Assembly (NCBI GenBank): GCA_012026835.1
Contig: VEPN01000007.1
Coordinates: 1 to 64,000 of the forward strand
Direction of reading: 5' to 3'
Origin: Candidatus Methanoperedens sp.
GTDB taxonomy: Archaea; Halobacteriota; Methanosarcinia; Methanosarcinales; Methanoperedenaceae
Length of the DNA stretch: 64,000 nucleotides
The position numbers and the translations under genes are program-made. Every line of letters starts with the position of its first letter. The stretch's first letter is position 1. The notes beneath the pieces were generated by a model, which saw only the letters and a program-made list of their open reading frames with translations, searched no databases and was not told where the DNA came from. Of the stretch, positions 1-64,000 are shown piece after piece.

Positions 1-59
1 CCCCAAAAATGCAGACTCGACAACTGTTTTTCGGGGATAGGTATTACAATTGCAAGGGG

Positions 60-90
60 TACGATTCATCCCGCCGCTAAAGCAAGCGGG
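60..90 (-). repeat. IS200/IS605-like right-end hairpin
   Basis: A hairpin CCCGC...GCGGG lies at 70-90, just beyond the premature stop of the truncated IscB at 97. On the minus strand it is followed by GATGAATCGTACC. A related string (GGTTACGATTCATC) recurs at 36230-36243 beside another small palindrome. A stem-loop followed by a short conserved end is what the right ends of IS200/IS605-family elements look like. The exact cleavage point cannot be placed. Confidence 0.45.
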
Positions 91-96
91 TTTTCT

Positions 97-306
97 CTAC
101 CCCTTGACCCCGCCGCTATAATTCGGGTCGATTCCTAACCTGATTGGTTGTTTTGTTTCGCCAGTTGCATAGTTCAACTGGATTGTAAATGGCGTTCTCT
201 TTGTGACTTTAGCTCTTCCAGCTTTAATTAAATGCCGGGCTTTTCTTGGTGTAGTGGGCATGAGAGGTTTCCCTCTCATGTTCAATACGTAGACAGATAC
301 TCGCAA
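97..306 (-). pseudogene. iscB: Truncated IscB (PLMP domain and RuvC-I only)
   Basis: The 69-residue product contains the PLMP signature that names the IscB N-terminal domain (GKPLMPTTPRKARHLIKAGRA), followed by the first RuvC motif LGIDPN, and then stops. Full IscB proteins are about 400-500 residues with RuvC-II/III and an HNH insert, all missing here. The TTG at 306 is the best start because it sits behind GGAGAG. An ATG at 471 is in frame, but the sequence between 471 and 307 is rich in perfect tetraloop hairpins and reads better as RNA. It cannot cut DNA as it stands. Together with the right-end hairpin it looks like an internal deletion of an IscB transposon. Confidence 0.75.
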
Positions 307-605
307 GTTCCGTCTCTCCTTTCGGAGTTGGTTCACATCGGGATTGTTAGAATCGGTTTTTGAACCCGACACACTGAGTGTTTCCACTCTGTTTAATGCC
401 AGATCACAGTTGCACCGAACTTGTGAAGCATTCGGTGGTGTGTATGTATCTCTCGATTGTAACGTCTGCATCTTTTTAATGCTCCCTAATCAACCAGTTG
501 CCCTTGTCCCTCACGGAACAAGCCACCGGACAAGTCCGATGGTGATTGACCGATTCCATATTTTCAATACCTCTCTGGACTTTAGCTATGACCAAATCCA
601 GGCTT
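307..605 (-). ncRNA. HEARO / omega-RNA candidate upstream of IscB
   Basis: IscB genes are preceded by a structured guide RNA (HEARO, also called omega-RNA). On the minus strand this stretch folds into a series of helices: CTGGA/TCCAG (575-579 with 597-601), a closing stem TCAATC/GGTTGA (544-549 with 490-495) enclosing CGGAC/GTCCG and TTGTTCC-GTGA-GGGACAA (504-521), then GAGTG-GAAA-CACTC and CTCC-GAAA-GGAG just before the IscB start. Several loops are GNRA-type, and the string GGGAGCATTAA falls near the 3' half. The 5' boundary and the guide, expected at the 5' end near 602-625, are not defined. Helices are seen in the sequence; the family name is from context. Confidence 0.6.
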
Positions 606-624
606 TCTTTTTGTAACTGTGTAA

Positions 625-681
625 GCCGGATTTTAGGCGCTGTGCGCCGACCCTGCGCTGCTGCGCAGGGGAAAATCTGGC
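625..681. repeat. 57-nt three-way-junction repeat, copy 1
   Basis: The outer stem GCCGGATTTT/AAAATCTGGC encloses two hairpins, GGCGC-TGT-GCGCC and CCCTGCGC-TGCT-GCGCAGGG. A second copy of identical length in the same orientation lies at 32031-32087. The outer stem is identical in both; the inner arms differ but still pair. This copy abuts the 5' side of the IscB guide-RNA region and may be the left end of that element. Confidence 0.7.
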
Positions 682-1026
682 ATCAAGCGTTATATTTGAG
701 AAAATTGAATAAAGCAACAGTGAAATATCGGTCTTTCCTCTGCGATGAATATTCGATTCCCTGGAATTATCTTGATGATGGGAACCACCGATCCTTCCCC
801 CGCTCTTCTGGCTTTGTTCCTTTCTCCACTCTGCGCCAGCAGGCTGATTTCTGCTACATAATCCATCTTCAGCGCCTTATTATGCAGCGCCTGCTCTTCC
901 TCTGTATCTTGATCTCAAACTGCGGCGGCTTTAGTCCAGCGCGCAATCTGGACACGCTTTTATTGATCTCAAGCCAGTTCCTTGCTGTGCCCCGCCCATG
1001 CCCGCTTACATGTTTTCATTACGGGT
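682..1026. other. No intact gene; decayed sequence
   Basis: No reading frame here has a good start or a recognisable domain. On the minus strand one stretch (about 690-920) translates to a charged, Ala/Glu-rich segment without a start codon, suggesting a decayed gene. The region separates the IscB-derived element from the C-terminal piece of the broken PIN toxin gene. Confidence 0.4.
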
Positions 1027-1218
1027 CTATCTAACAGGAGTCCATACTGTTATCCCCGGCACCCCTTTGAAATCCTCATCACCTGTTGCGATGTGCGATA
1101 TGCCATTCGACTTCATTATCGAAACATGGAGTGCATCACGGGTCATCAATTTGTATTCCCTGCAGTTATGCATAACAAGCCTGAAATCCTTCGGGGCATC
1201 AAGGATCGTGATATTTAA
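1027..1218 (-). pseudogene. vapC: C-terminal fragment of split PIN-domain (VapC-like) toxin
   Basis: The minus strand reads in frame from TTAAAT at the transposon edge to TAG at 1027. It gives a typical PIN C-terminal half: DALHVSIMKSNGISHIATGDEDF, ending in a short beta-strand segment. It continues exactly in frame with the N-terminal piece at 4482-4793 once the transposon and one copy of the 6-bp duplication (ATTTAA on the plus strand, 1213-1218 and 4482-4487) are removed. The rebuilt protein is about 165 residues. Here it is silent because it has no start. Confidence 0.8.
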
Positions 1219-1461
1219 CCCTACTTTGACAGTTAAAAAATCCTATTTATCGAGTATGTCTACTTTTTTGGCAGGAAAATCAATTTGACAGTAACAAAAA
1301 ATTAACTCTTCATCTTAACTTTTTGCCATATTATTTCTTCATTTTGCACCAAAATCTGCTTATTTATCCCGTCAAAATTGGCGAAAATATACTTTTTTGA
1401 CTTGTTCACTTCAAAATTCACTGTAACTGTCAAATGCCGACAAATGACGCCCTCCTGATTT

Positions 1462-2220
1462 CTACTTTGAACCATCATTAACTTTTTCCTCCATTTTGTT
1501 ATATTCCTCGATTATTGCTATGTATTCCTTAACAAGGTATTCACTCATTTCAAGAGTTCTGGCAATCTCCTGCGGGTTCATACTCCCGTACAGGGTTTTA
1601 ACCTTCTTAAAAGCCATGATATACCTATCACATGCCTCCTCTGTATGGCCGGTTATTCTTGAAATATCAGGAGTAGGTACGTTCTTCAGATAATGACCAA
1701 TAATGATCCTCTTATGAGTAATCGCCCTACCGATATCATGTATTGTGCCTCGATAAGGCAACACTGCCTGGTTCTCTATCTGATACTCTCTGATATCTCT
1801 ACCTATAGTTCCAATACTAACACCGAGCAATTCTGCCACATCAGCCTGGGATAGAACACCACTCTGGGCATATGCTTCTCTGAGAATTCTTGCAACTTTG
1901 AACTTTCTGAGTTCCTTATGGGAAAAGCCATTAGCCCTCATATTCCTGTCCTCATCATGCACGACAGACAGAATTACGGGTGTGATTCTTGTTTTCTCAA
2001 GAGTTTTACCATAACTTTGTTTCTCATCCTTGCATACTGCAAACCAGACTGTTTGCCCGGGTTCAAGGTTCCAGGCATCACGATTATATTCCCTGAATAG
2101 TTTGAGAACATCTTCGGTGAACATTTCCTGAACCTTATCTCCTCCAAGGAATTTGTACTCAGAATTGAGGAGGGATTTGATTGCTGAGGCAACACCTTTC
2201 CCCCCATTATTGGGTATCAC
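1462..2220 (-). CDS. DUF1670-family protein
   Basis: The 252-residue protein resembles the C-terminal third of its neighbour (2217-4439). Both contain a block about ELRKFKVARILREAYAQSGV, a helix-turn-helix-like stretch (LSQADVAELLGVSIGTIGRDI), and a conserved PYRGTIHDIGRAITHK segment. These are features of DUF1670 proteins, known from archaeal genomes next to transposase genes; their biochemical role is unknown. The start overlaps the stop of the upstream fusion gene by 4 bases (ATGA), so the two are probably translated together. Both lie inside the terminal repeats of the same transposon, so I infer a regulatory or accessory role in transposition. Confidence 0.75.
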   Translation of the reverse strand: MIPNNGGKGVASAIKSLLNSEYKFLGGDKVQEMFTEDVLKLFREYNRDAWNLEPGQTVWFAVCKDEKQSYGKTLEKTRITPVILSVVHDEDRNMRANGFSHKELRKFKVARILREAYAQSGVLSQADVAELLGVSIGTIGRDIREYQIENQAVLPYRGTIHDIGRAITHKRIIIGHYLKNVPTPDISRITGHTEEACDRYIMAFKKVKTLYGSMNPQEIARTLEMSEYLVKEYIAIIEEYNKMEEKVNDGSK

Positions 2221-4439
2221 AGGCTCAATCCCCCTTTTTTAGTTTCTTTGGCTTCTACTTCAATTTTCGTAGGTGAGAGGATTTGTTCAAGCCTCTCATA
2301 TCCGATATCCCTGTATTTTTGATAGAGCTCAAAGTATTCTCCTACTACTTTTTCGGTGTTATTGGTAAGTTCACGTATTTGATCTGAAGTAAAACCCTTG
2401 CTTTGCAGCATGATTACTTTGGAGAAACCAACGAGATATCGTTTTATTGCATGTCCAGTATGCCTTGTTCTACGCTCGATCTCTGTGTATTCATAGCCCT
2501 TCAGGTATAGCTCTACGATCCTGGTCTTATGCGATATAGTGGGACCAATATCTTGAATAGAACCTCGTGTGGGGATATCGATTCCCTGCTCTCTGAGTTC
2601 TTTCATATCCCGTTGTATAGTACGTCGGCTGCTAGTGAGCAATAGTGCAAGATCTTCCTGAACAAGAAGACCTCCCTGATCATAAGCCTCGGATGCAAAC
2701 CGTATCAACTTATGCTGCCGTAATCCTTGAATCCCTTTTTTCTCCAAAACCTCTGCATCGTCTGGATGGGAAACTGTAAGTCTTACAGGTATTGTTTTTA
2801 TCTTGTCTAACTGCTTTCCTGGCGACTCATCTTTACTGACAGCATGATAGATTACCTGGCTGTCGTCTCGTAGATTGCCATAATTCTGATCGATGAATTC
2901 ATGCATTAACTGTACAAGTGATCTACAGGTTGCTCTTGGAAAACCGTATTCGACCTCTAATTCATGGAAAAGTTGCTGTTGGGCAGTCTTTATCCATACA
3001 CTCTTTAATTCGCTAACTCCATCCTGATTTACCGACATGGCTATGCCCCAAATATAGATTTTTGTACTTCTACTTATAGGGGTCGCCTTGTGGCGCAAAC
3101 GTAAATTCATCAAGCTGTTTTTTATGAATTTTGTCGAAGTATTCTTCAATTCCTTGATCTCATATCGTATCAAAGAAATAAACAATTGAGCTAAAAACCC
3201 TATGATCAATGCTCCATAAATGCTATCATCCGACCATACACGTACCGGTTTTATTTCAATCTCATTTTTCAAAGAATTAAAAATCTTTTCGATTGAATCC
3301 TTCTTTCTATAAGTTTGCAAAGCCTGGGCAAGTGTCAAATCCTCACTTGATTTAATGCAGAAAAATCCTTCACGACCATTAATAATTATTTTTTCAAGAA
3401 GTTTTAATGCTTCCTCTTCACTGAGTTCTATGAGTTTGGTTTGATAAGAATAAGACACATCAATGAGCACATTATTAATACGGAACTTCTTTGGAAGCTG
3501 TTTCTTATTATCGATCGATTTTTGTATCTCTTTAGCTTCTTTTAATTTCTGCAATGCTTTTCTTGCCCTGGATTTTAGCTGATCTTTCTGCAGACTCTCT
3601 GAAAAATAAAAATAATCTATGCTGCTTGGTTTAACAAATTTTATCCCGTAAACTCCTTTTTCAGCATCAATAATTTCAGCTTTGGATTTATCGAATTTTT
3701 TGATCCGTTTATCATCACTTTTATTCAGCTTCTTAGATGTCAGGTACTTCATTTTGTCCGCAAGAATGAGGTCAATATTTGTTTTACTATTGGCTCCTTT
3801 ATCAAAAGTTATTAATGAGCCAGGCTTGAGCTTGTCCTTGATTTGTTGATATGTAGCAGCAAAGTGTTTCATATCATTGAGATTTCCTTTGTTTACAGTA
3901 ATTCCAATAGGAATATTGATTGGACCTGAAAGTTCACTTATGCCGACAGTTAGTTGTTTCTTGTCTGGCCTATGATCTCTGCTATACCCATATTTTCCCA
4001 GTTTACTTTTATCGCCATAAAGAACCAAACTTGTCCAATCCATATTGACATCAGTATGCTCAAAATTATACTTCTCGAATAATCGATCCTGGATGTCTGA
4101 AATTATTTCTTCTCTATTCTTGCCTATGGTTTCGAGTGTTCTGAAGAGTGTCCTTTCTTCGAATTTCTCAAGATTAAAAGTTTCAAGGACTTCAACTCGA
4201 TTAATCCATTCACTGGCTTTACTTATGCTGAGATTTTCAGTTAGCTTATAACTCAAAATAGACTGGATGAGAGAGTTTATGTCTCTACCTTTCTTTTTGT
4301 ATTTCTCAAAAACACCTGGAAGTTGTAATTTTTCATATATGTTTCCTACAGCAAGAATTGTTCCAATCGGAAAGCATATATTCTCATTAGGGATTATATC
4401 ATATGTCCTCAGTTTTTTTTGGTATTTCATCAATAACAA
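2217..4439 (-). CDS. IS1634-like DDE transposase fused to DUF1670 domain
   Basis: The 740-residue protein has two parts. Residues 1 to about 460 are a DDE transposase of the IS4/IS1634 type: a first Asp in MDWTSLVLYGD, a second in LITFDKGANS, and the Glu-bearing YRKKDSIEKIFNSLKNE block. From about residue 465 (after the Met in GIAMSVNQDG) the sequence is a DUF1670 domain with an HTH-like stretch (LVQEDLALLLTSSRRTIQRDM) and PTRGSIQDIGPTISHK. In related loci I would expect DUF1670 to be a separate gene, and the internal Met may still be used. The gene is complete, so the element may be active. Overlap with the downstream DUF1670 gene suggests one transcript. Confidence 0.8.
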   Translation of the reverse strand: MLLMKYQKKLRTYDIIPNENICFPIGTILAVGNIYEKLQLPGVFEKYKKKGRDINSLIQSILSYKLTENLSISKASEWINRVEVLETFNLEKFEERTLFRTLETIGKNREEIISDIQDRLFEKYNFEHTDVNMDWTSLVLYGDKSKLGKYGYSRDHRPDKKQLTVGISELSGPINIPIGITVNKGNLNDMKHFAATYQQIKDKLKPGSLITFDKGANSKTNIDLILADKMKYLTSKKLNKSDDKRIKKFDKSKAEIIDAEKGVYGIKFVKPSSIDYFYFSESLQKDQLKSRARKALQKLKEAKEIQKSIDNKKQLPKKFRINNVLIDVSYSYQTKLIELSEEEALKLLEKIIINGREGFFCIKSSEDLTLAQALQTYRKKDSIEKIFNSLKNEIEIKPVRVWSDDSIYGALIIGFLAQLFISLIRYEIKELKNTSTKFIKNSLMNLRLRHKATPISRSTKIYIWGIAMSVNQDGVSELKSVWIKTAQQQLFHELEVEYGFPRATCRSLVQLMHEFIDQNYGNLRDDSQVIYHAVSKDESPGKQLDKIKTIPVRLTVSHPDDAEVLEKKGIQGLRQHKLIRFASEAYDQGGLLVQEDLALLLTSSRRTIQRDMKELREQGIDIPTRGSIQDIGPTISHKTRIVELYLKGYEYTEIERRTRHTGHAIKRYLVGFSKVIMLQSKGFTSDQIRELTNNTEKVVGEYFELYQKYRDIGYERLEQILSPTKIEVEAKETKKGGLSL

Positions 4440-4463
4440 ACATGCTGAGGACTATCATATTAT

Positions 4464-4793
4464 TTACCTGTCAAACTCAGGATTTAACGATAATATCTTC
4501 TCAATAGCATTCCAGCATTTGGTTAATTCCTGGATATTATCAGGATTCTTTTTCAAAAATTGCACTGTCACATGCAACGGAATCTTAAATGTTACAGATG
4601 CTTCTGCCTGAATAAGCTTAAAAAGCACTTCATCGAGAACAACGATCGACATGAAACCATTTAATTCCTTTTTCTGTACTCTTTTTAGAAAGCCTTTGCT
4701 CTCATCAAAGTGTTTTTCCTTGAATGCAATAAAAAGAAAAATATTGGCATCGATGTATATATTTGTCCCTTTTGGGATATCCGATAATGGCAA
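4464..4793 (-). pseudogene. vapC: N-terminal fragment of split PIN-domain (VapC-like) toxin
   Basis: The reading frame starts with TTG directly after the antitoxin stop and contains the PIN acidic start (NIYIDANIFLFIAF) and the second acidic residue (VVLDEVLFKL). After ...ILSLN it runs into the transposon end and stops five residues later. The native C-terminal half is at 1027-1218. PIN toxins are ribonucleases that cleave RNA at an Mg-dependent acidic centre; without the second half the active site is incomplete, so the toxin is presumably dead while its antitoxin gene remains intact. Confidence 0.82.
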
Positions 4794-5018
4794 TCAATAC
4801 CACTCTTCAGATTCTATCAGTTTATCTGCTTCACTCTGTTTGATCTCAATAATGCCAGTGAGATCATCAACAGGGTCAGAAGAAGCTTCAACTATCAATT
4901 TATTATTTACAACGGTCATCTTGATTTCTTCTCCAGATTTTAATCCCAGCATATCAAGGATTTTATCAGGGATCTTAATTTGTTTGTTCTGATCTATTCT
5001 GCTATGAGAGACTTCCAT
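4794..5018 (-). CDS. vapB: VapB-like (AbrB/SpoVT fold) antitoxin
   Basis: About 74 residues from the ATG at 5018; an in-frame TTG at 5033 would add five. The N-terminal half has the swapped-hairpin pattern of AbrB/MazE-type DNA-binding antitoxins (DQNKQIKIPDKILDMLGLKSGEEIKMTVV), and the acidic tail (EADKLIESEEWY) would bind the toxin. Its stop codon touches the TTG start of the PIN toxin gene, the usual antitoxin-toxin order. As the toxin is broken by a transposon, this antitoxin may now act only as a repressor of its own promoter. Confidence 0.75.
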   Translation of the reverse strand: MEVSHSRIDQNKQIKIPDKILDMLGLKSGEEIKMTVVNNKLIVEASSDPVDDLTGIIEIKQSEADKLIESEEWY

Positions 5019-5420
5019 GTGATAATCAATCAAAATAAGGCGTTAGACAATAATAAATCTTTACCATGATCAAAATAATCCAATCTCCCGTAGAAAAGGA
5101 ATAGTTTACAGATTTATTTTTCCTGATTTTTTGATTTTTAATTCCTGTGGATTTAGTTTACGTATATAATGATGACGAAGAAGCAAGCACGGCCTCAAAG
5201 AAGGTTTATGAAATTACCGATTAACAAATAGATCGAAAAAGAATAATTTCGAGATCCATTTTTGTCCGTTTTTCAAGTTAAAATGTGTTATTAAGCCCGA
5301 TAAGTTTGGCATGAAAGTTCATGTTCCTACCTCAGACTGTTCGAAAAGTTAATGTTTTTAAGAAGAAATAAGTCCTAAAAACCTCTAAATCGAAAAATAA
5401 GGTGGAACTGGATTTCTATT
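5019..5420. other. Intergenic region without a supported gene
   Basis: About 390 bases of A/T-rich sequence separate the antitoxin gene from the nuclease-like gene. Only very short frames without ribosome sites occur. It presumably holds the promoter of the vapB gene (minus strand) and the end of the 5421-5924 gene. I see no repeat or RNA structure worth naming. Confidence 0.4.
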
Positions 5421-5924
5421 TTAATGCTCTGATCGATATTTCGAATATTCTTCTATTTTTTCTCGGACTTTTCCCTTCAAATCGACTTTTTCAAGTTCTC
5501 CTGGTAATATAACCAAGCACGGATACTCAGGATATTTGTCAAAATATGAATTCTGGGTTATGAAAAGTGGCATTATTATTGTTTTGGGGAATTTTTCCTT
5601 GTAAGCTATAATGTAGTCATCCATTTGCTGTCTTGCCTCTTTTCTTGCTTCTTTCTTGTTTAAACTTGAATTTTCAAAATACTTGATCTCAGTGATTATT
5701 ATGATCTTATTGCCACCTATAAAGGCAGATAGTTCAATATCCGGGGTTAAATAAGATCCATTGTTGATCCTGATAATTGGAAATAGATCAAGACGGTAAT
5801 CATTGGATTTGTCAAAAGATAATTCAAAAAACCTTTTTATTAAAAATTCATACGCAGAAGCTTTATTTTTGACATCAGGAATTTCAATTGGGCTTTCACA
5901 ATATTTGTATAGATTTTCTAACAT
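5421..5924 (-). CDS. PD-(D/E)XK nuclease-superfamily protein
   Basis: The 167-residue protein contains the spacing of a PD-(D/E)XK catalytic core: Pro61-Asp62 in YLTPDIELSAF, then a hydrophobic strand ending in Glu79-x-Lys81 (IIIITEIKYF). It is followed by a basic helix (NKKEARKEARQQMDDYI) and a strand with MPLFIT. The size fits a single-domain restriction-like nuclease. No methylase or partner gene is next to it; it lies between a toxin-antitoxin remnant and an IS-disrupted gene, so a defence or mobile-element role is inferred only. Start ATG 5924 follows an A/T-rich upstream typical of archaeal promoters. Confidence 0.6.
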   Translation of the reverse strand: MLENLYKYCESPIEIPDVKNKASAYEFLIKRFFELSFDKSNDYRLDLFPIIRINNGSYLTPDIELSAFIGGNKIIIITEIKYFENSSLNKKEARKEARQQMDDYIIAYKEKFPKTIIMPLFITQNSYFDKYPEYPCLVILPGELEKVDLKGKVREKIEEYSKYRSEH

Positions 5925-5978
5925 TATATTATATTTTATTCTAATATTATTTTAATTTATCCAACTAAAGACAATAAA

Positions 5979-6006
5979 TTTAAATAGTTTGCATACAAAT
6001 GTATGC
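5979..6006 (+). promoter_or_regulatory. TATA box and palindromic operator candidate
   Basis: A TATA-like TTTAAATA (5979-5986) is followed by the perfect inverted repeat GCATAC-AAAT-GTATGC (5991-6006), positioned where transcription would start for the gene at 6043. It may be a repressor site. Ribosome site GGAGG lies at 6035-6039. Confidence 0.45.
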
Positions 6007-6042
6007 ACATGCATATTTATACGAACTATACAACGGAGGTCT

Positions 6043-6165
6043 ATGTCATCTAAACGCACGTCAATTGCAATAGATTCAGAAACAAAAGAAGTCCTCGACT
6101 GGTCAATGCCACAGGAAAAGACCAGAAATTTTTCACAACATACTCGCAAATTACTCGAGATATTC
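6043..6165 (+). pseudogene. 5' part of IS-split B-box/rhodanese gene
   Basis: The 41 codons start at ATG 6043 behind GGAGG. The peptide (SSKRTSIAIDSETKEVLDW...) resembles the N-terminal strand and helix of a ribbon-helix-helix protein. The gene is cut at 6165 by the insertion sequence at 6166-7710. Joining codon 41 to base 7718 keeps the frame open through to 8362, giving a protein of about 255 residues. The match to ribbon-helix-helix proteins is weak; the reading-frame join is direct sequence evidence. Confidence 0.75.
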
Positions 6166-7710
6166 CTAAATTCCCGAAAAATTAGGCACTATAATTAGCT
6201 CTTTTTGCCATAAGCATTTCTTCTCCTATCGAAATAATTTTTTAGTCACCGCAATATATTTATATTTATAGTGCCTAATATAGGCATTATGAGCTTTATC
6301 AGATATAAAAAATTTGGAAATAAAGAATATGCCTATGAAATAACTGCCTACTGGGATCGAGAACAAAAAAAATCTCGTCAGCATCCTAAATATCTTGGCG
6401 TTGTAATTGATAAAGAAGCCAAAATCTTCAAAAAGAAGGAGAAAAAGATCGAGGAAGAAAAATTAATTCTGGATTTTGGAGATACGTTCATTCTCAATGA
6501 ATTCATGAAAAAAACAATGATAAGAGACACTTTATTCAAAGTTTTTGGAGGTAGGACTGAGTATCTGTTGGCTCTTATTTATTATCGATTATGCTATCCT
6601 TCCGCAATGATGTATGCCAAAACTTGGTATCAGGGGAGCTATGCCAGATTGATATCCAAGGATCTCGATTTGTCTTCCCAGAGAATAAGTGAATTCCTGA
6701 AAGCAATAGGTGAAGAACACCTCCAAAGGGAATATTTCAAGAATCACATATCTTTGCTCGCTATAACAAATGAAGGCATCATAATTGATGCAACTTCTAT
6801 GCCAAACCAAATTCATTTTCCATTCAACACATGGGGATATAATGATGGCGGAATAGACAAACAGATCAGATTGCTATTTGTGATTGATAAAAAGAGTTCT
6901 CTGCCACTTTATTTCAGATATCTCCCAGGAAACATCGTTGACGTATCGTCTCTCACTACGACAATAGAAGAACTCAAACAATATGAAATCAAGAGTAGTT
7001 TTGCTCTTGTCGATGCTGGATTTTACTCTGAAGATAATATTAAAGAATTAAATTTAGGAGTTATAGATTTCCTAACACGATTGCCGTCAAAAACCAAATT
7101 ATACAAAAACCTTATCAAGGAGGCTATGCCTGATATTGAAACATTCAAAAATGCTGTGAAATATGGGGACAGAATTCTGTTTGTCAAACAAAAAAAAGTA
7201 GATCTTTTTGGCAAGGAGGGGTATGCCCATATTGTTCTGGATCCTGAAAGAAAAGGTAGGGAAACAAAAAAGCTGCTAATAGATGCAATTGAGGATAAAG
7301 AATCTGACGAAGAAAAAGTCGAATTTGAACTCTTGAAAAGTGGGGCAATGATTCTTGTTTCTTCATTTGAAATTGAAAAAAAAGAGGTTGTTCCTCTTTA
7401 TTATATGAGACAAACAATTGAAAAATTGATCGGGTTTGCCAAAGATGATCTGGATCTAATTCCTTTGAGGGTTCATAGAGAAGAAACGTTAAGAGGCTAC
7501 TTGCTCCTGATATTTATTACGTTGACAGTATTCGCTCTAATGAAAAAAGAGATCGGCAGCGATTATACTGTGGAGGAAACTTTGCTGACTATGAGAAATT
7601 TGAAATGCAAAGTTTATGACACAGAGTTGATTGTTCAGGAACTGGCTAAACAACAGAAAGAAGTTGTTGAAAAACTAAATATCATAGTGCCTAAAAAGAT
7701 GGGAATTTAG
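6166..7710 (+). mobile_element. IS4/IS1634-like insertion sequence, 1545 bp
   Basis: Terminal inverted repeats are CTAAATTCCC-(6 nt)-TTAGGCACTAT at 6166-6192 and its partner at 7684-7710. They are flanked by the 7-bp direct repeat GATATTC (6159-6165 and 7711-7717). The transposase stop codon forms the last three bases of the right repeat. A further ATAGTGCCTAA copy lies at 6268-6278 just inside the left end, over the transposase promoter, and could allow autoregulation. The element looks intact and its duplication is still perfect, so insertion was recent. Confidence 0.88.
6289..7710 (+). CDS. IS4/IS1634-family DDE transposase
   Basis: The 473-residue transposase has DDE residues in IIIDATSMPNQ, FALVDAGFYSED and the YYMRQTIEKLIGFAKDD block (the Y-x2-R-x3-E pattern of the IS4 superfamily). 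The N-terminus (SFIRYKKFGNKEYAYEIT) matches the small beta-rich head of IS1634-type enzymes. A GTG at 6271 is also in frame but lies within a terminal-repeat copy, so ATG 6289 is preferred. It is a different lineage from the DUF1670-fused transposase at 2217-4439. Complete and probably active. Confidence 0.9.
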   Translation: MSFIRYKKFGNKEYAYEITAYWDREQKKSRQHPKYLGVVIDKEAKIFKKKEKKIEEEKLILDFGDTFILNEFMKKTMIRDTLFKVFGGRTEYLLALIYYRLCYPSAMMYAKTWYQGSYARLISKDLDLSSQRISEFLKAIGEEHLQREYFKNHISLLAITNEGIIIDATSMPNQIHFPFNTWGYNDGGIDKQIRLLFVIDKKSSLPLYFRYLPGNIVDVSSLTTTIEELKQYEIKSSFALVDAGFYSEDNIKELNLGVIDFLTRLPSKTKLYKNLIKEAMPDIETFKNAVKYGDRILFVKQKKVDLFGKEGYAHIVLDPERKGRETKKLLIDAIEDKESDEEKVEFELLKSGAMILVSSFEIEKKEVVPLYYMRQTIEKLIGFAKDDLDLIPLRVHREETLRGYLLLIFITLTVFALMKKEIGSDYTVEETLLTMRNLKCKVYDTELIVQELAKQQKEVVEKLNIIVPKKMGI

Positions 7711-7717
7711 GATATTC

Positions 7718-8362
7718 CATGATAAAGAATGGCCGCAGCTCCTCAAACGGGTCAGAACAGATAAGCTAATATGTGAAAAACATGGAAAACCATATACTCT
7801 GATCTGTAAGGATTGTGAAGTAGCATTATGTCCGAAGTGCAGGATCGAGCCACATCTGGACCATCAACTGCAGTTTTTCTGCAGGATCCATCAGGTGGGC
7901 TACCAGACAACATGTATGTTATGTGAACGTGATAGGTGGGAAGGAATTGTCGATATTCCAATGATAAATGCAGATGACCTAAAAGAAGAAATGGATAATT
8001 GCATCTGCATAGATGTCCGGGGAGATTCAGAATGGGAAGAAGGCCATCTTCCAGGTTCCCATCATATTAAATGGGTTGATATCCGGCTCAAGAACTCTGA
8101 TGGATATAAGCGTCTCATGGATCTTGTCAAAGAACACAGAAATGAGCGGTGGATATTCATCAGTCAGGGGAACATTAAGGATATAAAACCAGGCAGATCT
8201 GCCAGGGGATGGCTCGCTGCGGCGGATCTCAAAACAATGCACCGTCTTGAGAATGTTGCATGTCTGGAGGGGGGTTGGGTATATTTCCATTCAAGGAACC
8301 CGGACATTGTCGAAGATCACAGGTCGAAGGGTTCATGTCAGATATGTGAATTTCACAGGTGA
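7718..8362 (+). pseudogene. 3' part of IS-split gene: B-box zinc finger and rhodanese-like domain
   Basis: In frame with 6043-6165 after removing the insertion sequence. The first 60 residues carry a B-box-like zinc pattern (C-x2-H, C-x2-C, C-x2-C, H-x3-H in CEKHGKPYTLICKDC / CPKCRIEPHLDH). Next comes a rhodanese-like domain with CICIDVRGDSEWEEGHLPGS; its active-site region is not an obvious CxxxxR loop, so sulfur transfer is uncertain. The last Cys pair is CQICEF. An internal GTG at 7895 could still start a rhodanese-only protein. The gene leads straight into the RNase gene at 8367 (4 bases apart), so it was probably the first gene of the operon that follows. Confidence 0.75.
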
Positions 8363-8366
8363 TATA

Positions 8367-9089
8367 ATGAAGCCGAAAGTGTACATTGACGGAGCGAATG
8401 TTGCCTATAAGGATAATAAAACGATATGTGCATTCCGCATCGATACTGCGTTAAATGAGATGCAAAAACTCGGTTTTGAGCCACATGCGCTTCTGCCGAG
8501 TTATATGGAAAAGAAGGTAATTGATCTGCATGTTCTTAATAAACTGGTTTCGGAGGAGCGGCTTTCCTTTATTTCAAACAATGATGATGAAGCCCTTATT
8601 ACCATTGCTTATGAGAAGGATGCATTCATACTGACTAATGACAGGTTCAAAGACCATAAAGACAAAGACTGGTGGTCACGAAAAATTGAGGACTGGCTAA
8701 GATCCAGACTGATTACTTATGAGTTCATAGAAGGAGATCTCTCAATCCCGATGAGTATGCGAAATCGCCTATCAAGATATTTGAAAGAATCTACGTCACA
8801 GCGGATGTCAGTATACGAATTTAAAAAGAGTGCCACAAATGGCGGAGCTTCATCCGAAACCCCCATTGAAGCTTTTCCTGAACCTGTCCAGAAATTGTTA
8901 AAATTGATTCGGGAAACACCTGATGTAACGACTATTTCAGCACTGGGTTCACAGTTAAAGAAAACGACCGGATATGGACCTAATGACCTATTCGGTAACA
9001 GTAGGCATACTGCAAGGTTCCTTAAATCCAGGGGATTTTCTGTAAGACAAGCTGATAACAATCTCTATGTGGAGGGGGTTGCTGAATGA
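8367..9089 (+). CDS. NYN/Zc3h12a-type PIN-fold RNase with C-terminal LOTUS-like domain
   Basis: The 240-residue protein starts with YIDGANVAY, the first acidic motif of NYN (Zc3h12a-like) ribonucleases. It continues with Asp73/74 and FILTNDRFKDH (Asp92, Asp96), making a full metal-binding acidic set. From about residue 165 the helical segment EPVQKLLKLIRETPDV...FLKSRGFSVRQ resembles a LOTUS/OST-HTH RNA-binding domain, a known partner of NYN domains. It overlaps the next gene by ATGA (9086-9089). Expected role: RNA cleavage or processing in the cytoplasm; the RNA target is unknown. First intact gene of the 8367-15171 operon. Confidence 0.75.
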   Translation: MKPKVYIDGANVAYKDNKTICAFRIDTALNEMQKLGFEPHALLPSYMEKKVIDLHVLNKLVSEERLSFISNNDDEALITIAYEKDAFILTNDRFKDHKDKDWWSRKIEDWLRSRLITYEFIEGDLSIPMSMRNRLSRYLKESTSQRMSVYEFKKSATNGGASSETPIEAFPEPVQKLLKLIRETPDVTTISALGSQLKKTTGYGPNDLFGNSRHTARFLKSRGFSVRQADNNLYVEGVAE

Positions 9090-10084
9090 AGATACTTGTT
9101 ACAGGAAGCAGCGGACTTATTGGAAGTGCGGTCTGCCCACTTCTTGAAGAGTACGGATATATTGTACGCCGATTTGATATACAGCCGCCATCATCAGAGA
9201 TAGGCACCACATATTTCAGGTCTAAAGAACTAACTGACGGCAAGGACAGAAGACGTGCGATAAAAGGGATAGATGGAGTAATCCATCTGGCGGCGGTATC
9301 CCGTGTGCTCGATGCAGAACTTGACCCATCAAAATGCATTGATGTCAATGTCAGGGGAACCATGGAACTCCTTCATGACATTGCTAAATTGGACAATCCT
9401 CCCTGGGTCATTTATGGTAGCAGCCGTGAAGTATATGGAACCTCTTCAAAAATACCAGTATCAGAGGACCAGCCATTAAAACCAGTGAATATCTATGGCA
9501 TGTCTAAGGTCGTGGGAGAATATCTGGTAAGCAATTATTCAAGATTGACAAAACGCCCGTCAGTAATTTTCCGTTTTTCCAATGTATATGGTTCCGTATA
9601 TGACCATAGTACAAGAGTGATCCCGGCGTTTGTCCGTGCCACTGTCACAGGAAGTGCTATCCGGATTGAAGGAGAAGACAATATTTTTGATTTCACTCAT
9701 GTGGACGATACTGCTAATGCAATTCGAGCTGCGGTGAACCTTATTGAAGATGGAAGATTGGCTGGCACTGAGGTGATGAATGTCGCATCTGGTCGGGGAA
9801 CGACCCTGATGCAGCTTGCAAATCTTGTTAGAACGATATCTGGCGTAGATATTCCTATCATTAAGAAGAAACTGCGTGATTTTGATGTAAACCATTTCAT
9901 TGGTGACCCGTACAGGCTTGAGAGTCTGCTTGGCGTTCGCTGCAAAATACCGCTGTATATTGGCATTCAGCGTTTGTTGAATGATTTTAGAACTGACATT
10001 AACAGAACTGGATATATCACAGAAATTCCTGGAAAAATGTCCCGAAATATGATCAATGCAGTGAGACAGGAGGTATCTCTGTGA
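9086..10084 (+). CDS. NAD-dependent epimerase/dehydratase (extended SDR, GalE-like)
   Basis: The 332-residue protein has the SDR nucleotide-binding start (MKILVTGSSGLIGSAV, GxxGxxG), Asp in DIQPP for NAD ribose, a GVIHLAAVS strand, and the catalytic YGMSK (Tyr-x3-Lys) with GSSREVYG before it. Extended SDRs of this kind epimerise, dehydrate or reduce NDP-sugars. It is preceded by GGAGG and overlaps genes on both sides by 4 bases. Next to a glycosyltransferase and a nucleotidyltransferase it most likely tailors an activated sugar; substrate unknown. Confidence 0.85.
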   Translation: MKILVTGSSGLIGSAVCPLLEEYGYIVRRFDIQPPSSEIGTTYFRSKELTDGKDRRRAIKGIDGVIHLAAVSRVLDAELDPSKCIDVNVRGTMELLHDIAKLDNPPWVIYGSSREVYGTSSKIPVSEDQPLKPVNIYGMSKVVGEYLVSNYSRLTKRPSVIFRFSNVYGSVYDHSTRVIPAFVRATVTGSAIRIEGEDNIFDFTHVDDTANAIRAAVNLIEDGRLAGTEVMNVASGRGTTLMQLANLVRTISGVDIPIIKKKLRDFDVNHFIGDPYRLESLLGVRCKIPLYIGIQRLLNDFRTDINRTGYITEIPGKMSRNMINAVRQEVSL

Positions 10085-11469
10085 AGATACTTGAAGTAAT
10101 TCATGGATATCCGCCGTTATATAATGCAGGATCTGAGGTGTATACCCAGACAATTGCCCGAGGGTTTGTCAAGGCGGGTCATGAGGTTGCAGTATTTACG
10201 CGTGAAGAAGATCCGTATCGTCCAGATTTCGATATCAGGTGTGATCATGATCTCCAGGATCCCTCCATAAGGGTATATTATGCCAATCATGCCAGGTCTC
10301 GTGACAGATATCGGCATGTTGGAATGGACGATGCATTTATCTCAGTATTGTCGAATGAAAATCCTGATATCGTCCATATAGGGCACCTTAATCATATTTC
10401 CACTGGCATCCCTGAGATTGCTGCCAGATCAGGTGCACTTGTGGTATATACGATCCATGATTTCTGGCTTGCCTGCCCGCGCGGGCAGTTCATTCAGATG
10501 GGACTGGGGGAACCGGAGATATGGAAATTATGTCCTGGTCAGAATGACCTAAGGTGTGCTGTCCATTGCATGTCAAGGATGTGGGGAGGCGTTCCAGATA
10601 AGAAAGAAGATGATATTGCATATTGGACAAAATGGGTGGAAAACCGTATGTTGGAGATCCAGCATCAGATAAAACATATTGATCTATTCATCGCACCATC
10701 AAAACATATACGTGAACGGATAATCACTGAACTCGGTATTGATCCGCACAAAGTGGTATTGGAACCATATGGTTTTGATATTTCCCGTCTGACTGGGAGA
10801 CAGCGCGTGCAGGAAAAAGGTGTTGTTTTTGGATATATTGGACGCATAAATGCATCAAAGGGAATAGATCTACTCCTGAAGGCTTTTGGCAAGACCAAAA
10901 GTGATGCACAGCTTCGTATATATGGAAGAGACTCTTTTCCTGATAGCTCGGCATTAAGGCGGATCGAACGTGGTCTTGAACCAGATCGAAGGAGCAGGAT
11001 CAAATGGCTGCCTGAGTACAGGAACGAAGATATAATTACATCTGTTTTCAACCATATCGATGCCGTGGTTGTTCCATCTATCTGGGATGAAAACTCTCCC
11101 CTGGTCATCCAGGAAGCGCAGCAGGTGGGGATCCCGGTGATCACGGCAGACCATGGAGGCATGGCTGAACTTGTTGAGAATGGCGTTAACGGTTTTCTCT
11201 TCAAGCACCGGGATGCCAATGACCTTGCAAAGCAGCTGCAGGATGCTATTGATGATCCAGATCATCTCATTTGCCTTGGAAAGAGAGGATATCTTAATTC
11301 CAAAGATGGCAATATCCCTGATATCGAGGGACATGTTGCCCGCATGATGAACTTATTTGAGAAACATCTCTCACAAAAAGTGCTGCGTAATAGAAGTGAT
11401 GTGATTTGTTTTGGAGGTGAATCTGATGAATACAAGTCCTCTATCAGGTCCTTGGAGAATTACATTTGA
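10081..11469 (+). CDS. Glycosyltransferase family 4
   Basis: The 462-residue protein begins with GTG 10081 behind AGGAGG and overlaps the epimerase by GTGA. It has a GT-B architecture: an N-terminal acceptor domain (EVIHGYPPLYNAGSEVYTQ) with HDFWLACPRG, then a donor domain with VVFGYIGRINASKGIDLLLKAF and VVPSIWDENSPLVIQEAQ...PVITADHGGMAELV, the acidic retaining GT4 signature. It has no signal peptide or membrane segment, so it is cytosolic or peripheral. It probably transfers the sugar made by the neighbouring epimerase/kinase/nucleotidyltransferase set. The 3' end overlaps the radical SAM gene by 44 bases. Confidence 0.85.
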   Translation: MKILEVIHGYPPLYNAGSEVYTQTIARGFVKAGHEVAVFTREEDPYRPDFDIRCDHDLQDPSIRVYYANHARSRDRYRHVGMDDAFISVLSNENPDIVHIGHLNHISTGIPEIAARSGALVVYTIHDFWLACPRGQFIQMGLGEPEIWKLCPGQNDLRCAVHCMSRMWGGVPDKKEDDIAYWTKWVENRMLEIQHQIKHIDLFIAPSKHIRERIITELGIDPHKVVLEPYGFDISRLTGRQRVQEKGVVFGYIGRINASKGIDLLLKAFGKTKSDAQLRIYGRDSFPDSSALRRIERGLEPDRRSRIKWLPEYRNEDIITSVFNHIDAVVVPSIWDENSPLVIQEAQQVGIPVITADHGGMAELVENGVNGFLFKHRDANDLAKQLQDAIDDPDHLICLGKRGYLNSKDGNIPDIEGHVARMMNLFEKHLSQKVLRNRSDVICFGGESDEYKSSIRSLENYI

Positions 11470-12475
11470 TACGAATCCGGATGATTGTAACCTTAATTGC
11501 ATAATGTGTGAAGAGCATAGCGAATATTGTGCGGACAATAATAACCGCAAAAATCGGCGACAACATCGACTAATGGATATAGAGTTGATACGTCAAACAG
11601 TTGAACAGATGGCCCCCAGGGGATTGCGTGAGATGATTCCTTCAACTATGGGTGAACCTCTGCTCTACAGGTATTTTGAGGATATTGTCAGGATATCCTC
11701 TAAGCATGGCATAAAGATCAATCTCACGACAAATGGTACATGGCCCCGTCTGGGGCCACAAAAATGGGCTGAAATGCTTTGCCCGGTAACAAGTGACATT
11801 AAAATATCGTGGAATGGTGCAAGTCCATCAACACAGGAAGCCATCATGCCTGGTTCTTTATTTTCGCAGCGATTGGATGATATTTATGCTTTCATAAAGG
11901 TACGAGATGATATTTCCAGATCAGGTGGGAACCATTGCCGATTAACATTTCAATGTACATTTATGGAAACAAATCTTGATGAACTCCCGGATATTATCCG
12001 TTTGGCAGCGGATCTTGGAGTTGAACGTGTGAAGGGTCATCACCTGTGGGTTCACTCACCTCAAATGCAATATCTTGACATGAGACGTTCTGCTGGATCA
12101 AGGTCGCGATGGAATATGGTCGTCGAGCGATGCAAAGATGTGGCTGAGCATTTACAATTGCCTGATGGGAAGAATGTAATCCTTGCGAATTTTATCCCCC
12201 TTGCCATAGAAGGAAAGAATGTGCCTGATAACTGGGTATGTCCTTTCCTCGGTCAGGAGGCATGGGTGAACTATGAAGGACGGTTCGATCCATGTTGTGC
12301 ACCGGATGCTAAACGCCGTGAACTTGGGATGTTTGGATATGTAACGGATGGCGGTATGGAAGCTATATGGAATGGAACAAAATACAGGCGTTTCGTTCAA
12401 GATCATATGAAATATCCATTGTGCAGGGGATGTAATATGAGAAGACCACCAGAGGAGGTGCGATGTCATGACTGA
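11426..12475 (+). CDS. Radical SAM protein with SPASM-like C-terminus
   Basis: The 349-residue protein carries CNLNCIMC (CxxxCxxC, the SAM cluster), a TMGEPLL strand equivalent to the GGEP motif, and LTTNGT. A C-terminal cysteine set (CPFLG, DPCCAP, CRGCNM) suits a second SPASM-type iron-sulfur cluster. ATG 11426 is chosen because it follows GGAGGTGA; an upstream TTG at 11411 lies inside that ribosome site. It overlaps both neighbours. SPASM enzymes often modify peptides, but some act on sugars or alcohols; in this sugar-rich operon either is possible. Confidence 0.83.
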   Translation: MNTSPLSGPWRITFDTNPDDCNLNCIMCEEHSEYCADNNNRKNRRQHRLMDIELIRQTVEQMAPRGLREMIPSTMGEPLLYRYFEDIVRISSKHGIKINLTTNGTWPRLGPQKWAEMLCPVTSDIKISWNGASPSTQEAIMPGSLFSQRLDDIYAFIKVRDDISRSGGNHCRLTFQCTFMETNLDELPDIIRLAADLGVERVKGHHLWVHSPQMQYLDMRRSAGSRSRWNMVVERCKDVAEHLQLPDGKNVILANFIPLAIEGKNVPDNWVCPFLGQEAWVNYEGRFDPCCAPDAKRRELGMFGYVTDGGMEAIWNGTKYRRFVQDHMKYPLCRGCNMRRPPEEVRCHD

Positions 12476-13748
12476 AAGATGGCAGATCTCGCGGGTATCT
12501 CCCTGTCGCAAATACCATGTTTTACCTGATGGGCCAATGTACAGTTTCCGGTACGAAGAGGTACTTCCATTTCATTCTCCAGGGCTTGCGCCAGCGAAAA
12601 AGGGTGGGGAATGGTTCCATATTCGACCAGATGGAATGCCTGTATACCATCAGCGTTACACGCGTACTTTTGGGTATTATGAGGAGAGGGCAGCTGTTCA
12701 GAAGGAGAATGAATGGTACCATATACTGATTGACGGTGATTCAGCATATCAGAGACGGTTTGGCTGGTGTGGCAATTTTCAGAACGGAATATGTACCGTT
12801 CGCGACTTGAATGGCTATTACCATCATATTCTGCCTAACGGGAAGGATGCATATCCTGAAAGGTATGTTTATGCAGGGGATTTCCGGGAAGGTTCTGCGG
12901 TTGTGCGCCTTAATAATGGGATGTGCATGCACATAAATGAAAAAGGCATACCCTTACAGGAGCGGACATTCTCTGATCTTGATGTGTTCCACAAAGGGTT
13001 CGCCAGAGCATGCGATGAGAATGGATGGTTCCATATCGATAGGGAGGGGAAACAGATATATCAGAAACGATTCAAAGAGATCGAACCGTTCTATAATAGA
13101 CAGGCGTTGTGCAAGGATTTCACAGGGCGTATTGTCATTATCGATGAAACCGGCTCTGAAATGCTGGAGATTAATAACGGTCTGCCGTTAATTAAGGAGA
13201 AAGGGCCGAAAATATTGGTAATTGGAACGCTCGGTGCCGGGAAGACCACATTCTCGAAATATATCTCCAACAGGATGGGACTGCCATTCACTGGTATAGA
13301 TGATTGCAGGCGTCGCTTTGGTGATGGCACGTTTGTTGGTGAATACAGGGCATGGACTGAGTTCATTAAGACCTGTGGTATGCCTGGTGGAACCGTTCTT
13401 GAATTCTCTGGAGGTGGACCTCATGTATTTGCCGTTCGCGGTGCGCTTTTAAATTCTGAAATGCCTATATACGTAGTCTGGCTGGACCCGCCTTTGAATA
13501 TATGTATCCGGCGTGCTTCTGCAAGAGAAAATGATGTTCCTGCACCGTATGAATGGGGAGATGTCGATCATTCTACCGCACAGATTTACAAAGAGGTCGA
13601 ACGGTCATGGGAAAGGGAATGGACTGTAAGTCCGAATATCCACTTTCTCCATTTAAAAATGATGAACGAAAAGTCTCTGGATGAACAATTCAAAATATTC
13701 ATGGATTTCATGAGTGGTGATGCAGATGCACCCATCGATAATTATTGA
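12468..13748 (+). CDS. WG-repeat domain fused to P-loop nucleotide/sugar kinase-like domain
   Basis: The 426-residue protein: residues 1 to about 235 hold at least five WG-type repeats of about 40 residues (WFHIRPDGMPVYHQRY, WYHILIDGDSAYQRRF, YYHHILPNGKDAYPERY, WFHIDREGKQIYQKRF). From about 248 comes a P-loop kinase-like domain with Walker A GTLGAGKTTFS (253-263), a GIDDCRRRFGDG segment and a lid-like RASAREND stretch. The kinase half resembles small NMP or gluconate kinases. I do not know a characterised protein with this fusion. Ribosome site GAGGAGG precedes ATG 12468. Confidence 0.72.
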   Translation: MTERWQISRVSPCRKYHVLPDGPMYSFRYEEVLPFHSPGLAPAKKGGEWFHIRPDGMPVYHQRYTRTFGYYEERAAVQKENEWYHILIDGDSAYQRRFGWCGNFQNGICTVRDLNGYYHHILPNGKDAYPERYVYAGDFREGSAVVRLNNGMCMHINEKGIPLQERTFSDLDVFHKGFARACDENGWFHIDREGKQIYQKRFKEIEPFYNRQALCKDFTGRIVIIDETGSEMLEINNGLPLIKEKGPKILVIGTLGAGKTTFSKYISNRMGLPFTGIDDCRRRFGDGTFVGEYRAWTEFIKTCGMPGGTVLEFSGGGPHVFAVRGALLNSEMPIYVVWLDPPLNICIRRASARENDVPAPYEWGDVDHSTAQIYKEVERSWEREWTVSPNIHFLHLKMMNEKSLDEQFKIFMDFMSGDADAPIDNY

Positions 13749-15171
13749 TCAGATAGTATCTTTTGCCAGGACGCATCCTGAAGTAAATGGTCTGGCTTTA
13801 CTTGGATCCCATGCAAGAGGAGATGCCGGACCCTGGGCAGATGTTGATCTTTTTTTGTTTGCTGCACAAAGAGATGATATCGAGTATGTACTTGAGTCGT
13901 GTGTTTCATTCATGTCATCCAGAATAAAGCATGTTATCAGACCTGAACCCAATAAATGGGTGATTTTGACCAATGATAATTGTCTGAAAATCGATCTGAC
14001 TGCCGTATTTGATGTTTCTGATATTGAGGTTATATACCGTGGCTCGAGGATCCCTGACCCGAAGAATGCTGTTCTTGTGGACAAAGAAGGGATACTTATG
14101 GCGGCATTTGAAACATGGTCGAAGGATAAAGAAAAATCCGATCTGTCAACACTTGTCAGCAATGAAGTGGAAAAGTTCATTGACTCATTTGAAGCATCGT
14201 CAAGATATGCCCAGCAGGGTGATGCATTCCGTTTCTATTTCAACTATAATTTGTCATTAACCCGGTATGCAAGACTTGTTCAACTGGCACAGGATAATGA
14301 TGCGTTCCTTTATACACCTCGGAGATTGCTGGAAAGTATGAGTCAAAACCAGCGGAGAGCCACCGAGCGGTTATGCGCTCCTCTGGTTTTATCTGAAGCC
14401 AGACCAGTTCTAAAAAGATTAAAAGCAGAATTTTCAAGCATATACTCGAAATTATATTCCAGGCATCCAATGCTGGCGAGATCAACTGAAGAAATCGTTG
14501 TTTTACTTCAGGATATCTTAAGCAGGGACATGGTATGGAACCTGCGCGATATTTCGTGGATTGCTCCCGATGTTCTTTATGATAGCAAGCTTTTCCGGTC
14601 TTCAACATTATCAAGGTTCGAGCATGAACGGGAATATGATACTTTACTCGTAAGACTGGGTATCAGGCGAATAATAGATCTTCGCTACGATCATGAACGG
14701 GCTCGGTACCCCTATTCAGTTCATACATCAAGACAAATTGAAATTGTGCAGCTTAGCATGGGAAAGGAACCGGAGAGCCAGAAAGTTTTTGGGTTTCGTA
14801 CTGGTAACACCCATTTGGATATGCTTGATAACTCGGTCGTATTCAAGAGGTTTTTCTCACTACTTGCAGAAGGGATACCTACATTGGTACACTGTCATAG
14901 CGGGAAAGATAGAACTGGGGTTCTAATCGCACTACTTTATCTTGCCATGGGAATTCCTGTGAATATTGCTCATAGGGATTTCCTTGTATCAGGTATGGAT
15001 CTTACCGAAAAAGATGCGGATGAGTTTTTTGGAGGTATAGAGGAATTGGGTGGTAATGAGGAGATTCTGAACCGTCTCGGAGTAGACAAGCAGGATGTTC
15101 GCTCAATACGTGGATGGTTATTGAAATATGGGTATTCAATTTGGCTTCGATCTGTTCCGGCATTGCTGTGA
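13720..15171 (+). CDS. Nucleotidyltransferase fused to tyrosine-phosphatase-like domain
   Basis: About 483 residues. The N-terminus has the minimal nucleotidyltransferase motif GSHARGDAGPWADVDL (Gly-Ser...Asp-x-Asp), as in DNA polymerase beta-type and aminoglycoside nucleotidyltransferases. A helical middle follows. The last 170 residues form a protein-tyrosine-phosphatase-like domain: RIIDLRYDHER and the P-loop HCHSGKDRTG with nucleophilic Cys and Arg. Possible starts are GTG 13714, ATG 13720 and ATG 13726; all overlap the kinase gene. The enzyme could both attach and remove phosphate-linked groups, fitting a sugar-phosphate or nucleotide pathway. Last gene of the operon. Confidence 0.75.
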   Translation: MQMHPSIIIDQIVSFARTHPEVNGLALLGSHARGDAGPWADVDLFLFAAQRDDIEYVLESCVSFMSSRIKHVIRPEPNKWVILTNDNCLKIDLTAVFDVSDIEVIYRGSRIPDPKNAVLVDKEGILMAAFETWSKDKEKSDLSTLVSNEVEKFIDSFEASSRYAQQGDAFRFYFNYNLSLTRYARLVQLAQDNDAFLYTPRRLLESMSQNQRRATERLCAPLVLSEARPVLKRLKAEFSSIYSKLYSRHPMLARSTEEIVVLLQDILSRDMVWNLRDISWIAPDVLYDSKLFRSSTLSRFEHEREYDTLLVRLGIRRIIDLRYDHERARYPYSVHTSRQIEIVQLSMGKEPESQKVFGFRTGNTHLDMLDNSVVFKRFFSLLAEGIPTLVHCHSGKDRTGVLIALLYLAMGIPVNIAHRDFLVSGMDLTEKDADEFFGGIEELGGNEEILNRLGVDKQDVRSIRGWLLKYGYSIWLRSVPALL

Positions 15172-15579
15172 AACAAATGCTCTATCTCGCGCCGATCCAG
15201 CGAAGCTAAGCGCGCACACGCACTCATCCAGGCGGCTTTTAATCAGCAGCCGCCGATAGGCGAGGAACGAGCGCGGAGGCAGGGTGCTTTGTCCATGACA
15301 GCAGTTCTAAGATCTGGACTCATGGAACTTATCAATCCCTGACGCTGCGATGCCACGCGGCCACATATCAAAGAGTCGCCCGGGGGCGATACCCCGGCGC
15401 ATTCACAACGCGCAATTGAATGGACTGGTATTATTGTCCGCATGCTTAGGAAAGTCGGATAACAGTTCTGGCAATAACACTTTAATGTTCTTTGCGCTCT
15501 GGAATTTGCCTCTTAACCAGTGCCGCTTTTCGCATCAATTCAGAATGCCAAAAAATAACAAGACAATCAAAGATTGAAA
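15172..15579. other. Gene-free, GC-rich region with structured repeats
   Basis: No supported gene. The region contains the hairpin GGCGGC...GCCGCC (15232-15255), a CTCGCGCCGA string also found near 18348, and at about 15299-15440 the structured repeat that recurs at 19392-19530. The base composition is far richer in G+C than the surrounding genes, which suggests inserted palindromic elements. Confidence 0.5.
15299..15440 (+). repeat. Structured repeat family, copy A
   Basis: Shares TCAATCCCTGACGCTGC, AGGGCGATACCCCGGCGC-like and flanking blocks with 19392-19530. Predicted helices: GTTC...GAAC (15301-15325), GCTGCG-ATGCCA-CGCGGC, and CCGGGG-GCGATA-CCCCGG. In copy B the GCTGC arm pairs with GCAGC instead of a G.U-containing partner, a change that keeps pairing. 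Strand of any transcript is not known. Confidence 0.55.
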
Positions 15580-16068
15580 TTAAGCTTTGGCTGTTATATT
15601 ATTATATTTATTATAAGTATCAAGAATGTTTTCACATACATATTGATGAAATAAGAAACCAGAATTATGGGCGTCACTTATTGTTTTTGCAGAATTGGGA
15701 TTCTCCATGATTTTCTTGCAAAGAGCAATGTGTTCAAGTGTGGGAGTCTTATTTCTATCTATCCGTTTCAGGTATTTTAAGAATTGTCTATTAGATTCAT
15801 CCCTGATCTTATGAATTCTTTTTAATTTCTCTTTCAAGAAAAGGTTCTCTGCAACAATTTTGGAATGCAAATCACCGTATTCAGTAAGATCAATTTCTTC
15901 ATTCTTAATATCAATGATATCCTGAACATGTCTTTTATAAATATCAAAAGGATCTGGGTCTAAATACGATTTAAGAATCTCATTACATAGCTCACTTAGA
16001 GATTTGTTTCCTATATTTTCTTCGATCGTATTAAATAAACGTTCAACTACAGTTGTCGCAATTTTCAT
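15580..16068 (-). CDS. Hypothetical helical protein
   Basis: I do not recognise this 162-residue protein. It is highly charged and largely helical, with a likely coiled-coil stretch around residues 60-110 (IVAENLFLKEKLKRIHKIRDESNRQF is representative in part). The N-terminus MKIATTVVERLFNTIEE resembles the first strand of small DNA-binding or antitoxin-like proteins, but this is weak. GGAG lies before ATG 16068. It is a single gene flanked by gene-poor repeats, so no operon context is available. Confidence 0.55.
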   Translation of the reverse strand: MKIATTVVERLFNTIEENIGNKSLSELCNEILKSYLDPDPFDIYKRHVQDIIDIKNEEIDLTEYGDLHSKIVAENLFLKEKLKRIHKIRDESNRQFLKYLKRIDRNKTPTLEHIALCKKIMENPNSAKTISDAHNSGFLFHQYVCENILDTYNKYNNITAKA

Positions 16069-16207
16069 AAAATTACTCCATTTTTCTCAGATTAATACGA
16101 TGATCCAAGTTTTTACCTCTATTCATGGATAAGATTGGGACTATAAAAGGAGTTGGAATGCGATGTGAAAGTATTCGTCTGAGCGGTAATTCGAGGACTC
16201 TATTGCT

Positions 16208-16350
16208 TCAGATTCTTAAGATTCTTCAACCGGTCACATGCTCATGCGCAAGCCTTGCAGGCTCAGGGAACTCCGTATATCTTAAAGTCGTCCGGGGGCG
16301 GTACCTCCGGTGCCGTTCTGGTTGCAGAGGAGTTGACTCCAATAAACCTG
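16208..16350 (+). repeat. Structured repeat family, diverged copy C
   Basis: Only the core hairpin region is alike: TCCGGGGGCGGTACCTCCGG here against the CCGGGGGCGATACCCCGG of copy A, preceded in both by an ATATC-AAAG-GTCG block. No gene is supported between 16080 and 16500 apart from this element and a promoter for the next gene. Confidence 0.35.
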
Positions 16351-16500
16351 TTACTCGAGTTATCGAAGGTGGTTTACATTTGGCTTAAATTGCCACATGT
16401 TGAGGGCGCACTCAATTTTCTCATGCAGCACATGGAAAGAGTCCATTACAAAAACGAGTGCAACGTTTTTATATCATGAAAAAAGATGATGATATGAGGT

Positions 16501-16923
16501 GTGAGTATGGTAGCAATGCCGGATGACGTTATTAAAACATTTGAGAATCCCGACTGCGATAAACAAAAAGTTCTGACATGGGTGTCGACTGTGACAGAAG
16601 ATGGAAATCCCCATCTTGCCCCGGTTTGTTTTGTAAAGGCGATAGGTACTGATAAACTCCTGATTGGTGTCTCTTTTATTTCAAAGACAGCATCAAATAT
16701 CAAGAATGGATCCCGCGTAGCCGTTGGAAATGCAGTATATCCAAATGGCTACATGATAAAAGGAAGCGGAGAGGTAATGGATTCAGGAAAATATTTTGAT
16801 GATTTCAAAGAACGTATAAACAAGCGATTTGGCGGTAAGATAAAACCGAAAGCAGTGCTGCTCGTTAGTGTAGAAGAAATATATCATCTCAAACCAGCAG
16901 AAGGTAAAAAGAGAATTGCATGA
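16501..16923 (+). CDS. Pyridoxamine 5'-phosphate oxidase-family (FMN-binding split barrel) protein
   Basis: The 140-residue protein follows the split-barrel flavin pattern: TWVSTVTEDGNPHLAPVCFV (strand with substrate/FMN contact), DKLLIGVSFISKTASNI (the SxKTxNI-type segment), RVAVGN and YMIKGSGEVMDSG. Small archaeal members bind FMN or F420 and reduce unknown substrates. GTG 16501 and ATG 16507 are both possible, with GAGGT at 16497. Stands alone; two very small genes follow on the same strand. Confidence 0.8.
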   Translation: MSMVAMPDDVIKTFENPDCDKQKVLTWVSTVTEDGNPHLAPVCFVKAIGTDKLLIGVSFISKTASNIKNGSRVAVGNAVYPNGYMIKGSGEVMDSGKYFDDFKERINKRFGGKIKPKAVLLVSVEEIYHLKPAEGKKRIA

Positions 16924-16955
16924 TTAGTTGAAAAAAGAATAAAGGGAAAAACACG

Positions 16956-17093
16956 TTGAACAAGAGTGAGAGTGAATATATTAACCATTGCAGAGATTGC
17001 AGATGGTTCGATCCTGCCTATGATCAATGCTGCTTCTATGGATCAGCAAGAGCAGAAGACGCAGCTTGCATGGAATTTCAGCTTGTAAATTAG
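16956..17093 (+). CDS. Small Cys-rich protein (45 aa)
   Basis: A TTG-started frame behind AAAGGGAAAAA-type sequence encodes a 45-residue peptide with C-x2-C, CC and a final C (NHCRDCRWF, QCCFYG, AACMEF). This looks like a metal-binding knuckle. A similar spacing is seen in the 121-residue protein at 18554-18919 (CKDCARYNDLTCP). No family assigned. Weak start codon; protein-like composition argues for a real gene. Confidence 0.5.
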   Translation: MNKSESEYINHCRDCRWFDPAYDQCCFYGSARAEDAACMEFQLVN

Positions 17094-17198
17094 AATAGAA
17101 GATCAATCGATGAATGTTTATTTTTCTAGGAATCAAGAGGTATATAACTGCTTGGTTGGAAGAATAAAAAAAATCAAAAACAGAGGAGGTGACAAAAA

Positions 17199-17354
17199 AT
17201 GGTCGGCTTAGAGAGTTCAATGGATAATGCAGCCAATGCTCAGAAAGTCAAAGTCGCAAAAGAAGATGCTGCGGAGAAACAGAGACAGAAAGACTTCTAT
17301 GCAAAACTGAGAGCACGCACGGCAGAACAGCCAACTGGTGCGCAATACGACTAA
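17199..17354 (+). CDS. Small charged helical protein (51 aa)
   Basis: ATG 17199 sits behind a near-perfect GAGGAGGTGA ribosome site. The 51-residue product (LESSMDNAANAQKVKVAKED...) is a soluble, Lys/Glu/Ala-rich helix without known motifs. Strong translation signals make it likely to be expressed. It is followed by an A/T-rich segment and a T-rich run that may end the transcript. Confidence 0.6.
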   Translation: MVGLESSMDNAANAQKVKVAKEDAAEKQRQKDFYAKLRARTAEQPTGAQYD

Positions 17355-17584
17355 ATATAACCGAACTAAAAGAGAATCAATTGTACCTGTTCATCGGTCT
17401 CTCTTTTTTATTTTTTATTCATTTCCTTCAGGACTTCTGGTAGAGTCTATTGACTCAATTCTGTTCCATGCAGGAGCAGACACACCAATAGTAATTGGGT
17501 ACTTTAAACATCTATTGAATGAAAGAATTTATATCGAAGCCTGAGATGGTGAGATATGAGAATTGAAAGTTTCAGCAAAAACGG

Positions 17585-17645
17585 TTACACTCCCGCAAAT
17601 ACGATTACACTCCCGTTACACTCCCTTACACTCCCTTACACTCCC
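17585..17645 (+). repeat. Tandem TTACACTCCC repeat, five copies
   Basis: Exact 10-bp units at 17585, 17605, 17616, 17626 and 17636. The last three are head to tail at 10-11 bp spacing, one turn of DNA; the first two are set 20 and 11 bases ahead. They lie 70 bp downstream of the basic-protein gene on the opposite strand. Could be binding sites for a DNA-wrapping protein or slippage products. Confidence 0.75.
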
Positions 17646-17712
17646 CAATTTACTGTAAGACTCAGCTGATATAGTTGCAATTTTTTCAGAAGAATGGCTT
17701 GGTCTTGCCTTT

Positions 17713-17967
17713 TTATGTCTTCTTTGCTCTCTTTACCTTCGATGATTTCTTCACGTTGGTTGCTTTTGCCGCCCTGGCTTTCTTTATCCCGGTTGCTTTT
17801 CTTGTCTTAATTTTCTTCGCTCTGGCTGCCTTCTTAACCTTAACCGGTTTTTTGACTTTGGCCTTCTTTGGCTTTGCTTTGACCGGTTTAGCTTTTAAGC
17901 TTGCCAGTATTTTGTTTCTTTCTGCCCACCATGAAGATGTGGCTGATTTGACTTTTGCTTTTGCCAT
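17713..17967 (-). CDS. Lysine/alanine-rich histone H1-like basic protein
   Basis: About 84 residues. A short N-terminal head (KSATSSWWAERNKILASLKAK) precedes a tail made almost only of Lys, Ala, Val and Arg in KPK/KAK/KKA repeats, like histone H1 tails and bacterial HU/H1-like proteins. Expected to bind DNA or RNA non-specifically through charge. ATG 17967 follows AAGGTGA. It is encoded alone; five exact 10-bp repeats lie just past its 3' end. Confidence 0.65.
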   Translation of the reverse strand: MAKAKVKSATSSWWAERNKILASLKAKPVKAKPKKAKVKKPVKVKKAARAKKIKTRKATGIKKARAAKATNVKKSSKVKRAKKT

Positions 17968-17994
17968 CAATTCACCTTCATTATAAATATATTA

Positions 17995-18339
17995 CACACA
18001 GCATTAAACATGAGCACACACATTTCACACTGAAGCCAGAAACTTTAAATTCGGGCAAAAGAAATGATATTATGAGAGTGGAAGTTTGAAATCTTTAAAA
18101 TCAAGTGCGGACATAAAACAACTTAACCCGAAAACTCCTCTCATCTACTGCTCCGTGTTTAATATAAAAGTGAGGAGCTGCAAAATGACGACATGCGAAT
18201 TTTATGTAATGTGCCATGCAAAACAGTACAGGCAGCCCTCCCCCAAGAGTTCAAGTTTGACAAGTCCTGAATAAAAAAGTATGCTTTACCAGATATTACG
18301 ATAGCAGCGCTACAAGCCATTTTGTTAACTCTGCAAGCC
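17995..18339. other. Region with no firmly supported gene
   Basis: A 29-codon frame from ATG 18184 (MTTCEFYVMCHAKQY...) with GAGGAG upstream could be a tiny Cys-containing peptide, but support is weak. Otherwise nothing recognisable. The promoter of the basic-protein gene would be at the left edge. Confidence 0.3.
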
Positions 18340-18347
18340 CTATATCT

Positions 18348-18475
18348 CGCGCCGAGGTCGCCCGAAGGGCGGGCGAGGCGCACCACCAATCCCCTCCGAT
18401 AGCATACTGCAATCATGGGTTCAGCCGCCGATGTTGAGCGGAGCGAAGCTGAGGCGGCGTACAGATCATACGGTG
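18348..18475. repeat. GC-rich palindromic repeat block
   Basis: Contains GCGCC...GGCGC enclosing GCCC-GAA-GGGC, and GCCGCC...GGCGGC (18424-18458). The segment GCTGAGGCGGCGT (18448-18460) is the exact inverse of 19103-19115, so the two small genes between them are bracketed by a 13-bp inverted repeat. The CTCGCGCCGA string is shared with 15187. Confidence 0.55.
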
Positions 18476-18539
18476 TCCTGGATTTCTGATATCAACAACC
18501 AGAGATATTACTTTTGTGTTAAGGGTAAGGGAGAGCATT
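18415..18539 (-). pseudogene. Truncated tandem copy of the 18554-18919 gene start
   Basis: On the minus strand the frame from about 18539 begins MLSLTLNTKVISLVVDIRN, matching MFSLTFNGKVVSLIVDIKE of the next gene upstream. It keeps the same GGGAGAGATTT(C/T)TAATG junction. Differences are conservative or silent in this frame, which supports coding on the minus strand. After about 20 codons the similarity ends at the GC-rich block. Confidence 0.5.
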
Positions 18540-18553
18540 AGAAATCTCTCCCG

Positions 18554-18919
18554 CTATGTTCTATCCCCGGGCGTCAATGAAGTCGCTATCCTGTTCGCTG
18601 GAAGGGTATTCTTGCTGAGAAGACAAGAAGGTACTTCTTTCGTGAATGTCAACCAGAACCTATCTCTTGGACACGTAAGGTCATTGTAACGAGCGCAGTC
18701 CTTGCACCGGGAAATCACTGGACTATGCCTGGCATGATCGCGTTCAAGGAAAGGCGCAAAATGAACTAACGTCTTATGAATCATGCGGTAACCCCTCCTC
18801 ATGATCCTGGAAAATTGAGCATATCCAGCAGCGTGTATGATTATATGGTGTTTTAGTCTTAGCTCTTTGATGTCAACAATCAAAGATACTACTTTTCCAT
18901 TAAAGGTAAGGGAGAACAT
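18554..18919 (-). CDS. Hypothetical protein with Cys motif (121 aa)
   Basis: Not recognised. The start overlaps the stop of the zinc-ribbon gene as TAATG, and the ribosome site is GGGAGAGA. The product has a beta-rich start (MFSLTFNGKVVSLIVDI), a basic middle (IMRRGYRMIH) and a C-x2-C-x6-C segment (RCKDCARYNDLTCP) with a later Cys, possibly a metal site. A diverged copy of its first 20 codons follows directly downstream, evidence of tandem duplication. Confidence 0.45.
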   Translation of the reverse strand: MFSLTFNGKVVSLIVDIKELRLKHHIIIHAAGYAQFSRIMRRGYRMIHKTLVHFAPFLERDHARHSPVISRCKDCARYNDLTCPRDRFWLTFTKEVPSCLLSKNTLPANRIATSLTPGDRT

Positions 18920-19077
18920 TAAAAATCTCTCCCTGCCGTGAAATCGTCCAACGTTTCCCGGTCAAAAAGGTGGGCCGGGCAGCCACAGTTATCACATCTA
19001 TTCAAGTCGTTCAACAGCAGAGCAGGCATCATCTCTCCGCACTCTGGACATTCTAACCTTCTTTCTTTACTTTCCAT
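18919..19077 (-). CDS. Small zinc-ribbon protein (52 aa)
   Basis: ATG 19077 lies behind GGAGG. The 52-residue protein has two CxxC knuckles, CPECGEMM (10-13) and CDNCGCPAHLF (28-31), the layout of a rubredoxin-like zinc ribbon. Its TAA overlaps the ATG of the next gene (TAATG), indicating coupled translation. A remnant of its last codons (GRDF-stop) recurs before the truncated copy at 18539. Function unknown. Confidence 0.65.
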   Translation of the reverse strand: MESKERRLECPECGEMMPALLLNDLNRCDNCGCPAHLFDRETLDDFTAGRDF

Positions 19078-19108
19078 AACAACCTCCGGCAGGGAGACAG
19101 AGACGCCG

Positions 19109-19231
19109 CCTCAGCCTGCGCACGTTCTTGTGGAAGCCGGCTGAGGGAGTGATGGTTTGTCGCCGCAGCGATTTTGAGGGGGAGCCCGTAGGGGAGGCTC
19201 AAAACCCTCCGGGCAAACCTTCACCCCTCAG
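19109..19231 (+). ncRNA. Candidate structured RNA with two exclusive pairings
   Basis: The segment GGCTGAGG (19139-19146) can pair with CCTCAGCC upstream (19109-19116) or, as CTGAGGG (19141-19147), with CCCTCAG downstream (19225-19231). The second fold extends through GTGA/TCAC and GGTTTG/CAAACC, with an inner helix TTTTGAG/CTCAAAA (19172-19178 with 19198-19204). Such mutually exclusive stems are typical of switches, but a mobile palindromic element would look similar. Confidence 0.4.
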
Positions 19232-19391
19232 ACGGAGGGTAATCGTGTGCAGGGGGAGACAGAAAAACAAGGCGGGTACAGGTAAACATATCTGCACAGC
19301 CATCGGGGGTCGAGGAGGGTAATGCGGACGTTGGATCATTGGCGAAGCCAGCAGCTGCAGATATTCAATTGCCGAAGTGCTTAATCTCAGG

Positions 19392-19530
19392 CGGCAGTTC
19401 TAGGTTCTGAACCCAGTAGAACATGTCAATCCCTGACGCTGCAACGCAGCCATTTATCAGAGAGACGCACGAGGGCGATACCCCGGCGCAGGGCATGGCG
19501 TTCGAATGGGCTGGCGTTATATTAGGCTGA
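19392..19530 (+). repeat. Structured repeat family, copy B
   Basis: Aligns with 15299-15440 over about 130 bases. It has GTTCT...AGAAC closing an inner GGTT...AACC, then GCTGC-AAC-GCAGC and a GGG-GCGATA-CCC hairpin. The conserved TCAATCCCTGACGCTGC lies between the first two stems. No gene is supported between 19241 and 19708. Confidence 0.55.
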
Positions 19531-19708
19531 CTTCAAGTAATAGGTTTGTTAATACATCCATGCGCTCTTTCTCATGCTCTCGAAGGCGATGGAGATCTAA
19601 AAGAACTCTGATTTTCTGAAATTTAAGCGAATTTAGAAGAACCATGAATGATACAGATAAATATCGATAGGTTTTTATCAATCAATGTTAACCATATTAT
19701 GATTTGAC

Positions 19709-20902
19709 ATGAAATTCTTAGGCAGCTCAAAACTCATTAATGAAGAAATGAGTCGACTAATTAAGAAATATAAAACTGGTTCATGGGCTGTAGCTTGGGC
19801 ATCAATAAATTTTGATTGTTATAAGATTTTCTCTGCACACAAAATGAAGTTTGAAAAAATAATTATCGGAACTCATTTTTATCAAACGCATCCCAATTTC
19901 ATAAAAGACGTTATAGGCGAACCGAATATACGATTTGACATGAACCCAGGTGGGGTTTTTCACCCCAAGTTATATTTATTCGAAAATGACCCTAAAGAAT
20001 GGGAATGTATCATTGGAAGTCCCAATTTCACGCAATATGCTTTTGAATATAATTCTGAAACTGCTATGCTGATTTCGAATAAAGACATTGAAAGTGATAA
20101 TGCATATAAAGAAATAAAGAAAGTGATCGGTGATTATTGGAAAAAATCTAAAAAAATCTCAAAAGATGATCTCACCAAATATCAAAAAATGTGGGAAAGA
20201 AAGCAAAAGCCATTGAAAAAATTATCTGGTCGTTACGATGATTTAGATAAATCGCATAAATCACCCCTTGATATTGAAATAATTACAATGACATGGGAGG
20301 AGTATATTTCTAAAATCAGTAAAGATAAATATTATCAAGAACGAATTAAATTGATATCGTCTGCAAGAGACTTATTTAGAAAGCATGGGCATTTCAAAGA
20401 TATTGGTGATGATGGTCGTGATAAACTTGCTGGATTGGTGGGAACTGGGATATCAGATGATGGATTAGATTGGTGGTTATTCGGAACTATGACACGTGCT
20501 TGGCAATTTAATCATGCAATAAAGGATAACAATATTCATATATCTCAAGCTTTGGACTTCATTCCATTTACTGGTGAAATAACAAAAACTGATTATGATC
20601 TTTACTATGAAGAATTCAAAAAGGTTTTTCCCAACGGTGGTTATAACACACCGACAGTAACCAGATTATTGGCAATGAAAAGACCAGATTATTTCTTATG
20701 TTTAAATAAAAAGAATTGGGATAAATTCTCTGACGAATTTGGCATTGCCCGTGATATTCGACCAGATAACTACTGGGATGCTATTGTTGAAAGAATAATT
20801 GATTGCGAGTGGTGGAATTCGGACAAACCAACAAAAAAAGAAGAAGAAATCGTATGGGCTGGAAGGGCAGCTTTTTTGGATGGTCATTTATACGAAGAAT
20901 AA
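19709..20902 (+). CDS. Phospholipase D-family (HKD) nuclease-like protein
   Basis: The 397-residue protein has an N-terminal PLD-like domain with one HxK motif (FHPKLYLF, His85, Lys87) followed by IIGSPNFT (Gly103-Ser-x-Asn106). This is the single-HKD layout of nucleases such as those in restriction and DISARM-type systems, which dimerise to build the active site. The rest (residues 150-397) is a charged, mostly helical domain that I do not recognise. Not in an obvious operon. It sits in the variable island, so a defence role is plausible but inferred. TATA-like sequence lies just before the ATG. Confidence 0.7.
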   Translation: MKFLGSSKLINEEMSRLIKKYKTGSWAVAWASINFDCYKIFSAHKMKFEKIIIGTHFYQTHPNFIKDVIGEPNIRFDMNPGGVFHPKLYLFENDPKEWECIIGSPNFTQYAFEYNSETAMLISNKDIESDNAYKEIKKVIGDYWKKSKKISKDDLTKYQKMWERKQKPLKKLSGRYDDLDKSHKSPLDIEIITMTWEEYISKISKDKYYQERIKLISSARDLFRKHGHFKDIGDDGRDKLAGLVGTGISDDGLDWWLFGTMTRAWQFNHAIKDNNIHISQALDFIPFTGEITKTDYDLYYEEFKKVFPNGGYNTPTVTRLLAMKRPDYFLCLNKKNWDKFSDEFGIARDIRPDNYWDAIVERIIDCEWWNSDKPTKKEEEIVWAGRAAFLDGHLYEE

Positions 20903-21361
20903 CATCAAAACACTTTCATTCACCAGTACTGCCTTTTACCATCAACTTTTGAATACATTATAGATTCGATTTCCTCTCGTCTCTGAATTTGTGCATTACC
21001 AAGTTTTATCCTCGAGCATAGGTGCTGATGCCTCCGAACCTATTCAGGGGTCAGTGACTGAAAACGAGAGGGGTTATGTGCATCCGTTGAACGTCTTGAA
21101 ACAAATTAGAAATTGCGGCGCCAAAAATGGGCACGGACAAAATGTGTCTAAAGTCTCTTAGATAACTTTATGTAAGGGGATTTACATAAAACTAAATCGT
21201 GTGGAGTGCTAAAACCTAAAATGGATAAACAAGATCCTCCTCTTTATTAAATAGTAATGTGGGAATTGCTTTTCTTTTAAGTTGAGGCACAATGAAATGA
21301 AAAGAAGATAGAATTTAAAAATGAGGTTGAATAAATGGTAGAAGAAATAAAAGTGCCGGGT
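20903..21361. other. Upstream region of the RiPP-like locus
   Basis: No long gene. It ends with an operator-like repeat (21167-21190) and two tiny frames: MRLNKW (21322) and an eight-residue VEEIKVPV-type frame from ATG 21336, which has a good GAGGTTG ribosome site. The second would be continuous with the Cys peptide if one base were added before 21362. Confidence 0.45.
21167..21190 (+). promoter_or_regulatory. Perfect 9-bp inverted repeat, operator candidate
   Basis: TTTATGTAA-(6 nt)-TTACATAAA lies about 170 bp ahead of the Cys peptide frame. A/T-rich symmetric sites of this size are typical of dimeric HTH regulators. No regulator gene is adjacent. Confidence 0.45.
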
Positions 21362-21475
21362 ATGACCAAGCTTAGTGAAGTAGAATACACTCATATTGAG
21401 GAACTTGCAAAACGTCAACTTGCAGAGCCGATGGCGGACTATGTATGCGGTAAAGCTCGGTTTAGCTGGGCATAA
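21362..21475 (+). CDS. Short Cys-containing peptide, RiPP precursor candidate (37 aa)
   Basis: The peptide begins MTKLSEVEY and ends MADYVCGKARFSWA. An acidic/helical leader and a short C-terminal core with one Cys and several aromatic residues, 115 bases before an RRE-bearing radical SAM-SPASM gene, is the standard RiPP precursor layout. ATG 21362 has only a weak ribosome site. ATG 21336 has a good one but is out of frame by one base, so either a frameshift or a sequencing error may separate them. Not similar to a precursor that I can name. Confidence 0.5.
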   Translation: MTKLSEVEYTHIEELAKRQLAEPMADYVCGKARFSWA

Positions 21476-21513
21476 CCATATCCCCATATAAAAAACAGGT
21501 AACAAATTTATAT

Positions 21514-21554
21514 GCAGGTTGAGGGTTGCCTTAATTTCTATTATGCAACCCTGC
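21514..21554 (+). terminator. Hairpin between peptide and radical SAM gene
   Basis: GCAG...GGGTTGC pairs with GCAACCC-TGC (21514-21529 with 21545-21554). Lying between the precursor-like peptide and its enzyme, it could lower expression of the enzyme relative to the peptide, as partial terminators or processing sites do in RiPP operons. Confidence 0.4.
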
Positions 21555-21590
21555 AACAAAAGGGAGATTCTTTCCCTCTTCTTGGATTAG

Positions 21591-23009
21591 GTGACCTGTT
21601 TGATTCCCGTCTTAAAGGAAAACGTAAGAATTAAAGAAGAACCTCAGGGCGCTGTTTTTATAAACACGGTGAGTGAAAAGTATACCCTTGCATCTTCTTT
21701 TGAAGCATTTATTCTTTCTCTCTTTGATGGAACTAGGAGCATAGAAGAGGTAGCCAGTCTCCTTAAAAATTTAAAGAATAGCCCAGAAGAAAGAAAAATT
21801 CAAAATGATATTCTCATACTTGTCCATGAGAAAAGAGAGATTATAGAACTAATCAAAAGCCCACTCAAAAAAAGTAGGATTCAGATTGATCCATATAGAT
21901 TTTTACTTAAACCAGATATTTTTAAGAAGCCAATGCGTTGCAATGCCCCACTGGCAGTTGACTTATACATTACAAGAAAATGTAACCTAAACTGTATATA
22001 TTGCTTTGCAAATGCAAAATACACAGACAGCCAGACTAGAAATTATCGATGCAATGAAATGCGTCTTGATAGAATAAATTATCTTATTGATCAAATAGCT
22101 GAATTAGAGACTAAAAAAATAATTCTCACGGGAGGGGAACCAACCTTAAGACCAGATTTACCTAAAATTATACAACGCCTTTCGAATTATGGTATTGATG
22201 TTTTTTTAGCAACAAATGTTTATTCAATGAACGATAAATTGGCAAAAGAATTAAGAGACTCAGGGCTTACAAAAATTCAAGCCAAACTTGATGCAGCAAA
22301 TCCAAAAATACAAGATAAGTTATCAAGGGTTAAGGGAAGCTATGGGAAGCTCATTAGAGGTATTAAAACCTTAAAGAAATATTCTTTCAAGATATCTGTA
22401 GTATCTATAGCTACATCTTGGAATATTAAAGAGATTCCTGAAGTGGTAAAAATTTGTGCCGATTTGGGAATAGATGAATTTAATCCTCGTATTTATACAC
22501 CAGGAATATGGGCACTGCATGGTAGAGGAGGGTCCTATTTGAATCCATCATCCAATTCTATCCTCTGGCTTTATCAGAGAATTGAAGAGCTTCAAGAAGA
22601 GTATAAAGGTATCATGAATGTCTCATCTCTCGAAACTTCAACGTTTTGTAAGAAGAAAGAAAATGAAGTACCTGCATGCCCAGGCTTCATTTCCGCCTGC
22701 ACAATTCTTGAGAATGGACTAGTCGTGCCTTGTGAACTTGTAGCTGATTTTTCTAATGATTTTATAATAGGAGATGCAAATAAGCAACCACTGATTGATA
22801 TCTGGAATTCAGAGAAAGCCGAAAGATGGATGCTTCGCAAGTACCCTAAAATTGGAGAACCATGTTCATCTTGTAATGAATTTGAGAGATGTAAAGGAGG
22901 ATGCCCTGCAAAATCCTTCATAGCGTATGGAAAACGATCGGCTGATCCATTTTGTGTTAAGGCCCCTAATCCCACCGTGATTTCTTTTCCTGAAGTTTCA
23001 ACCGAGTGA
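21591..23009 (+). CDS. Radical SAM/SPASM peptide-maturase with PqqD-like N-terminus
   Basis: The 472-residue protein: residues 1-100 form a PqqD/RRE-like precursor-binding domain (FDGTRSIEEVASLLKN is its typical tail). Cys131, Cys135 and Cys138 in CNLNCIYC bind the SAM cluster, and TGGEPTLRPDL follows. The C-terminus has CPGF, VPCEL and CSSCNEFERCKGGCP, a full SPASM domain with auxiliary clusters. This architecture matches enzymes that crosslink or epimerise ribosomal peptides. GTG 21591 gives the full RRE; a TTG at 21600 would too. Confidence 0.85.
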   Translation: MTCLIPVLKENVRIKEEPQGAVFINTVSEKYTLASSFEAFILSLFDGTRSIEEVASLLKNLKNSPEERKIQNDILILVHEKREIIELIKSPLKKSRIQIDPYRFLLKPDIFKKPMRCNAPLAVDLYITRKCNLNCIYCFANAKYTDSQTRNYRCNEMRLDRINYLIDQIAELETKKIILTGGEPTLRPDLPKIIQRLSNYGIDVFLATNVYSMNDKLAKELRDSGLTKIQAKLDAANPKIQDKLSRVKGSYGKLIRGIKTLKKYSFKISVVSIATSWNIKEIPEVVKICADLGIDEFNPRIYTPGIWALHGRGGSYLNPSSNSILWLYQRIEELQEEYKGIMNVSSLETSTFCKKKENEVPACPGFISACTILENGLVVPCELVADFSNDFIIGDANKQPLIDIWNSEKAERWMLRKYPKIGEPCSSCNEFERCKGGCPAKSFIAYGKRSADPFCVKAPNPTVISFPEVSTE

Positions 23010-23311
23010 TGGACTACATGTGCCCCTTTATTTCACCAATAGTCACTGATATTATCTGCTTCAATGGTATCCCCCTGATTGTGCAGGCGCATCATGAATC
23101 TTAATCAGACGTGTTCCTGCATGCACTGTGCCATATTTATTAAAGAAGATGAATACTGATGAGTGTCAACTTGTCCTCTTATGCACAATGAAAAATAGGA
23201 ATAGTCGGGGAGTGGCTCCTGATAAATAAGTACCTTTTACTCATTTCCCTTATTAGCGCTCCTTATTGAAAAATAGCAGTAAACAGCAGCTCCGATTCAC
23301 TCCATACTGCT
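23010..23311. other. Intergenic region without a supported gene
   Basis: Convergent ends of the radical SAM gene (plus strand) and the minus-strand module. I see no convincing gene or structure. Confidence 0.4.
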
Positions 23312-23557
23312 CTACTGTCCAAGCGCCTGCCCTTTATATACTGCGGATGATTCCGTAACGTAATTGACTGGTTTTTTGGTGATGATAGCAGGCGCCCGCT
23401 CTTGATGTTCCTGCTGCTCCAACTTTTCCGAGGCATCTGCAAGAGAATATACATTTCCTCCATTAAATAACACCGTGCCCGCAGACACTGATAAATTATA
23501 TGCGCGGTAATAGATACAAATCAGTGACAGCAGACGACCGATGCTGATTTCCGACAT
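23312..23557 (-). CDS. Hypothetical protein (81 aa)
   Basis: Not recognised. The product begins MSEISIGRLLSLICIYYRAYNLS and ends in a charged, soluble tail (DASEKLEQQEHQERAPAI). It lies on the same strand behind the VirB4 gene and could be the last gene of that transcript, but the ribosome site is weak. Its first codons overlap one copy of a DNA motif repeated three times in this region, so the start of the frame may be fortuitous. Confidence 0.35.
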   Translation of the reverse strand: MSEISIGRLLSLICIYYRAYNLSVSAGTVLFNGGNVYSLADASEKLEQQEHQERAPAIITKKPVNYVTESSAVYKGQALGQ

Positions 23558-23877
23558 CTAAATTCGTTGCTTTTTTAACACTTCTATTTTGAGTCTGCGC
23601 CCCTATGAAAACACCTGATATCCTTTTCAAGCTCTGCGCCTCTAATGATGACGATTTCACCCCTCCTGACTGGTCTGTGCCATCCTTGAAATCCTCAGTT
23701 TCTCAGAAAGACAGCAGACGACCGATGCCGATTCCTTCAAGCTCTCCTTTTAACCCCCTGATTCCCCTTCCGTGTTAAATGCTCCCTCTGCATAGCAATT
23801 CACGCCACTCTCACTATCCATAGGACCTCGTTACTTTCAGTTTTCAAAAAGAGCAGCAGACGGCCGATGTCGGTTTT
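23526..23877. repeat. Three copies of a 22-bp motif
   Basis: The consensus CAGCAGACGRCCGATGYCGRTT occurs at 23526-23549, 23710-23733 and 23851-23877 in the same orientation, spaced about 180 and 140 bp, immediately downstream of the VirB4 gene. In one minus-strand frame each copy can read IGRLL, but the frame is not kept between copies, so it is more likely a DNA site. No supported gene between 23558 and 23890. Confidence 0.55.
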
Positions 23878-23890
23878 CAACTCTGCAACA

Positions 23891-26800
23891 TTATTCTTCA
23901 GAACCCTCCGGTTCCAGACTTGACTCTCCCAAAAGCTCCTTGATTTTCTTTTCGAGTTCAAGGCCCCTCTGGAGAACAATCTCATTCGCCCCTATTGCTT
24001 TTGTTATCTCCCTGACGCTCTGGCGGTTGCCCACAAAGAAGACACGCCCGTACTTGCTCTCGGCGCGCTTTCTCTTTTCTGTCAATATCTTTGGGTCATT
24101 CCCTCCGGCTGTCTGGTACTCAAAAGCTGCAGGTCCATCTGGCAGCCAGGCTACCACGTCAGCATCGTCATAATGGTTAACCTCCACTTTTATATCCCTT
24201 GTTATGAAGTACGCCGCTATCTGGACTACATTCAGGAAATGCTCCTTGCTCTGGTTTAATATAAGCCCGTTATCGAGTTTTTTCTTCTCTATGTATGCAA
24301 AGACCTTTCCAACCCCGATTACCCGCTGTTCCCATTCTACATGCCTCTCAGTCCTGAGTACCGTTGTATCTCCTTTTATCCAGTCACCTATTATCACACC
24401 CTGCTCCTCGGCAAACGACGCAAGTCCAGGATGAACGAAGGTATAAGCAACCTGGCGCTCCTGCTTCCCGAAAAGGATTTGCGCCTCAAGGTCTGATGCC
24501 ACTCTCTGCATATGATATGTTGTTGCGTAGGGCCATCCCACAGAAACCGCACACATACCGGGTTTTGAGCATGACAGCAGGAACTGCTCGTCGCTGCTTG
24601 AAAGCTTGAAGAACTTTACCACATCATCGATGCTTTTGCCGATGTTCAGGCCATACACCTCTGAAATGAAGATATTCGCCCGCAATTCGGGACCTATGCT
24701 TGAGAGGTCGGCTAACTGCTGGGACCCGATTATGATCCTGACACCGTAGCTTCCCGCCTGCTTCAGCATCCGCGAGAACTCATCCTGGAGCCTGGTGTTC
24801 TTCAGGAAAACCCCGGCTTCGTCTATCATTATCGTGGTTTTTCTCTTTGACCTTACGTTGAACCGGAGGGCCAGGATGGCCGTAAGAAGGTAGTTCATAG
24901 CTTCCTGGGTATCTGTTGGAATTGCTGACAGGTCAATAACTGTGTACTGCTTTGTCAGGTCCACGTTCGTGGGGTTTGAAAGCCATCTCAAGATATTCCT
25001 GAGAGAGGATGTTCTGCTATGTACCGCTTCTATGGTCGCATCGTTCCCGTATCTCTTCTTATCTCTCTCCCACAGGTCATAAAGGTCAAGAAGCGTGGGC
25101 TGCTTCTCCTGCTTCCAGGTCTTCCTATTTTCCGGGTTGATCCCGAATTTTGCATATAGCTCTATCAGCGTTTCCCCAATATAGGTCATCTGCTTATGCG
25201 TCCTGTCCCCGCCTGTCAGGAGATTCAGGAAGAACTTGACTGTATTCACGTGTTCATAGAACTTCGATACCGGGTCAAACTTGACGTTTTCGTCGAATAT
25301 TATTTCAAGCGGGTTTATGTTGTATTTTGTGGTGCCGTCCGGCTGCCTTCCCAGGTTAATTATCTGGCTCACATCGCTGAAGAACTCTGCCACTGCAAGA
25401 TAATTGGTTGTCTGGTCGGGTTTGTTGGTTATATAGATGGCATCGTCCCCATTCAGGATGGTCCTGATCCCCGTGATGGCCATGGCCGTGGTCTTGCCTG
25501 ACCTTGTGGGTCCTATCATCAAGGTATGGCTCGCCCCGAGCTTATCAAGGTCTATTATGACCTCCTGGTTTGTGTGTATGTCGTTCCCGAAATAAACGCC
25601 GTTCTCGGATACGATGTTATTGGGGCCGTTCACGAGGGGAATGATCCTTGCAAGCCCTGAGGTGGGAAGCCAGACTGATATGTTCTCATCGTAATACGGC
25701 AGGAACTGGGTGCTTTGTATGGTCTTCAGTATCCTGTTATTGGGCACCAGGTTCATTATGTTATTCGCGCTCAGGATGGCCCTGACCTTGGATATGCCTG
25801 CGAGTAATGATTCGTATGAATGCGAATAGACTGTTATTACATAGCTCACATCGAACATGTTCTCCTTCCCGTCCTTTATCTGGGCGTATAGCGCCCTGAG
25901 GTCCTCCTGGTCAAGTCCCATATCAAAGCGGGCAGTCTGGTTGTGCTGGAGGGACTGCTCGTTCCCTGTGATCGTGTTCATCCCTTTTTTTATTTCAAGA
26001 AGCGCTCTTGGCGAGTCTATAGGGTATATTGACTGGTCTATCCTGATCATATGTTCTTCGCTTGCCGAGAGCCTGTAGAGCTGGGTAAGTATCTCAGGCG
26101 ATATAGTGGGCGGGAACCCGCTAACTCCACCCACAGGTATCCCAACTATTATGCAGGAAACGTACTCTGTATTGTTGACCAGTAGATAGTCCGCGTTTTC
26201 TACTATCGAACCCTGCATTATCTGGCGAAGCATGTTTCCCCAGACTGCTTTCTCCCCGTGCAGTGCTGGCATCTTGTTCGCGATAACCTGATGGCTTGTA
26301 TTGTCGTTTGCGAATATGTTGTAGATAAGGCCAGGCCTGGTTATTACTGCTGCTGTTGTATGGGCTGCCTGGAGCCTGTTTAGCACCCCGGGCAGAAGCG
26401 TCATCATGAAGGTCTCGATCTCTTTTTGATTGGATGTTACACCTATGAAGAGCCTGACAGTCCAGTTCGTTGTCTTTGGCGTTCTTGAGGACAGGTCATG
26501 CAGGGAATATAGCAGAGCTTTCTGGTTATGCGACCTGCGCTTGTTTATTTGCTCCATTACCATCTTCTCTACCGGGTTTATATAGGGTATCTGCGAGCTG
26601 GCGCGTACCTTCAACAGTATCTTGGGCTGGATAGAGTTCAGGAACCCGCAAAGCCTTGATATGTTAAGTGAAAGCTCTTCGTCATCCAGCCAGCGTGTTT
26701 CGCATCCTATTACGACCCCGAACCTGTTCTTTCCGAAATCGATTATGCCTGTTTTTGATATCCCTTTTATGGAGAAGGCATAAAGCTCAGATATCTGCTT

Positions 26801-27124
26801 ATCCGGGCTTACTACGCTTGAATATCTGTTCAGGCCCCTGATGGTTCGTATCCTGTGCTTGAACATTATCCTTGATTCTACGAGCACTTCATGCGTCCTT
26901 GCATACTTCCAGAAAAGACCCCATATTATTATCAGGGCGGCTATGTTCAAAGTCAGCGCTATTGCCCCGCGTCCCGTGCCTATTATTATGGTTGTCAGGA
27001 TGGCGCACACGAACATTACCTTTACCTGGTCCCATGACAGCTCTATCGGGCCTAATTGCAGCTTGTCAACGATGTATCTTGGCGGCAAAGGAATTATGAT
27101 CTTATGTGGCTGCTCTGCGTTCAT
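23891..27124 (-). CDS. VirB4/TraC-like conjugation ATPase
   Basis: The 1077-residue protein has two membrane segments near residues 35-70, a long substrate/partner domain, and then an HerA/VirB4-type ATPase. Walker A is IGPTRSGKTTA near 536-545, Walker B is TIMIDEAGVF near 765, and the sensor-like region is RIIIGSQQLADL. The N-terminal membrane anchor is like TraC/VirB4-VirB3 fusions. The last 170 residues form an extra domain, with ADVVAWLPDGPAAFEYQTAG recalling a PD-(D/E)XK fold, though Gln replaces the usual Lys. It powers assembly or DNA transfer in a type IV secretion-like machine. Follows the VirB6-like gene by 18 bases. Confidence 0.8.
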   Translation of the reverse strand: MNAEQPHKIIIPLPPRYIVDKLQLGPIELSWDQVKVMFVCAILTTIIIGTGRGAIALTLNIAALIIIWGLFWKYARTHEVLVESRIMFKHRIRTIRGLNRYSSVVSPDKQISELYAFSIKGISKTGIIDFGKNRFGVVIGCETRWLDDEELSLNISRLCGFLNSIQPKILLKVRASSQIPYINPVEKMVMEQINKRRSHNQKALLYSLHDLSSRTPKTTNWTVRLFIGVTSNQKEIETFMMTLLPGVLNRLQAAHTTAAVITRPGLIYNIFANDNTSHQVIANKMPALHGEKAVWGNMLRQIMQGSIVENADYLLVNNTEYVSCIIVGIPVGGVSGFPPTISPEILTQLYRLSASEEHMIRIDQSIYPIDSPRALLEIKKGMNTITGNEQSLQHNQTARFDMGLDQEDLRALYAQIKDGKENMFDVSYVITVYSHSYESLLAGISKVRAILSANNIMNLVPNNRILKTIQSTQFLPYYDENISVWLPTSGLARIIPLVNGPNNIVSENGVYFGNDIHTNQEVIIDLDKLGASHTLMIGPTRSGKTTAMAITGIRTILNGDDAIYITNKPDQTTNYLAVAEFFSDVSQIINLGRQPDGTTKYNINPLEIIFDENVKFDPVSKFYEHVNTVKFFLNLLTGGDRTHKQMTYIGETLIELYAKFGINPENRKTWKQEKQPTLLDLYDLWERDKKRYGNDATIEAVHSRTSSLRNILRWLSNPTNVDLTKQYTVIDLSAIPTDTQEAMNYLLTAILALRFNVRSKRKTTIMIDEAGVFLKNTRLQDEFSRMLKQAGSYGVRIIIGSQQLADLSSIGPELRANIFISEVYGLNIGKSIDDVVKFFKLSSSDEQFLLSCSKPGMCAVSVGWPYATTYHMQRVASDLEAQILFGKQERQVAYTFVHPGLASFAEEQGVIIGDWIKGDTTVLRTERHVEWEQRVIGVGKVFAYIEKKKLDNGLILNQSKEHFLNVVQIAAYFITRDIKVEVNHYDDADVVAWLPDGPAAFEYQTAGGNDPKILTEKRKRAESKYGRVFFVGNRQSVREITKAIGANEIVLQRGLELEKKIKELLGESSLEPEGSEE

Positions 27125-27142
27125 TTTAACAAACCTCTCATC

Positions 27143-28063
27143 TTATCTCCTTCCGTACACGGCTCTGCTTACTACCATGTACTTTAACGGACTGATGAAC
27201 GGGGATAATATCGGATACAGGATGCACGCTGTTGTGAATATGAACGCCACAAGCACGACGACAAAATAGATACCTATGTTCTTGTTGAACGGTTCCGGGA
27301 ATCCGCTCATTATACTGGTTCCTCCCACCAGTATCAAGGTCATAATAAACCTTGAGAACAGCATCACTGCCCCATAAGTGAACAGCATTGTCGCAAATCT
27401 CCTTGTGGGTGAGAAGAACGCAGCTGCGGCTATCAACAGGAAGAACGCTGAAACCAGGCCCACAATAAGGTATCTTACATAGAGCGCCAGGATCAATGCC
27501 ACATTTATTATTGAGAACATAAGATAATCAAGTGCATCTGTTGGTATGTAGGCGACCAGGTCCATTGTCTCAATGTATGCCGACTTCGAGAGGATCCATT
27601 CCAGGGAGAATATCCACTGCAATCCGTACAGGTAGAACGCCCATATTAACGGGGCAAATACTGCTATCTCGATATACTGGTTCCTCCAGGCCCCATTTTC
27701 ATTCCCGAAGGAGCTGCTGTCTGAGGCCTCCCGCATTACACCTATGCCACCAACCAGAAGGAATATTATATAGAATACGAAGAACCAGAACGCTGTGAAG
27801 TCTTTCTCTTTTTGGACCGCGGGATTTGTTAAAAAGTTATTCTCCTGCTGCATCATGCCTGATATTACGGATGTTGCGTTAGAGTCGTTCACACCTACTG
27901 ATGTATAGAGATTATCGGCCTGCGTTTCCAGTATCTTATCGAACCCTTTTGCTATCAGGTCTGGTATGATTTGCGTTATCGGCTCACTCGGGATGGCTAC
28001 ACCTAGAATTGAAGTATTTACTATAACCAAACACGATGCCAATATCAATAAAATTCGTCTCAT
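27143..28063 (-). CDS. VirB6/TrbL-like polytopic membrane protein
   Basis: The 306-residue protein has a signal-like start (RRILLILASCLVIVNTSILGV), an outside segment, and about six or seven membrane helices (for example FWFFVFYIIFLLVGGIGV, YLIVGLVSAFFLLIAAAAFF, IYFVVVLVAFIFTTACIL). Placed between the VirB4-like ATPase and a pilin-like gene, it is best explained as the channel-forming VirB6/TrbL component. The membrane topology is clear from sequence; the family name is inferred from position. Starts directly after the stop of the 28064 gene. Confidence 0.65.
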   Translation of the reverse strand: MRRILLILASCLVIVNTSILGVAIPSEPITQIIPDLIAKGFDKILETQADNLYTSVGVNDSNATSVISGMMQQENNFLTNPAVQKEKDFTAFWFFVFYIIFLLVGGIGVMREASDSSSFGNENGAWRNQYIEIAVFAPLIWAFYLYGLQWIFSLEWILSKSAYIETMDLVAYIPTDALDYLMFSIINVALILALYVRYLIVGLVSAFFLLIAAAAFFSPTRRFATMLFTYGAVMLFSRFIMTLILVGGTSIMSGFPEPFNKNIGIYFVVVLVAFIFTTACILYPILSPFISPLKYMVVSRAVYGRR

Positions 28064-29077
28064 TCAAAACCTCGAAGATTTATGCATAATATATATCCCT
28101 GTGAAAAATATTAGAACTAAATATATAACAGACCATACACCTGGCTGTATGTTTGTTTCCTTATTTTCATGATATACCATCTCGCTTCTGAAGTCGATGT
28201 TAAGTGCTGGCCCGTATGCGGTGTCAAAAATAATGTCTGTTATTTCGTCATCTCCCATTATTGGATCATCCCTCCAGTGGTATATCCCGGACCCTGTTTT
28301 TTCCCAGACCGATAAAAGCGTCAGGTTCATGAAGAAGGTTCCTTTTGTTGTTGTTTCTATCCTCCCGATCTTCCTGCGGTGCATTACCGAACCGTTTCCT
28401 GTTGTGATCCTGTATGCGATTATCCCCTCATCCATGTCCCTGAACTTGATAATTTCCTTGGGAACAACCCCCCTGTACTTCTCAATTGTTATTGCCTGCT
28501 TTGTCGGAAATATGAACTGCGATGGCGATATTTCCCTGTCCTCGAAAGTTGCTGACTCCGAATAGTAAGAAGTGCTGCACGACACACCGCTGTCATCTTC
28601 GTCGCCTCCATCGCCTCCGTCTTCCAGTTTCCAGACTCTATTTTCCCTCTTTTCTCTGTCTGAGTCTTCTGGATAGTAGATAAGTCCTCCGCCGCTATCT
28701 GCTGCGCTGCACACGGTCTGGGAGTATTTGAGTTCTATGGACAGCACAGCTACGGTCTGGTTGCCCGATATCGATACCGCGACGTTCTTTGTCATTGAGT
28801 CAATGCTGCACCCTTCACAATCAAGATTGGCCCATGCATCATACTGCACTATTGCATAATCTGCAGGGCTGCCTGGCACGTAATCAGTCCCGTTATCCCT
28901 CGTCATCTGCCTGAATCCCACTATGTCTATCCATCCTGTTATATGGCCTGAAGTCTGGATACTCTTCTCTGGTATTCCGGGTGAATAAGGCAGAGCATCG
29001 ATGTTGTGGATATATGTCTCGTTAATGTCCTCAAGTATCCCCGCCTGGCCAGGCATAGATGATATGAACTGGATCAA
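28064..29077 (-). CDS. Secreted, membrane-anchored protein of the conjugation cluster
   Basis: Not recognised. About 337 residues from the TTG at 29077, which overlaps the upstream stop as TTGA. An ATT at 29116 behind GGTGG would give a better signal peptide (AHKNRHYILWLVLIQFISS), so the true start is open. The mature part has several Cys (CEGCS, CSAA, CSTS), an acidic patch (DGGDGGDEDD) and beta-rich segments, and it ends in a single membrane helix (VWSVIYLVLIFFTGIYIM). Likely an exported, tail-anchored structural part of the transfer apparatus. Confidence 0.6.
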   Translation of the reverse strand: MIQFISSMPGQAGILEDINETYIHNIDALPYSPGIPEKSIQTSGHITGWIDIVGFRQMTRDNGTDYVPGSPADYAIVQYDAWANLDCEGCSIDSMTKNVAVSISGNQTVAVLSIELKYSQTVCSAADSGGGLIYYPEDSDREKRENRVWKLEDGGDGGDEDDSGVSCSTSYYSESATFEDREISPSQFIFPTKQAITIEKYRGVVPKEIIKFRDMDEGIIAYRITTGNGSVMHRRKIGRIETTTKGTFFMNLTLLSVWEKTGSGIYHWRDDPIMGDDEITDIIFDTAYGPALNIDFRSEMVYHENKETNIQPGVWSVIYLVLIFFTGIYIMHKSSRF

Positions 29078-29427
29078 TACCAGCCAAAGAATGTAATGCC
29101 TATTTTTATGAGCAATACTATCGCCACCAAGGCATACAGAACATGAAGCATTGCGTTCTGGGCATGAGATCTTTCTCTGGGGTCTCCCATTGTAGTCGAG
29201 TTTGACATGAGCCATATCCCGGCTTTTCCTGTGAACACCACGTATGCTACTAAGGTCACCACAACAAGAGCTCCCAGCACAAAATTGAGCGTATTCTGTA
29301 CATCAACACCCTGATCTGCAAGCCAGGCACGTCCCATTCCGGGCTTCATTAATTCGCTATCGTTTGCTGCCGACGCCATACCTCCAAGCAATATGAATGC
29401 CATTAATCCCACTATATAGACTTTCAT
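29074..29427 (-). CDS. VirB2/TrbC-like small membrane protein (pilin candidate)
   Basis: The 117-residue protein has a signal peptide (KVYIVGLMAFILLGGMASA) followed by a short loop and two membrane helices (FVLGALVVVTLVAYVVF; LHVLYALVAIVLLIKIGITFF). This is the arrangement of VirB2/TrbC pilins and of archaeal conjugation pilins, although these are usually slightly shorter. First gene of the conjugation run; its stop overlaps the next gene. A TATA box lies 25 bases ahead of the ATG, so the message is probably leaderless. Confidence 0.65.
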   Translation of the reverse strand: MKVYIVGLMAFILLGGMASAANDSELMKPGMGRAWLADQGVDVQNTLNFVLGALVVVTLVAYVVFTGKAGIWLMSNSTTMGDPRERSHAQNAMLHVLYALVAIVLLIKIGITFFGWY

Positions 29428-29449
29428 AATTCGCCGAGATTACCTAATA

Positions 29450-29460
29450 GTTTATATAAC
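29450..29460 (-). promoter_or_regulatory. TATA box of the conjugation operon
   Basis: GTTATATAAA on the minus strand lies about 25 bases before the ATG at 29427, the spacing expected for archaeal transcription starting at or next to the start codon. Confidence 0.5.
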
Positions 29461-29738
29461 TTGCTCTGAAAATTTCCTCATCATGGAAGAATTTATTTAA
29501 AGTTATGCACGAGAACGATATAGAGGGATATGGTCATTTCAGGAAGAAAAGAATCATCTAATGAAGATTTACAATTAATATCTGCTATATATTACTTATA
29601 GCTTAACGGAAGCGCAGTTATAAATATACCAAAAGCACCAAAAGGTTTTGATGTAGGATTAGGACAAGGCGAAGAGCTTATCGCAAAATAGGATGGCTCT
29701 AAGATTATCTCTGTGCCACATAGAAAGGTGAATTTTGA
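29461..29738 (+). other. Remnant coding sequence
   Basis: Between about 29604 and 29742 a plus-strand frame reads IPKAPKGFDVGLGQGEELIAK, then a stop, then DGSKIISVPHRKVNFE. This suggests a small gene interrupted by a stop codon. No family recognised. Confidence 0.3.
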
Positions 29739-30044
29739 ATGAAGATTGAAACAATAATTATTGGAATGCTGATTGTATCCCTTTCCGGGTGTATCAATTC
29801 TAACGTATATCCAGGTACCTTTAAGTTAGGTGATCCTCCCACTCAGACTCTTGAGCTCAGGGATGATGGTACCTATCTTCTTATTCCTGTTGATACTAAA
29901 TACATTGAAAAAGGTTCTTACATAAAAAAAGGGACTAAAATAGAGTTTACGGATGCTCTCGGTTTTACCGAGATTATGACAATCACAGACCAGGGACTTG
30001 AAGGAGCTAAAGGAAATCTTTGGGTAAGAGTTCCTAAAAGCTAA
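29739..30044 (+). CDS. Small lipoprotein
   Basis: The 101-residue protein has a signal sequence ending in a lipobox (IVSLSGC, Cys at 17) and a compact beta-rich mature part (TLELRDDGTYLLIP...GSYIKKGTKIEF). That part resembles small domains which report or stabilise cell-surface proteins. The ribosome site is AAGGTGA. It is the only plus-strand gene within the conjugation/replication run, and its end overlaps the end of the primase gene by 11 bases (tail to tail). Confidence 0.65.
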   Translation: MKIETIIIGMLIVSLSGCINSNVYPGTFKLGDPPTQTLELRDDGTYLLIPVDTKYIEKGSYIKKGTKIEFTDALGFTEIMTITDQGLEGAKGNLWVRVPKS

Positions 30045-30726
30045 TAAGAGGCATTGTACGAGCGCGATTGTAGTCAACTGGCGATAACTGCAGGTGGATA
30101 TCAATCCTGTCTACCCCCGGAATCTCTAGCAATCTGCAGATCCCTGTATGATTCCCTCTTATATAGAGACTCCCAGGCAGCCGGATAAGCCTAGCCCTAT
30201 CTCCTGTGACCACAGGATCTATCGGGACAAAATATGGTGAATCTGGATTCGCGGTGAGATTGTCTATTATCCCTTTTCTGGTTTCAGGACTGAGTCTTGT
30301 TGCATTATAGTCCTGAACATGGACATGATACCCCCGTCTTCCTGAAAACGCGAGTAAAATCTGCTGAAATCCGTATACATACCTCATAATATTCACCAGC
30401 TTCAAAGCATAGAAGTATGCTTCTTCTATGGTCTGAGTGAGAAGCATATCGCAGTCAATATCAAAAATAAGGTCTGCGCCTACGCGGTATTTCTTTTTCT
30501 CATCCATAGGCACTATACCTGGGTGCTGGTAGTACGCGCCTGAAAAGAACACTTCCTCAGGAGCGAATGAAACAAGGAATGTTCTGAGTTCGCGGATATG
30601 CCAGAAAGCCCAGTGCCTGAAGAAGCGACCGTTCTTGACAAAGGCAAATTCTCTGTACTCAATCCTTGGCGGTTCGTAAACCGGATTGAGCACATAGTAG
30701 TCAGAAATCCTGACTGGCATAGCCAA
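30034..30726 (-). CDS. Archaeal-type primase small subunit (PriS-like), short form
   Basis: The 230-residue protein has the catalytic triad region of archaeo-eukaryotic primases: DLIFDIDCD (Asp85, Asp89, Asp91), FSGRRGYHVHV (128-137) and TGDRARLIRLPGS near the nucleotide-binding site. Chromosomal PriS proteins are about 330-400 residues, so this is a reduced version without the zinc stem or C-terminal extension. Placed with a PrimPol-helicase and DUF932 gene, it probably serves replication of a mobile element rather than the chromosome. Separated from the DUF932 gene by 15 bases. Confidence 0.8.
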   Translation of the reverse strand: MAMPVRISDYYVLNPVYEPPRIEYREFAFVKNGRFFRHWAFWHIRELRTFLVSFAPEEVFFSGAYYQHPGIVPMDEKKKYRVGADLIFDIDCDMLLTQTIEEAYFYALKLVNIMRYVYGFQQILLAFSGRRGYHVHVQDYNATRLSPETRKGIIDNLTANPDSPYFVPIDPVVTGDRARLIRLPGSLYIRGNHTGICRLLEIPGVDRIDIHLQLSPVDYNRARTMPLISF

Positions 30727-30741
30727 AAAAGATGACTAAGG

Positions 30742-31818
30742 TCATGTCGTGTCCCCGCCCATAAGGTTCTTTGCCGCCCTGTTCTTTGGCTTCGCATCCA
30801 CGATCTCAAGGAATGCCCCTGCAGGCATCAGTGCTATGTCACTCGCCCTGGTTTCAAGCTCGACCTGATTCTCCGGTTCTGGAAGCTGCCTGGCAGTTGC
30901 CGTGAGCGCATTCGTGAGACCCCACTGCGTGTAATCTTTGTCTTCAAGGAAGTTCTTGAGGAGCATCTCCTTTGTGGTTTCAGTGAGTCCTATGTGGGTC
31001 ACAATATTATCGACTGCCTGTACTGGAGCAGATACTGGGGTTTCTGCATTGCTTTTTAATCTGGCTATTATCGATTCAAAGCTTGCAGGATCGAAGGTGT
31101 TCCTTATAACATCTCGAACAGCACTCCAGATAGCTTGGTTCTCATGGTATATGGTCTCGGACGACCAGTTAAATTCGCCTTCCTCTTTGCGCCTGCCGAG
31201 ATGGACCCGTGAATAGCCTTCTGAAACTATCAGTCCATTCGTACATTTGAGCCTCAATACAAAAGGCTCTATTGCGAAGCGGGAGGCTCCCACCTCGGAA
31301 TTCCTGAGGACAAGCCCACCCTGCACAATATCGCCCGGACGAACCTCTCCCTGCAGCCGGGGAGTGACCGCTTTTACGAACAGGTGGGATTCCGTGAGAT
31401 TCAGTTTATGCACGTCTGCTCCTGCCTTTGCGAACTCATCCAGCGCCAGGAACATAAGGTCGTAGTTGTCAAGCACCCTGTACCTGTCGCTCAGTATTGC
31501 TCTGATATTCCCATCCAGGATTCGGATCATCCTCTTATCCTCGGTCGGCAGCCATGTGTTGACGTTGTCCGCAAGGAGACCGAAGTTCTTTGTATCAAGC
31601 ATCCTGCTGTAGTATTTCTGCGGGATCTGGACCTTCTCCGCAAGCTGTCCGTGCGCCCACTGCGTCAGCGGATGTCCTCCGTACTTCGGAACATCTATCA
31701 CCATGCGCTCCGGCTCTGCGACAGCTTTGATGCTGCGAGAGTCAACGATCAGGTCTTTCCTGGTCTCCCTCTGCCTTTTCAGTTCCTTGAATATGGGAAC
31801 GAGCTCCTGGTGGCTCAT
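30742..31818 (-). CDS. DUF932 (phage/plasmid-type) protein
   Basis: The 358-residue protein has the DUF932 pattern: QWAHGQLAEKVQIPQKYYSRML near the start, then RAILSDRYRVLDNYDLM, RLKCTNGLIVSEG and a helical C-terminus. The family occurs in many plasmids and phages, with no established biochemical role. The start codon follows the stop of a 50-residue gene without a gap, indicating coupled translation. It neighbours two primases, consistent with a mobile-element replication module. Confidence 0.8.
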   Translation of the reverse strand: MSHQELVPIFKELKRQRETRKDLIVDSRSIKAVAEPERMVIDVPKYGGHPLTQWAHGQLAEKVQIPQKYYSRMLDTKNFGLLADNVNTWLPTEDKRMIRILDGNIRAILSDRYRVLDNYDLMFLALDEFAKAGADVHKLNLTESHLFVKAVTPRLQGEVRPGDIVQGGLVLRNSEVGASRFAIEPFVLRLKCTNGLIVSEGYSRVHLGRRKEEGEFNWSSETIYHENQAIWSAVRDVIRNTFDPASFESIIARLKSNAETPVSAPVQAVDNIVTHIGLTETTKEMLLKNFLEDKDYTQWGLTNALTATARQLPEPENQVELETRASDIALMPAGAFLEIVDAKPKNRAAKNLMGGDTT

Positions 31819-31971
31819 TCAGATCACCTTCCCCATAGATCTCAATTTCTCTTCAAAACCTATCATTACAGCAGCATATCCTTCCCAGTTTATTTTGCCC
31901 TGTTCAAGGAGTTTCTCGCCAACGATTCTTGCCTGTCTGAAGGCCGTTGATATATCTTTTAAAGATTCCAT
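31819..31971 (-). CDS. Small helical protein upstream of DUF932 (50 aa)
   Basis: ATG 31971 lies behind GAGGT. The product (ESLKDISTAFRQARIVGEKLLEQGKINWEGYAA...) is a short, soluble, helical peptide. Its TGA is directly followed by the DUF932 ATG, so the two genes form a coupled pair. No family assigned; the amphipathic pattern would suit a small partner or regulator. Confidence 0.6.
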   Translation of the reverse strand: MESLKDISTAFRQARIVGEKLLEQGKINWEGYAAVMIGFEEKLRSMGKVI

Positions 31972-32030
31972 ATTCAATACCTCTGAATCCGGCTTCCTGC
32001 CAGACCGAGGATTGATTTTGAACTGATAAC

Positions 32031-32087
32031 GCCGGATTTTAGGCGGTGTGCGCCGACCCTGAGCGATAGCGAAGGGGAAAATCTGGC
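32031..32087. repeat. 57-nt three-way-junction repeat, copy 2
   Basis: Same length, orientation and outer stem as 625-681. The first inner hairpin becomes GGCG-GTGTG-CGCC and the second CCCT...AGGG with an inner GC-GATA-GC. It sits in the gap between the PrimPol gene and the 50-residue gene, so it may also affect transcription there. The repeat occurs without any IscB gene here, pointing to a separate small mobile element. Confidence 0.7.
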
Positions 32088-32120
32088 ATCAGCCGTAGCC
32101 TTCGTTTAAAAATTATTGAG

Positions 32121-33878
32121 TCAATCCATTATTTCAGCGATCTTTTCATTGATGGCGAGATCATTGACCGCGGTAAAATTGTCAACTACTGTCCTGAAAT
32201 CCTCCTTCGCGGCAATTATGGCGCCATCATCATCTCTCTGCCTCTGATATTTTTTAATCAGGGCAGTTGCCAGTAGCAGCTCAAAGATCAAATTCTGCGT
32301 ATCGGTGCTGAGACCATCTTTGAACTTGATATTGAAATTAAAAACGACTTTTTCTTTTTTCGATTTAAGCTCCTTGAATATCGCTCTGCATATCTTCACT
32401 TCAGGATAATCTTCGGGATACTTCTCCTCACCCTTTTGTCTCCTCTTCTGCAATCTAGCTGAAATGGTCTTTAATCTCTGCTCATTGATCTCTAACATTA
32501 TCTTGAGGCAGCGCCTTTCAACCTCCACATTACCTATGTCGGCGACCGCTGTGAACCACCAGGTTAGTCTGGGAGGAACTTTCAGGATCTCACTTTTGCA
32601 CTGGATGTTAACAGTCTCATGTTCTATCTGTTCCTGGAAATCACTGATGCTGTTCTTGAATATCATCTTGAAATCATCTGACATTTGCATATCATCGGAA
32701 AAAAAGATCATATCTGGATGAATCGAATCTGAATAAAAGATCGCTTTATCGCTAAGACTTCTCCTGATCCACCATTTCTGCGGAATGAGATGCAGCATCG
32801 ACCTACAGGCGTGCGATTTACCTCCTCCTGAATCTCCATTGAAGTTTATTGATAAACCATCGCTTGCAGCTATACTGCTGCATACTGAACTGCACAATAG
32901 AACGTACCCAAACGGCCTGTCACCTGAATGGAACTTGTTCCAGGTGTCCAGAATATATCCTAGCGGGTCGCCTTTTGTCATTATCTCGATAGCTTTTTTC
33001 GTAGTTTCGAGGTCTATATGATCGTTAACGCTTTTTTTGAAACAGGTCTCGCAAAACTTCAATACTTCCGGGAAATTCTCCCTGATGGTATCGCATTTCC
33101 ACCTTTTCTTTTCATCAACATTCTTCCACTCATCTGCAGTGCGTCTGGGATCATAGTCATCACCATAAACCTTCTTTGCGTACAATCTGAACTCTTCAAG
33201 TGTTGCCTTTTCGGATTTTAACTCCGTCGCAGTCGCGAGCATCAATCTGCGCCCTTCCTTGCCATGCATGGCATCCCGTGACTGATTCACTACCCACTTG
33301 AAGCATGTACGGCAGCCTTTGATTTTTTCATCAAGCTTCTTCAGGAGCTTGATGGTTTCAATGACGGTCTCTGGTAATTCTGGAAGCTCGAATGTTTCCA
33401 CATCCGCTCCTCCTGGTGGCTGCCATTCATACTGTTGACCTTCCTTATGGACTGAAGGAGGGACAACTACTTGATTGCGGTCACCCAAGATCTCAATCCC
33501 GAACTCTCGGAACTTCCAATTCCCGACTCTATCAGTATACTTGAAATAGACATGACTTCTCCCTGTGGTTCTTTTTGCTCTCAATGTCCTCTCAAGAATT
33601 TTTTGCTCTGGAGGGAAAAGAACATCAACCCAATCAAGCTTATCGAGGTCAATTACAATTATCTTGCTCTCAGTTCCCAGAACGAGTCCTACATTATTAT
33701 CAGTTTTCTCAAACCACTCCTTTAACTCCACTACCGTAGCCTTCTTACGCTTCTGCCAGCCATTTAATAGAGGCCTCTTCCCAGGACTTTGGCCAGGATC
33801 TTTTGGACCTGCAAGTGGATGGATTACCCAGCCCTTTTTGGTGAGCTTGATAGCCTCATTTAATTGCTCTATTCCCAA
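32121..33878 (-). CDS. PrimPol (bifunctional primase/polymerase) fused to P-loop helicase-like domain
   Basis: The 585-residue protein has an N-terminal AEP primase/polymerase domain: KRPLLNGWQ, VGLVLGTESKIIVIDLDKLD (Asp77, Asp79) and VYFKYTDR...GIEILGDRNQVVVPPSVH. Cysteines in the middle (CRTCF, CDTI, CETCF) may bind zinc or an Fe-S cluster. The C-terminal ATPase has Walker A FNGDSGGGKSHA near 345 and a Walker B-like MIFFSDDMQ. Such proteins start replication of plasmids and viruses. Start TTG 33878 follows AAAGGTGAT; an in-frame TTG near 33935 would add a short basic segment. Confidence 0.78.
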   Translation of the reverse strand: MGIEQLNEAIKLTKKGWVIHPLAGPKDPGQSPGKRPLLNGWQKRKKATVVELKEWFEKTDNNVGLVLGTESKIIVIDLDKLDWVDVLFPPEQKILERTLRAKRTTGRSHVYFKYTDRVGNWKFREFGIEILGDRNQVVVPPSVHKEGQQYEWQPPGGADVETFELPELPETVIETIKLLKKLDEKIKGCRTCFKWVVNQSRDAMHGKEGRRLMLATATELKSEKATLEEFRLYAKKVYGDDYDPRRTADEWKNVDEKKRWKCDTIRENFPEVLKFCETCFKKSVNDHIDLETTKKAIEIMTKGDPLGYILDTWNKFHSGDRPFGYVLLCSSVCSSIAASDGLSINFNGDSGGGKSHACRSMLHLIPQKWWIRRSLSDKAIFYSDSIHPDMIFFSDDMQMSDDFKMIFKNSISDFQEQIEHETVNIQCKSEILKVPPRLTWWFTAVADIGNVEVERRCLKIMLEINEQRLKTISARLQKRRQKGEEKYPEDYPEVKICRAIFKELKSKKEKVVFNFNIKFKDGLSTDTQNLIFELLLATALIKKYQRQRDDDGAIIAAKEDFRTVVDNFTAVNDLAINEKIAEIMD

Positions 33879-33942
33879 AGTATCACCTTTTTATAGTATC
33901 TTTCAAATTCTTTCGGATTAGACCTTTTCAAGATGCTCCAGC

Positions 33943-34074
33943 CTATGGCATTCTTGCATTCGGGTTCGTGTAGAATGCGCCCGCTCCTTTGCGCTTTCGA
34001 GGATTGCAGTAAAAATAACTATGATCGATAATCAACAACTGTCCTTTCTTCCACCCGAAATCTTTCTTGATCAT
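33943..34074 (-). CDS. Possible small basic protein (43 aa)
   Basis: A 43-codon frame from ATG 34074 reads KKDFGWKKGQLLIIDHSYFY... It has protein-like composition but no ribosome site. Another frame in the same stretch (ILHEPECKNAIGWSIL) is open into the PrimPol gene, so one gene with a frameshift is also possible. Confidence 0.3.
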   Translation of the reverse strand: MIKKDFGWKKGQLLIIDHSYFYCNPRKRKGAGAFYTNPNARMP

Positions 34075-34138
34075 ACCATTTTTTAAATAAACATAGGGAT
34101 ATCCGCGAGTTGTCTATTGCCCTGCTGTCACTCCTTTT

Positions 34139-34288
34139 CTACATCGAAATAGCGGGCTGATCTTTAGATTCAGCTATTTCTTTTATCGCTCTGAACATTT
34201 CGTCATCTTTCGCCAGAGCATCGATGATTGGTTTGTGCCTATTATAGAATTCATTAAGCAAGCGCAATTGTCTGGAAAAATCTTGCAT
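34139..34288 (-). CDS. Small helical protein (49 aa)
   Basis: ATG 34288 lies behind AGGAGA. The product (QDFSRQLRLLNEFYNRHKPIIDALAKDDEMF...) is a short, charged, helical protein. It follows the 34303-34545 gene after 14 bases on the same strand, forming a small operon ahead of the PrimPol gene. Not recognised. Confidence 0.55.
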   Translation of the reverse strand: MQDFSRQLRLLNEFYNRHKPIIDALAKDDEMFRAIKEIAESKDQPAISM

Positions 34289-34302
34289 GTCTATCTCCTA
34301 TT

Positions 34303-34545
34303 CTATTTGACAAACCTGGTAGCAAAATTCTGTATCTCCCTATCTCCGTAGACTGCGTGCTCACGCAGAAAACTTATGATGTGTCTGATCTTGGGTCCCT
34401 CCCCTTTTTTCCCACATGTCGGTTTTACTCTGGCCAGCGTAGCCATAGTTTTATAGGATTCAGTAATCTTCTTGTAAAGCTCCCCTATGTATTCATGATC
34501 TTCCAGCGTTACGCAGACAACTTTTCTTTTCATATTTGTTCCCAT
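34303..34545 (-). CDS. Hypothetical protein (80 aa)
   Basis: Not recognised. ATG 34545 follows a strong AGGAGGA ribosome site. The protein starts with a beta-strand-like KRKVVCVTLEDHEYIGELY and continues with helices and a basic GKKGEGPKIRHIISFLREH segment. That pattern is compatible with a small ribbon-helix-helix or similar DNA-binding protein, not certain. First gene of the replication run on this strand. Confidence 0.55.
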   Translation of the reverse strand: MGTNMKRKVVCVTLEDHEYIGELYKKITESYKTMATLARVKPTCGKKGEGPKIRHIISFLREHAVYGDREIQNFATRFVK

Positions 34546-34559
34546 CAGTTTATCCTCCT

Positions 34560-35142
34560 TTTGTTGCCGCAGTAGTTTGCGATTTTTCTTGCGTTAATCA
34601 AAAACCAAAGGTTCATACATGCGCAAACCTATGGTGTTAGAGCACAGCGGAGACGGTATGCGTCATCTTGGCGTTTGCCCGATAGTCTTCATGCGGCTCT
34701 GCGAAACCCGCACTGATTACTCTCCGGGCATACTCACGCGCTCCAAATTATTTTAATCAAACAATTGGCTTATATTCTTGAGGTAAGTGGTAGTGAAAGT
34801 GCAACCCCTTTTTTTCAATGAAAAATTTAACAAAAATTTAAGTATCTTGTTGATATTAACAGTAAGTACCATGTGTATGGTGAAAAATGCGTCAAAATGG
34901 ACTTCATGGCAAGTTTCTTCGGTGGATTCCTCAGAAAACAAAAAGCTATGGAATATCCAGCCTGAATATATTAAGATATGTGAGGGCGTTAAACAAATTT
35001 TTCAACGTCCTACCTCGGCGCTCTTTGAAAGCTCTTTTTGTATAACTTTTAACTGAAAAGGATGGGAATTTAATAAAGAGAGAAATAATCACGTTGTTCT
35101 GAGAAATGGAGGGTGGACTTGCCACAGAAGAATTTTCAAGTT
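34560..35142. other. Gene-poor region
   Basis: No supported gene. 34636-34683 has an inverted pair GCAAAC...GTTTGC around a compact GC-rich core, a possible RNA stem, but it lacks the conserved loops of a tRNA. A 22-codon frame at 34897 (MDFMASFFGGFLRKQK...) would be an amphipathic peptide; support is weak. Confidence 0.35.
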
Positions 35143-35298
35143 TTATTTTTTAGATATATTCGAAGAATGACAGGCAGGGCACTCAATTTTATCTACTGGC
35201 AGTCCTTTGAACTTATTCCCACAGTCTCTGCACACACATTCAAACAGCCCTACGTCTCTCAAAAGATTTATTTTAAATTCGTCCCTGACACTGCACAT
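35143..35298 (-). CDS. Small zinc-ribbon protein (51 aa)
   Basis: The minus strand encodes a 51-residue protein with two CxxC knuckles, CVCRDCGNKF and CPACHSSN, spaced as in rubredoxin-like zinc ribbons. It resembles archaeal small metal-binding proteins of unknown role. The ribosome site is weak, but the pattern of cysteines is unlikely by chance. It is downstream of the DUF3307 gene on the same strand. Confidence 0.62.
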   Translation of the reverse strand: MCSVRDEFKINLLRDVGLFECVCRDCGNKFKGLPVDKIECPACHSSNISKK

Positions 35299-35406
35299 TT
35301 ATATCCGCTCGTTTTCATATCTCTATTTTTTAGAGACATACAAAGACAGGAGGACATTTAAGGTTATCTGTTGTCCATTCTTTAATATCCATTTCGATAA
35401 ATATCC

Positions 35407-36132
35407 TTAATAAAAAAGGTTTACAATTAACCCAACAATAATAGCGATAGTAAAGCTGAGCAAGGTCCCGATTAAAACATACTCTCCCGCTTTGCGGGAT
35501 TCACTGAATCTGAAAATTGATTTTGCAGCCACCAGGAAACCTATAGCCGCATACTGCTCTAAAAGGACAAATGTGAGAATCAGGAAACGTTCCAGTATAC
35601 CTATCCATCTTCCGGCTTTCTCTAAACTTCTGCTATCGTTATTTTCTTTTTCAGATATGTCCTCCCTCCATTTTTCTGTTATTTTGCTGATAAGCACACT
35701 ACTTGGCCAGATTATCACAAAATATGCGCCGATTATCACCCATATTTTTATTCCGGGCAGGAAGAACTGCTTTAACAATTCCAAATCTTCGGCTTTTGGA
35801 TTGATTATCAGTAGCCATACACCCAGAAGGATTATAAAATGCGCGAACTGGTCTGCGAGGAATGACCGTAGATCATCTTCATATTTTACTTTTATACCGT
35901 CAATTAAAATATGAGTAAAGCCAACTGTAATAGGAATCCAGATATAGCTCCATAGTCCCGATAAAAGATATGCAAGCAATCCCCCGATTATCCCATGCAT
36001 ATAAAGGTGTTTTGAGAACCAGCCTTTATTGAACCGCTGTTTTACCCACGAATCGCTTTGAAATAAGAAATCACTAACCAGATGCGATGTGATTAATCTG
36101 ATAAGCAATGATATTTCCATTTGTGTGATCAT
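35407..36132 (-). CDS. DUF3307-family membrane protein
   Basis: The 241-residue protein starts with the DUF3307 pattern LLIRLITSHLVSDFLFQSDSW, with HLYMHGIIGGLLAYLLSG and THILIDGIKVK following. It has about six membrane helices. The family is often found beside SatD genes, as here. Its job is unknown; the conserved His and Asp residues in membrane segments are suggestive of a metal site. GAGAGGATG lies ahead of ATG 36132. Separated from SatD by 188 bases that hold a right-end-like repeat. Confidence 0.75.
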   Translation of the reverse strand: MITQMEISLLIRLITSHLVSDFLFQSDSWVKQRFNKGWFSKHLYMHGIIGGLLAYLLSGLWSYIWIPITVGFTHILIDGIKVKYEDDLRSFLADQFAHFIILLGVWLLIINPKAEDLELLKQFFLPGIKIWVIIGAYFVIIWPSSVLISKITEKWREDISEKENNDSRSLEKAGRWIGILERFLILTFVLLEQYAAIGFLVAAKSIFRFSESRKAGEYVLIGTLLSFTIAIIVGLIVNLFY

Positions 36133-36229
36133 TGTGACATCCTCTCGCTTAAAGAGATGGAGCTTCCTGCCTCATTATGTCTCCAGCATTTATATTTCTA
36201 ATGTAAGTGATGTGAAAGTATTATCCCAA

Positions 36230-36262
36230 GGTTACGATTCATCTCAACCCTTAAGGGCTTAA
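36230..36262 (-). repeat. IS605-like right-end remnant
   Basis: GGTTACGATTCATC next to the palindrome CCCTTAAGGG (36248-36257) resembles the sequence at 57-90 beside the truncated IscB. No transposase or IscB is nearby, so it would be a solitary end or remnant. Confidence 0.35.
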
Positions 36263-36320
36263 ATTTCCTTTGCCTGTTGGCCTGATCTCTATAAGCCTAT
36301 CACCTTATTTTGCACTAATA

Positions 36321-36986
36321 TTACCCAATAACCTTATACTGAATGATGGTTTTAAAGCGCTCTAAAAATACCTGGACCGCCCGGTAACTTGCGGATTTCA
36401 GGCGCTGGAATACTGCCGGCTGGCTGATGCCAAGAACCGCGGCTATTTCCTCCTGCTTTAAACCCTGGATATGATACACAATCGCTTCAGCCTGTTCTTT
36501 TGTCCATCTCTGGACCAGTGCATCAAATAGTACACATTCTGTCCGTAATTCATCATTTATATTCTGCCACGGCGTTTTTATAATCAATTTTAGTTCTTCT
36601 TTCTTCATCGTGTCAAGTTCCATGCCTGAATTCCTGAAAGCTTCACCATCTCCCTCCCCTACCTGTTTTTTGGGTAAATAGTCAATTGTCCCCAGGCCAA
36701 TGGCAATCCTTGCATCCAGACGGACCCCTTTTCCCCTGAACCTGGATAATAGATTTGCACGGAGAATTATTGAGGCACGAAGCGCCTCTTCAGGTTTTGA
36801 TATTACTCCCTGGAAGCTGTCTCCCCTGTAAATCGCAAAGGGCGATGCAATAATATCTGTCAATCCAATCTTTTGGAACGAATCTTTAAGAATTAATAAA
36901 ACTTCTTCCCGCTGTCTTCCTATTTTAAACCGAGATGAACCGACTATATCTCCTGTAATAACTGCATAGATTTTTTTATTTTTCAT
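36321..36986 (-). CDS. SatD-family protein with C-terminal HTH
   Basis: About 221 residues. The N-terminal part (YAVITGDIVGSSRF...GDSFQGVI...RLDARIAIGLGTIDYLP) matches SatD, a family with a cyclase-like fold. The C-terminal segment WTKEQAEAIVYHIQGLKQEEIAAVLGISQPAVFQRL is a sigma-4/LuxR-like helix-turn-helix. ATG 36986 is preferred; GTG 36995 is also in frame. The pairing with DUF3307 is a recurrent one. A TATA-like stretch and ATAAGGTTAT repeat lie just upstream (37005-37030). Possibly an autoregulator of the pair. Confidence 0.75.
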   Translation of the reverse strand: MKNKKIYAVITGDIVGSSRFKIGRQREEVLLILKDSFQKIGLTDIIASPFAIYRGDSFQGVISKPEEALRASIILRANLLSRFRGKGVRLDARIAIGLGTIDYLPKKQVGEGDGEAFRNSGMELDTMKKEELKLIIKTPWQNINDELRTECVLFDALVQRWTKEQAEAIVYHIQGLKQEEIAAVLGISQPAVFQRLKSASYRAVQVFLERFKTIIQYKVIG

Positions 36987-37140
36987 ACCAGTCACCAGTT
37001 AAAACAATATAAGGTTATAATATTATATTACTAATTTATAAGCCTTTGCACTTATATTAACCTGCCAGGAAGCAGGTAAGTTTAAATCCCCAATACCTAA
37101 TAGAAATAAGATGTATCAAACAGTACTGAAGGTGATATAA

Positions 37141-37398
37141 ATGGCTGAAGATTTATTAACGACCGTAATGGCCTTTATCTATACGATAGGGAACTGGATA
37201 AGTGAAAAGATAGTCGGGCTGATCCAATCGATTTCAGGGGTCTTGATCCCGCAGACCATCGTCGATGCCATCGGCATGCTTGTTATTTTGACAATCTTCC
37301 TTGCAATAGCAGAGGTAGCTAAAAAGGCGATATGGGTAGTTGTGGCCGTGGGCTGGGTATTAATTATTATTAGAATATTAATATTGATGATTGGATAG
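37141..37398 (+). CDS. Small membrane protein (85 aa)
   Basis: The 85-residue protein has an amphipathic start (AEDLLTTVMAFIYTIGNWISEKI) and two hydrophobic segments, about residues 43-60 and 63-84 (IWVVVAVGWVLIIIRILILMI). The ribosome site is AAGGTGAT. No family known. It is transcribed away from the SatD gene and could share its promoter region. Confidence 0.6.
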   Translation: MAEDLLTTVMAFIYTIGNWISEKIVGLIQSISGVLIPQTIVDAIGMLVILTIFLAIAEVAKKAIWVVVAVGWVLIIIRILILMIG

Positions 37399-37447
37399 GA
37401 AAATTTCTGCGTTTAAGTTTACCGAAGTCTGAAATTTTTAAATTTTA

Positions 37448-37921
37448 CTAAAGGATGTGGACACGTTTTTGTTTAAATTCCACAGTGCCCAGGCAGGTGT
37501 CCCAATCAGCGACTACACTGACCAGATCGGCCTGCATACCCGACATATAGGATAGCGCTCCTTCGATCAGACCGTGCGTACTCTTGCAAAGCGGGTTTTT
37601 TATGGGCAGTCCCCTGTTCATGCACAGGTTTTTTATCAGGCAGTTTTTTATTTTGATATCTGCTGTATATCCATTTTCATTGGCGCATCCATTTTTCTCC
37701 TCTATTTCATAATAAGGCCTGATATATTCAAGGAATTCCTTAATAGCAGTCTGCGGGTCTTTATCTGTTCCGAGTTTTTCTCCTATGTGTTCTCCCCGCC
37801 TTTTGCCGTTGGTAAACATTATTTCTTCTGTAACTTCAACCCCGTTAACTTCTTCAAGGATATCCAGCAGACCTGCAATCAGTGTCATGTATCCTACTTC
37901 AGATGTACGTTCTGATGTCAT
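37448..37921 (-). CDS. V4R-like (hydrocarbon-binding/regulatory) domain protein
   Basis: About 157 residues. The C-terminal pattern CKSTHGLIEGALSYMSGMQADLVSVVADWDTCLG is like the V4R domain, with Cys and Gly spaced as in small-molecule-binding archaeal regulators. The N-terminal helix-rich half (AGLLDILEEVNGVEVTEEIMF) also fits. Single-domain V4R proteins in methanogen relatives are mostly uncharacterised. ATG 37921 is preferred to a TTG at 37936. No operon partner. Confidence 0.55.
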   Translation of the reverse strand: MTSERTSEVGYMTLIAGLLDILEEVNGVEVTEEIMFTNGKRRGEHIGEKLGTDKDPQTAIKEFLEYIRPYYEIEEKNGCANENGYTADIKIKNCLIKNLCMNRGLPIKNPLCKSTHGLIEGALSYMSGMQADLVSVVADWDTCLGTVEFKQKRVHIL

Positions 37922-37936
37922 GGTAATATAATACAA

Positions 37937-38077
37937 TGTTATGATTTCATAAATATCTTTCTATTAGAATTATTATTCTTATGCAGGGTTGTGAACCTGT
38001 TGTTTTTGGGCCTATCCAAAAAACCGACAGCCTGAGTTTACTGGCGGCGCTCGCTATGAACAGACAAGTGCCTGATA
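37937..38077. other. Intergenic region
   Basis: Holds the A/T-rich promoter side of the V4R gene. The part near 38000-38077 appears to be decayed sequence ahead of a repeat-protein fragment. Confidence 0.3.
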
Positions 38078-38209
38078 TGGAACAAGACATTCGGAGGAAT
38101 AAATGAGGACAACGGGTGGTCTGTACAGCAAACCTCTGATGGTGGTTACATTCTGGCCGGTGAAACTGAATTATATGAATCTGGAGATTATCTTGACTTG
38201 TTACATTAA
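38078..38209 (+). pseudogene. Fragment of a surface repeat (propeller-type) protein
   Basis: The plus strand reads WNKTFGGINEDNGWSVQQTSDGGYILAGET and ends in a stop after 43 codons. The FGG...DGGYILAG pattern is the recurrent unit of archaeal beta-propeller-like surface proteins. No start codon or signal peptide is present, so this is a left-over of a larger gene. Confidence 0.55.
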
Positions 38210-38342
38210 TACTTAATTATTGAAATGATTGTTTCCCTAAGCTACGTGTCTTCGTTTGAAAACTTAATATATTCCTAACTTCGCCACCTGTAGCTGAGTA
38301 AAGCGTATTTTTATCACCTTATACAATTTGCCAGATGGCCTT

Positions 38343-39002
38343 TTACCAGCGTAATTTCAGACTGTTGTCATCATATTTTTGAATAAAATCGCCTAAAATG
38401 CTGGTTACTTCACTCGAAACATTTGACAGTACTGTAAATTTGAAGGCATTTGGAGGGTATGCAACAGTAAGTGTCAAATTGACCAGAAAATTTGTGAGAA
38501 ACGTCAGCAGCAAATAGCCTCTTATCGCCAGATCACTCCAATGTCGTATCGGTCTAAGATCCAACCCGTCTTTCAAACCCCGGATGAATTTTTCAGCCTT
38601 ATCCCGGTCCTTATACAAGGAAAGAATTTTTGCAGGTTCATCATTGACAGAGCTTTCAAGAGCAAAAAATCCCTCCAATCCATTGATAAAAGGATTACTC
38701 ATTGGAGCAAGGGTTTTTTGTAAACTCCCGTGCAAAATAATGTAACCTTCTTTCGTTATGACGGAGCCAAGGTTCTTCCCTTTTTTGACTTTCTTAAGGT
38801 TTTTATCATTTTTTTCGAGGAGCTTTTGATATTTCTTATTCCTTTTTATTAGCTGCTCCTGATATAGCTTTTCTGAAAAGAAAATATAAGTTGTTTCATT
38901 ATCCGTCCAATCCGCGTCATCCGTGTTCCGTCCGGTTGTGTCTTTTTCATTGTTACCTATGAACTTCCAGTTCATAGCCGATTTTGCGGTGAACGCACCC
39001 AA
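38343..39002 (-). pseudogene. IS1634-like transposase C-terminal remnant
   Basis: The 219-residue frame contains only the C-terminal part of an IS4/IS1634-type transposase: [29 protein letters not shown] (the Glu-bearing Y/R-E block) and a hydrophobic [16 protein letters not shown]. The first two catalytic Asp regions are absent. It is related to the transposase at 2217-4439, where the same block reads YRKKDSIEKIFNSL. The upstream 39003-39060 has TGGCG/CGCCA strings that may be old ends. Not functional. Confidence 0.75.
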
Positions 39003-39211
39003 ATTGTGGCGTCATGGCGCAAATCAAAAACCAACCATAAACATTAATATGCGCCAAAAAAGATAGAAGATCATGGCGTATTCGGCTGTCCATCGTCCCA
39101 CACCACGCAACTGGCACAGGCGTGCCAGGACAGCTTTATCACCAGTGTATGAAATGCCTTAATACTTTTCGATATTAAACCTTTAATACAAAAAACCTTA
39201 TATTGAACCTC

Positions 39212-40927
39212 ATGCGCGGCTGGACAGGGAAAACCATTACCATCGATTTAACAGACGGCAGGCTCGCGGAAACCAGGAGCGATCCCGGTATTCTCAAGTT
39301 TTTTATCGGCGGAAGGGGTCTTGGGGTAAAACTGTATTATGACCTTGCAGGGCCGGATATTGACCCCCTGAGCCCGGAAAACATCCTTATTTTCACTACC
39401 GGTCCTCTTACAGGAACCGCCGCCCCGATGTCAGGCAGGCATGTAATGGTATCTAAATCCCCGCTCACAGGCACGATATTCGATTCAAGCAGCGGGGGTT
39501 TCTTCGGGAAAGAACTGAAATTCGCAGGAATAGATGCACTGATAGTAAAAGGCGCAGCAGAAGAGCCTGTTTACATATCAATCGAGAACGATAATATCGG
39601 GATACATCCTGCCAGGAGTTTGTGGGGGGAAAATGTCAGGTCATGCACTGATAAGCTTTCATCAAAGGGGTGCGTCGCATGCATCGGACGGGCAGGGGAA
39701 CGGCTTGTTCCTATTGCAAACGTCATGAACGATTACTTCCATGCCTGCGGGCGCGGGGGGCTGGGTGCTATCATGGGTTCAAAGAAACTCAAGGCGCTTG
39801 TGGTAAAAGGAGATAAAAAACCCGCAATAGCAGATGAAGGAAAGTTCAAAAAAGCGAGGGATGATGCACTGCGCCTCATAAAAGCAGGACCTGTGGCTTC
39901 AAAAGGGCTGAGTACATACGGGACATCCGCACTTGTGAACCTGATGAACTATATGAAAATCCTGCCCTCAGGGAATTTCCAAAAGAATGAATTTGAAATG
40001 ACTGATAAGATTTCGGGTGAGTTCATAAAAGAAAATTATGATATTAAAGGCCATGCCTGTTATAATTGTATTATCGCATGCAAGCATGTAATAAAAAGCG
40101 GGGCTCTTAAAGGCCATGAAATACCGGAATATGAAACCTTATGGGCATTTGGACCCGATAATAACAACGCTGATATGGATACTATCATTACTATCAACAG
40201 GCTCTGCAACGACTACGGGATAGATACGATCTCATCGGGTTCAACCATCGCGGCTTATGCAGAAATAGTGGGTGAAGATATAAAAGAATTATCCGGGCTT
40301 GTAAAAAAGATAGGTGAGAGCGAAGGCATAGGGAAAGAGCTGGGCCTGGGTTCAAAAGCTGTAGCGGATTCGCACGGGAAGGATGTTGCGATGCAGTCCA
40401 AAAGGCTTGAACTCCCGGGGTATGACCCGCGCGGCCTTCTTGGCATGGCTCTTGCTTATGCCACTTCAAACCGCGGCGGATGCCACCTTCGCGCCTACAT
40501 GGTAGCTCCTGAAGTACTCGGAAAACCCAAAAAGATCGACCGGATGACTTTTTCCGGAAAAGCGGGTCTTGTCCAGTTTTTCCAGAATGAGATGGCGGCC
40601 CTTGATTCACTGGTGCTGTGCAAGTTCGCGTCGTTTGCAATGGGAGAAGAAGAATTCGCAAACCTCCTGAGTGCAGCTACAGGGGTTGATTATTCAAGAG
40701 AAGAGTTCCTCAAATGCGGGGAAAGGATTTGGAACCTGGAACGGCTGTTCAATATCAGGGCAGGATTTTCACGAAAGGATGACATCCTGCCTGAGAGGTT
40801 CTTTGGGAGCGGCGGCATAAACAGGGCTGAATTTGAAAAGACTCTGGATGAATATTATCATTTCAGGGGATGGGATGAAAACGGCGTACCGACCGGAGAG
40901 AAACTAAAAGAACTGGATATTATATAA
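39212..40927 (+). CDS. aor: Tungsten aldehyde:ferredoxin oxidoreductase
   Basis: About 571 residues, the usual AOR length (600). Hallmarks: FFIGGRGLGVKLYYDL and TGPLTGTAAPMSGR (pterin binding), ACGRGGLGAIMGSKKLKAL, the CYNCIIACKH cluster ligands (about residues 283-290, CxxCxxxC) and the distal Cys in SLVLCKFA (about 469). AOR oxidises aldehydes to acids, reducing ferredoxin, using a tungsten bis-pterin and one [4Fe-4S] cluster in the cytoplasm. ATG 39212 is preferred to TTG 39203. It stands alone, convergent with mch. Confidence 0.9.
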   Translation: MRGWTGKTITIDLTDGRLAETRSDPGILKFFIGGRGLGVKLYYDLAGPDIDPLSPENILIFTTGPLTGTAAPMSGRHVMVSKSPLTGTIFDSSSGGFFGKELKFAGIDALIVKGAAEEPVYISIENDNIGIHPARSLWGENVRSCTDKLSSKGCVACIGRAGERLVPIANVMNDYFHACGRGGLGAIMGSKKLKALVVKGDKKPAIADEGKFKKARDDALRLIKAGPVASKGLSTYGTSALVNLMNYMKILPSGNFQKNEFEMTDKISGEFIKENYDIKGHACYNCIIACKHVIKSGALKGHEIPEYETLWAFGPDNNNADMDTIITINRLCNDYGIDTISSGSTIAAYAEIVGEDIKELSGLVKKIGESEGIGKELGLGSKAVADSHGKDVAMQSKRLELPGYDPRGLLGMALAYATSNRGGCHLRAYMVAPEVLGKPKKIDRMTFSGKAGLVQFFQNEMAALDSLVLCKFASFAMGEEEFANLLSAATGVDYSREEFLKCGERIWNLERLFNIRAGFSRKDDILPERFFGSGGINRAEFEKTLDEYYHFRGWDENGVPTGEKLKELDII

Positions 40928-40975
40928 GAGTCAATCAGAAAAAGAGAGATTCGGCGGTTATCGCCCAAACTTCTC

Positions 40976-41941
40976 TTACATCCTCGAAATCCCGAAAGAT
41001 TTCACGAGGACATCCGGGTTTATCCTGCCGCTTGTAAAGCTCTTTGCGCTCTTTAGCTCATTGATTGTTATCTCGGCTGGAGCGAAAACACCTGCATCCA
41101 CCTTGAAGAAATCAAAGCCAGCCTCCTTGAAAGTTGTATAGAAGGGCTTGCCATATGAGGAGGATGTCCCGGAAGGCACCTTTGTAATCAATTCCTCTAC
41201 CTTCTCAACATCGTACTTCACATTATAGTATGTTTTCCCGCAGTAGATAATACAATCGTTGGTTGAGCCCATACATTTTGTACTGTCTCCAACGATGGGG
41301 GAAATTGGAGCGATACCATACCCGCTTTTTATTGTATTGATATCAAAACCTATGGATTCCATTTTATGGATTCCAGTCTCAACTATCCTGGCCGATATCT
41401 GGACAGACCCGGCAATAGAAGCGGTGGGAGCCACAACGATCCTGAGATTGCCAGGCTCTACGCTGCAATCCTTTGCGATCTTATCCGTCACTTCTTCAGG
41501 CGGAAGCTTATCTGATTCAAGGACGAGCACCGCATGGTCGCAGGAATCTTTATAGTTGATCTCTGCATACAGCTTCTTTGGATTAAGGGAGATGGCGCGG
41601 GCAGGACCTGATCCCATTGCAAAGTATTTCCCCACACTGATACGCCATCCCGCGTATTGCGAAGCCATGCATGCAACTACCGGGTGGTCGGTATTAACCC
41701 TGATTGCCGGGACCATATTTCCATCCAGGTTGAAAGAGACATACTTGATATCAGCAAGGTCTGCAAGGCATATCCTTGACAGGTACATACCTGCATCGTA
41801 TCCGCCCTCGACATTCACTCCAGCATCCACAACCACAGCCCCGTTTTTATATTCATGTATCTCAACATTTATCTTATCTGCTCTGCCAAGCATCTCATTG
41901 AATGCACAGAGCCCGGTTTCGTTTACGCTTACCATATTCAA
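40976..41941 (-). CDS. mch: Methenyl-tetrahydromethanopterin cyclohydrolase
   Basis: The 321-residue protein matches Mch throughout: [96 protein letters not shown] and a Phe/Gly-rich C-terminus. The enzyme interconverts methenyl- and formyl-H4MPT in the C1 pathway of methanogens and ANME archaea. Full length. Followed, in the same direction on the genome, by mcrD upstream at 42202 with a 260-base gap, so not necessarily one operon. Confidence 0.93.
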
Positions 41942-42201
41942 ATCGCCGGAAGCAGGTTTGATATTCCTGATACATAAATCTGGTTATTTTGATCGGTCAC
42001 TGAAATAACGGTTCCGGCGGGGGATATGCTATCTGGCCATCGCTGCACGGTCTCCTATTCTAATTATTATATTATTAACCTCCTGGCCTGTCGGTTCCCT
42101 GTCGTTTTCCATCTCAAAGATATCTATTATCGCACTAAAGGTGCAATGCAATCTATCAGTTGTTTTCCTTCTGGCACAACGTGTCATATATTACCCCCCT
42201 T

Positions 42202-42717
42202 TCAATCATCTTTTTTAAAGACACAGATATTTTGTTCCGCTTTCGCATGGGGATCGACCAAACCGAGTATTCGCTCGTCTGCAAGATTTATCCTTTCATC
42301 ATCCTTGCCTTTGAACCCGTACCTGCCATAATCAGTCAGTGTGGGCTTTCTCTTTATAAAATGGCCGCGCTTTAATTCAAAGGAAAAGGGAAGTGCCCGT
42401 TCACATGCGCTCCTTATCTCTCCCATGGCACTTTCATCCTCAACTTCGACTATTATCTCCCCAACTATGATATTCAATTCAAATGCACAGCCCCCCACAT
42501 TGATTACCTTCATGCCGGGATGGTGAACATCAGCACCTGTACCTGGCCCGCATGTGACCTTTTTTGGCAGGTTTTTCCCATTGATCAGCATCCTTATTAC
42601 GCCATTAACCCTGTCAATCTCATTTAAGATCTTCTCAGCGGTCTGGGGCTGGAGCAGCCGTCTGGGAGATACTCTTACCTGGATTGGCTCATCCCTGACA
42701 GAAGCGATATCTTTCAT
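42202..42717 (-). CDS. mcrD: Methyl-coenzyme M reductase operon protein D
   Basis: 171 residues, the usual McrD size. It shows VRVSPRRLLQPQTAEKILNEI, LPKKVTCGPGTGADVHHPG, VEVEDESAMGEIRSACERALPF, LKRGHFIKRKPTLTDYGRYG and GLVDPHA. ATG 42717 follows GGGAGAATC. McrD is encoded with the MCR genes in most methanogens and helps methyl-CoM reductase maturation; in some ANME genomes it stands apart. Here no mcrA, B, C or G follows, so this copy is separate from the main operon, at least within this window. Confidence 0.92.
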   Translation of the reverse strand: MKDIASVRDEPIQVRVSPRRLLQPQTAEKILNEIDRVNGVIRMLINGKNLPKKVTCGPGTGADVHHPGMKVINVGGCAFELNIIVGEIIVEVEDESAMGEIRSACERALPFSFELKRGHFIKRKPTLTDYGRYGFKGKDDERINLADERILGLVDPHAKAEQNICVFKKDD

Positions 42718-42908
42718 TCGATTCTCCCCATTTATACAATGATTGATGTGTGATATATTAAAGGTTTTGTTTCGTATATTCACGAATAAAATAATTAATT
42801 GCCATATTTAAATTTGTCATATCCCAAAATAAAGTCACAAATTTATCTCGCAATCTTTATATGTATTTACCTTGTAATTCGTAACAGAATCATTCGGAGG
42901 ATGGTACT

Positions 42909-44327
42909 ATTCGCGGATACGATGACGATAGGAAAATAAGGAATCTCGTTTTGATTGCACTGATCGGAGGAATAATAGGCGGAGTTGCACTCGACAATGT
43001 TGTAAAAGGCGCTATCTGGCCTGAATCTTCGGGTTTATATGTGATGAACATACCCAATAATATTGGTGTCGGCAAAATTACAAATGTGACCTTTGTCACA
43101 TATAATAACAGCGGGACAGTAGGCGATGTGAATATAACGCTTGACGGTGCGGCTTCTGCACGCGGGAGGACAGATAAGAATGGGATGCTCGTGCTTTCAG
43201 CCAACGTCACATCAAACGACAGCATAAATGTAGTAGGGGAAAAACCCGGCCACAGGAATGCAACTTCAGTGATCAGGACCACACCCGGCCTTGATATCAG
43301 CGTCTCGCCTTCATCCATAACTTCAGGAACGGCGACATTTGTTACATTATCGGCATACAGCATGGGTGCACCTGTTGATGTCGCATCAGTAAACCTTTCA
43401 GGCGCCGGAGTAGCTATAGACGGCGTTACCACGTCAAATGGCCAGATTGTGATGTCTGTAAACGCCACTAATACAGGGCCGATTACGGCAAGTATCAGGA
43501 AGGCAGGATATGCCGATGGTTCTGCAACAGTTGTCTCAACAGCCCGGCAGATATTGAGTATTTCATCAAGTCATTCGACACTGGCGGTTAATGTTCCGGT
43601 CTATGTTACGTTCCTTGTGACAGCCGGTGGCTCAGGAGTTAACGACGCCAGGATAAACCTGAGCGGCGCGGTGACAGGCAGTGGCATTACCAACCAGGAC
43701 GGCAAGGCCATCATACTGGTGACACCGCAAACCACAGGCACGATAACCGCTACAGCAAGCGCTACAGGTTATGCAGGCAGTTCTACAACCATAACATCTT
43801 CAAATACGCAGTCGTTATCCCTCGCTGTAAATCCCACAACAGTTACGGCAGGAGTCCCGGCTTATGTGGAGTTCACATCGTTGAACGGCAATAATGCCAT
43901 AGGCGAGGTCAATATAACACTTTCAGGCGTTGCTGGCGGGAACGGGATAACAAACCAGAATGGCCATGTAATATTGCAGGTCAATGCAACAGGTACGGGA
44001 ACGATAACAGCATCTGCGAGCAAGCCGGGTTATTCAAGTGCAAGTCTCACATTCGCCGCAATCGGGCAGCCTACCCTTGGAGTGAGTGCAAGCCCCTCCA
44101 CAGTAACAAACGGGGTACCTACTTATGTAGTATTCACAGTAACAAGCGGCGGCTCTGCCATCAGCGGTGCGACCGTGAGCGTCTCAGGCGGGGGCATAAA
44201 CGCAGACAGTATGACAAATTCGGCGGGCCAGGCGACGATGCTGCTTAACGCGGCAGGCACTGGAACAATAAATGTAGTGGTACGGAAATCAGGATATGTC
44301 GATGGGCTGATGACAATAGCCCGTTGA
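42909..44327 (+). CDS. Membrane-anchored Ig-like-repeat surface protein
   Basis: About 472 residues. After an N-terminal hydrophobic anchor (RNLVLIALIGGIIGGVALDN) come five repeats of about 85 residues with the recurrent form VTFV...GxxVNDARINLSG...GITNQDGKA...TGTITATASATGY, as in bacterial Ig-like/invasin and carboxypeptidase-like domains. The only ribosome site (GGAGGATGG) sits before an ATT at 42909; a TTG at 42951 lies inside the anchor and would shorten it. So the start is probably non-canonical. Asn-rich NxT/NxS sites suit surface glycosylation. It resembles the repeats of the giant cytochrome on the other strand. Confidence 0.7.
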   Translation: MRGYDDDRKIRNLVLIALIGGIIGGVALDNVVKGAIWPESSGLYVMNIPNNIGVGKITNVTFVTYNNSGTVGDVNITLDGAASARGRTDKNGMLVLSANVTSNDSINVVGEKPGHRNATSVIRTTPGLDISVSPSSITSGTATFVTLSAYSMGAPVDVASVNLSGAGVAIDGVTTSNGQIVMSVNATNTGPITASIRKAGYADGSATVVSTARQILSISSSHSTLAVNVPVYVTFLVTAGGSGVNDARINLSGAVTGSGITNQDGKAIILVTPQTTGTITATASATGYAGSSTTITSSNTQSLSLAVNPTTVTAGVPAYVEFTSLNGNNAIGEVNITLSGVAGGNGITNQNGHVILQVNATGTGTITASASKPGYSSASLTFAAIGQPTLGVSASPSTVTNGVPTYVVFTVTSGGSAISGATVSVSGGGINADSMTNSAGQATMLLNAAGTGTINVVVRKSGYVDGLMTIAR

Positions 44328-44355
44328 TTTTTTTTTAGGTGCGACCGCATACGGC

Positions 44356-46335
44356 TCAAGCGCCTTGGCTTTTTTCCCCAATAGACAGGCCAATTTCTTT
44401 CTGTCTCTTGCTCATCAGGCTTGCTATGATAGTTATTAATATCCCTGAAACAAGCATTGCGCTTCCAAGCCACATAAAGCTTGCAAGGGGCTGCTTTTTA
44501 ACATTCATCTCGATTTTTCCCTGCTGGAGCTGGTGCGGCAGCAATCCTTCAAAATCCACCTTGGTATCTGATAAAATGCCGTGATGTACTGCCGCATTGG
44601 AGATAAACCCGAACTGGCGGCTCTTCCTGTACACCGTTGACATATTCATTCTTGTGCCATCAAAAATTTCAAAATCCACTACCTGGAGCCAGTCAGGTCC
44701 TTCTTTTTCAAGCCTGAAATCAAGATACCGCAAACCAATTCCCCCTTTTTCTTTATAAACCCCTTTCTCGTTGAAAGCATAGGTAAAGTTGTGGCTTGTT
44801 TCAAAAGAAGTGCTAAAGATCGCCCCAAGGATTATGAAAACTATTCCCAGGTGAAGAAGGTTCACGCCTGTAAGATGCAGGCTCACTACCCTGTTTTTTA
44901 TCCTGCAATCCCTTATCATCTTGAAGAGTACAGTACCTGTAACAAAGAAAAATACCGGCAGGTAGGATGTTACTGAGAACGAACCCAGTATTTTTTCAAG
45001 GAACCCGGTATAAGGACCCGGAGCGGCAACAGTATGCGCGCTATCCGGTATGGCAATGCCGAGGATGAGCGAGGCCGCAAAATAAATAATACCCACACCT
45101 GCAAGAGTACGGTTCTTTACCCTCCCGTAGAGCATGCATGCACCCAAAAGGTAAGATAAACCCACAATGAACGGATAGAACAGCACATTATAATATTCCG
45201 GGAACATGATGATTTTCTGGCCCGTATAGAAAAGAATAATATATACTGTCGGCCCCCAGAGAGAAATGAACGCCATCACAAGCAATAATGCGACAGTGAA
45301 ATAAAAAGTATTATGCGGCGCAAAAGCTGCGCGGATACCTCCTGATCTGAGAGTTTCATGTGCATCATACCTGCTGCCAAGAACCAGCGAGAAAATAATC
45401 ACAGCAACCATGAAAACAATAAGAAGCCACCAGGAAGACGTCCCGGGAAAGCTGTGTATGGAACTGTAAATACCGCTTCTTGCCACAAAAGTTGTGTATA
45501 TTGTCAAAAGGAATGTAATGATACACAGAAGAGGAAACCATTTCTTATATTCCCCTATCGCAAAACGAACAATTGCGTGCAGCGCTGCGGTCAGCAAAAG
45601 CCATGTAGCCAGTATTGATGACTGGACCGGGTCCCACTGCCAGAAACCGCTCCATCCGAGCAGGCGGTTGGCCCAGATGCCTCCTGTAATCATCCCTATG
45701 CTCAGGAACAGCCATGAAAACCGCAGGTAATTCCTTACATTAGGCATTTCCCCGCGTGTCAGGTATGCCAGGGATGCCGCAGCCGGAATGACAGTGAATG
45801 CATATGCCGCAAATACTGAAAAAATATGCAGGGGCATAAGCAGATCCAGAAGCGCGGGGTCAAGACCATTACCTGAAACAGGCAGGGAAGCGCCTTCCAT
45901 AGTGAATATCGACGTAAAAGGCGACATCCCGGCGGTTAGAATAAGCAGGAAAGCGCAGCCGATAAGTGCATATACATCTGTCAGGAGGGGGGCATCCGAT
46001 GTTTTATGCCGCTCTGTGTGAACAAGTACAACAATGAGAGAAAGCCATGCCCATACAAGATATGTGCCCTCCTGCCCCACCATTATGGCGGAAAGACGAT
46101 AGAGGAGCGGCATCTGCTCATTGTCATGCTGCCATACATAAAACAGGCTGTAATCAAGGGATATGAAAGAATATGCCAGTAACATCATTGCAAGGGTCAC
46201 AAAAGCCGCAGAGAGCCTTGTAAACATAACCCCCGATTTTATTTTGCCTTTTAGCAGGAATACAGCGGCAGAACAGCATGATATGATACCCAGATATAAT
46301 AACAGGTTTCCCGCACTCACCTGTACCACTTCCAC
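44356..46335 (-). CDS. ccmF: Cytochrome c heme-lyase subunit CcmF
   Basis: The 659-residue polytopic membrane protein has about 14 helices. It shows the CcmF features: DYSLFYVWQHDN near the start, VGQEGTYLVWAWL, LLGWSGFWQWDPVQSSILATWLLLTAALHA (the WGxFWxWDP heme-handling motif), TFVARSGIYSSIHSF and a C-terminal periplasmic domain. It joins heme to the CxxCH motifs of apocytochromes on the outer side of the membrane. Its start overlaps the end of the giant multiheme cytochrome by 19 bases, so both are made from one message: substrate and maturase are co-expressed. Confidence 0.9.
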   Translation of the reverse strand: MEVVQVSAGNLLLYLGIISCCSAAVFLLKGKIKSGVMFTRLSAAFVTLAMMLLAYSFISLDYSLFYVWQHDNEQMPLLYRLSAIMVGQEGTYLVWAWLSLIVVLVHTERHKTSDAPLLTDVYALIGCAFLLILTAGMSPFTSIFTMEGASLPVSGNGLDPALLDLLMPLHIFSVFAAYAFTVIPAAASLAYLTRGEMPNVRNYLRFSWLFLSIGMITGGIWANRLLGWSGFWQWDPVQSSILATWLLLTAALHAIVRFAIGEYKKWFPLLCIITFLLTIYTTFVARSGIYSSIHSFPGTSSWWLLIVFMVAVIIFSLVLGSRYDAHETLRSGGIRAAFAPHNTFYFTVALLLVMAFISLWGPTVYIILFYTGQKIIMFPEYYNVLFYPFIVGLSYLLGACMLYGRVKNRTLAGVGIIYFAASLILGIAIPDSAHTVAAPGPYTGFLEKILGSFSVTSYLPVFFFVTGTVLFKMIRDCRIKNRVVSLHLTGVNLLHLGIVFIILGAIFSTSFETSHNFTYAFNEKGVYKEKGGIGLRYLDFRLEKEGPDWLQVVDFEIFDGTRMNMSTVYRKSRQFGFISNAAVHHGILSDTKVDFEGLLPHQLQQGKIEMNVKKQPLASFMWLGSAMLVSGILITIIASLMSKRQKEIGLSIGEKSQGA

Positions 46336-49300
46336 ATAAAGTAGATAAATCCGATAAGAATAAGCGCAGGTACAATATCTTTTAAGAGAATCTCCACATA
46401 CTCCAGCCCCCGCGGTTTTGTCACAGTGAGTACGGCTATCTCCGGTTTACTCCACTTGCCTGAAGAGTCTTTCACATGAACAAAGATAAGATGCTTTCCA
46501 AATGACAGGTCAGAAGTATTTACCATTGCGCCGAGCAATGAAGCGGAAGTGTTTGAGCTGCCCACGACATATTCCAGCATATAACCCTGCCCGTCACCGC
46601 CCATCTTATCGATAAAGTACTCTGCCCTTGTCACTTTCATAAGAGGCGCAAGAACCACGGTCGCCTGTATCATGCTCTTCTCTCCTGCCGGCACGCTCTC
46701 GGGCTTAAGTGTTACTCCAAGCCTTGGAATGAACCCTGAAGCTGCAAGGCTGTGGAAACCTACGGGGTCGGCGCCGCCGTGGCACAGGGTACAGTTTGGT
46801 GCAAACCCGTGCGCAGTCCCGGCTGGGGATGTTCCCTCTGTTCCCATGTTCGTGGCATTAAATGGCAGCTCTCCGCCCTGGTATGTATGACAATCCTTGC
46901 ATCCTGTGATGAGGCCTGCTGTCCAGTTATTCCAGCCCGGGTTCTGCACTGTGCCCCTGGGGTATGAGCTGTAATGGAACCTGCCCTCACCCGAGGCATT
47001 ATGACATGAAGTGCATGTCCTGAAAGAGCTGTTTGAAGTCGAGGATATGTTGAACATATTGCCGCGCAGGATTTTTGAGGAAGCATTCTGTATCCCCTTC
47101 AAAGCTTCAAGATCATTATGGCAGGTGCGGCATGGTTCATAAGCGGCATCACTGATATTCCCGACTATGCGCGTCAGGTTGTGGAATGTCTCTGCCTCTT
47201 CATTGTGGCATTGCAGGCACGCCCCGCTCTCTTTTACCATTGCTATCTGGGCATTACCGTAATGCGCCGCGCCGTATTCTGAGTGGCAGTCCACGCACTG
47301 GATATCCTCATACGGCTGGTACTTTCGCTCTTCGTGTTTTTCATGGCATGTGGTACATTCAACCCTGTAATTGCCAGTACCGCTGAAATACTGCTTTCCT
47401 ACAAGGCTTGGTGTATGGAATTTACTTACCCCTTCAATAGCGTGGCAGGTCTCACAGCCCGATAATACCCTGATCCCGAGGCCGTGGCGCAGCACTCCTA
47501 TCTGTACCCTGGCTTTATGCGGGAATTTCCCTTCCTCGCTGTGGCACTGGAAACAGTTGCCCATGCTCACGTTCTGGTATTCCCTTATAATGAGGGATGA
47601 ATGCAGTGTATTATTCGTCGCGTTATGGCAGTCCCTGCATGAATAGTTGTTATATTTGAAGGTGTTCGCCATTCCCGGAGGTGCGCCGGGGTAATGCGTG
47701 CGGACGACGCTTATGTTGAATTTATCAGCTTTTTCCCTGTTGACGTGGCAGTCCTCACATCTTCTTGTTATTGTCAATCCCTTATCATGGAACGTTGCGA
47801 TCCTGTAACCTGCGTGACAGAGCGTGCAGTTGTTGCTTGAATTATGTTTCAAAACCAGAGGTGCATTTCCCCAGGCAGATGCGTTTGTTGCATTGGCATG
47901 GCATCCGCCGCAGTCCGTGGTATTCAGAAGCCCTATCCTTGTCGAATAATGAGATGTATCCCCGCCGGTTCCTGTCCTGTTTACAAGAGTGTTGGAATGG
48001 CAGACCGTGCAGGATGCGCCTGTTGATATCCCTGCACCGGGGTAGTGTGAATAAACCTGTTTTGCGCCGAACCTGGAGTACCCGTGACAGCTTATACAGG
48101 GTTTTGGTGTATCGTTACCCGGATAAGATACCGGATGCTCCGAAGGTTCACTGCCGTTGCCGTGGCACGCCCAGCATGCCTTGTTTACCTCATCCGTAAT
48201 GAAACCAGTATATGTCACGTTACGGTTAAGACCCTGATGTACACCTTTTTTGAAACCGCTAATATCGATCTTAACAGGTGCAATCCCGCTTCCTGTATGG
48301 CAACTGATGCAGTCCGAGGAATACCCGCCCTGCGTAAGGGTGTAAACATGGAAACTGGAAGGTTCTTTTCCTATGGTTATGCGGTCATCAAGTGAAAGGT
48401 ATTTTAATAGTACCCCTTCCTGCAATACCTGTGTTGTTACATTCCGGGTCTGCTTTTCTCCTGCAATAAGCCGCACATCACTTAATACAATAACAGTGCC
48501 GTTACCTGCCGGGCTATATTCGGCCAGCCTGAAACCGCTTACGGCAGGTCCTGTCCCGACAAATATCCTCTCAAGCTTTGCGCTGAATATATTGATCTTG
48601 CGCCCAGACACCCATTCTTCATGCGTGATGTAGTTTCCCTCGTTTATTATTATGTCCTCTATCAGCGTCCCGTTCCTGGAAAGCTGGAGCTGCGCATTGC
48701 CCCGCTTTATCCCTGCATCGGCAACACGCAGGCTGTAGCCCTCTCCGATATTCCACTCTTCCCCGACACCAAGCAACCCTGTATCAAGCACTGAGAAATT
48801 GGCAGGCATCAGGGCAAGAGTAACATTTTCAGTTGTCTTATCAAGAACATAGTAATCCCTTCCATCGGGCATGTTTGTCCTGTACTCGCTGTCATGGCAG
48901 GCGTAACAGGAATTGTTATCCGTCTCCCTGTGGATGCGTGTTGCAAGCACATTTCCTGATAACTCAGCCGCTGACTGGTTAACCGCCGTGAGCAGCCTTC
49001 TTATGGTAAGGTCAACAACGCTTATGTTACCTGTTCCTACCCCGCCGGTTTCATATTTGAAAACATCGCCATAAGCCACAAGCTCGCGCTTTAGCAGCCT
49101 CCCATCCTTTCCGAATTCGAATATTGCGCCATCTCCTGTCGCTTCTATCAGTGTAAGAGTGTAGTTGTCCGCAAGCTTCCAGGGGTTGCCTGATACGATT
49201 GTCATATTAACAGGAGTGTAGCGGGTATGGTTCCTCGGATCAGGGGGCGTTCCATAACCAGAGGTCATATTCATATGGCAGCGGATGCAGTCCCTGGTAT

Positions 49301-52300
49301 CCATCGGGGATACCGCGAGGTAATGGGAAGCCGATAGTGTCGATGTGCGTGCGGCCTGCGCCCCCCTGGCATGGCATGATACGCAGGAAACATTGGTCGG
49401 CACGTTACCTGAACCTGGTATATGCCTGAACACAATTGGCGCGGTGCTAAAATCGCTGACATGGCAGTTCTCACAAGCCTTGGGTGAACTGCCAGGATGC
49501 GTCCAGCTCACATTGACTGAAAGGCTGTATCTTGCATCATCCCCGGTATTTTGCATAATAGCTATCCAGTTCCCGGCCTGGGGCATCGGGATATTTACCT
49601 GGCCGTAATAAGCTGTAAGATTAGGAGCGTACAGGGTCAGGTTAAGTACACTGCTGCCGTTATAGTTCAGCGTTTCATTAAGCCACCTTGAATTATTGGG
49701 TACACTGAAATTATAAACGCGTGATTCTGGCCCAATAAGGATACCGTTCTTTACCTGCCGCGGCGTATGGCAGTCCACGCAGTTGAGGTTCTTATGCGCG
49801 GACATGCCGTATGCGCTGAAGGCCACAGGTTTGCTGGTGGCGTTATCATGGCAGTCAAGGCAATTTGAGCCCCCGACGCCTACGGTAACGTAATGCAAAA
49901 AGTCTTTTGTAGTATTGGATGTACCGTGACACCCGGCGCATCCCACATCTGAATAATCAGACAGGTCATGGTAGTAATATTTCGTCCCGTCATTAGAGGT
50001 GGTATAGCTGCCGTAACTTGAGTTCGAAGTAATTTCAGGGGGTATCGGAAGAGATGCTTCAGAAAATACCCTGACCATATCATTGTAGGTAACACTGCCT
50101 GAAGAATATCCCTGGTAATGGCATGAAGCGCACCAGTACTGGCCTGTAATACTTGAGTTCCTGGTATTGCTGCCTGCAAGTGTCGATGCGCGGCCAAGAG
50201 GGTCGTGCAGGCTGTAGTTGCGGGATATTTCGTGACAATACTGGCACGCTGAGGTACTGTTGGTCCAGTAGGCTGTTGTTTTGTTCCATTTTCTTCCCGC
50301 AACCTGGCTGTTGCTGTGATAAAGGCCGGGAACCTGTACTGCCAAGATTTCGCCCTGTGGTGAGGTAATATTCAACCCTGCGCCGTAGGTATTGGTAAGT
50401 GACAGCGCCTTCGTGGTATTCTGGTGGCAGATATTGCAATCAAACACACGTATCATGCCTGCAGGCGTGTGGCCGTGGCACTCAGTACAATTCAGGTCTT
50501 TATGTGGAATTATCTGTGTGGGCTGCGCGAAACTTCCGTCCTGAAGCCTGTAGCTTTTTGCGCTTGCATTATAGTGGCACAGGACACAATCCCTGTCATT
50601 TTGCCCGTAGAACACGAGGCTTTCGGCGCTGTGGGTATGGCATTCCGAGCAGGCAGTGCGCCCGTGCCCTGCGACCTGAGGCGCGCGCACTATCCATGAA
50701 GAGGTGGTATTGTCCAGTACCAAGGTATTGTTCGAAGCCGGAACCGAGTTCTCTATGAGCGAGACGTTCCTTGTGGTATTCTGGTGGCATGATTCGCAAC
50801 TGCTCCCGGCCACAAAGTTATAGTTACTGAAAGTGGATGGCGCATGGTCATGGCACTCCCTGCAACTGGCATTCCCGTGTCCCTGCACCTGGGGCGGAAT
50901 TACATACAGCGGATTCCCGCCCGGGTTTGTCACGTTGCTTCTTGTTGAGTTGGGCTCTCTATAATCCAGCAGTGAAACTATAGAACTTGTGTTCTGGTGA
51001 CAGCTGGTACATGAAACTGCTGTGGAACCTACGAAGGTAAGGTTTGAATTTGAATGGCCGTGACAGTTATTGCATGATGTGTTGCCGTGTCCCGTGGTTT
51101 GCGGCGGATGTACGATAAGCTGCGACGCACCCGGGTTTGTTACATTTGTGAGGTCTGAATTGTTCAATTTCCCGGGTATCAGCTCTACAAGTTCTTCAGC
51201 ATCCTGGTGGCATCCGACACAGTTTGAGCCCACTGTCAGGATGAGGGTTTCAGGCCGGTGCCCGTGGCACTTGTAGCATGAGACGTTGCCGTGCCCTGCT
51301 ATCTGGATCGGGTGCGGTTCAGCCCTTGAATCGTTGACTGTCAGTTCGTCCCTATCAAAAGCGTTTGATATTGATTTTGAACCGTGGCATGTGCTGCATA
51401 TGGTGTTATTGCGGATTCCTTCCACAAGAGTCAGGTTTGTTGTGTTTACAGTCTGGTTTGTGTGGAGCATGTAGGCGTTAATACTATCCTCGTGACAGAA
51501 GATGCACTGGGATTCATTATTATATGTATAGGAGAACCGCAGGAATACGGATGCCGGGCTTCCCCTTTCAAGCGGCAGCGCGCCTGTTGAGGTCTTGCCG
51601 TGGCAGCGTTCACAATCAAGATGCTGGCTTGCATTGTATGCCACGCTCTGCGCATTCTGGCCGTGTATGCGCTGCTGGTGGCAGTTGTTGCAGTTTGAAG
51701 TGGTAAGATGGATTGAGCTGAAATTATGCAGCATGGCGTGGCACTTCAGGCATGTCGAGGCTTTCTCATAATCCGTAAAACTTGAGTCCACTTCCCCGTG
51801 TCCTGAATCAAAGTGGCAGTACATGCAGTTTTTACTGAAATCCTTGGTATGCGGCTCAGTCCTGTTATGGCAATAAGAACACTCCCTGATGGGGGAAGTT
51901 ATGTCCGTAACCCCTGGAATGTTCCCGACCTGGGTATGGCAGTTGATGCACGGCCATGCTTCGTACTGGTGATAGTTATCGTCTACGGCCAGCCTCAGGT
52001 TATCAAAATATACGCTTCCCGTGCTCCCGCTGCCATAAACCCCGAGCCAGAGACGGCTTACCATGCCTGTGGCATTAAAAGAGGCCGATTCGTTCACCGT
52101 GCTGTTGTGGAACAGTACCCTTATCTCCCTCCAGCCGTCCCGGTCAAGGGGGATAGTGTAGTTGTACCATGCCGTAGTGTAAGCCCCAAGTACAAGTTGC
52201 GTATTCGCATCGATTGAAGAATTAACCACGACCGTGATGCCTTTATACCTGCTGGCATTGGCAGCGCCGAGGCTGTTGCCAAGATACCCCGAAAGACCCG

Positions 52301-55300
52301 TGTAGCCGAGCAGTGCACTGTGGTTCCCGCTATCGTTGTTAGCGCCGCTGTAATAAACCTGGGACTGGATGAAATTGGTGAGGCTGGCGGTAAAGACACT
52401 GTCATTCTCAAAGTCCGACAGTATATCAGCATGTTCTATCAGGCCTGAGACGTTCAGGAGGTTTTCAGACACGCCGCTCTCGTGGCAGTTCATGCATGTG
52501 GCGTTTGCCTGCTGGTATTTATCCTGCCCTGGCCAGCCGTGCCCTTCGGTCTGGTGGCAGGTTTCGCAATTCGGCGGTCGTGCCAGGTTGTGCCTTCCCC
52601 CGTGGCATAATCCGCATTCGATCTCTTTATATTGTGTGTGGCTTCCGGTCTGCTCTTTTTTCAGGTCATCGATAAGGATTGTTCCGCTTGAACCGGATTC
52701 ACTCTCGCTTTCAAGCTTGATCCGTACAGTATCTGCAAAGCTTATGTATATCAGATCATGCTGGCTGAGTTCTTTTATCGGGACTGATATCTTACGCCAT
52801 CCTGCCCAGTTTACCTGCATCGCTGATGACTGATGCCAGCTTACTTTCGTGGATCTTGTATTATTGATAGCAAGATACATTGTAGTATTGGAGTTATCCC
52901 CGTACACCCAGAGGCTTATGCTGGTGGCATTCGTGAGGTCAAGGTTCTTCCTGTCTATATACACCCTGCCAAAGCCTGCGCCAAGAGAATAATCTACCTG
53001 TCCTGAGAAACTGCCGCTCTTATTTGTGGTGCTCGTGCTTATCGAAACAGTGCTGAACCTGTAGCCGCTTGTGGCTACAATATCCGATACATCCTCGAAG
53101 TTCTCAAGCGTGGTATTGCTGCCGCTTAAATTCCCGGGAACGCTCTGCATTCCTGAGCCAGATGATGAAGGATGGCACAGGTTACATTGCGGCACCCGCG
53201 GCGGGTCTGTGATGTTGCCGTGGCATGACTGGCATGCCGTTTCCTTGCCGTACCACGAGCCGCCTGGTTTTGTATTGATGTTTGCATGAATGTCTGCGCC
53301 ATAGGTATCATTGAGATATCCTTCATCAGGATGGTCGGCGCTGTTGTGGCATGTCCTGCATTTTGTTGGGCCTCCCGTACTTCCGGTCTCGTTCCTGTGG
53401 CATCCGCTGCAGCTTGCAGAACTTCCATACCCATGCCAGTCGCAGGTATTGCTAAGGCTCCTGTGAGTATGGTTTATGCTAAAATTAGATGGGGCGATGC
53501 CTGTATCGTCATGGAAATAATAATGCATATTGATGCTGTTCGGCTTATGGCACCGCGCGCAGCCCCATATCATAACACTGAAGTTTTCCCCTGTGCCTGG
53601 ATATTCTGCAATCTGGAAAGAGTAATTGCCTTCAGGAATGCTTTTTCCAGGGAACAGTACTGAAGTGGAATATGTCTTATCGCTCTCGTACAGGGGATAT
53701 GTACCGTAGAGAGTGCCGTTGGGATAATACACCAGGGCAGTGAGGCTCTGCCCTGTTCTTCGAAGCCCTGCGCTGTCAAGCACTGCTACTTTGAGAGTAA
53801 GGTTCCTGTATTCCTCGGGCGCTGAGTCAGAAGCCCACGCAGAGCCGCCTATCAGCACTTCACCTTTATTTGTCCAGATACGAAGGTTTGAAGTTGTGAA
53901 CAGGCGTGAAGCCGTTCCACCAATGCCGCTCTTTGATGATGTGACATTGATGAAATATGAAGAATAATCATCCGGGGCCGTAAGGTTCACGACCGCTTCA
54001 CCACCGGCATTTGTCGCAGTCGTGTTGCTGGAAATGGTCGTGCCGTTATAGCTGTTCAGGGTAGTCACGACCGTGGCTGCGTACGCTGTACCTGTAGTTG
54101 AAATATTTTCCCGCACTGCTATTACTGCCGTAATGTTCTCTCCCGGATTATAGGCTGTCTGGGAAAGTGTCAGGTTAACGCTCAGATTTACGACATATGG
54201 AAGCACAACGCTTCCCGTGATGCCGGCAGAGTCCGTGGCATTGACTGTCACATTATACCTTCCTGCCTGGCCGGTAAATGCCTGTGATAATATATTATAA
54301 CCCGATTGGTTCAGGCTTGTTGTATTTGTCTGGTTCACGATGGAGGTTAAGTTGGATATAGTGATATTTACCGTGGCATTAGCTATCGTAGTGGCATTGG
54401 TTTCATCCTCTACCCGTGCGAATATTGATCTTGTTTCCCCTACCTTTGCAGATATGTTCTGTATCGCTATATTGAGCCTTCTTACCCTGAAGGCGGCGGA
54501 GGCATTCCCGTTATCAGTGCCGTTTGAAGCCGATGCGTTGACCGTGTAAATGCCTGTGGCTGTCGTACCTGAGTAATTCGCGGTGTAAACGCCGCTTCCC
54601 CTGTCTGTTACATTCCAGTACAGGGTGCTAAAATTCCTTGTACTGTTCGATGGAGAGGACACTGTTATATTAACCACCCCGCCGCTGATGCCCGTGATGC
54701 TATCGCTCACGTTGACTGTTATCTGCGCAGTTTCATCCGGGTTGTACTGCGTCCTGCTGGTCTCTACACTTAAATTAAGCCGTACCCTGAATGTGATGTT
54801 TGCCGTACCTGTTACATCCTGGTTATCCCTGACAGTGATATTCAGAAGATATGTGCCGCTCACTTGCGGTGTGCTTAACGTGTGGTTATAATATCCCTGT
54901 GTATTTGTCGTATTGGTATAGTTCACTAAAGTGCTGTTCGGGTATGTGATATTGAAATAGACAGTGGCATTTGATATGGCCATTCCAGTGCGGTTATCTG
55001 TTGCATAACCTGTGATAGTTACATTACCAGCGCCAGGTTCGAACGGTCCTCCTGCACTTGCATTAATATCAAGCCTGCGCACCGTGAATATTGTGGTGTT
55101 GCTCCTGCTTAGCGTACCGTTGGCTATGTAGCTGCCGTTGGTATACAGTATGTATGAGCTTGCGTTGGCAAGAGAAAAGGTGTTACTGTATGAGGTGTTC
55201 GAGGTTATATTTGCCATGTAAACAGGCGGGTTATTTTCCGGCTCTATGGACAGGTCATCGAACCACACGCTCCCCACAGTATCTGAGACAAGGTGTACTT

Positions 55301-58300
55301 TTACGTTATCGGCATTAGCAGGCGATGAAGCGCTCCCCTGTAATGATACCCAGCCGTTTTGCTCCCAGACTGTTTTCCGGGTATTGATAGCTGTAGAAAT
55401 ACTGCCTGTCCCGTTGTACCACTCGACCCACAATCTCACATCTCCGCCTGTAGTGTTGTCTGTCTTTACCCATACGCTGAACGTGTAACCTGTATCCGGT
55501 AAAATTGTATACAGGCTGGAATAGTTCCATTCTCCTTCTGTGGCATTTGCAGGATACCTCAGTATTCTGGCGCTGTAAGTTCCTGTCCTTGGAATCGTAT
55601 CCTGGGTTTTTATCCCGTTCCCCGCGCCTCTCCATCCGTCGGGCAGGCTGTTATTATCAACATCTGTCTCAAAGGACGGGTTAAATGCAAAGTTCTTTTT
55701 TACAGTGATGTTCATGCTGGCGTTTGCGCCTGCTCCCCTGTAGGTTGTGGTGCCGCTTGCTGAGATACTCCCTGATGTTGTGTAAACCGCCCTGTCAGTG
55801 GCAGTATTGATGTCGAACTGGTCAAGCTCAAATACCGCGGTATTGTAACCTGCATTCTCCCCGGTGCTTGCGCCTGCCGTAATGGTGTAGTTGCCAGGAG
55901 GCGAAACCGGGAGGGTAAAAATAAAGCTTGCAGGCGTGGTCGTATTTCTTGTTTCTTCAAACACCCTGATGCCACCCGGATCATAAATCCTCAGGGTCAG
56001 GTCTGAAGTAGTTATATTCCCTGTGACATTCACATTTACGCTCACGTTCTCACGGGTATTGTATATCGTTTTGTCAATACTGATGTTCACCACGAGGTCT
56101 CCTACATTGAAGCTCGTGTTCTCCATCCGCATGAGGCCATTTACCGTGGCATTTGTAATAGCAGTGAACCTGCCTTTTATCGCCGGGATAGTATAATTTG
56201 CCAGGACCTCGCCTGTAGCGTTCGCCTGTGTAACATTTACCTGTGCCACGCTGCCGTTGGGATAATATACCGCGGTCGTCACGCTGGTGATAATATAATC
56301 CCCTGTGATATTCCGGAGTTTCGTTGCCAGAACCGCTGTCTCGCCCTGGGAATACATATTTTTGTCCTGGGTAATTGCAACGGCGTATCCTTCAACCGTC
56401 CCGTTGGCCACGCTGTATGGCGACTGAAGGGAACTCATAGAAGTTGTATACGGGCCTGATGTAAGAGGCCGCTCAAAATAGAGATAATATACCTTTCCCT
56501 CGTATGCTGAAAGGGTCCTGATAAAGGTGACATTCACATAACCTCCCATATCAAATATACTTGCAGCTTTTGGGTTTCCATCTATGTCATACAGCGCAGC
56601 CGTGCTTCCTGAATACCCGCCCGGCAGGACAAGGTTAAAGGTCACGGTGCCTGAATTCTCCCCGGTATTGTTGTTGAACAGAAGGATTGGAACCCTGTAA
56701 TCCCTGTACGGGTCAAACCATGACTGGTTAACCGTGTATGCTGTAAAGGAGGTGTTATGCAGCGATACGACGCCGCTGTCATTCACGCTCACGCTCGCAT
56801 TGAATATACCGTGAGCCGTACTGTTAAAGCTCCCGGTAAAATTGAGAACATAGCTGCCTGAGTTCGTTGATGTTGCGCTGTACGTGTAGGGACTGCCGCT
56901 TTGCAGGATAGTGATATTGACCTGTGCGCCCGTGATATTAAATTTTGTCTCATTATCTTTCACAGTACCGTAGATTACAAGAGGAACAACTGTACTGGAT
57001 GAGAGCGTTGACTCATTGAAATTATACGGGCCAAAGAGGGTGGAGGTGATATCAAGTGTGCGCACCTTAAAAGTCGTATAAGCGCTGCTGTTTCCCGATG
57101 TGGCGTTCACGCGGTACATCCCGGTAGGGCCTGCTGTAAAGTTGAATGTATAATTCCCCCCTGAACCGCTGGCAGCGCCCTGGGCCGGTATGGGAGAACT
57201 GAGATTGTACAAAGTGACGTTATCGAATCTGATATACGCGCTTCCTCCGATACTTGTATTTTTTGCGTAGCCGTTCAGTTTTATAAAAGATCCCGCAGGC
57301 AGCGTGAAACTACCCTGGTAGAACTGTTCCCCGTTCCTGTAAAACCGCATCGCTCCGGCATCGTATTCTATGGAAAAACGGATTTTTTGGTCGTTGGTGT
57401 TTTCCTGTTTTGAATACCGTTGCACGCCGTTCATATATACAGAATATCCGTCCTGTGAATTATCCGAATAATTGAGGAAATCAAGAGACGCATTTTTCGT
57501 GGTATTTCCTATCGTGGGTCTTGCAAGAAGATAGCCTACTGTTCCGCTTGTGTTTATCTCGTATTCAAGGATGAAATGGGATGGTAATGAGGTAGTATTG
57601 AGCTGCACAGCTTTTCCGACCCATGTGTTATTTCGTGTTAGGTTGGTTGTGTAAAAGAGCAGTTCATTGTCCTGGGTATAGTTGAGGTAATAGCCAGTAC
57701 TATTATCAGGCGCGGAATAGTTCATTTTGCTTTCATCAAAATACGTGCCTGCAAACTCGTTCCAGATGTCGAATTTCTGTATTGTCACGTTCACGGCGGC
57801 ACTCTGAGGTACTGTGCCGTTCCTTACAAGAATCGTAACATTGGCTGAATCTCCCGGATTATAATGCTGCCGGGCATTCACTAAAAGATTTAGCTGCACT
57901 TCAAATTGCGCTGTTGTGCTGTTGGTCACTCCTTCAGGGGTTGTGGCATTCACAGTTACGATATACCATCCTGCAACAGAATCGTTCGGGAGCGTGTGGT
58001 TCCATACGTAGCTTCCGTTCCTGCCAGTGAGTGTGGTATTTGTTATTTCGCTTGCTGCTGAGCTATTTATCCTGATGATAACATCGGCCATCCTTCCTGC
58101 CCCCAGTGTGTCCCTCAGCAGCCCGGAAATGTTCACTGTTTCACCGGGTCTGTATAAAACGGGGCTCCTGTCAAAACTTGCGTTCACAACGAAACCCGAT
58201 GCCCGCAAACTCAAGTTTGCCGCATTGCCATGCGCAAGCGTTGTGGCGTTCCGTGCGTACACGGCAATTATGTAATCCCCTTCAAGGGTGGTGTTTGAAA

Positions 58301-61300
58301 ATGATGTATTGAAATAGCCGTTCACAGCGCTTCCGTTGAGGTTCTCAATGCTGGCGTCAGGTTTTGTTATGTTAATCGATACATTCGCATTTGCAGGGGT
58401 ATTGTTCAGGTCAAGTACTGTAATATTCAGCAATGCGGTTTCGCCGATAGCATATATGCTCTTGCTTACATTCGTGCTTGTATTATAGTGAATATGAAAA
58501 ACAGGCGCCGCACTTCCTGTGAGGGTATTGTACGTGACATCCACATACGCAGTATAGATGCCTGCGTATAAGTTTGTAAAAGAGACTGAATAGTTGCCCG
58601 ATGAAGTCACTGTGCTGTTCACTGCCGCCGTGCTGCCGTTGTTAAGAGTGACATTGACCGCTGCGCCGCTGGCTTTCTGACCAGTTTCGTCATCAATAAC
58701 TGTGCCGTTTATCACCACTATCGCACCTGGCTGGTACTCGGCCAAGATGTTGGCCGTGACCGTCAGGTTGCTTATCCTGAAGCTTCCTGCCGTATTCCCC
58801 GTAACGCCGCTTCTTGATACATTGACAGAAATATTGTAGGTGCCAAGCATGCTCGTGTTGCTGTGGACAATATTATATTGCCCGTTGCCATCCGTCGTAC
58901 CGTTATAATATGAATAAGAGCCGTTAATCATCACCGTGGAATTGACTGTCGCGCCTGATACCGGGGAAAGCCCGCGGTCATATACCGTGATATTGATCGG
59001 AATGGAACTGTTTCTATTATGCGATGCCAGCAGGACCCCCAGGGAAACATTGTATTTCACCCTGTAAGTGGTGTTCGCGCTTCCGATTATGTTGGCATCT
59101 GAAGCGTTCACAGTGATGTTATAATCCCCTGCCGTATCCACGAGCCGGGAAAGGTTATAGTAGCCTGTGGAATTGGTGGTTGTTGCTGCTGTATAATTAT
59201 ATGTGCTGTTGCTGATCGTGATGTTTACTGGAGCACCGCTTATGTTGCTATTGTTCTCAAGGTCCTTTACGTATCCTGTGACAGAGGCATTATTATCTAC
59301 AATGTATGGTCCTCCTGAATTCACGGTGATGTTAAGACCCCTTACACGGAACGATAAATTCTCGCTGTCCTTTGCAGTCGTGGCATTGTATCCCCATACT
59401 GTGACGTTATACTGCCCGAGGGCTGCACCTGATGAAAGAGTATAATCCGAAGTATATACGCCGCCTGAAGTATGGTTAAGGGTCAGGTTCGCCACAGGCA
59501 TGCCGGCTTTTGTGATATTGGCATAGACTGTGGCATCTGTGATGCCGCCACCAATATTTGCGCTGATTTGTACTGTGTCGCCCCGGTTGAACCGGGTGTT
59601 GTTAGCAGAAGGCGTAATATCAAGAATGGGCGTCCAGTACGTGATGTTGATGATCCCTGTGGAGGAAATTCCGGACAGGGGAAGTACCATATTCTCTCCG
59701 ATAGTTGCGCTGCCTGTCATGTCCATGCCGTTAGCACTGACAGATACATCCCTTGCATGTTGTATGAGAGGTATAATTACCGTAACAGAACTCATATTGG
59801 ATTCAGGAGTAAAAACTGCCGTGTCCGTGACATTGTAACGTGCCGTATCCTCGCTCACATTGTGGGTAATGTATCCTGTGTACCGCTTTTGCAGGATCAT
59901 TTCGTATCCTGTTATGGAAGTCCTGCTGTTGTTTATTCTGACAGGATTGGCTGCCGCGCTAAAACCTGTAATATCCAGTGTTGCACCTGTGAAATTCCCG
60001 ACCCTGGCAAAGCTCAGGTTGTTGCTGGTTTTAACATACAGATGGCGCGGGGTAGACACATGCCCAGTGTAAGTCACCATAAGATCCTCTGAGAAATAGT
60101 ACTGCTGCGTGCTGGCAACGTTCTTATTGTATATCCTTATGATCTGGGCACTGCCGGGATTAAGTATTGCCGGGATATAGCCTGTAAGTGAATCGCTCTG
60201 GGTAAAAGACTGCTCGCCGTGAGGTATAATAGAACTATTGATCTGCCTGCTGTCTATCGTCAGGTTAAAAGCCAGGTCTGCGGTGTTGGCCGGGTCTTTG
60301 ATCTCAGCCGTGGTGTTTAAAAAAGCGCCTGTTATATCAACGGATTCGTAAGGATATAACGGCAGGGTGAATATGCCGCTGATATTTGAGCCATAACTTG
60401 TGGGGATGAGTTTGTAATTTATGGGGTACGGGAACGGGTTGTATGTTACATTGGCAGTTGTCTTCCCTGTGAGGGTAAGTATTGCGCGTGTGATATTGGT
60501 ATTATTTATCCACAGGGTTGAATCAGGTGAAAGGGTCGCATCGCCGCTTACTGTCGGAAGGTTGCCTTTTATTACATAAAAGAAGTTATCCATTACATCA
60601 AATGTGGAATTTGCGGACGCACTGTAATTGCCAGCCGAAGTATTTGCAGATATAATGTATGTTCCACTGTTCCTTCCGGGTATTGAATAGCTGAAATACC
60701 CTGTGGAATTGGAAGTGGTGTTATAATATTCACTTCCGGTGCTTATGTTAACGCGGCCCGCATGACCTGTACCGTTCGTATAATGAGCCCTCCCTGTAAT
60801 GTTTACCTGCCGAAAGGACAGGGCCGGGTCTGCGGATATATAGAACAGCAGGTCTTTTATATGCAGGTAGAAATAAGCCGAGCCTGTTCTCTGTACGCCG
60901 TCCACGTTTGCCGATGCTTCAGCCGTGATGTTATATGCCCCCGCAGTATTGTTTGAAAAAGCAAAAGGTGTTACGCTGCTAACATTTCCTTCATATACAA
61001 GTGCAGAATCGCGGTATATCCTTACCCGCACGCTTGTATCGATTTGGGAACCGTTCAAATATACACCTGGAGCAATATAGAAATTCTCTCCTTTTTCCGC
61101 TTCCTCGCTACTGGCCGTAAGATTCAGGTCAAGCTGCATGAGGCTGTAATTAATGGAAAAATGCCTGGCCGAGTGGTTGTATATAGTCCCTATCCCGCTA
61201 CTGTTAATACGAAGGATGTTTCCCGATACGATGCTGCTTGCCGTAACATTCGTGCTGTTCTCCCAGGCCGTGATGTTGTATGCCCCTCCAGGCAACTGGT

Positions 61301-62603
61301 ATGTTATACCGGAGTTGTTCCAGTTATAGTCCATATCATTTGTAATTGTAAGATCTGAGCTATAGTTACCAGAAACCGAAGCGGTTTTTGTGATGTTGAA
61401 GGAGGAGGTGATATTATATGTTATGGATACGGCGTTCCCTGTTGTGATGTTGATATCGTTGCTGGTTGTAAGATAACCCGTGATGTTGAGGTTTGCACTG
61501 GCAGTCGTGGCATTGTAAACAGTGATGTTGTTTATCTTAACCTCCATGCTCGTTGCCGAACCCGGAACAAGGGAGATGCCGGAGTATGAAGGCACGGCAT
61601 CAGCCGGAAACTGGAAACCAATGTTTGCGAACATGCCTGATGCTGTCGAACCGGTGATAGTGGCGCTGGCTCCTGTCCTGTATAAAGTGGTGTTTGTGAC
61701 CTGGATATATGTGGCATTGCTGCCGTTTAAGCTCCCTGATGTCGCATTCACCCATATCGTGTGATTTCCGGGTTGCGCCGGGGCTGTGAGTATTTTGATG
61801 AAGTTCCCCTGTGAATCTGCGATCAGGTTGTAAGAGCCTGTCCATGATGGGGCTATCTCTACATTGCTGCCTGCTGCGGCTGTGGAATTGTCATAGTATG
61901 CCGCGCCCGATACCGTTATCGTATCATTAGTATGTGCGGGGTTATCAGCAAAAAGGCGTATATTTATACCACCAGGAGAACCGACTGCAAATATAGAGAG
62001 GGAATAAGTCACAGCTTCAATGTAACTGCCGTTCATGGTCGTCGGAAGGGGCAGCCAGTATTCCCCTGCATAGTGGTATATGATAAGGTCGCTTCGTTCC
62101 CATTCGTTTGGTATGCGGATAGTGATGGATGAATAAGTAAGATTGTCTGAAAAAATTTCAAGGTACTGAAAGGGCTGAAAATGCGGTTTTTTTACTGCAT
62201 CGGGCTTTTTTTCAAGTTTCAGGGCATGGATGCCGGCATTTTCCGCAACAGTTATGTCTGATTGTAAACCACTTATTTCAATGGTATATTTCTTTTCACC
62301 TGCCGGCGTGGCAGCTTCTGCGCCTATCCCTGTCATGTTTGGCGCCGTTTGCGATATTTCTGTCTGGTTTGCGGCTATTGTAAGGTTTGCGGTCTCGTTC
62401 AAGTCAGATATATTATGATTGGTTAATGGCACCGAGATAGTCCAGGCTAACAGGGGGATAAGGAAGGCAAGTACGATACCCTTCCTGATTCTTGAGAATG
62501 TTATACTGTCTCTATATGGCCAGCTATCCAGTTTTATTTTAAGCCACGTCTTCATATTAACGTAATTTACGTTTTTTGGTTCCAGAACAGGCGGTTCCCA
62601 CAC
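46317..62603 (-). CDS. Giant multiheme c-type cytochrome with Ig-like surface repeats
   Basis: 5428 residues. An N-terminal anchor or signal (GIVLAFLIPLLAWTISV) is followed by a PGF-pre-PGF-like domain (about 90-200). About 2700 residues of Ig-like repeats come next, each about 90 residues with NITVNAS/NDSAGI..GSANTTYRV-type edges and many NxS/T sites. A lectin-like jelly-roll (about 1700-1820), a DUF2341-like piece (WFDPYRDYRVPILLFNN) and a carbohydrate-binding-like module (NPSFETDVDNNSLPDGW) are embedded. From about residue 3010 to 5275 I count 52 CxxCH motifs with further His ligands and two more jelly-roll inserts. A Ig-like tail and a membrane helix (ALILIGFIYFMWKWYR) close it. GTG 62603 or, more likely, ATG 62555 starts it. 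Confidence 0.9.
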   Translation of the reverse strand: MWEPPVLEPKNVNYVNMKTWLKIKLDSWPYRDSITFSRIRKGIVLAFLIPLLAWTISVPLTNHNISDLNETANLTIAANQTEISQTAPNMTGIGAEAATPAGEKKYTIEISGLQSDITVAENAGIHALKLEKKPDAVKKPHFQPFQYLEIFSDNLTYSSITIRIPNEWERSDLIIYHYAGEYWLPLPTTMNGSYIEAVTYSLSIFAVGSPGGINIRLFADNPAHTNDTITVSGAAYYDNSTAAAGSNVEIAPSWTGSYNLIADSQGNFIKILTAPAQPGNHTIWVNATSGSLNGSNATYIQVTNTTLYRTGASATITGSTASGMFANIGFQFPADAVPSYSGISLVPGSATSMEVKINNITVYNATTASANLNITGYLTTSNDINITTGNAVSITYNITSSFNITKTASVSGNYSSDLTITNDMDYNWNNSGITYQLPGGAYNITAWENSTNVTASSIVSGNILRINSSGIGTIYNHSARHFSINYSLMQLDLNLTASSEEAEKGENFYIAPGVYLNGSQIDTSVRVRIYRDSALVYEGNVSSVTPFAFSNNTAGAYNITAEASANVDGVQRTGSAYFYLHIKDLLFYISADPALSFRQVNITGRAHYTNGTGHAGRVNISTGSEYYNTTSNSTGYFSYSIPGRNSGTYIISANTSAGNYSASANSTFDVMDNFFYVIKGNLPTVSGDATLSPDSTLWINNTNITRAILTLTGKTTANVTYNPFPYPINYKLIPTSYGSNISGIFTLPLYPYESVDITGAFLNTTAEIKDPANTADLAFNLTIDSRQINSSIIPHGEQSFTQSDSLTGYIPAILNPGSAQIIRIYNKNVASTQQYYFSEDLMVTYTGHVSTPRHLYVKTSNNLSFARVGNFTGATLDITGFSAAANPVRINNSRTSITGYEMILQKRYTGYITHNVSEDTARYNVTDTAVFTPESNMSSVTVIIPLIQHARDVSVSANGMDMTGSATIGENMVLPLSGISSTGIINITYWTPILDITPSANNTRFNRGDTVQISANIGGGITDATVYANITKAGMPVANLTLNHTSGGVYTSDYTLSSGAALGQYNVTVWGYNATTAKDSENLSFRVRGLNITVNSGGPYIVDNNASVTGYVKDLENNSNISGAPVNITISNSTYNYTAATTTNSTGYYNLSRLVDTAGDYNITVNASDANIIGSANTTYRVKYNVSLGVLLASHNRNSSIPINITVYDRGLSPVSGATVNSTVMINGSYSYYNGTTDGNGQYNIVHSNTSMLGTYNISVNVSRSGVTGNTAGSFRISNLTVTANILAEYQPGAIVVINGTVIDDETGQKASGAAVNVTLNNGSTAAVNSTVTSSGNYSVSFTNLYAGIYTAYVDVTYNTLTGSAAPVFHIHYNTSTNVSKSIYAIGETALLNITVLDLNNTPANANVSINITKPDASIENLNGSAVNGYFNTSFSNTTLEGDYIIAVYARNATTLAHGNAANLSLRASGFVVNASFDRSPVLYRPGETVNISGLLRDTLGAGRMADVIIRINSSAASEITNTTLTGRNGSYVWNHTLPNDSVAGWYIVTVNATTPEGVTNSTTAQFEVQLNLLVNARQHYNPGDSANVTILVRNGTVPQSAAVNVTIQKFDIWNEFAGTYFDESKMNYSAPDNSTGYYLNYTQDNELLFYTTNLTRNNTWVGKAVQLNTTSLPSHFILEYEINTSGTVGYLLARPTIGNTTKNASLDFLNYSDNSQDGYSVYMNGVQRYSKQENTNDQKIRFSIEYDAGAMRFYRNGEQFYQGSFTLPAGSFIKLNGYAKNTSIGGSAYIRFDNVTLYNLSSPIPAQGAASGSGGNYTFNFTAGPTGMYRVNATSGNSSAYTTFKVRTLDITSTLFGPYNFNESTLSSSTVVPLVIYGTVKDNETKFNITGAQVNITILQSGSPYTYSATSTNSGSYVLNFTGSFNSTAHGIFNASVSVNDSGVVSLHNTSFTAYTVNQSWFDPYRDYRVPILLFNNNTGENSGTVTFNLVLPGGYSGSTAALYDIDGNPKAASIFDMGGYVNVTFIRTLSAYEGKVYYLYFERPLTSGPYTTSMSSLQSPYSVANGTVEGYAVAITQDKNMYSQGETAVLATKLRNITGDYIITSVTTAVYYPNGSVAQVNVTQANATGEVLANYTIPAIKGRFTAITNATVNGLMRMENTSFNVGDLVVNISIDKTIYNTRENVSVNVNVTGNITTSDLTLRIYDPGGIRVFEETRNTTTPASFIFTLPVSPPGNYTITAGASTGENAGYNTAVFELDQFDINTATDRAVYTTSGSISASGTTTYRGAGANASMNITVKKNFAFNPSFETDVDNNSLPDGWRGAGNGIKTQDTIPRTGTYSARILRYPANATEGEWNYSSLYTILPDTGYTFSVWVKTDNTTGGDVRLWVEWYNGTGSISTAINTRKTVWEQNGWVSLQGSASSPANADNVKVHLVSDTVGSVWFDDLSIEPENNPPVYMANITSNTSYSNTFSLANASSYILYTNGSYIANGTLSRSNTTIFTVRRLDINASAGGPFEPGAGNVTITGYATDNRTGMAISNATVYFNITYPNSTLVNYTNTTNTQGYYNHTLSTPQVSGTYLLNITVRDNQDVTGTANITFRVRLNLSVETSRTQYNPDETAQITVNVSDSITGISGGVVNITVSSPSNSTRNFSTLYWNVTDRGSGVYTANYSGTTATGIYTVNASASNGTDNGNASAAFRVRRLNIAIQNISAKVGETRSIFARVEDETNATTIANATVNITISNLTSIVNQTNTTSLNQSGYNILSQAFTGQAGRYNVTVNATDSAGITGSVVLPYVVNLSVNLTLSQTAYNPGENITAVIAVRENISTTGTAYAATVVTTLNSYNGTTISSNTTATNAGGEAVVNLTAPDDYSSYFINVTSSKSGIGGTASRLFTTSNLRIWTNKGEVLIGGSAWASDSAPEEYRNLTLKVAVLDSAGLRRTGQSLTALVYYPNGTLYGTYPLYESDKTYSTSVLFPGKSIPEGNYSFQIAEYPGTGENFSVMIWGCARCHKPNSINMHYYFHDDTGIAPSNFSINHTHRSLSNTCDWHGYGSSASCSGCHRNETGSTGGPTKCRTCHNSADHPDEGYLNDTYGADIHANINTKPGGSWYGKETACQSCHGNITDPPRVPQCNLCHPSSSGSGMQSVPGNLSGSNTTLENFEDVSDIVATSGYRFSTVSISTSTTNKSGSFSGQVDYSLGAGFGRVYIDRKNLDLTNATSISLWVYGDNSNTTMYLAINNTRSTKVSWHQSSAMQVNWAGWRKISVPIKELSQHDLIYISFADTVRIKLESESESGSSGTILIDDLKKEQTGSHTQYKEIECGLCHGGRHNLARPPNCETCHQTEGHGWPGQDKYQQANATCMNCHESGVSENLLNVSGLIEHADILSDFENDSVFTASLTNFIQSQVYYSGANNDSGNHSALLGYTGLSGYLGNSLGAANASRYKGITVVVNSSIDANTQLVLGAYTTAWYNYTIPLDRDGWREIRVLFHNSTVNESASFNATGMVSRLWLGVYGSGSTGSVYFDNLRLAVDDNYHQYEAWPCINCHTQVGNIPGVTDITSPIRECSYCHNRTEPHTKDFSKNCMYCHFDSGHGEVDSSFTDYEKASTCLKCHAMLHNFSSIHLTTSNCNNCHQQRIHGQNAQSVAYNASQHLDCERCHGKTSTGALPLERGSPASVFLRFSYTYNNESQCIFCHEDSINAYMLHTNQTVNTTNLTLVEGIRNNTICSTCHGSKSISNAFDRDELTVNDSRAEPHPIQIAGHGNVSCYKCHGHRPETLILTVGSNCVGCHQDAEELVELIPGKLNNSDLTNVTNPGASQLIVHPPQTTGHGNTSCNNCHGHSNSNLTFVGSTAVSCTSCHQNTSSIVSLLDYREPNSTRSNVTNPGGNPLYVIPPQVQGHGNASCRECHDHAPSTFSNYNFVAGSSCESCHQNTTRNVSLIENSVPASNNTLVLDNTTSSWIVRAPQVAGHGRTACSECHTHSAESLVFYGQNDRDCVLCHYNASAKSYRLQDGSFAQPTQIIPHKDLNCTECHGHTPAGMIRVFDCNICHQNTTKALSLTNTYGAGLNITSPQGEILAVQVPGLYHSNSQVAGRKWNKTTAYWTNSTSACQYCHEISRNYSLHDPLGRASTLAGSNTRNSSITGQYWCASCHYQGYSSGSVTYNDMVRVFSEASLPIPPEITSNSSYGSYTTSNDGTKYYYHDLSDYSDVGCAGCHGTSNTTKDFLHYVTVGVGGSNCLDCHDNATSKPVAFSAYGMSAHKNLNCVDCHTPRQVKNGILIGPESRVYNFSVPNNSRWLNETLNYNGSSVLNLTLYAPNLTAYYGQVNIPMPQAGNWIAIMQNTGDDARYSLSVNVSWTHPGSSPKACENCHVSDFSTAPIVFRHIPGSGNVPTNVSCVSCHARGAQAARTSTLSASHYLAVSPMDTRDCIRCHMNMTSGYGTPPDPRNHTRYTPVNMTIVSGNPWKLADNYTLTLIEATGDGAIFEFGKDGRLLKRELVAYGDVFKYETGGVGTGNISVVDLTIRRLLTAVNQSAAELSGNVLATRIHRETDNNSCYACHDSEYRTNMPDGRDYYVLDKTTENVTLALMPANFSVLDTGLLGVGEEWNIGEGYSLRVADAGIKRGNAQLQLSRNGTLIEDIIINEGNYITHEEWVSGRKINIFSAKLERIFVGTGPAVSGFRLAEYSPAGNGTVIVLSDVRLIAGEKQTRNVTTQVLQEGVLLKYLSLDDRITIGKEPSSFHVYTLTQGGYSSDCISCHTGSGIAPVKIDISGFKKGVHQGLNRNVTYTGFITDEVNKACWACHGNGSEPSEHPVSYPGNDTPKPCISCHGYSRFGAKQVYSHYPGAGISTGASCTVCHSNTLVNRTGTGGDTSHYSTRIGLLNTTDCGGCHANATNASAWGNAPLVLKHNSSNNCTLCHAGYRIATFHDKGLTITRRCEDCHVNREKADKFNISVVRTHYPGAPPGMANTFKYNNYSCRDCHNATNNTLHSSLIIREYQNVSMGNCFQCHSEEGKFPHKARVQIGVLRHGLGIRVLSGCETCHAIEGVSKFHTPSLVGKQYFSGTGNYRVECTTCHEKHEERKYQPYEDIQCVDCHSEYGAAHYGNAQIAMVKESGACLQCHNEEAETFHNLTRIVGNISDAAYEPCRTCHNDLEALKGIQNASSKILRGNMFNISSTSNSSFRTCTSCHNASGEGRFHYSSYPRGTVQNPGWNNWTAGLITGCKDCHTYQGGELPFNATNMGTEGTSPAGTAHGFAPNCTLCHGGADPVGFHSLAASGFIPRLGVTLKPESVPAGEKSMIQATVVLAPLMKVTRAEYFIDKMGGDGQGYMLEYVVGSSNTSASLLGAMVNTSDLSFGKHLIFVHVKDSSGKWSKPEIAVLTVTKPRGLEYVEILLKDIVPALILIGFIYFMWKWYR
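62559..62573. promoter_or_regulatory. Palindromic site before the cytochrome start
   Basis: AACGTAA-T-TTACGTT is a perfect odd palindrome directly ahead of ATG 62555. If that ATG is the start, a dimeric regulator here would control the cytochrome-ccmF transcript. It would lie within the coding sequence if GTG 62603 is used. Confidence 0.45.
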
Positions 62604-62762
62604 ATATTCGCTAATATGTGGTACATTTCCAGATGCTAATGATAATTATCATAATAGGATTAATATCTTTATTAACTTTATGGTTGTTGGCGAAGAATAG
62701 CTTGGACTTATGTCAGGGAATTAGTATTGACAGAATACGCGGGATTGAGCCGAAAAGTTTAT

Positions 62763-62798
62763 CTTAACATGTGTAAATTATAACAAACACATGTTAAG
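62763..62798 (+). promoter_or_regulatory. Perfect 12-bp inverted repeat over the regulator start
   Basis: CTTAACATGTGT-(12 nt)-ACACATGTTAAG covers the region just ahead of, and including, the ATG at 62791. A symmetrical site of this length overlapping a regulator gene's own start codon is the usual layout for autoregulation. Confidence 0.65.
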
Positions 62799-63105
62799 AC
62801 TTGCAATCAACTCCATTTCAGAGCTTTCAAAGCTCCTCGGGTTCCTCGGAAACGAGCAGCGCCTCAGCATACTCAAAGCAATAGCAGTGCAGGAGAAGTA
62901 CGCGAGGGAAATCTCGGAGGAAGTTGGCATCTCAAGACCGCTGGTCAACATATACTTGAAGCAGTTCGAGAAGCTCGGGCTTGTGAAAGGCAGGAGCGAG
63001 GTATCGGAAGAGCCGCCGTACTTTCGTAGATACTACAAATCAGTGCCATTCGAGCTGATTGTGAGCTTAGATATGATTCAAAATATGAAGGAGGAAGAGA
63101 AGTGA
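62791..63105 (+). CDS. ArsR-type winged-helix transcription regulator
   Basis: The 104-residue protein is a single winged helix-turn-helix: ISELSKLLGFLGNEQRLSILKAIA (helix 1-2), YAREISEEVGISRPLVNIYLKQFEKLGLV (recognition helix) and a wing with EEPPYFRRYYKSVPFELIV. No metal-binding Cys set is visible. It lies divergent from the giant cytochrome gene, and an inverted repeat covers its start. Its stop overlaps the next gene (GTGA), so regulator and membrane protein are co-translated. It may also control the divergent cytochrome operon; this is inferred from position. Confidence 0.85.
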   Translation: MLRLAINSISELSKLLGFLGNEQRLSILKAIAVQEKYAREISEEVGISRPLVNIYLKQFEKLGLVKGRSEVSEEPPYFRRYYKSVPFELIVSLDMIQNMKEEEK

Positions 63106-63644
63106 AAATAAAAAACACGGGAATACTATACTTGATTGCAGCCACTATACTAATATCAGTGCTAATCGAGGCCGAAATTATAGAGATAGCTTGGAACAGT
63201 ATTCTGATACGCCCTCTTGGGATTGAGATAAGCTTGCTCTGGTTGAGCGTTTCTGGGATCGCAGCAGGTGTATACCTGTTAATTCTGGCAAAACAATATT
63301 TAGATGCAAAAATGTCAAAAACTAAAGATACTGAAGAAAAGTACACCGGAATAATAATTTTAGTTGTATCTTTAATTCTTGCGCTCCTGATGCCGAGCTC
63401 CAATACAGGCCAGCTTGGGACAATAACAAGTTTAACGCTTATACTGCCTGCGCTTATAATAATTATGGATTACTGGTCCAGTGGATTGCAATGGGCACGT
63501 GAAATGACTGAACAGTATGTCAAACAATCCACTGCAAGAGAAGAAGAAATAGCATCCAGGATAGAGCAGTTGAATGAACTGGCAAGAAGGATTGAAAACA
63601 AGGCAGAAAAATTAGAGTGGATAGTCAGAAAAGTTTCGGATTAA
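63102..63644 (+). CDS. Membrane protein with C-terminal coiled coil (180 aa)
   Basis: Not recognised. Four hydrophobic segments (about residues 7-25, 37-58, 82-97, 106-123) are followed by a coiled coil (REMTEQYVKQSTAREEEIASRI... to the end, about 130-178). Start GTG 63102 overlaps the regulator stop. Pairing of a membrane anchor with a cytosolic coiled coil suggests a sensor or scaffold partner for the winged-helix regulator. The next small gene has the same layout. Confidence 0.7.
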   Translation: MKIKNTGILYLIAATILISVLIEAEIIEIAWNSILIRPLGIEISLLWLSVSGIAAGVYLLILAKQYLDAKMSKTKDTEEKYTGIIILVVSLILALLMPSSNTGQLGTITSLTLILPALIIIMDYWSSGLQWAREMTEQYVKQSTAREEEIASRIEQLNELARRIENKAEKLEWIVRKVSD

Positions 63645-63664
63645 AGATAAAGGAGGAATTGAAA

Positions 63665-63952
63665 ATGAAAATCAGCAGCATTGAAACAGTAACAACAACT
63701 GTAGTTCTTATTCTTATATTATTGTTATTAAGTGCCCTTGGGGTTTATCCACCAATAGCGATGGTTTTTGCTGTTATAAGCACACTTGGCATATACCTGT
63801 TAATTATAGCCGCCAAAAGCTATGTGAGTGCAAGGATGCAGAAAGCAGAAATATTTACAGGCCTGGATGCCAGAATTGCCAATTTAAACAAATACATGGA
63901 TAAGATTGAGAGCAGGATTGATGAAATAGACCGTATGCTTGAAAAGGTTTAA
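63665..63952 (+). CDS. Small membrane protein with coiled coil (95 aa)
   Basis: Not recognised. ATG 63665 sits behind AAAGGAGGAATT, a strong ribosome site; an in-frame TTG at 63617 would overlap the previous gene. Two membrane segments (TTTVVLILILLLLSALGV; AMVFAVISTLGIYLLIIAA) are followed by a coiled coil (ARIANLNKYMDKIESRIDEIDRMLEKV in part). It is a shortened cousin of the 180-residue neighbour by layout, not by clear identity. Third gene of the regulator operon. Confidence 0.7.
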   Translation: MKISSIETVTTTVVLILILLLLSALGVYPPIAMVFAVISTLGIYLLIIAAKSYVSARMQKAEIFTGLDARIANLNKYMDKIESRIDEIDRMLEKV

Positions 63953-63953
63953 G

Positions 63954-64000
63954 ATGAGGTCTATGAGATGGCTTTTCGAAAGGAATGTCCTTGAAAAAGA
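63954..64000 (+). CDS. Partial gene at window edge
   Basis: A frame opens one base after the previous stop, with ATG at 63954 and 63963 (behind GAGGT), reading MRWLFERNVLEK before the window ends. Continues the regulator/membrane-protein operon. Nothing can be said of its function. Confidence 0.5.
   Translation, partial: MRSMRWLFERNVLEK

Follow-up and report, generated by a model that had tools for sequence, protein, structure and literature searches.

The window analysed here, a stretch of 64,000 nucleotides (contig VEPN01000007.1, positions 1 to 64,000, forward strand) from Candidatus Methanoperedens sp., whose archaeal order includes the ANME-2 archaea, carries six overlapping genes and raises the question of what such a set of enzymes might make. 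We put the chance at about one in two that these genes represent the kinase/nucleotidyltransferase version of a pathway that is widespread and modular and probably makes a sugar-containing small molecule. As stated in the preliminary description, each gene overlaps the next (Table 1), by 4 bases between g1 and g2 (ATGA), 4 between g2 and g3 (GTGA), 44 between g3 and g4 and 8 between g4 and g5. The open reading frame of g5 covers 12468-13748, and that of g6 ends at 15171 and overlaps g5 by 29 bases if it starts at ATG 13720 or by 35 if it starts at GTG 13714.

Table 1. Positions in the window of the six-gene operon, the disrupted leader gene g0 and the inserted element
Feature	Position	Strand	Evidence
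g0 5' fragment, ribbon-helix-helix-like N-terminus of RHH/B-box/rhodanese leader	6043..6165	+	tblastn
IS1634-type insertion element	6167..7710	+	transposase ORF 6271-7710
g0 3' part, B-box zinc finger + rhodanese domain, disrupted gene	7715..8362	+	rhodanese 2.5e-9
g1 NYN-domain RNase, Zc3h12a type	8367..9089	+	PF11977 3e-17
g2 extended SDR, NAD-dependent sugar epimerase/dehydratase	9086..10084	+	PF01370 4e-43
g3 GT4 glycosyltransferase, core	10081..11469	+	PF00534 1e-27
g4 twitch-type radical SAM enzyme, core	11426..12475	+	PF04055 4e-16
g5 N-part, WG-repeat beta-propeller domain, core	12468..13178	+	PF14903 2e-14
g5 C-part, P-loop small-molecule kinase, shikimate/adenylate-kinase fold	13200..13748	+	predicted structure
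g6 N-part, Pol-beta-type nucleotidyltransferase + helical domain	13714..14490	+	NTP_transf_2 1e-4
g6 C-part, PtpB-like dual-specificity phosphatase (HCxxGKDRT)	14500..15171	+	Y_phosphatase3 3e-24

Domain searches confirmed the epimerase, GT4, radical SAM and nucleotidyltransferase-phosphatase assignments of the preliminary description. The closest solved structure to g2 is the UDP-glucose 4-epimerase 4zrm (3e-25), the best match of g3 is 6kih (1e-12), and the C-terminal part of g6 gave a profile match to PtpB 1ywf (1e-15). The N-terminal part of g6 bears the motif GSxARG...DxD with a third Asp at residue 94, these residues being invariant in 4 rows; its low-confidence model (pLDDT 59.5 for g6, a poor value) is closest to lincosamide/aminoglycoside nucleotidyltransferases. 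The N-terminal part of g5 was modelled with a pLDDT of about 97 and its structure matches are propellers, and the WG domain, which has invariant His, Trp and Asn residues, is predicted to form a beta-propeller. The WG half of the "WG-kinase" was thereby upheld; its kinase half is weaker than claimed, with a Pfam score of 25.5 below the cut-off of 29.4, although the predicted structure supports a kinase (Z 12.8 and rmsd 4.3 over 157 residues against shikimate kinase 3trf). Similarly, g1 had been called an NYN-LOTUS RNase, of which the NYN part stood while the LOTUS/OST-HTH match was weak (15.5 bits, where the cut-off is 23.8).

The radical SAM enzyme g4 combines a radical SAM domain with a SPASM-like domain. 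Its cysteine pattern, CX3CX2C plus CX12GX4C...CX2C, has its cysteines in 87/87 aligned rows. The SPASM motif contains seven cysteines, CX9-15GX4C-CX2CX5CX3C-C (PMC6231123), and only the first four are found in the g4 family (87/87 rows). The twitch type is that reported for the aminoglycoside enzyme BtrN in the available part of PMC9012708; BtrN was absent among the sequence matches of g4 in the PDB, and function cannot be deduced from the twitch or SPASM type of a radical SAM enzyme (PMC6231123). A quick tree of the radical SAM proteins placed the window's group outside the bacterial rows with a support of 86 and a long-branch warning, and on this placement a recent transfer from bacteria to archaea was rejected.

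Upstream of g1, the first 41 codons of g0 are separated from the remainder of the gene by the insertion element, both pieces flanking it, so that a rhodanese gene did formerly lead the operon as had been suggested. By tblastn, the 5' fragment is 66, 61 and 51% identical to the intact homologues of three related loci, L009, L010 and L011, and the 3' part is 62-68% identical to those of L009 and L010; the intact L011 homologue carries both zf-B_box and rhodanese domains. The ribbon-helix-helix (RHH) label of the N-terminus is our own reading of the motif, with no family match. The element belongs to the IS1634 family by its transposase score (178 bits with NCBIfam transpos_IS1634, cut-off 100), by a 7-8 bp duplication of the target, GATATTC(C), located at 6159-6166 and 7711-7718, and by its 10-bp inverted ends, with the terminal repeat CTAAATTCCC, the duplication and ends being read from the sequence.

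The gene order of the window is repeated in L009, L010 and L011, which come from two genomes within the window's archaeal order and each show a seven-gene order headed by the RHH/B-box/rhodanese gene; in two of these loci a carbamoyltransferase is added. The g3 protein is 43-76% identical to its counterparts in L007-L011. The two B4-08 copies belong to one MAG and may represent two strains. A search for a carbamoyltransferase remnant in the window yielded nothing better than chance by tblastn (E over 1). In each of the seven genes, third codon positions hold 49-58% of the differences between the window and L009. Because the gene order recurs and the differences concentrate at third codon positions, the operon is more than a chance arrangement, and its genes are under purifying selection.

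A scan of GTDB genomes with the radical SAM protein gathered 167 relatives, from which the best 80 were analysed. These loci were picked by the radical SAM protein alone and some are cut by contig ends; the prevalence of the other genes therefore holds for the best 80 of 167, to which the following counts refer. The WG protein was found in 80/80 and GT4 in 78/80, the other two being truncated by contig ends, and 77 of the 78 loci holding all three genes have GT4, radical SAM and WG collinear. This trio spans Myxococcota, Chloroflexota, Chlamydiota, Planctomycetota, Cyanobacteriota, Pseudomonadota and Asgard archaea. Culturable relatives include loci of Halomonas (L073), Myxococcus (L077) and Sorangium (L053). 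The set is thus a unit, and three or more of its genes recur together in other genomes, clearly contrary to the refuting case named in the preliminary description.

Around the trio the modules vary. In the same sample (best 80 of 167), the epimerase is found in 49/80 loci, a methyltransferase in 59, a kinase in 4, a carbamoyltransferase in 9, a histidine phosphatase in 53 and a dual-specificity phosphatase in 4 (families Methyltransf_2, His_Phos_1 and Carbam_trans); 23 have neither phosphatase by our models, a group that includes loci truncated at contig ends. The phosphatase total is 57, or 60 with three lone HISP2 matches (L017, L074 and L088), which were excluded since this model also hits the C-terminal half of histidine-phosphatase proteins. 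Methyltransferase and kinase never co-occur in one of these loci, nor do histidine phosphatase and dual-specificity phosphatase, which is the expectation for alternative modules. Elsewhere WG usually bears an O-methyltransferase and a histidine phosphatase comes next, whereas a kinase replaces the methyltransferase in the window, L014, L015 and L011, and in the window the nucleotidyltransferase-phosphatase follows. Locus L107 has a histidine phosphatase together with stand-alone homologues of the kinase and the nucleotidyltransferase. GT4 and radical SAM are fused in 41 of the 84 clustered loci; other fusions join epimerase to GT4 and WG to histidine phosphatase, and a WG-aldolase protein occurs as well. 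Among the accessory genes nearby are those for AsnB, PhyH, hexapeptide transferases and more radical SAM proteins. In the bacterial histidine-phosphatase proteins of 440-450 aa, a GG...DLDLW motif is visible in the C-terminal half, but a Pol-beta nucleotidyltransferase there gained no support from hhalign (probability 0.2%) or Pfam. A partnership with NRPS/PKS was rejected, the largest ORF beside the core in Hormoscilla (L080) starting, by eye, with FG-GAP-like repeats.

The preliminary description knew of no described system with this combination, which is only partly right. The Undecim cluster of Wolbachia phage WO, WD0611-WD0621, is reported to be highly conserved and expressed (PMC9203015), and its WD0612-WD0614 encode epimerase, GT4-radical SAM and WG contiguously in the window's order, as judged by order and homology between L007 and the window, with identities of 38% (epimerase), 43% (GT4), 47% (radical SAM) and 41% (WG). 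Of the eleven genes UC1-UC11, only UC2, UC3 and the N-terminal part of UC4 are present in the window operon; UC1 and UC5-UC11 (PhyH, ABC transporter, threonine aldolases and others) are missing, UC4 fuses WG to an O-methyltransferase rather than a kinase, and the Undecim annotation lacks the NYN, rhodanese, nucleotidyltransferase-dual-specificity phosphatase and carbamoyltransferase proteins of the window operon or its relatives. Undecim copies also occur on Rickettsia plasmids; a link to the "aminoglycoside" cluster of Rickettsia buchneri was rejected, as the gene set in the available part of its report differs (PMC8770908). The Arsenophonus plasmid CP132902.1 likewise has epimerase, GT4, radical SAM and WG in order (41-50% identity; g2 is 38-41% identical to the Undecim and Arsenophonus-plasmid homologues), but with WG joined to a methyltransferase, then PhyH, and a threonine aldolase on the opposite strand. 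The Planctomycetota locus JAIOPE010000063.1 (L050) shares WG-kinase followed by nucleotidyltransferase-dual-specificity phosphatase with the window; it differs in a fused GT4-radical SAM, and epimerase, NYN and carbamoyltransferase were not found in the locus. The listings of a literature search showed no paper that connects WG repeats to radical SAM.

Compared by enzyme type and not by orthology, the operon resembles aminoglycoside biosynthesis (BtrN, NeoN, HygY) in its twitch radical SAM type, glycosyltransferase, phosphatase and antibiotic-type nucleotidyltransferase fold. Aminoglycoside biosynthesis includes a GT4 step. Its clusters have 2-deoxy-scyllo-inosose synthase and aminotransferase, both missing from the conserved set here; domain and family searches found no cyclitol synthase or aminotransferase among the operon proteins, and one class I/II aminotransferase was among 51 neighbours of relatives. 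Therefore, the likeness rests on enzyme types.

The gene set fits the sugar activation-and-transfer path proposed earlier, and from gene order, fusions, domain swaps, motifs and selection we infer the following reactions and product. The epimerase would supply an NDP-sugar, which the retaining GT4 would move onto a small acceptor that may be phosphorylated. Next, the radical SAM enzyme of twitch type may epimerise or dehydrogenate a carbon, either in the new sugar or in its acceptor, on the model of BtrN and HygY in aminoglycoside pathways. Cys171 of g4, whose column holds Cys in 85/87 rows, is a candidate H-atom donor; for HygY, a mutation is reported to convert the epimerase into a dehydrogenase. 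The WG propeller would hold or dock the intermediate for its fused tailoring enzyme, a kinase here and an O-methyltransferase in most bacteria. A phosphatase, dual-specificity here and histidine type elsewhere, would strip a phosphate; nucleotidyltransferase and kinase might mask the product inside the cell or activate an intermediate, and the carbamoyltransferase of close relatives would complete the molecule. The RHH/B-box/rhodanese protein is a likely regulator. As a point against this pathway, no dedicated exporter recurred among the 25 of 65 neighbour families listed. A bolder and only tentative extension is that GT4, twitch radical SAM and WG are the core of one ancient, undescribed natural-product class (ANME and Asgard archaea, Chlamydiae, myxobacteria, SAR202, Undecim), with WG as the universal platform for tailoring, on which the intermediate stays bound and whose fused enzyme (methyltransferase, kinase or phosphatase) is exchangeable, and that the archaeal product is a masked antibiotic-like pseudo-oligosaccharide, released by the phosphatase and finished by carbamoylation.

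Other readings of the same genes were weighed. Cell-surface or lipid-glycan decoration, in which epimerase, GT4 and tailoring enzymes make or modify exopolysaccharide, LPS or an archaeal surface glycan, has been suggested in print for Undecim WD0611-WD0613 and WD0620 (PMC9203015). GT4 and epimerase resemble EPS/LPS enzymes, with scores below family cut-offs, and a UDP-glucose dehydrogenase-type protein is found in 5 of the 84 clustered loci, that of Wolbachia included; the GT4 family also includes cell-surface glycan enzymes, which counts against a small molecule. We nevertheless hold this reading unlikely: the conserved set has a single glycosyltransferase, no Wzx/Wzy-type or ligase family is among the 25 of 65 families listed (51 neighbours), presence is scattered (6/392 phylum genomes), and phosphatase, kinase, O-methyltransferase and carbamoyltransferase fit a small molecule better. 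RiPP-like protein or peptide modification, with the WG propeller or a short peptide as substrate of the radical SAM enzyme and glycosyltransferase, would explain why WG accompanies radical SAM in each locus kept (best 80 of 167) and is sometimes its own gene of about 240-260 residues, and the best solved-structure profile match of g4 is the epipeptide enzyme YydG, albeit weak (6e-5). Yet WG is a large, confidently folded propeller, 39-52% identical to the window's outside B4-08 and fused to kinase, methyltransferase or phosphatase, and the radical SAM enzyme is twitch, not SPASM, which makes this reading distinctly improbable.

RNA-directed glycosylation or defence had also been raised; the NYN RNase would then act as effector or guide-binding component, against viruses in the case of defence. 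In favour of this, NYN precedes the epimerase in five archaeal loci out of 11 examined (window, L014, L015, L011 and the Heimdallarchaeal L041), and McrBC-like genes adjoin L011 and L030, though no other locus. But NYN is missing from the other six archaeal loci and from every bacterial locus examined; it is outside the conserved core, an accessory gene, perhaps regulatory. PADLOC 2.0.0 gave no match for g0-g3 and weak superfamily matches for g4-g6, the best being viperin at 34 bits. Together with the weak LOTUS match, this led us to reject the idea as very improbable. Viperin-like defence, in which the radical SAM protein would make modified nucleotides processed by the kinase, draws on a pVip match (6e-9) and the kinase of the operon. 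It is hardly credible, since g4 scores 28.4 bits on NCBIfam NF038283 against a cut-off of 180, far too low for a prokaryotic viperin, its auxiliary-cluster domain has invariant cysteines in 87/87 rows, GT4 is its constant partner and the kinase is in only 4 of the best 80 of 167 loci.

For the family, the Undecim core lies in a group spread over free-living bacteria and archaea, which argues against a role specific to insect hosts and brings the question within reach of culturable, genetically tractable organisms. The WG propeller is repeatedly fused to interchangeable enzymes. To our knowledge, few secondary metabolites are known from methane-cycling archaea, and the sugar-containing small molecule proposed here would give them a candidate sugar-based metabolite.

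The six overlapping genes of the preliminary description were confirmed in the window by open reading frames and sequence, with their domains assigned by Pfam: g1 (NYN RNase), g2 (SDR epimerase), g3 (GT4), g4 (radical SAM, rSAM), g5 (WG-kinase) and g6 (nucleotidyltransferase-dual-specificity phosphatase, DSP). The naming of g1 as a NYN-LOTUS RNase held for its Zc3h12a-type NYN domain, but the LOTUS match fell under the Pfam cut-off. A seventh gene, g0, lies 5' of g1 and encodes B-box and rhodanese domains after a putative N-terminal RHH domain, which we read from its motif. An IS1634-type element, flanked by a target duplication of 7-8 bp, interrupts it and separates its first 41 codons (6043-6165) from the remainder (7715-8362). 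Third codon positions hold 49-58% of the differences between the window and L009, a locus of the ANME-2 cluster archaeon B4-08, in all seven genes, indicating that g1-g6 are maintained as proteins; as this bias persists in the broken g0 too, the break is probably recent. The operon flank is rich in mobile elements. The gene partnering the HEARO RNA may lie off the contig end, as the window and the contig both start at base 1.

Features in the window and in two compared loci
Feature	Locus	Position	Strand	Remark
HEARO RNA (HNH-endonuclease-associated RNA)	window	327-550	-	112 bits vs 83
DUF1670, second copy	window	1462-2220	-
DDE transposase-DUF1670 fusion	window	2217-4439	-
g0	window	6043-6165 + 7715-8362		RHH + B-box + rhodanese
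PLD-type nuclease-like gene	window	19709-20902		near the next gene
Second radical SAM/SPASM protein	window	21591-23009	+	similar to viperin model, 77 bits
CXXCH-rich open frame	window	46317-62603	-	5,428 residues, 52 haem-binding motifs
McrB/McrC-like restriction genes adjoining the pathway	L011	16457-20000
McrB/McrC-like restriction genes adjoining the pathway	L030	3716-7764		locus unrelated to L011

Genome G018, from the same order as the window host, was identified as B4-08 by two contigs that match JAMJFV010000080.1 and JAMJFV010000061.1 exactly. The NCBI taxonomy classes ANME-2 under Methanosarcinales. The single CXXCH-rich frame of the window is predicted to encode an extremely large multihaem cytochrome; this protein is in keeping with such ANME-2-type archaea. 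All seven genes recur in the same order in L009 and L010 (both B4-08) and L011 (genome G113), with 45-76% identity to the window outside NYN and 33-54% for NYN, and a carbamoyltransferase is the eighth gene in L010 and L011. An epimerase-GT4-rSAM-WG-histidine phosphatase-carbamoyltransferase set is present in G116, G137 and L107 (G376), the last with divergent RHH/B-box/rhodanese, stand-alone kinase and stand-alone nucleotidyltransferase genes. L108 (G504) has epimerase-GT4 and WG-histidine phosphatase fusions, together with a carbamoyltransferase, a second rSAM and a divergent RHH/B-box/rhodanese gene. L107 and L108 indicate that kinase, nucleotidyltransferase and rhodanese protein accompany the pathway also as genes of their own. 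Thirty further genomes of the genus lack the operon; G051 keeps a 191-base relic of g6. Within the order, g6 is present in 4/185 genomes (the window's own counted, and G051 with just a fragment) and the rSAM in 5/185; the rSAM is also present in 6/392 genomes drawn from the phylum, a draw containing four of these five.

Scanning the rSAM alignment over 84,980 species genomes yielded 167 relatives, and the best 80 were retained. WG was found in all 80 loci and GT4 in 78, the remaining two being cut by contig ends; as loci were selected by rSAM alone, both counts are independent of locus choice. GT4-rSAM-WG is collinear on one strand in 77/78, with rSAM and WG parted by another gene or a 0.8-4.6 kb gap in four of the 77 (L030, L066, L089, L091). 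The other modules in these best 80 are epimerase (49), methyltransferase (59), histidine phosphatase (53), carbamoyltransferase (9), NYN (3), and kinase and DSP (4 each: L014, L015, L030, L050). Among the 80 loci, none combines methyltransferase with kinase or histidine phosphatase with DSP. In L050 (Planctomycetota), WG-kinase precedes nucleotidyltransferase-DSP as in the window (39% and 33% identity); L030 has a kinase-DSP fusion with WG as its own gene. The GT4-rSAM-WG trio also lies on one IMG/VR contig (L094). A bacterial sub-type (L022, L033, L035, L036, L037, L067) includes a carbamoyltransferase as well as a second radical SAM gene, with a class II aldolase-like protein in all except L036; that of L022 has a weak WG match. 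An extra GG...DLDLW-motif domain, to which Pfam gives no assignment, is fused to histidine phosphatase in L023, L047, L062, L063, L066, L073, L077, L084 and L087 and is a separate gene in L017, L030 and L074.

A quick tree built from 87 rSAM rows groups the window with B4-08 (support 97), joined by G113 (89) and then a Thermoplasmata contig (95), and sets this clade apart from a bacterial group, outside which it falls (86). Three changes are required to explain the kinase label. Deep placement is unsure owing to a long-branch warning.

The WG protein led by tblastn to a Wolbachia phage WO record and Arsenophonus plasmids, where epimerase, GT4, rSAM and WG follow the window order at 38-50% identity. 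The phage genes belong to the Undecim cluster, defined as WD0611-WD0621, which has homologues in Rickettsia, Cardinium and Phycorickettsia and for which functions related to glycosylation and exopolysaccharide, to methylation and to antibiotics have been proposed (PMC9203015, in part). Undecim proteins have been described as expressed, with WG fused to a methyltransferase; WD0612-0614 were described as possibly syntenic in Desulfovibrio hydrothermalis, and WD0613 to WD0615 likewise in a small number of further bacteria (PMC4701759, in part). The portions of these two accounts cited here make no mention of archaea or the WG-kinase form.

Compared with the reference SPASM motif (PMC6231123), CX3CX2C and CX12GX4C...CX2C are conserved in 87/87 rSAM rows, whereas CX5CX3C...C of SPASM shows no conservation, indicating an rSAM with a twitch domain. 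BtrN and MoaA are enzymes of this type (PMC9012708, in part), and a paper title describes HygY as a 'twitch radical SAM epimerase'. Column Cys171, a cysteine in 85/87 rows, is a candidate H-atom donor. The predicted structure of g5 is confident (pLDDT 90.3 overall, about 97 for WG): its WG part resembles beta-propellers (BamB, designed propellers), a sequence search finding no solved structure for it, and its C-part resembles small-molecule kinases (shikimate kinase 3trf, Z 12.8, rmsd 4.3, 157 residues). The g6 model is poor (pLDDT 59.5); its N-part resembles the lincosamide nucleotidyltransferase LinB (3.8e-7) and ANT(6)-Ib (6.6e-6), and its C-part PtpB, also matched by profile (1e-15).

The fusions, GT4-rSAM in 41 of the 84 clustered loci and WG with methyltransferase, kinase or histidine phosphatase, suggest that the joined parts work on one intermediate. 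The fold likeness of g6 suggests that nucleotidylation may provide self-protection. A gene set with single copies of an NDP-sugar enzyme, a GT4 and a twitch rSAM, with a propeller and a phosphatase, and with swappable kinase, methyltransferase, carbamoyltransferase and nucleotidyltransferase, fits a pathway tailoring a small sugar-containing molecule better than it fits polymer assembly or RNA modification.

Follow-up and report, generated by a model that had tools for sequence, protein, structure and literature searches.

The closest described counterparts of the protein examined here are the large multiheme cytochromes (MHC) of ANME archaea. In the sections of Chadwick et al. (2022; PMC9012536) used for comparison, ANME MHC-B, which is associated with CcmF2, combines an S-layer domain, a linker heme, a C-terminal helix and an M6-like heme-free N-terminus, and an S-layer-conduit model for ANME MHC is set out in the same source. 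The main text of Leu et al. (2020; PMC7082337) reports a 52-heme MHC/S-layer protein that is highly expressed during Mn(IV)-dependent methane oxidation, and a table in Leu et al. (mBio 2020; PMC7327174) lists Mn-2 as “Ca. Methanoperedens manganireducens”. The question addressed in the present study is how electrons move through a proteinaceous S-layer in methane-oxidising archaea.

A stretch of 64,000 nucleotides from Candidatus Methanoperedens sp. (contig VEPN01000007.1 of assembly GCA_012026835.1; hereafter the window) was analysed, and its main features are listed in Table 1. The window genome is almost certainly the metagenome-assembled genome (MAG) Mn-2. The window cytochrome resembles the protein of Leu et al. 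in heme number, in its S-layer domain and in sharing a genome with a 113-heme protein; on these grounds it is almost certainly the published 52-heme protein, whose existence is thus already known. The 113-heme companion is a 5,599-residue ORF with exactly 113 CxxCH motifs (G000:C49:10792-27591), equal to the published record heme number per cytochrome, and has weak S-layer matches near its C-terminal end. In the window genome the Ig/heme/S-layer cytochrome is encoded by one gene.

Table 1 Features of the cytochrome gene and its immediate neighbours, with positions in the window
Feature	Residues	Positions	Strand	Basis or remark
CcmF-like heme lyase		44356..46335	-	19-base overlap with cytochrome gene
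Whole gene, chimeric multiheme cytochrome	5,428 residues	46317..62603	-	52 CxxCH
C-terminal membrane helix, short basic tail	5402-5424	46332..46400	-	
Inner module, 17 hemes	4765-5275	46779..48311	-	same number in six intact proteins
S-layer (PF07752) domain, two pieces	4467-4550 and 4610-4684	48552..49205	-	49.8 bits versus cut-off of 30
Linker CxxCH between the two S-layer pieces	4566	48894..48908	-	
Four outer hemes, base side of junction	4275-4443	49275..49781	-	
Head/MHC-B base fusion junction	about 4255-4270	49794..49841	-	similarity switch, tile and finer comparison
Head heme array, 30 CxxCH	3015-4252	49848..53561	-	
Second insert, perhaps related to first	3375-3550	51954..52481	-	BLASTP to first insert, E 0.003, weak
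CBM_11/CIA30-like (galactose-binding-like) insert	3154-3281	52761..53144	-	above both cut-offs
Heme-free region, some other domains besides 19 recognised Ig-like repeats	227-3004	53592..61925	-	
Possible CBM_4_9-like domain	2304-2435	55299..55694	-	E 0.0017, below cut-off
Possible lectin-like insert	1590-1770	57294..57836	-	SPRY E 0.005, Laminin_G_3 E 0.29, both below cut-off
Hydrophobic segment, probable signal peptide	39-62	62418..62489	-	hydropathy; starts of relatives signal-peptide-like
ArsR-type winged-helix regulator gene, divergent neighbour		62791..63105	+	

An earlier note on this DNA, made from the sequence alone, had described a 5.4k-residue cytochrome and linked it to electron export by ANME-2d archaea; the continuity of the frame and the reading as a large cytochrome for electron export in such an archaeon (Methanoperedens) are both supported. 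The gene is a single open frame of 5,428 codons with a GTG start and an in-frame ATG at codon 17, and the window contains no ambiguous bases (N). Counted from this ATG, the apoprotein has a mass of ~584 kDa, to which heme adds ~32 kDa. Nearby genes of the methane pathway encode Mch (40976-41941, -), McrD (42202-42783, -) and an aldehyde ferredoxin oxidoreductase (39203-40927, +). Farther away, a block at 23891-33878 (-) may represent an integrated element of plasmid or viral type; it encodes a weakly matching VirB4-like AAA_10 ATPase (1,077 aa), a Prim-Pol protein and a weakly matching DUF932 protein.

The hand count of 52 CxxCH motifs between residues of about 3010 and 5275 was exact: motif starts run from residue 3015 to 5271 and the last motif ends at 5275, as compared with a mean of 0.25 and a maximum of 3 motifs in 2,000 shuffles of residues 3001-5290. 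No CX3CH or CX4CH motifs occur in the 5,428-residue frame, and a single cysteine (C3054) lies outside the CxxCH motifs. Histidines outside the motifs number 43 for the 34 outer hemes, three for the single S-layer heme and 18 for the 17 inner hemes, so that a second ligand is possible for every heme. Starting at the membrane and moving outward, one would meet the helix, the 17 inner hemes, the S-layer domain with its single heme, the 34 outer hemes and lastly the Ig/CBM chain. This sequence of parts is observed directly in the protein; its placement in the envelope is the one suggested by the S-layer domain together with the published ANME MHC model.

We interpret the protein, with a probability of roughly 65%, as a single-chain electron conduit spanning the archaeal envelope, built as a chimera and with its Ig/CBM part holding the outer tip. 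The base, comprising the C-terminal 1,160 residues, would be anchored in the cytoplasmic membrane and slotted into the S-layer, with its hemes attached by the product of the overlapping ccmF gene. Electrons would pass from quinone-linked cytochromes to the 17 inner hemes, through the linker heme across the S-layer and on to the 34 outer hemes. The Ig/CBM part would reach past these hemes and fix the tip to a partner cell, within extracellular polysaccharide or close to a mineral surface. This interpretation draws on the chain order, the constant base, the switch in similarity at residue 4265, relatives consisting of the head only, the CcmF clade and purifying selection, together with an Ig fold like that of adhesin extenders, the published high expression and the published S-layer-conduit model. 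Counting against it are a stop codon in the sister gene of another MAG (G011), a possible uncleaved N-terminal anchor and the two-chain form of the related base in most congeners that have one.

Within the heme-free region, 19 Ig-like repeats were recognised at E<0.005, along with a few partial ones, using an HMM iterated from one repeat; the repeats noticed earlier are therefore real, and their proposed number (25 or more) is somewhat high. Two repeats modelled together, using an alignment to further repeats from this protein, gave a predicted fold with a pLDDT of 91, for which the best PDB match was 6xi3, an extender repeat from a large adhesion protein of bacterial origin (15% identity, TM-score 0.46), followed by macroglobulin-type domains and, lower down, invasin and intimin. 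Since TM-scores were about 0.4-0.5, these matches indicate the kind of fold rather than close kinship. The 6xi3 protein shares the tandem Ig-like fold of the window head and differs from the window protein in having neither hemes nor an S-layer base. The lectin-like domain of the earlier note survives as a weak match that does not reach the Pfam cut-offs, and its PGF-pre-PGF-like domain yielded no Pfam or NCBIfam match. The carbohydrate-binding-like inserts proposed between the heme clusters were borne out for the first, which is the only carbohydrate-binding match over its cut-off; the second is only weakly similar to the first and has no Pfam match.

Based on this predicted fold, the likely role of the Ig region would be to bind matrix, mineral or a partner. 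A head that is instead a passive glycosylated spacer or shield round the outer hemes, which acceptors would reach directly, appears unlikely. It would accord with the single carbohydrate-binding match over cut-off and with the abundance of N-glycosylation sequons, of which residues 61-3000 hold 210 versus 70 in shuffles, the threefold excess holding for both halves; however, the solved structure closest in fold comes from a large adhesion protein, and a CBM-like insert sits between the heme clusters.

The probable orientation of the head follows from the opposite end of the protein, where the earlier note had recorded the C-terminal membrane helix, correctly, and had missed both the two-piece S-layer domain with a heme between its pieces (4467-4684) and the overlapping CcmF gene. 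Heme counts of the base were compared in six intact proteins from families f1, f2 and f4 of the order; intact bases also occur in a further family, f5. The base count was constant, at one linker plus 17 inner hemes in the window protein, G019, G036, G054, G040 and G050, and the distance from linker heme to C-terminal end was likewise narrow (857-872 residues). Outer hemes, in the same order, numbered 34, 32, 17, 16, 17 and 17. The linker CxxCH itself is conserved in seven proteins. With the closest relative set aside, the window base is 55-58% identical to base regions of relatives with MHC-B architecture.

In a tree of CcmFs sampled from the genomes, the overlapping CcmF grouped in a single clade with all of the other MHC-B-adjacent CcmFs sampled, 13 in number (support 99/98); the named CcmF2 sequences were not part of the tree, and the placement fits the published CcmF2 association of MHC-B. 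Structure prediction of the S-layer region from the window protein and one relative gave no usable fold (pLDDT 41), and a PDB sequence search with this region returned no match. A comparison of the base with viral contigs, in a collection that may not include Borg genomes, produced 58 pattern matches and no relatives.

Since the C-terminal helix and the S-layer domain follow heme 34, the wire would start at the membrane and the Ig region is probably the outermost tip. The earlier note had pictured the N-terminal Ig region as a cell-attached stalk that lifts the heme wire so that it passes through the S-layer or beyond it, which we consider improbable. Long Ig chains do serve as spacers in adhesins, and the hydrophobic segment at residues 39-62 could alternatively stay in the membrane as an uncleaved anchor. 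Against a stalk, the helix and S-layer domain place 17 hemes at the membrane, in Ig-less relatives as in the window protein, and the head-only relative G021_C24 starts with an ordinary signal-peptide-like segment and lacks a C-terminal helix. This corrects the direction in which the Ig region probably points, in a protein that the open-licence texts searched describe by heme count alone.

A protein whose main task is charge storage or cell adhesion, rather than conduction throughout its length, would also make use of dozens of hemes, with their large charge capacity, and of an adhesin-like head. This seems quite improbable, as the constant base of 1 + 17 hemes with S-layer domain and helix, found across three families, is best explained by the passage of electrons, and the cytochrome gene has its own CcmF neighbour.

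Turning to the chimeric build of the proposed conduit, relatives were compared in tiles of 200 residues and then more finely at the join. Residues 1-4265 are collinear with G021_C24, a protein from a congener with 5,320 residues and 36 hemes; identity is mostly 55-67%, drops to 37-51% in a few tiles, and in one tile the best match is out of place. They are more distantly collinear with G034_C5 (6,597 residues, 67 hemes). From about residue 4265 similarity switches to proteins of ~2,150 residues that occur in other families of the order and show the ANME MHC-B architecture. Judged by these sequence comparisons, the window protein is a chimera of an Ig/heme head and an MHC-B base joined near residue 4265. 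The Ig/heme head was found in five of the 186 genomes of the order, and among the intact bases listed only those of the window genome (G000) and G011 carry it. The earlier note had raised the possibility that its two halves, Ig-like and heme-bearing, are always separate genes in homologues; they are fused in G021_C24 and G034_C5, and the parts that do separate in relatives are the Ig/heme head and the S-layer base, at residue 4265 and not at 3000.

The full fusion recurs in G011 (MAG LFW-280_3_2, CABMIH010000087.1), an independent assembly in which the chimera is collinear over the join with 52/52 heme motifs. Its codon 1966 (G011:C87, just above 17945) is TAG, where the window has TAC, and the frame is otherwise open and collinear. 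Pyrrolysine read-through of this codon was considered and rejected, as PylS was not found in G011 beyond a weak match far below the PylS cut-off; the TAG is either a nonsense mutation or a sequencing error. Between the window gene and that of G011, dN/dS was lowest for the hemes of the head (0.08), with values of 0.11-0.13 for the base and 0.14-0.17 for the Ig part, which indicates that all parts are kept under purifying selection. That the gene is an assembly join or is decaying, so that the chimera would not be one functional gene, could be argued from the meeting of two known kinds of protein at residue 4265, from the TAG in the sister gene and from the window genome being a metagenome assembly, but is hardly credible, given the independent collinear copy with every motif, on which ground a join as the source of the chimera was rejected, the low dN/dS throughout, the absence of direct DNA repeats of ≥40 bases within the gene, the gradual change of GC along it and the reported high expression of the 52-heme protein.

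More tentatively, and beyond the conduit itself, the base may be a standard 18-heme socket with its own heme lyase onto which different heads (M6/InhA-like, beta-helix, Ig/CBM) have been fused, the head deciding the acceptor, matrix or partner. Three head types were seen on the base: InhA-like MAM in G036 and G054, beta-helix/NosD-like in G019, and Ig/CBM in the window protein. The G019 protein (L026 5830-15870), from the same genus, has 3,346 residues and 50 hemes, with an MHC-B-type base. A design of this kind, with a base of constant heme number (one S-layer plus 17 membrane-side) and exchangeable outer heads, is thereby made testable.

In trees, an intact lineage, which includes the window gene, stands apart from a split one, where the protein is made as two chains and a separate signal-peptide-like start opens the second. 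The related base is two-chained in most congeners having one, so a single chain is not essential. Two-gene MHC-B-like proteins were observed in several congeners and in another family (L030 4097-8977, L031 1845-7448, L032 4163-9052, L037 and L038), with the break falling where the S-layer unit ends; in L030-L032, all from congeners, the second gene starts a few bases from the stop of the first. This arrangement accounts for most of the in-frame TGA codons in the search results.

Compared with the known systems, the window protein shares with ANME MHC-B, as characterised in the sections of PMC9012536 used here, the S-layer domain, single linker heme, C-terminal helix, heme-free N-terminus and an adjoining CcmF of matching clade. 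It differs in that an Ig/CBM head with 30 hemes replaces the M6/InhA-like head, and in size, having 5,428 residues and 34 outer hemes versus about 2,150 residues and 16-17 outer hemes in MHC-B. No M6/InhA match was obtained in the window protein, unlike in G036 and G054, and a plain MHC-B was rejected because the M6-like head is absent. The protein is therefore best described as a putative variant of MHC-B, with membership judged by architecture in genomes of the same order. The stand-alone Ig/heme giants are G021_C24, G034_C5 and G069_C250, of which the first two, collinear with residues 1-4265, differ from the window protein in having neither S-layer domain nor C-terminal helix. For G034_C5 (G034:C5:617-20410), where Ig-like repeats were also observed, this applies to the parts scanned. 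The main text of Leu et al. (PMC7082337) gives the heme count and expression of the 52-heme protein, without the Ig head, junction, base or CcmF pairing; relative to such main texts and the open-licence literature, what seems new here is the anatomy, an MHC-B base fused to a long adhesin-like outer head. Precedent for the exchange of large N-terminal parts is provided, in the same sections of PMC9012536, by the mixed cytochromes of ANME-3 HMMV2 (MHC-B/C) and ANME-2c ERB4 (86 hemes), which carry pectin-lyase-like or M6-like parts in contrast to the Ig chain of the window protein.
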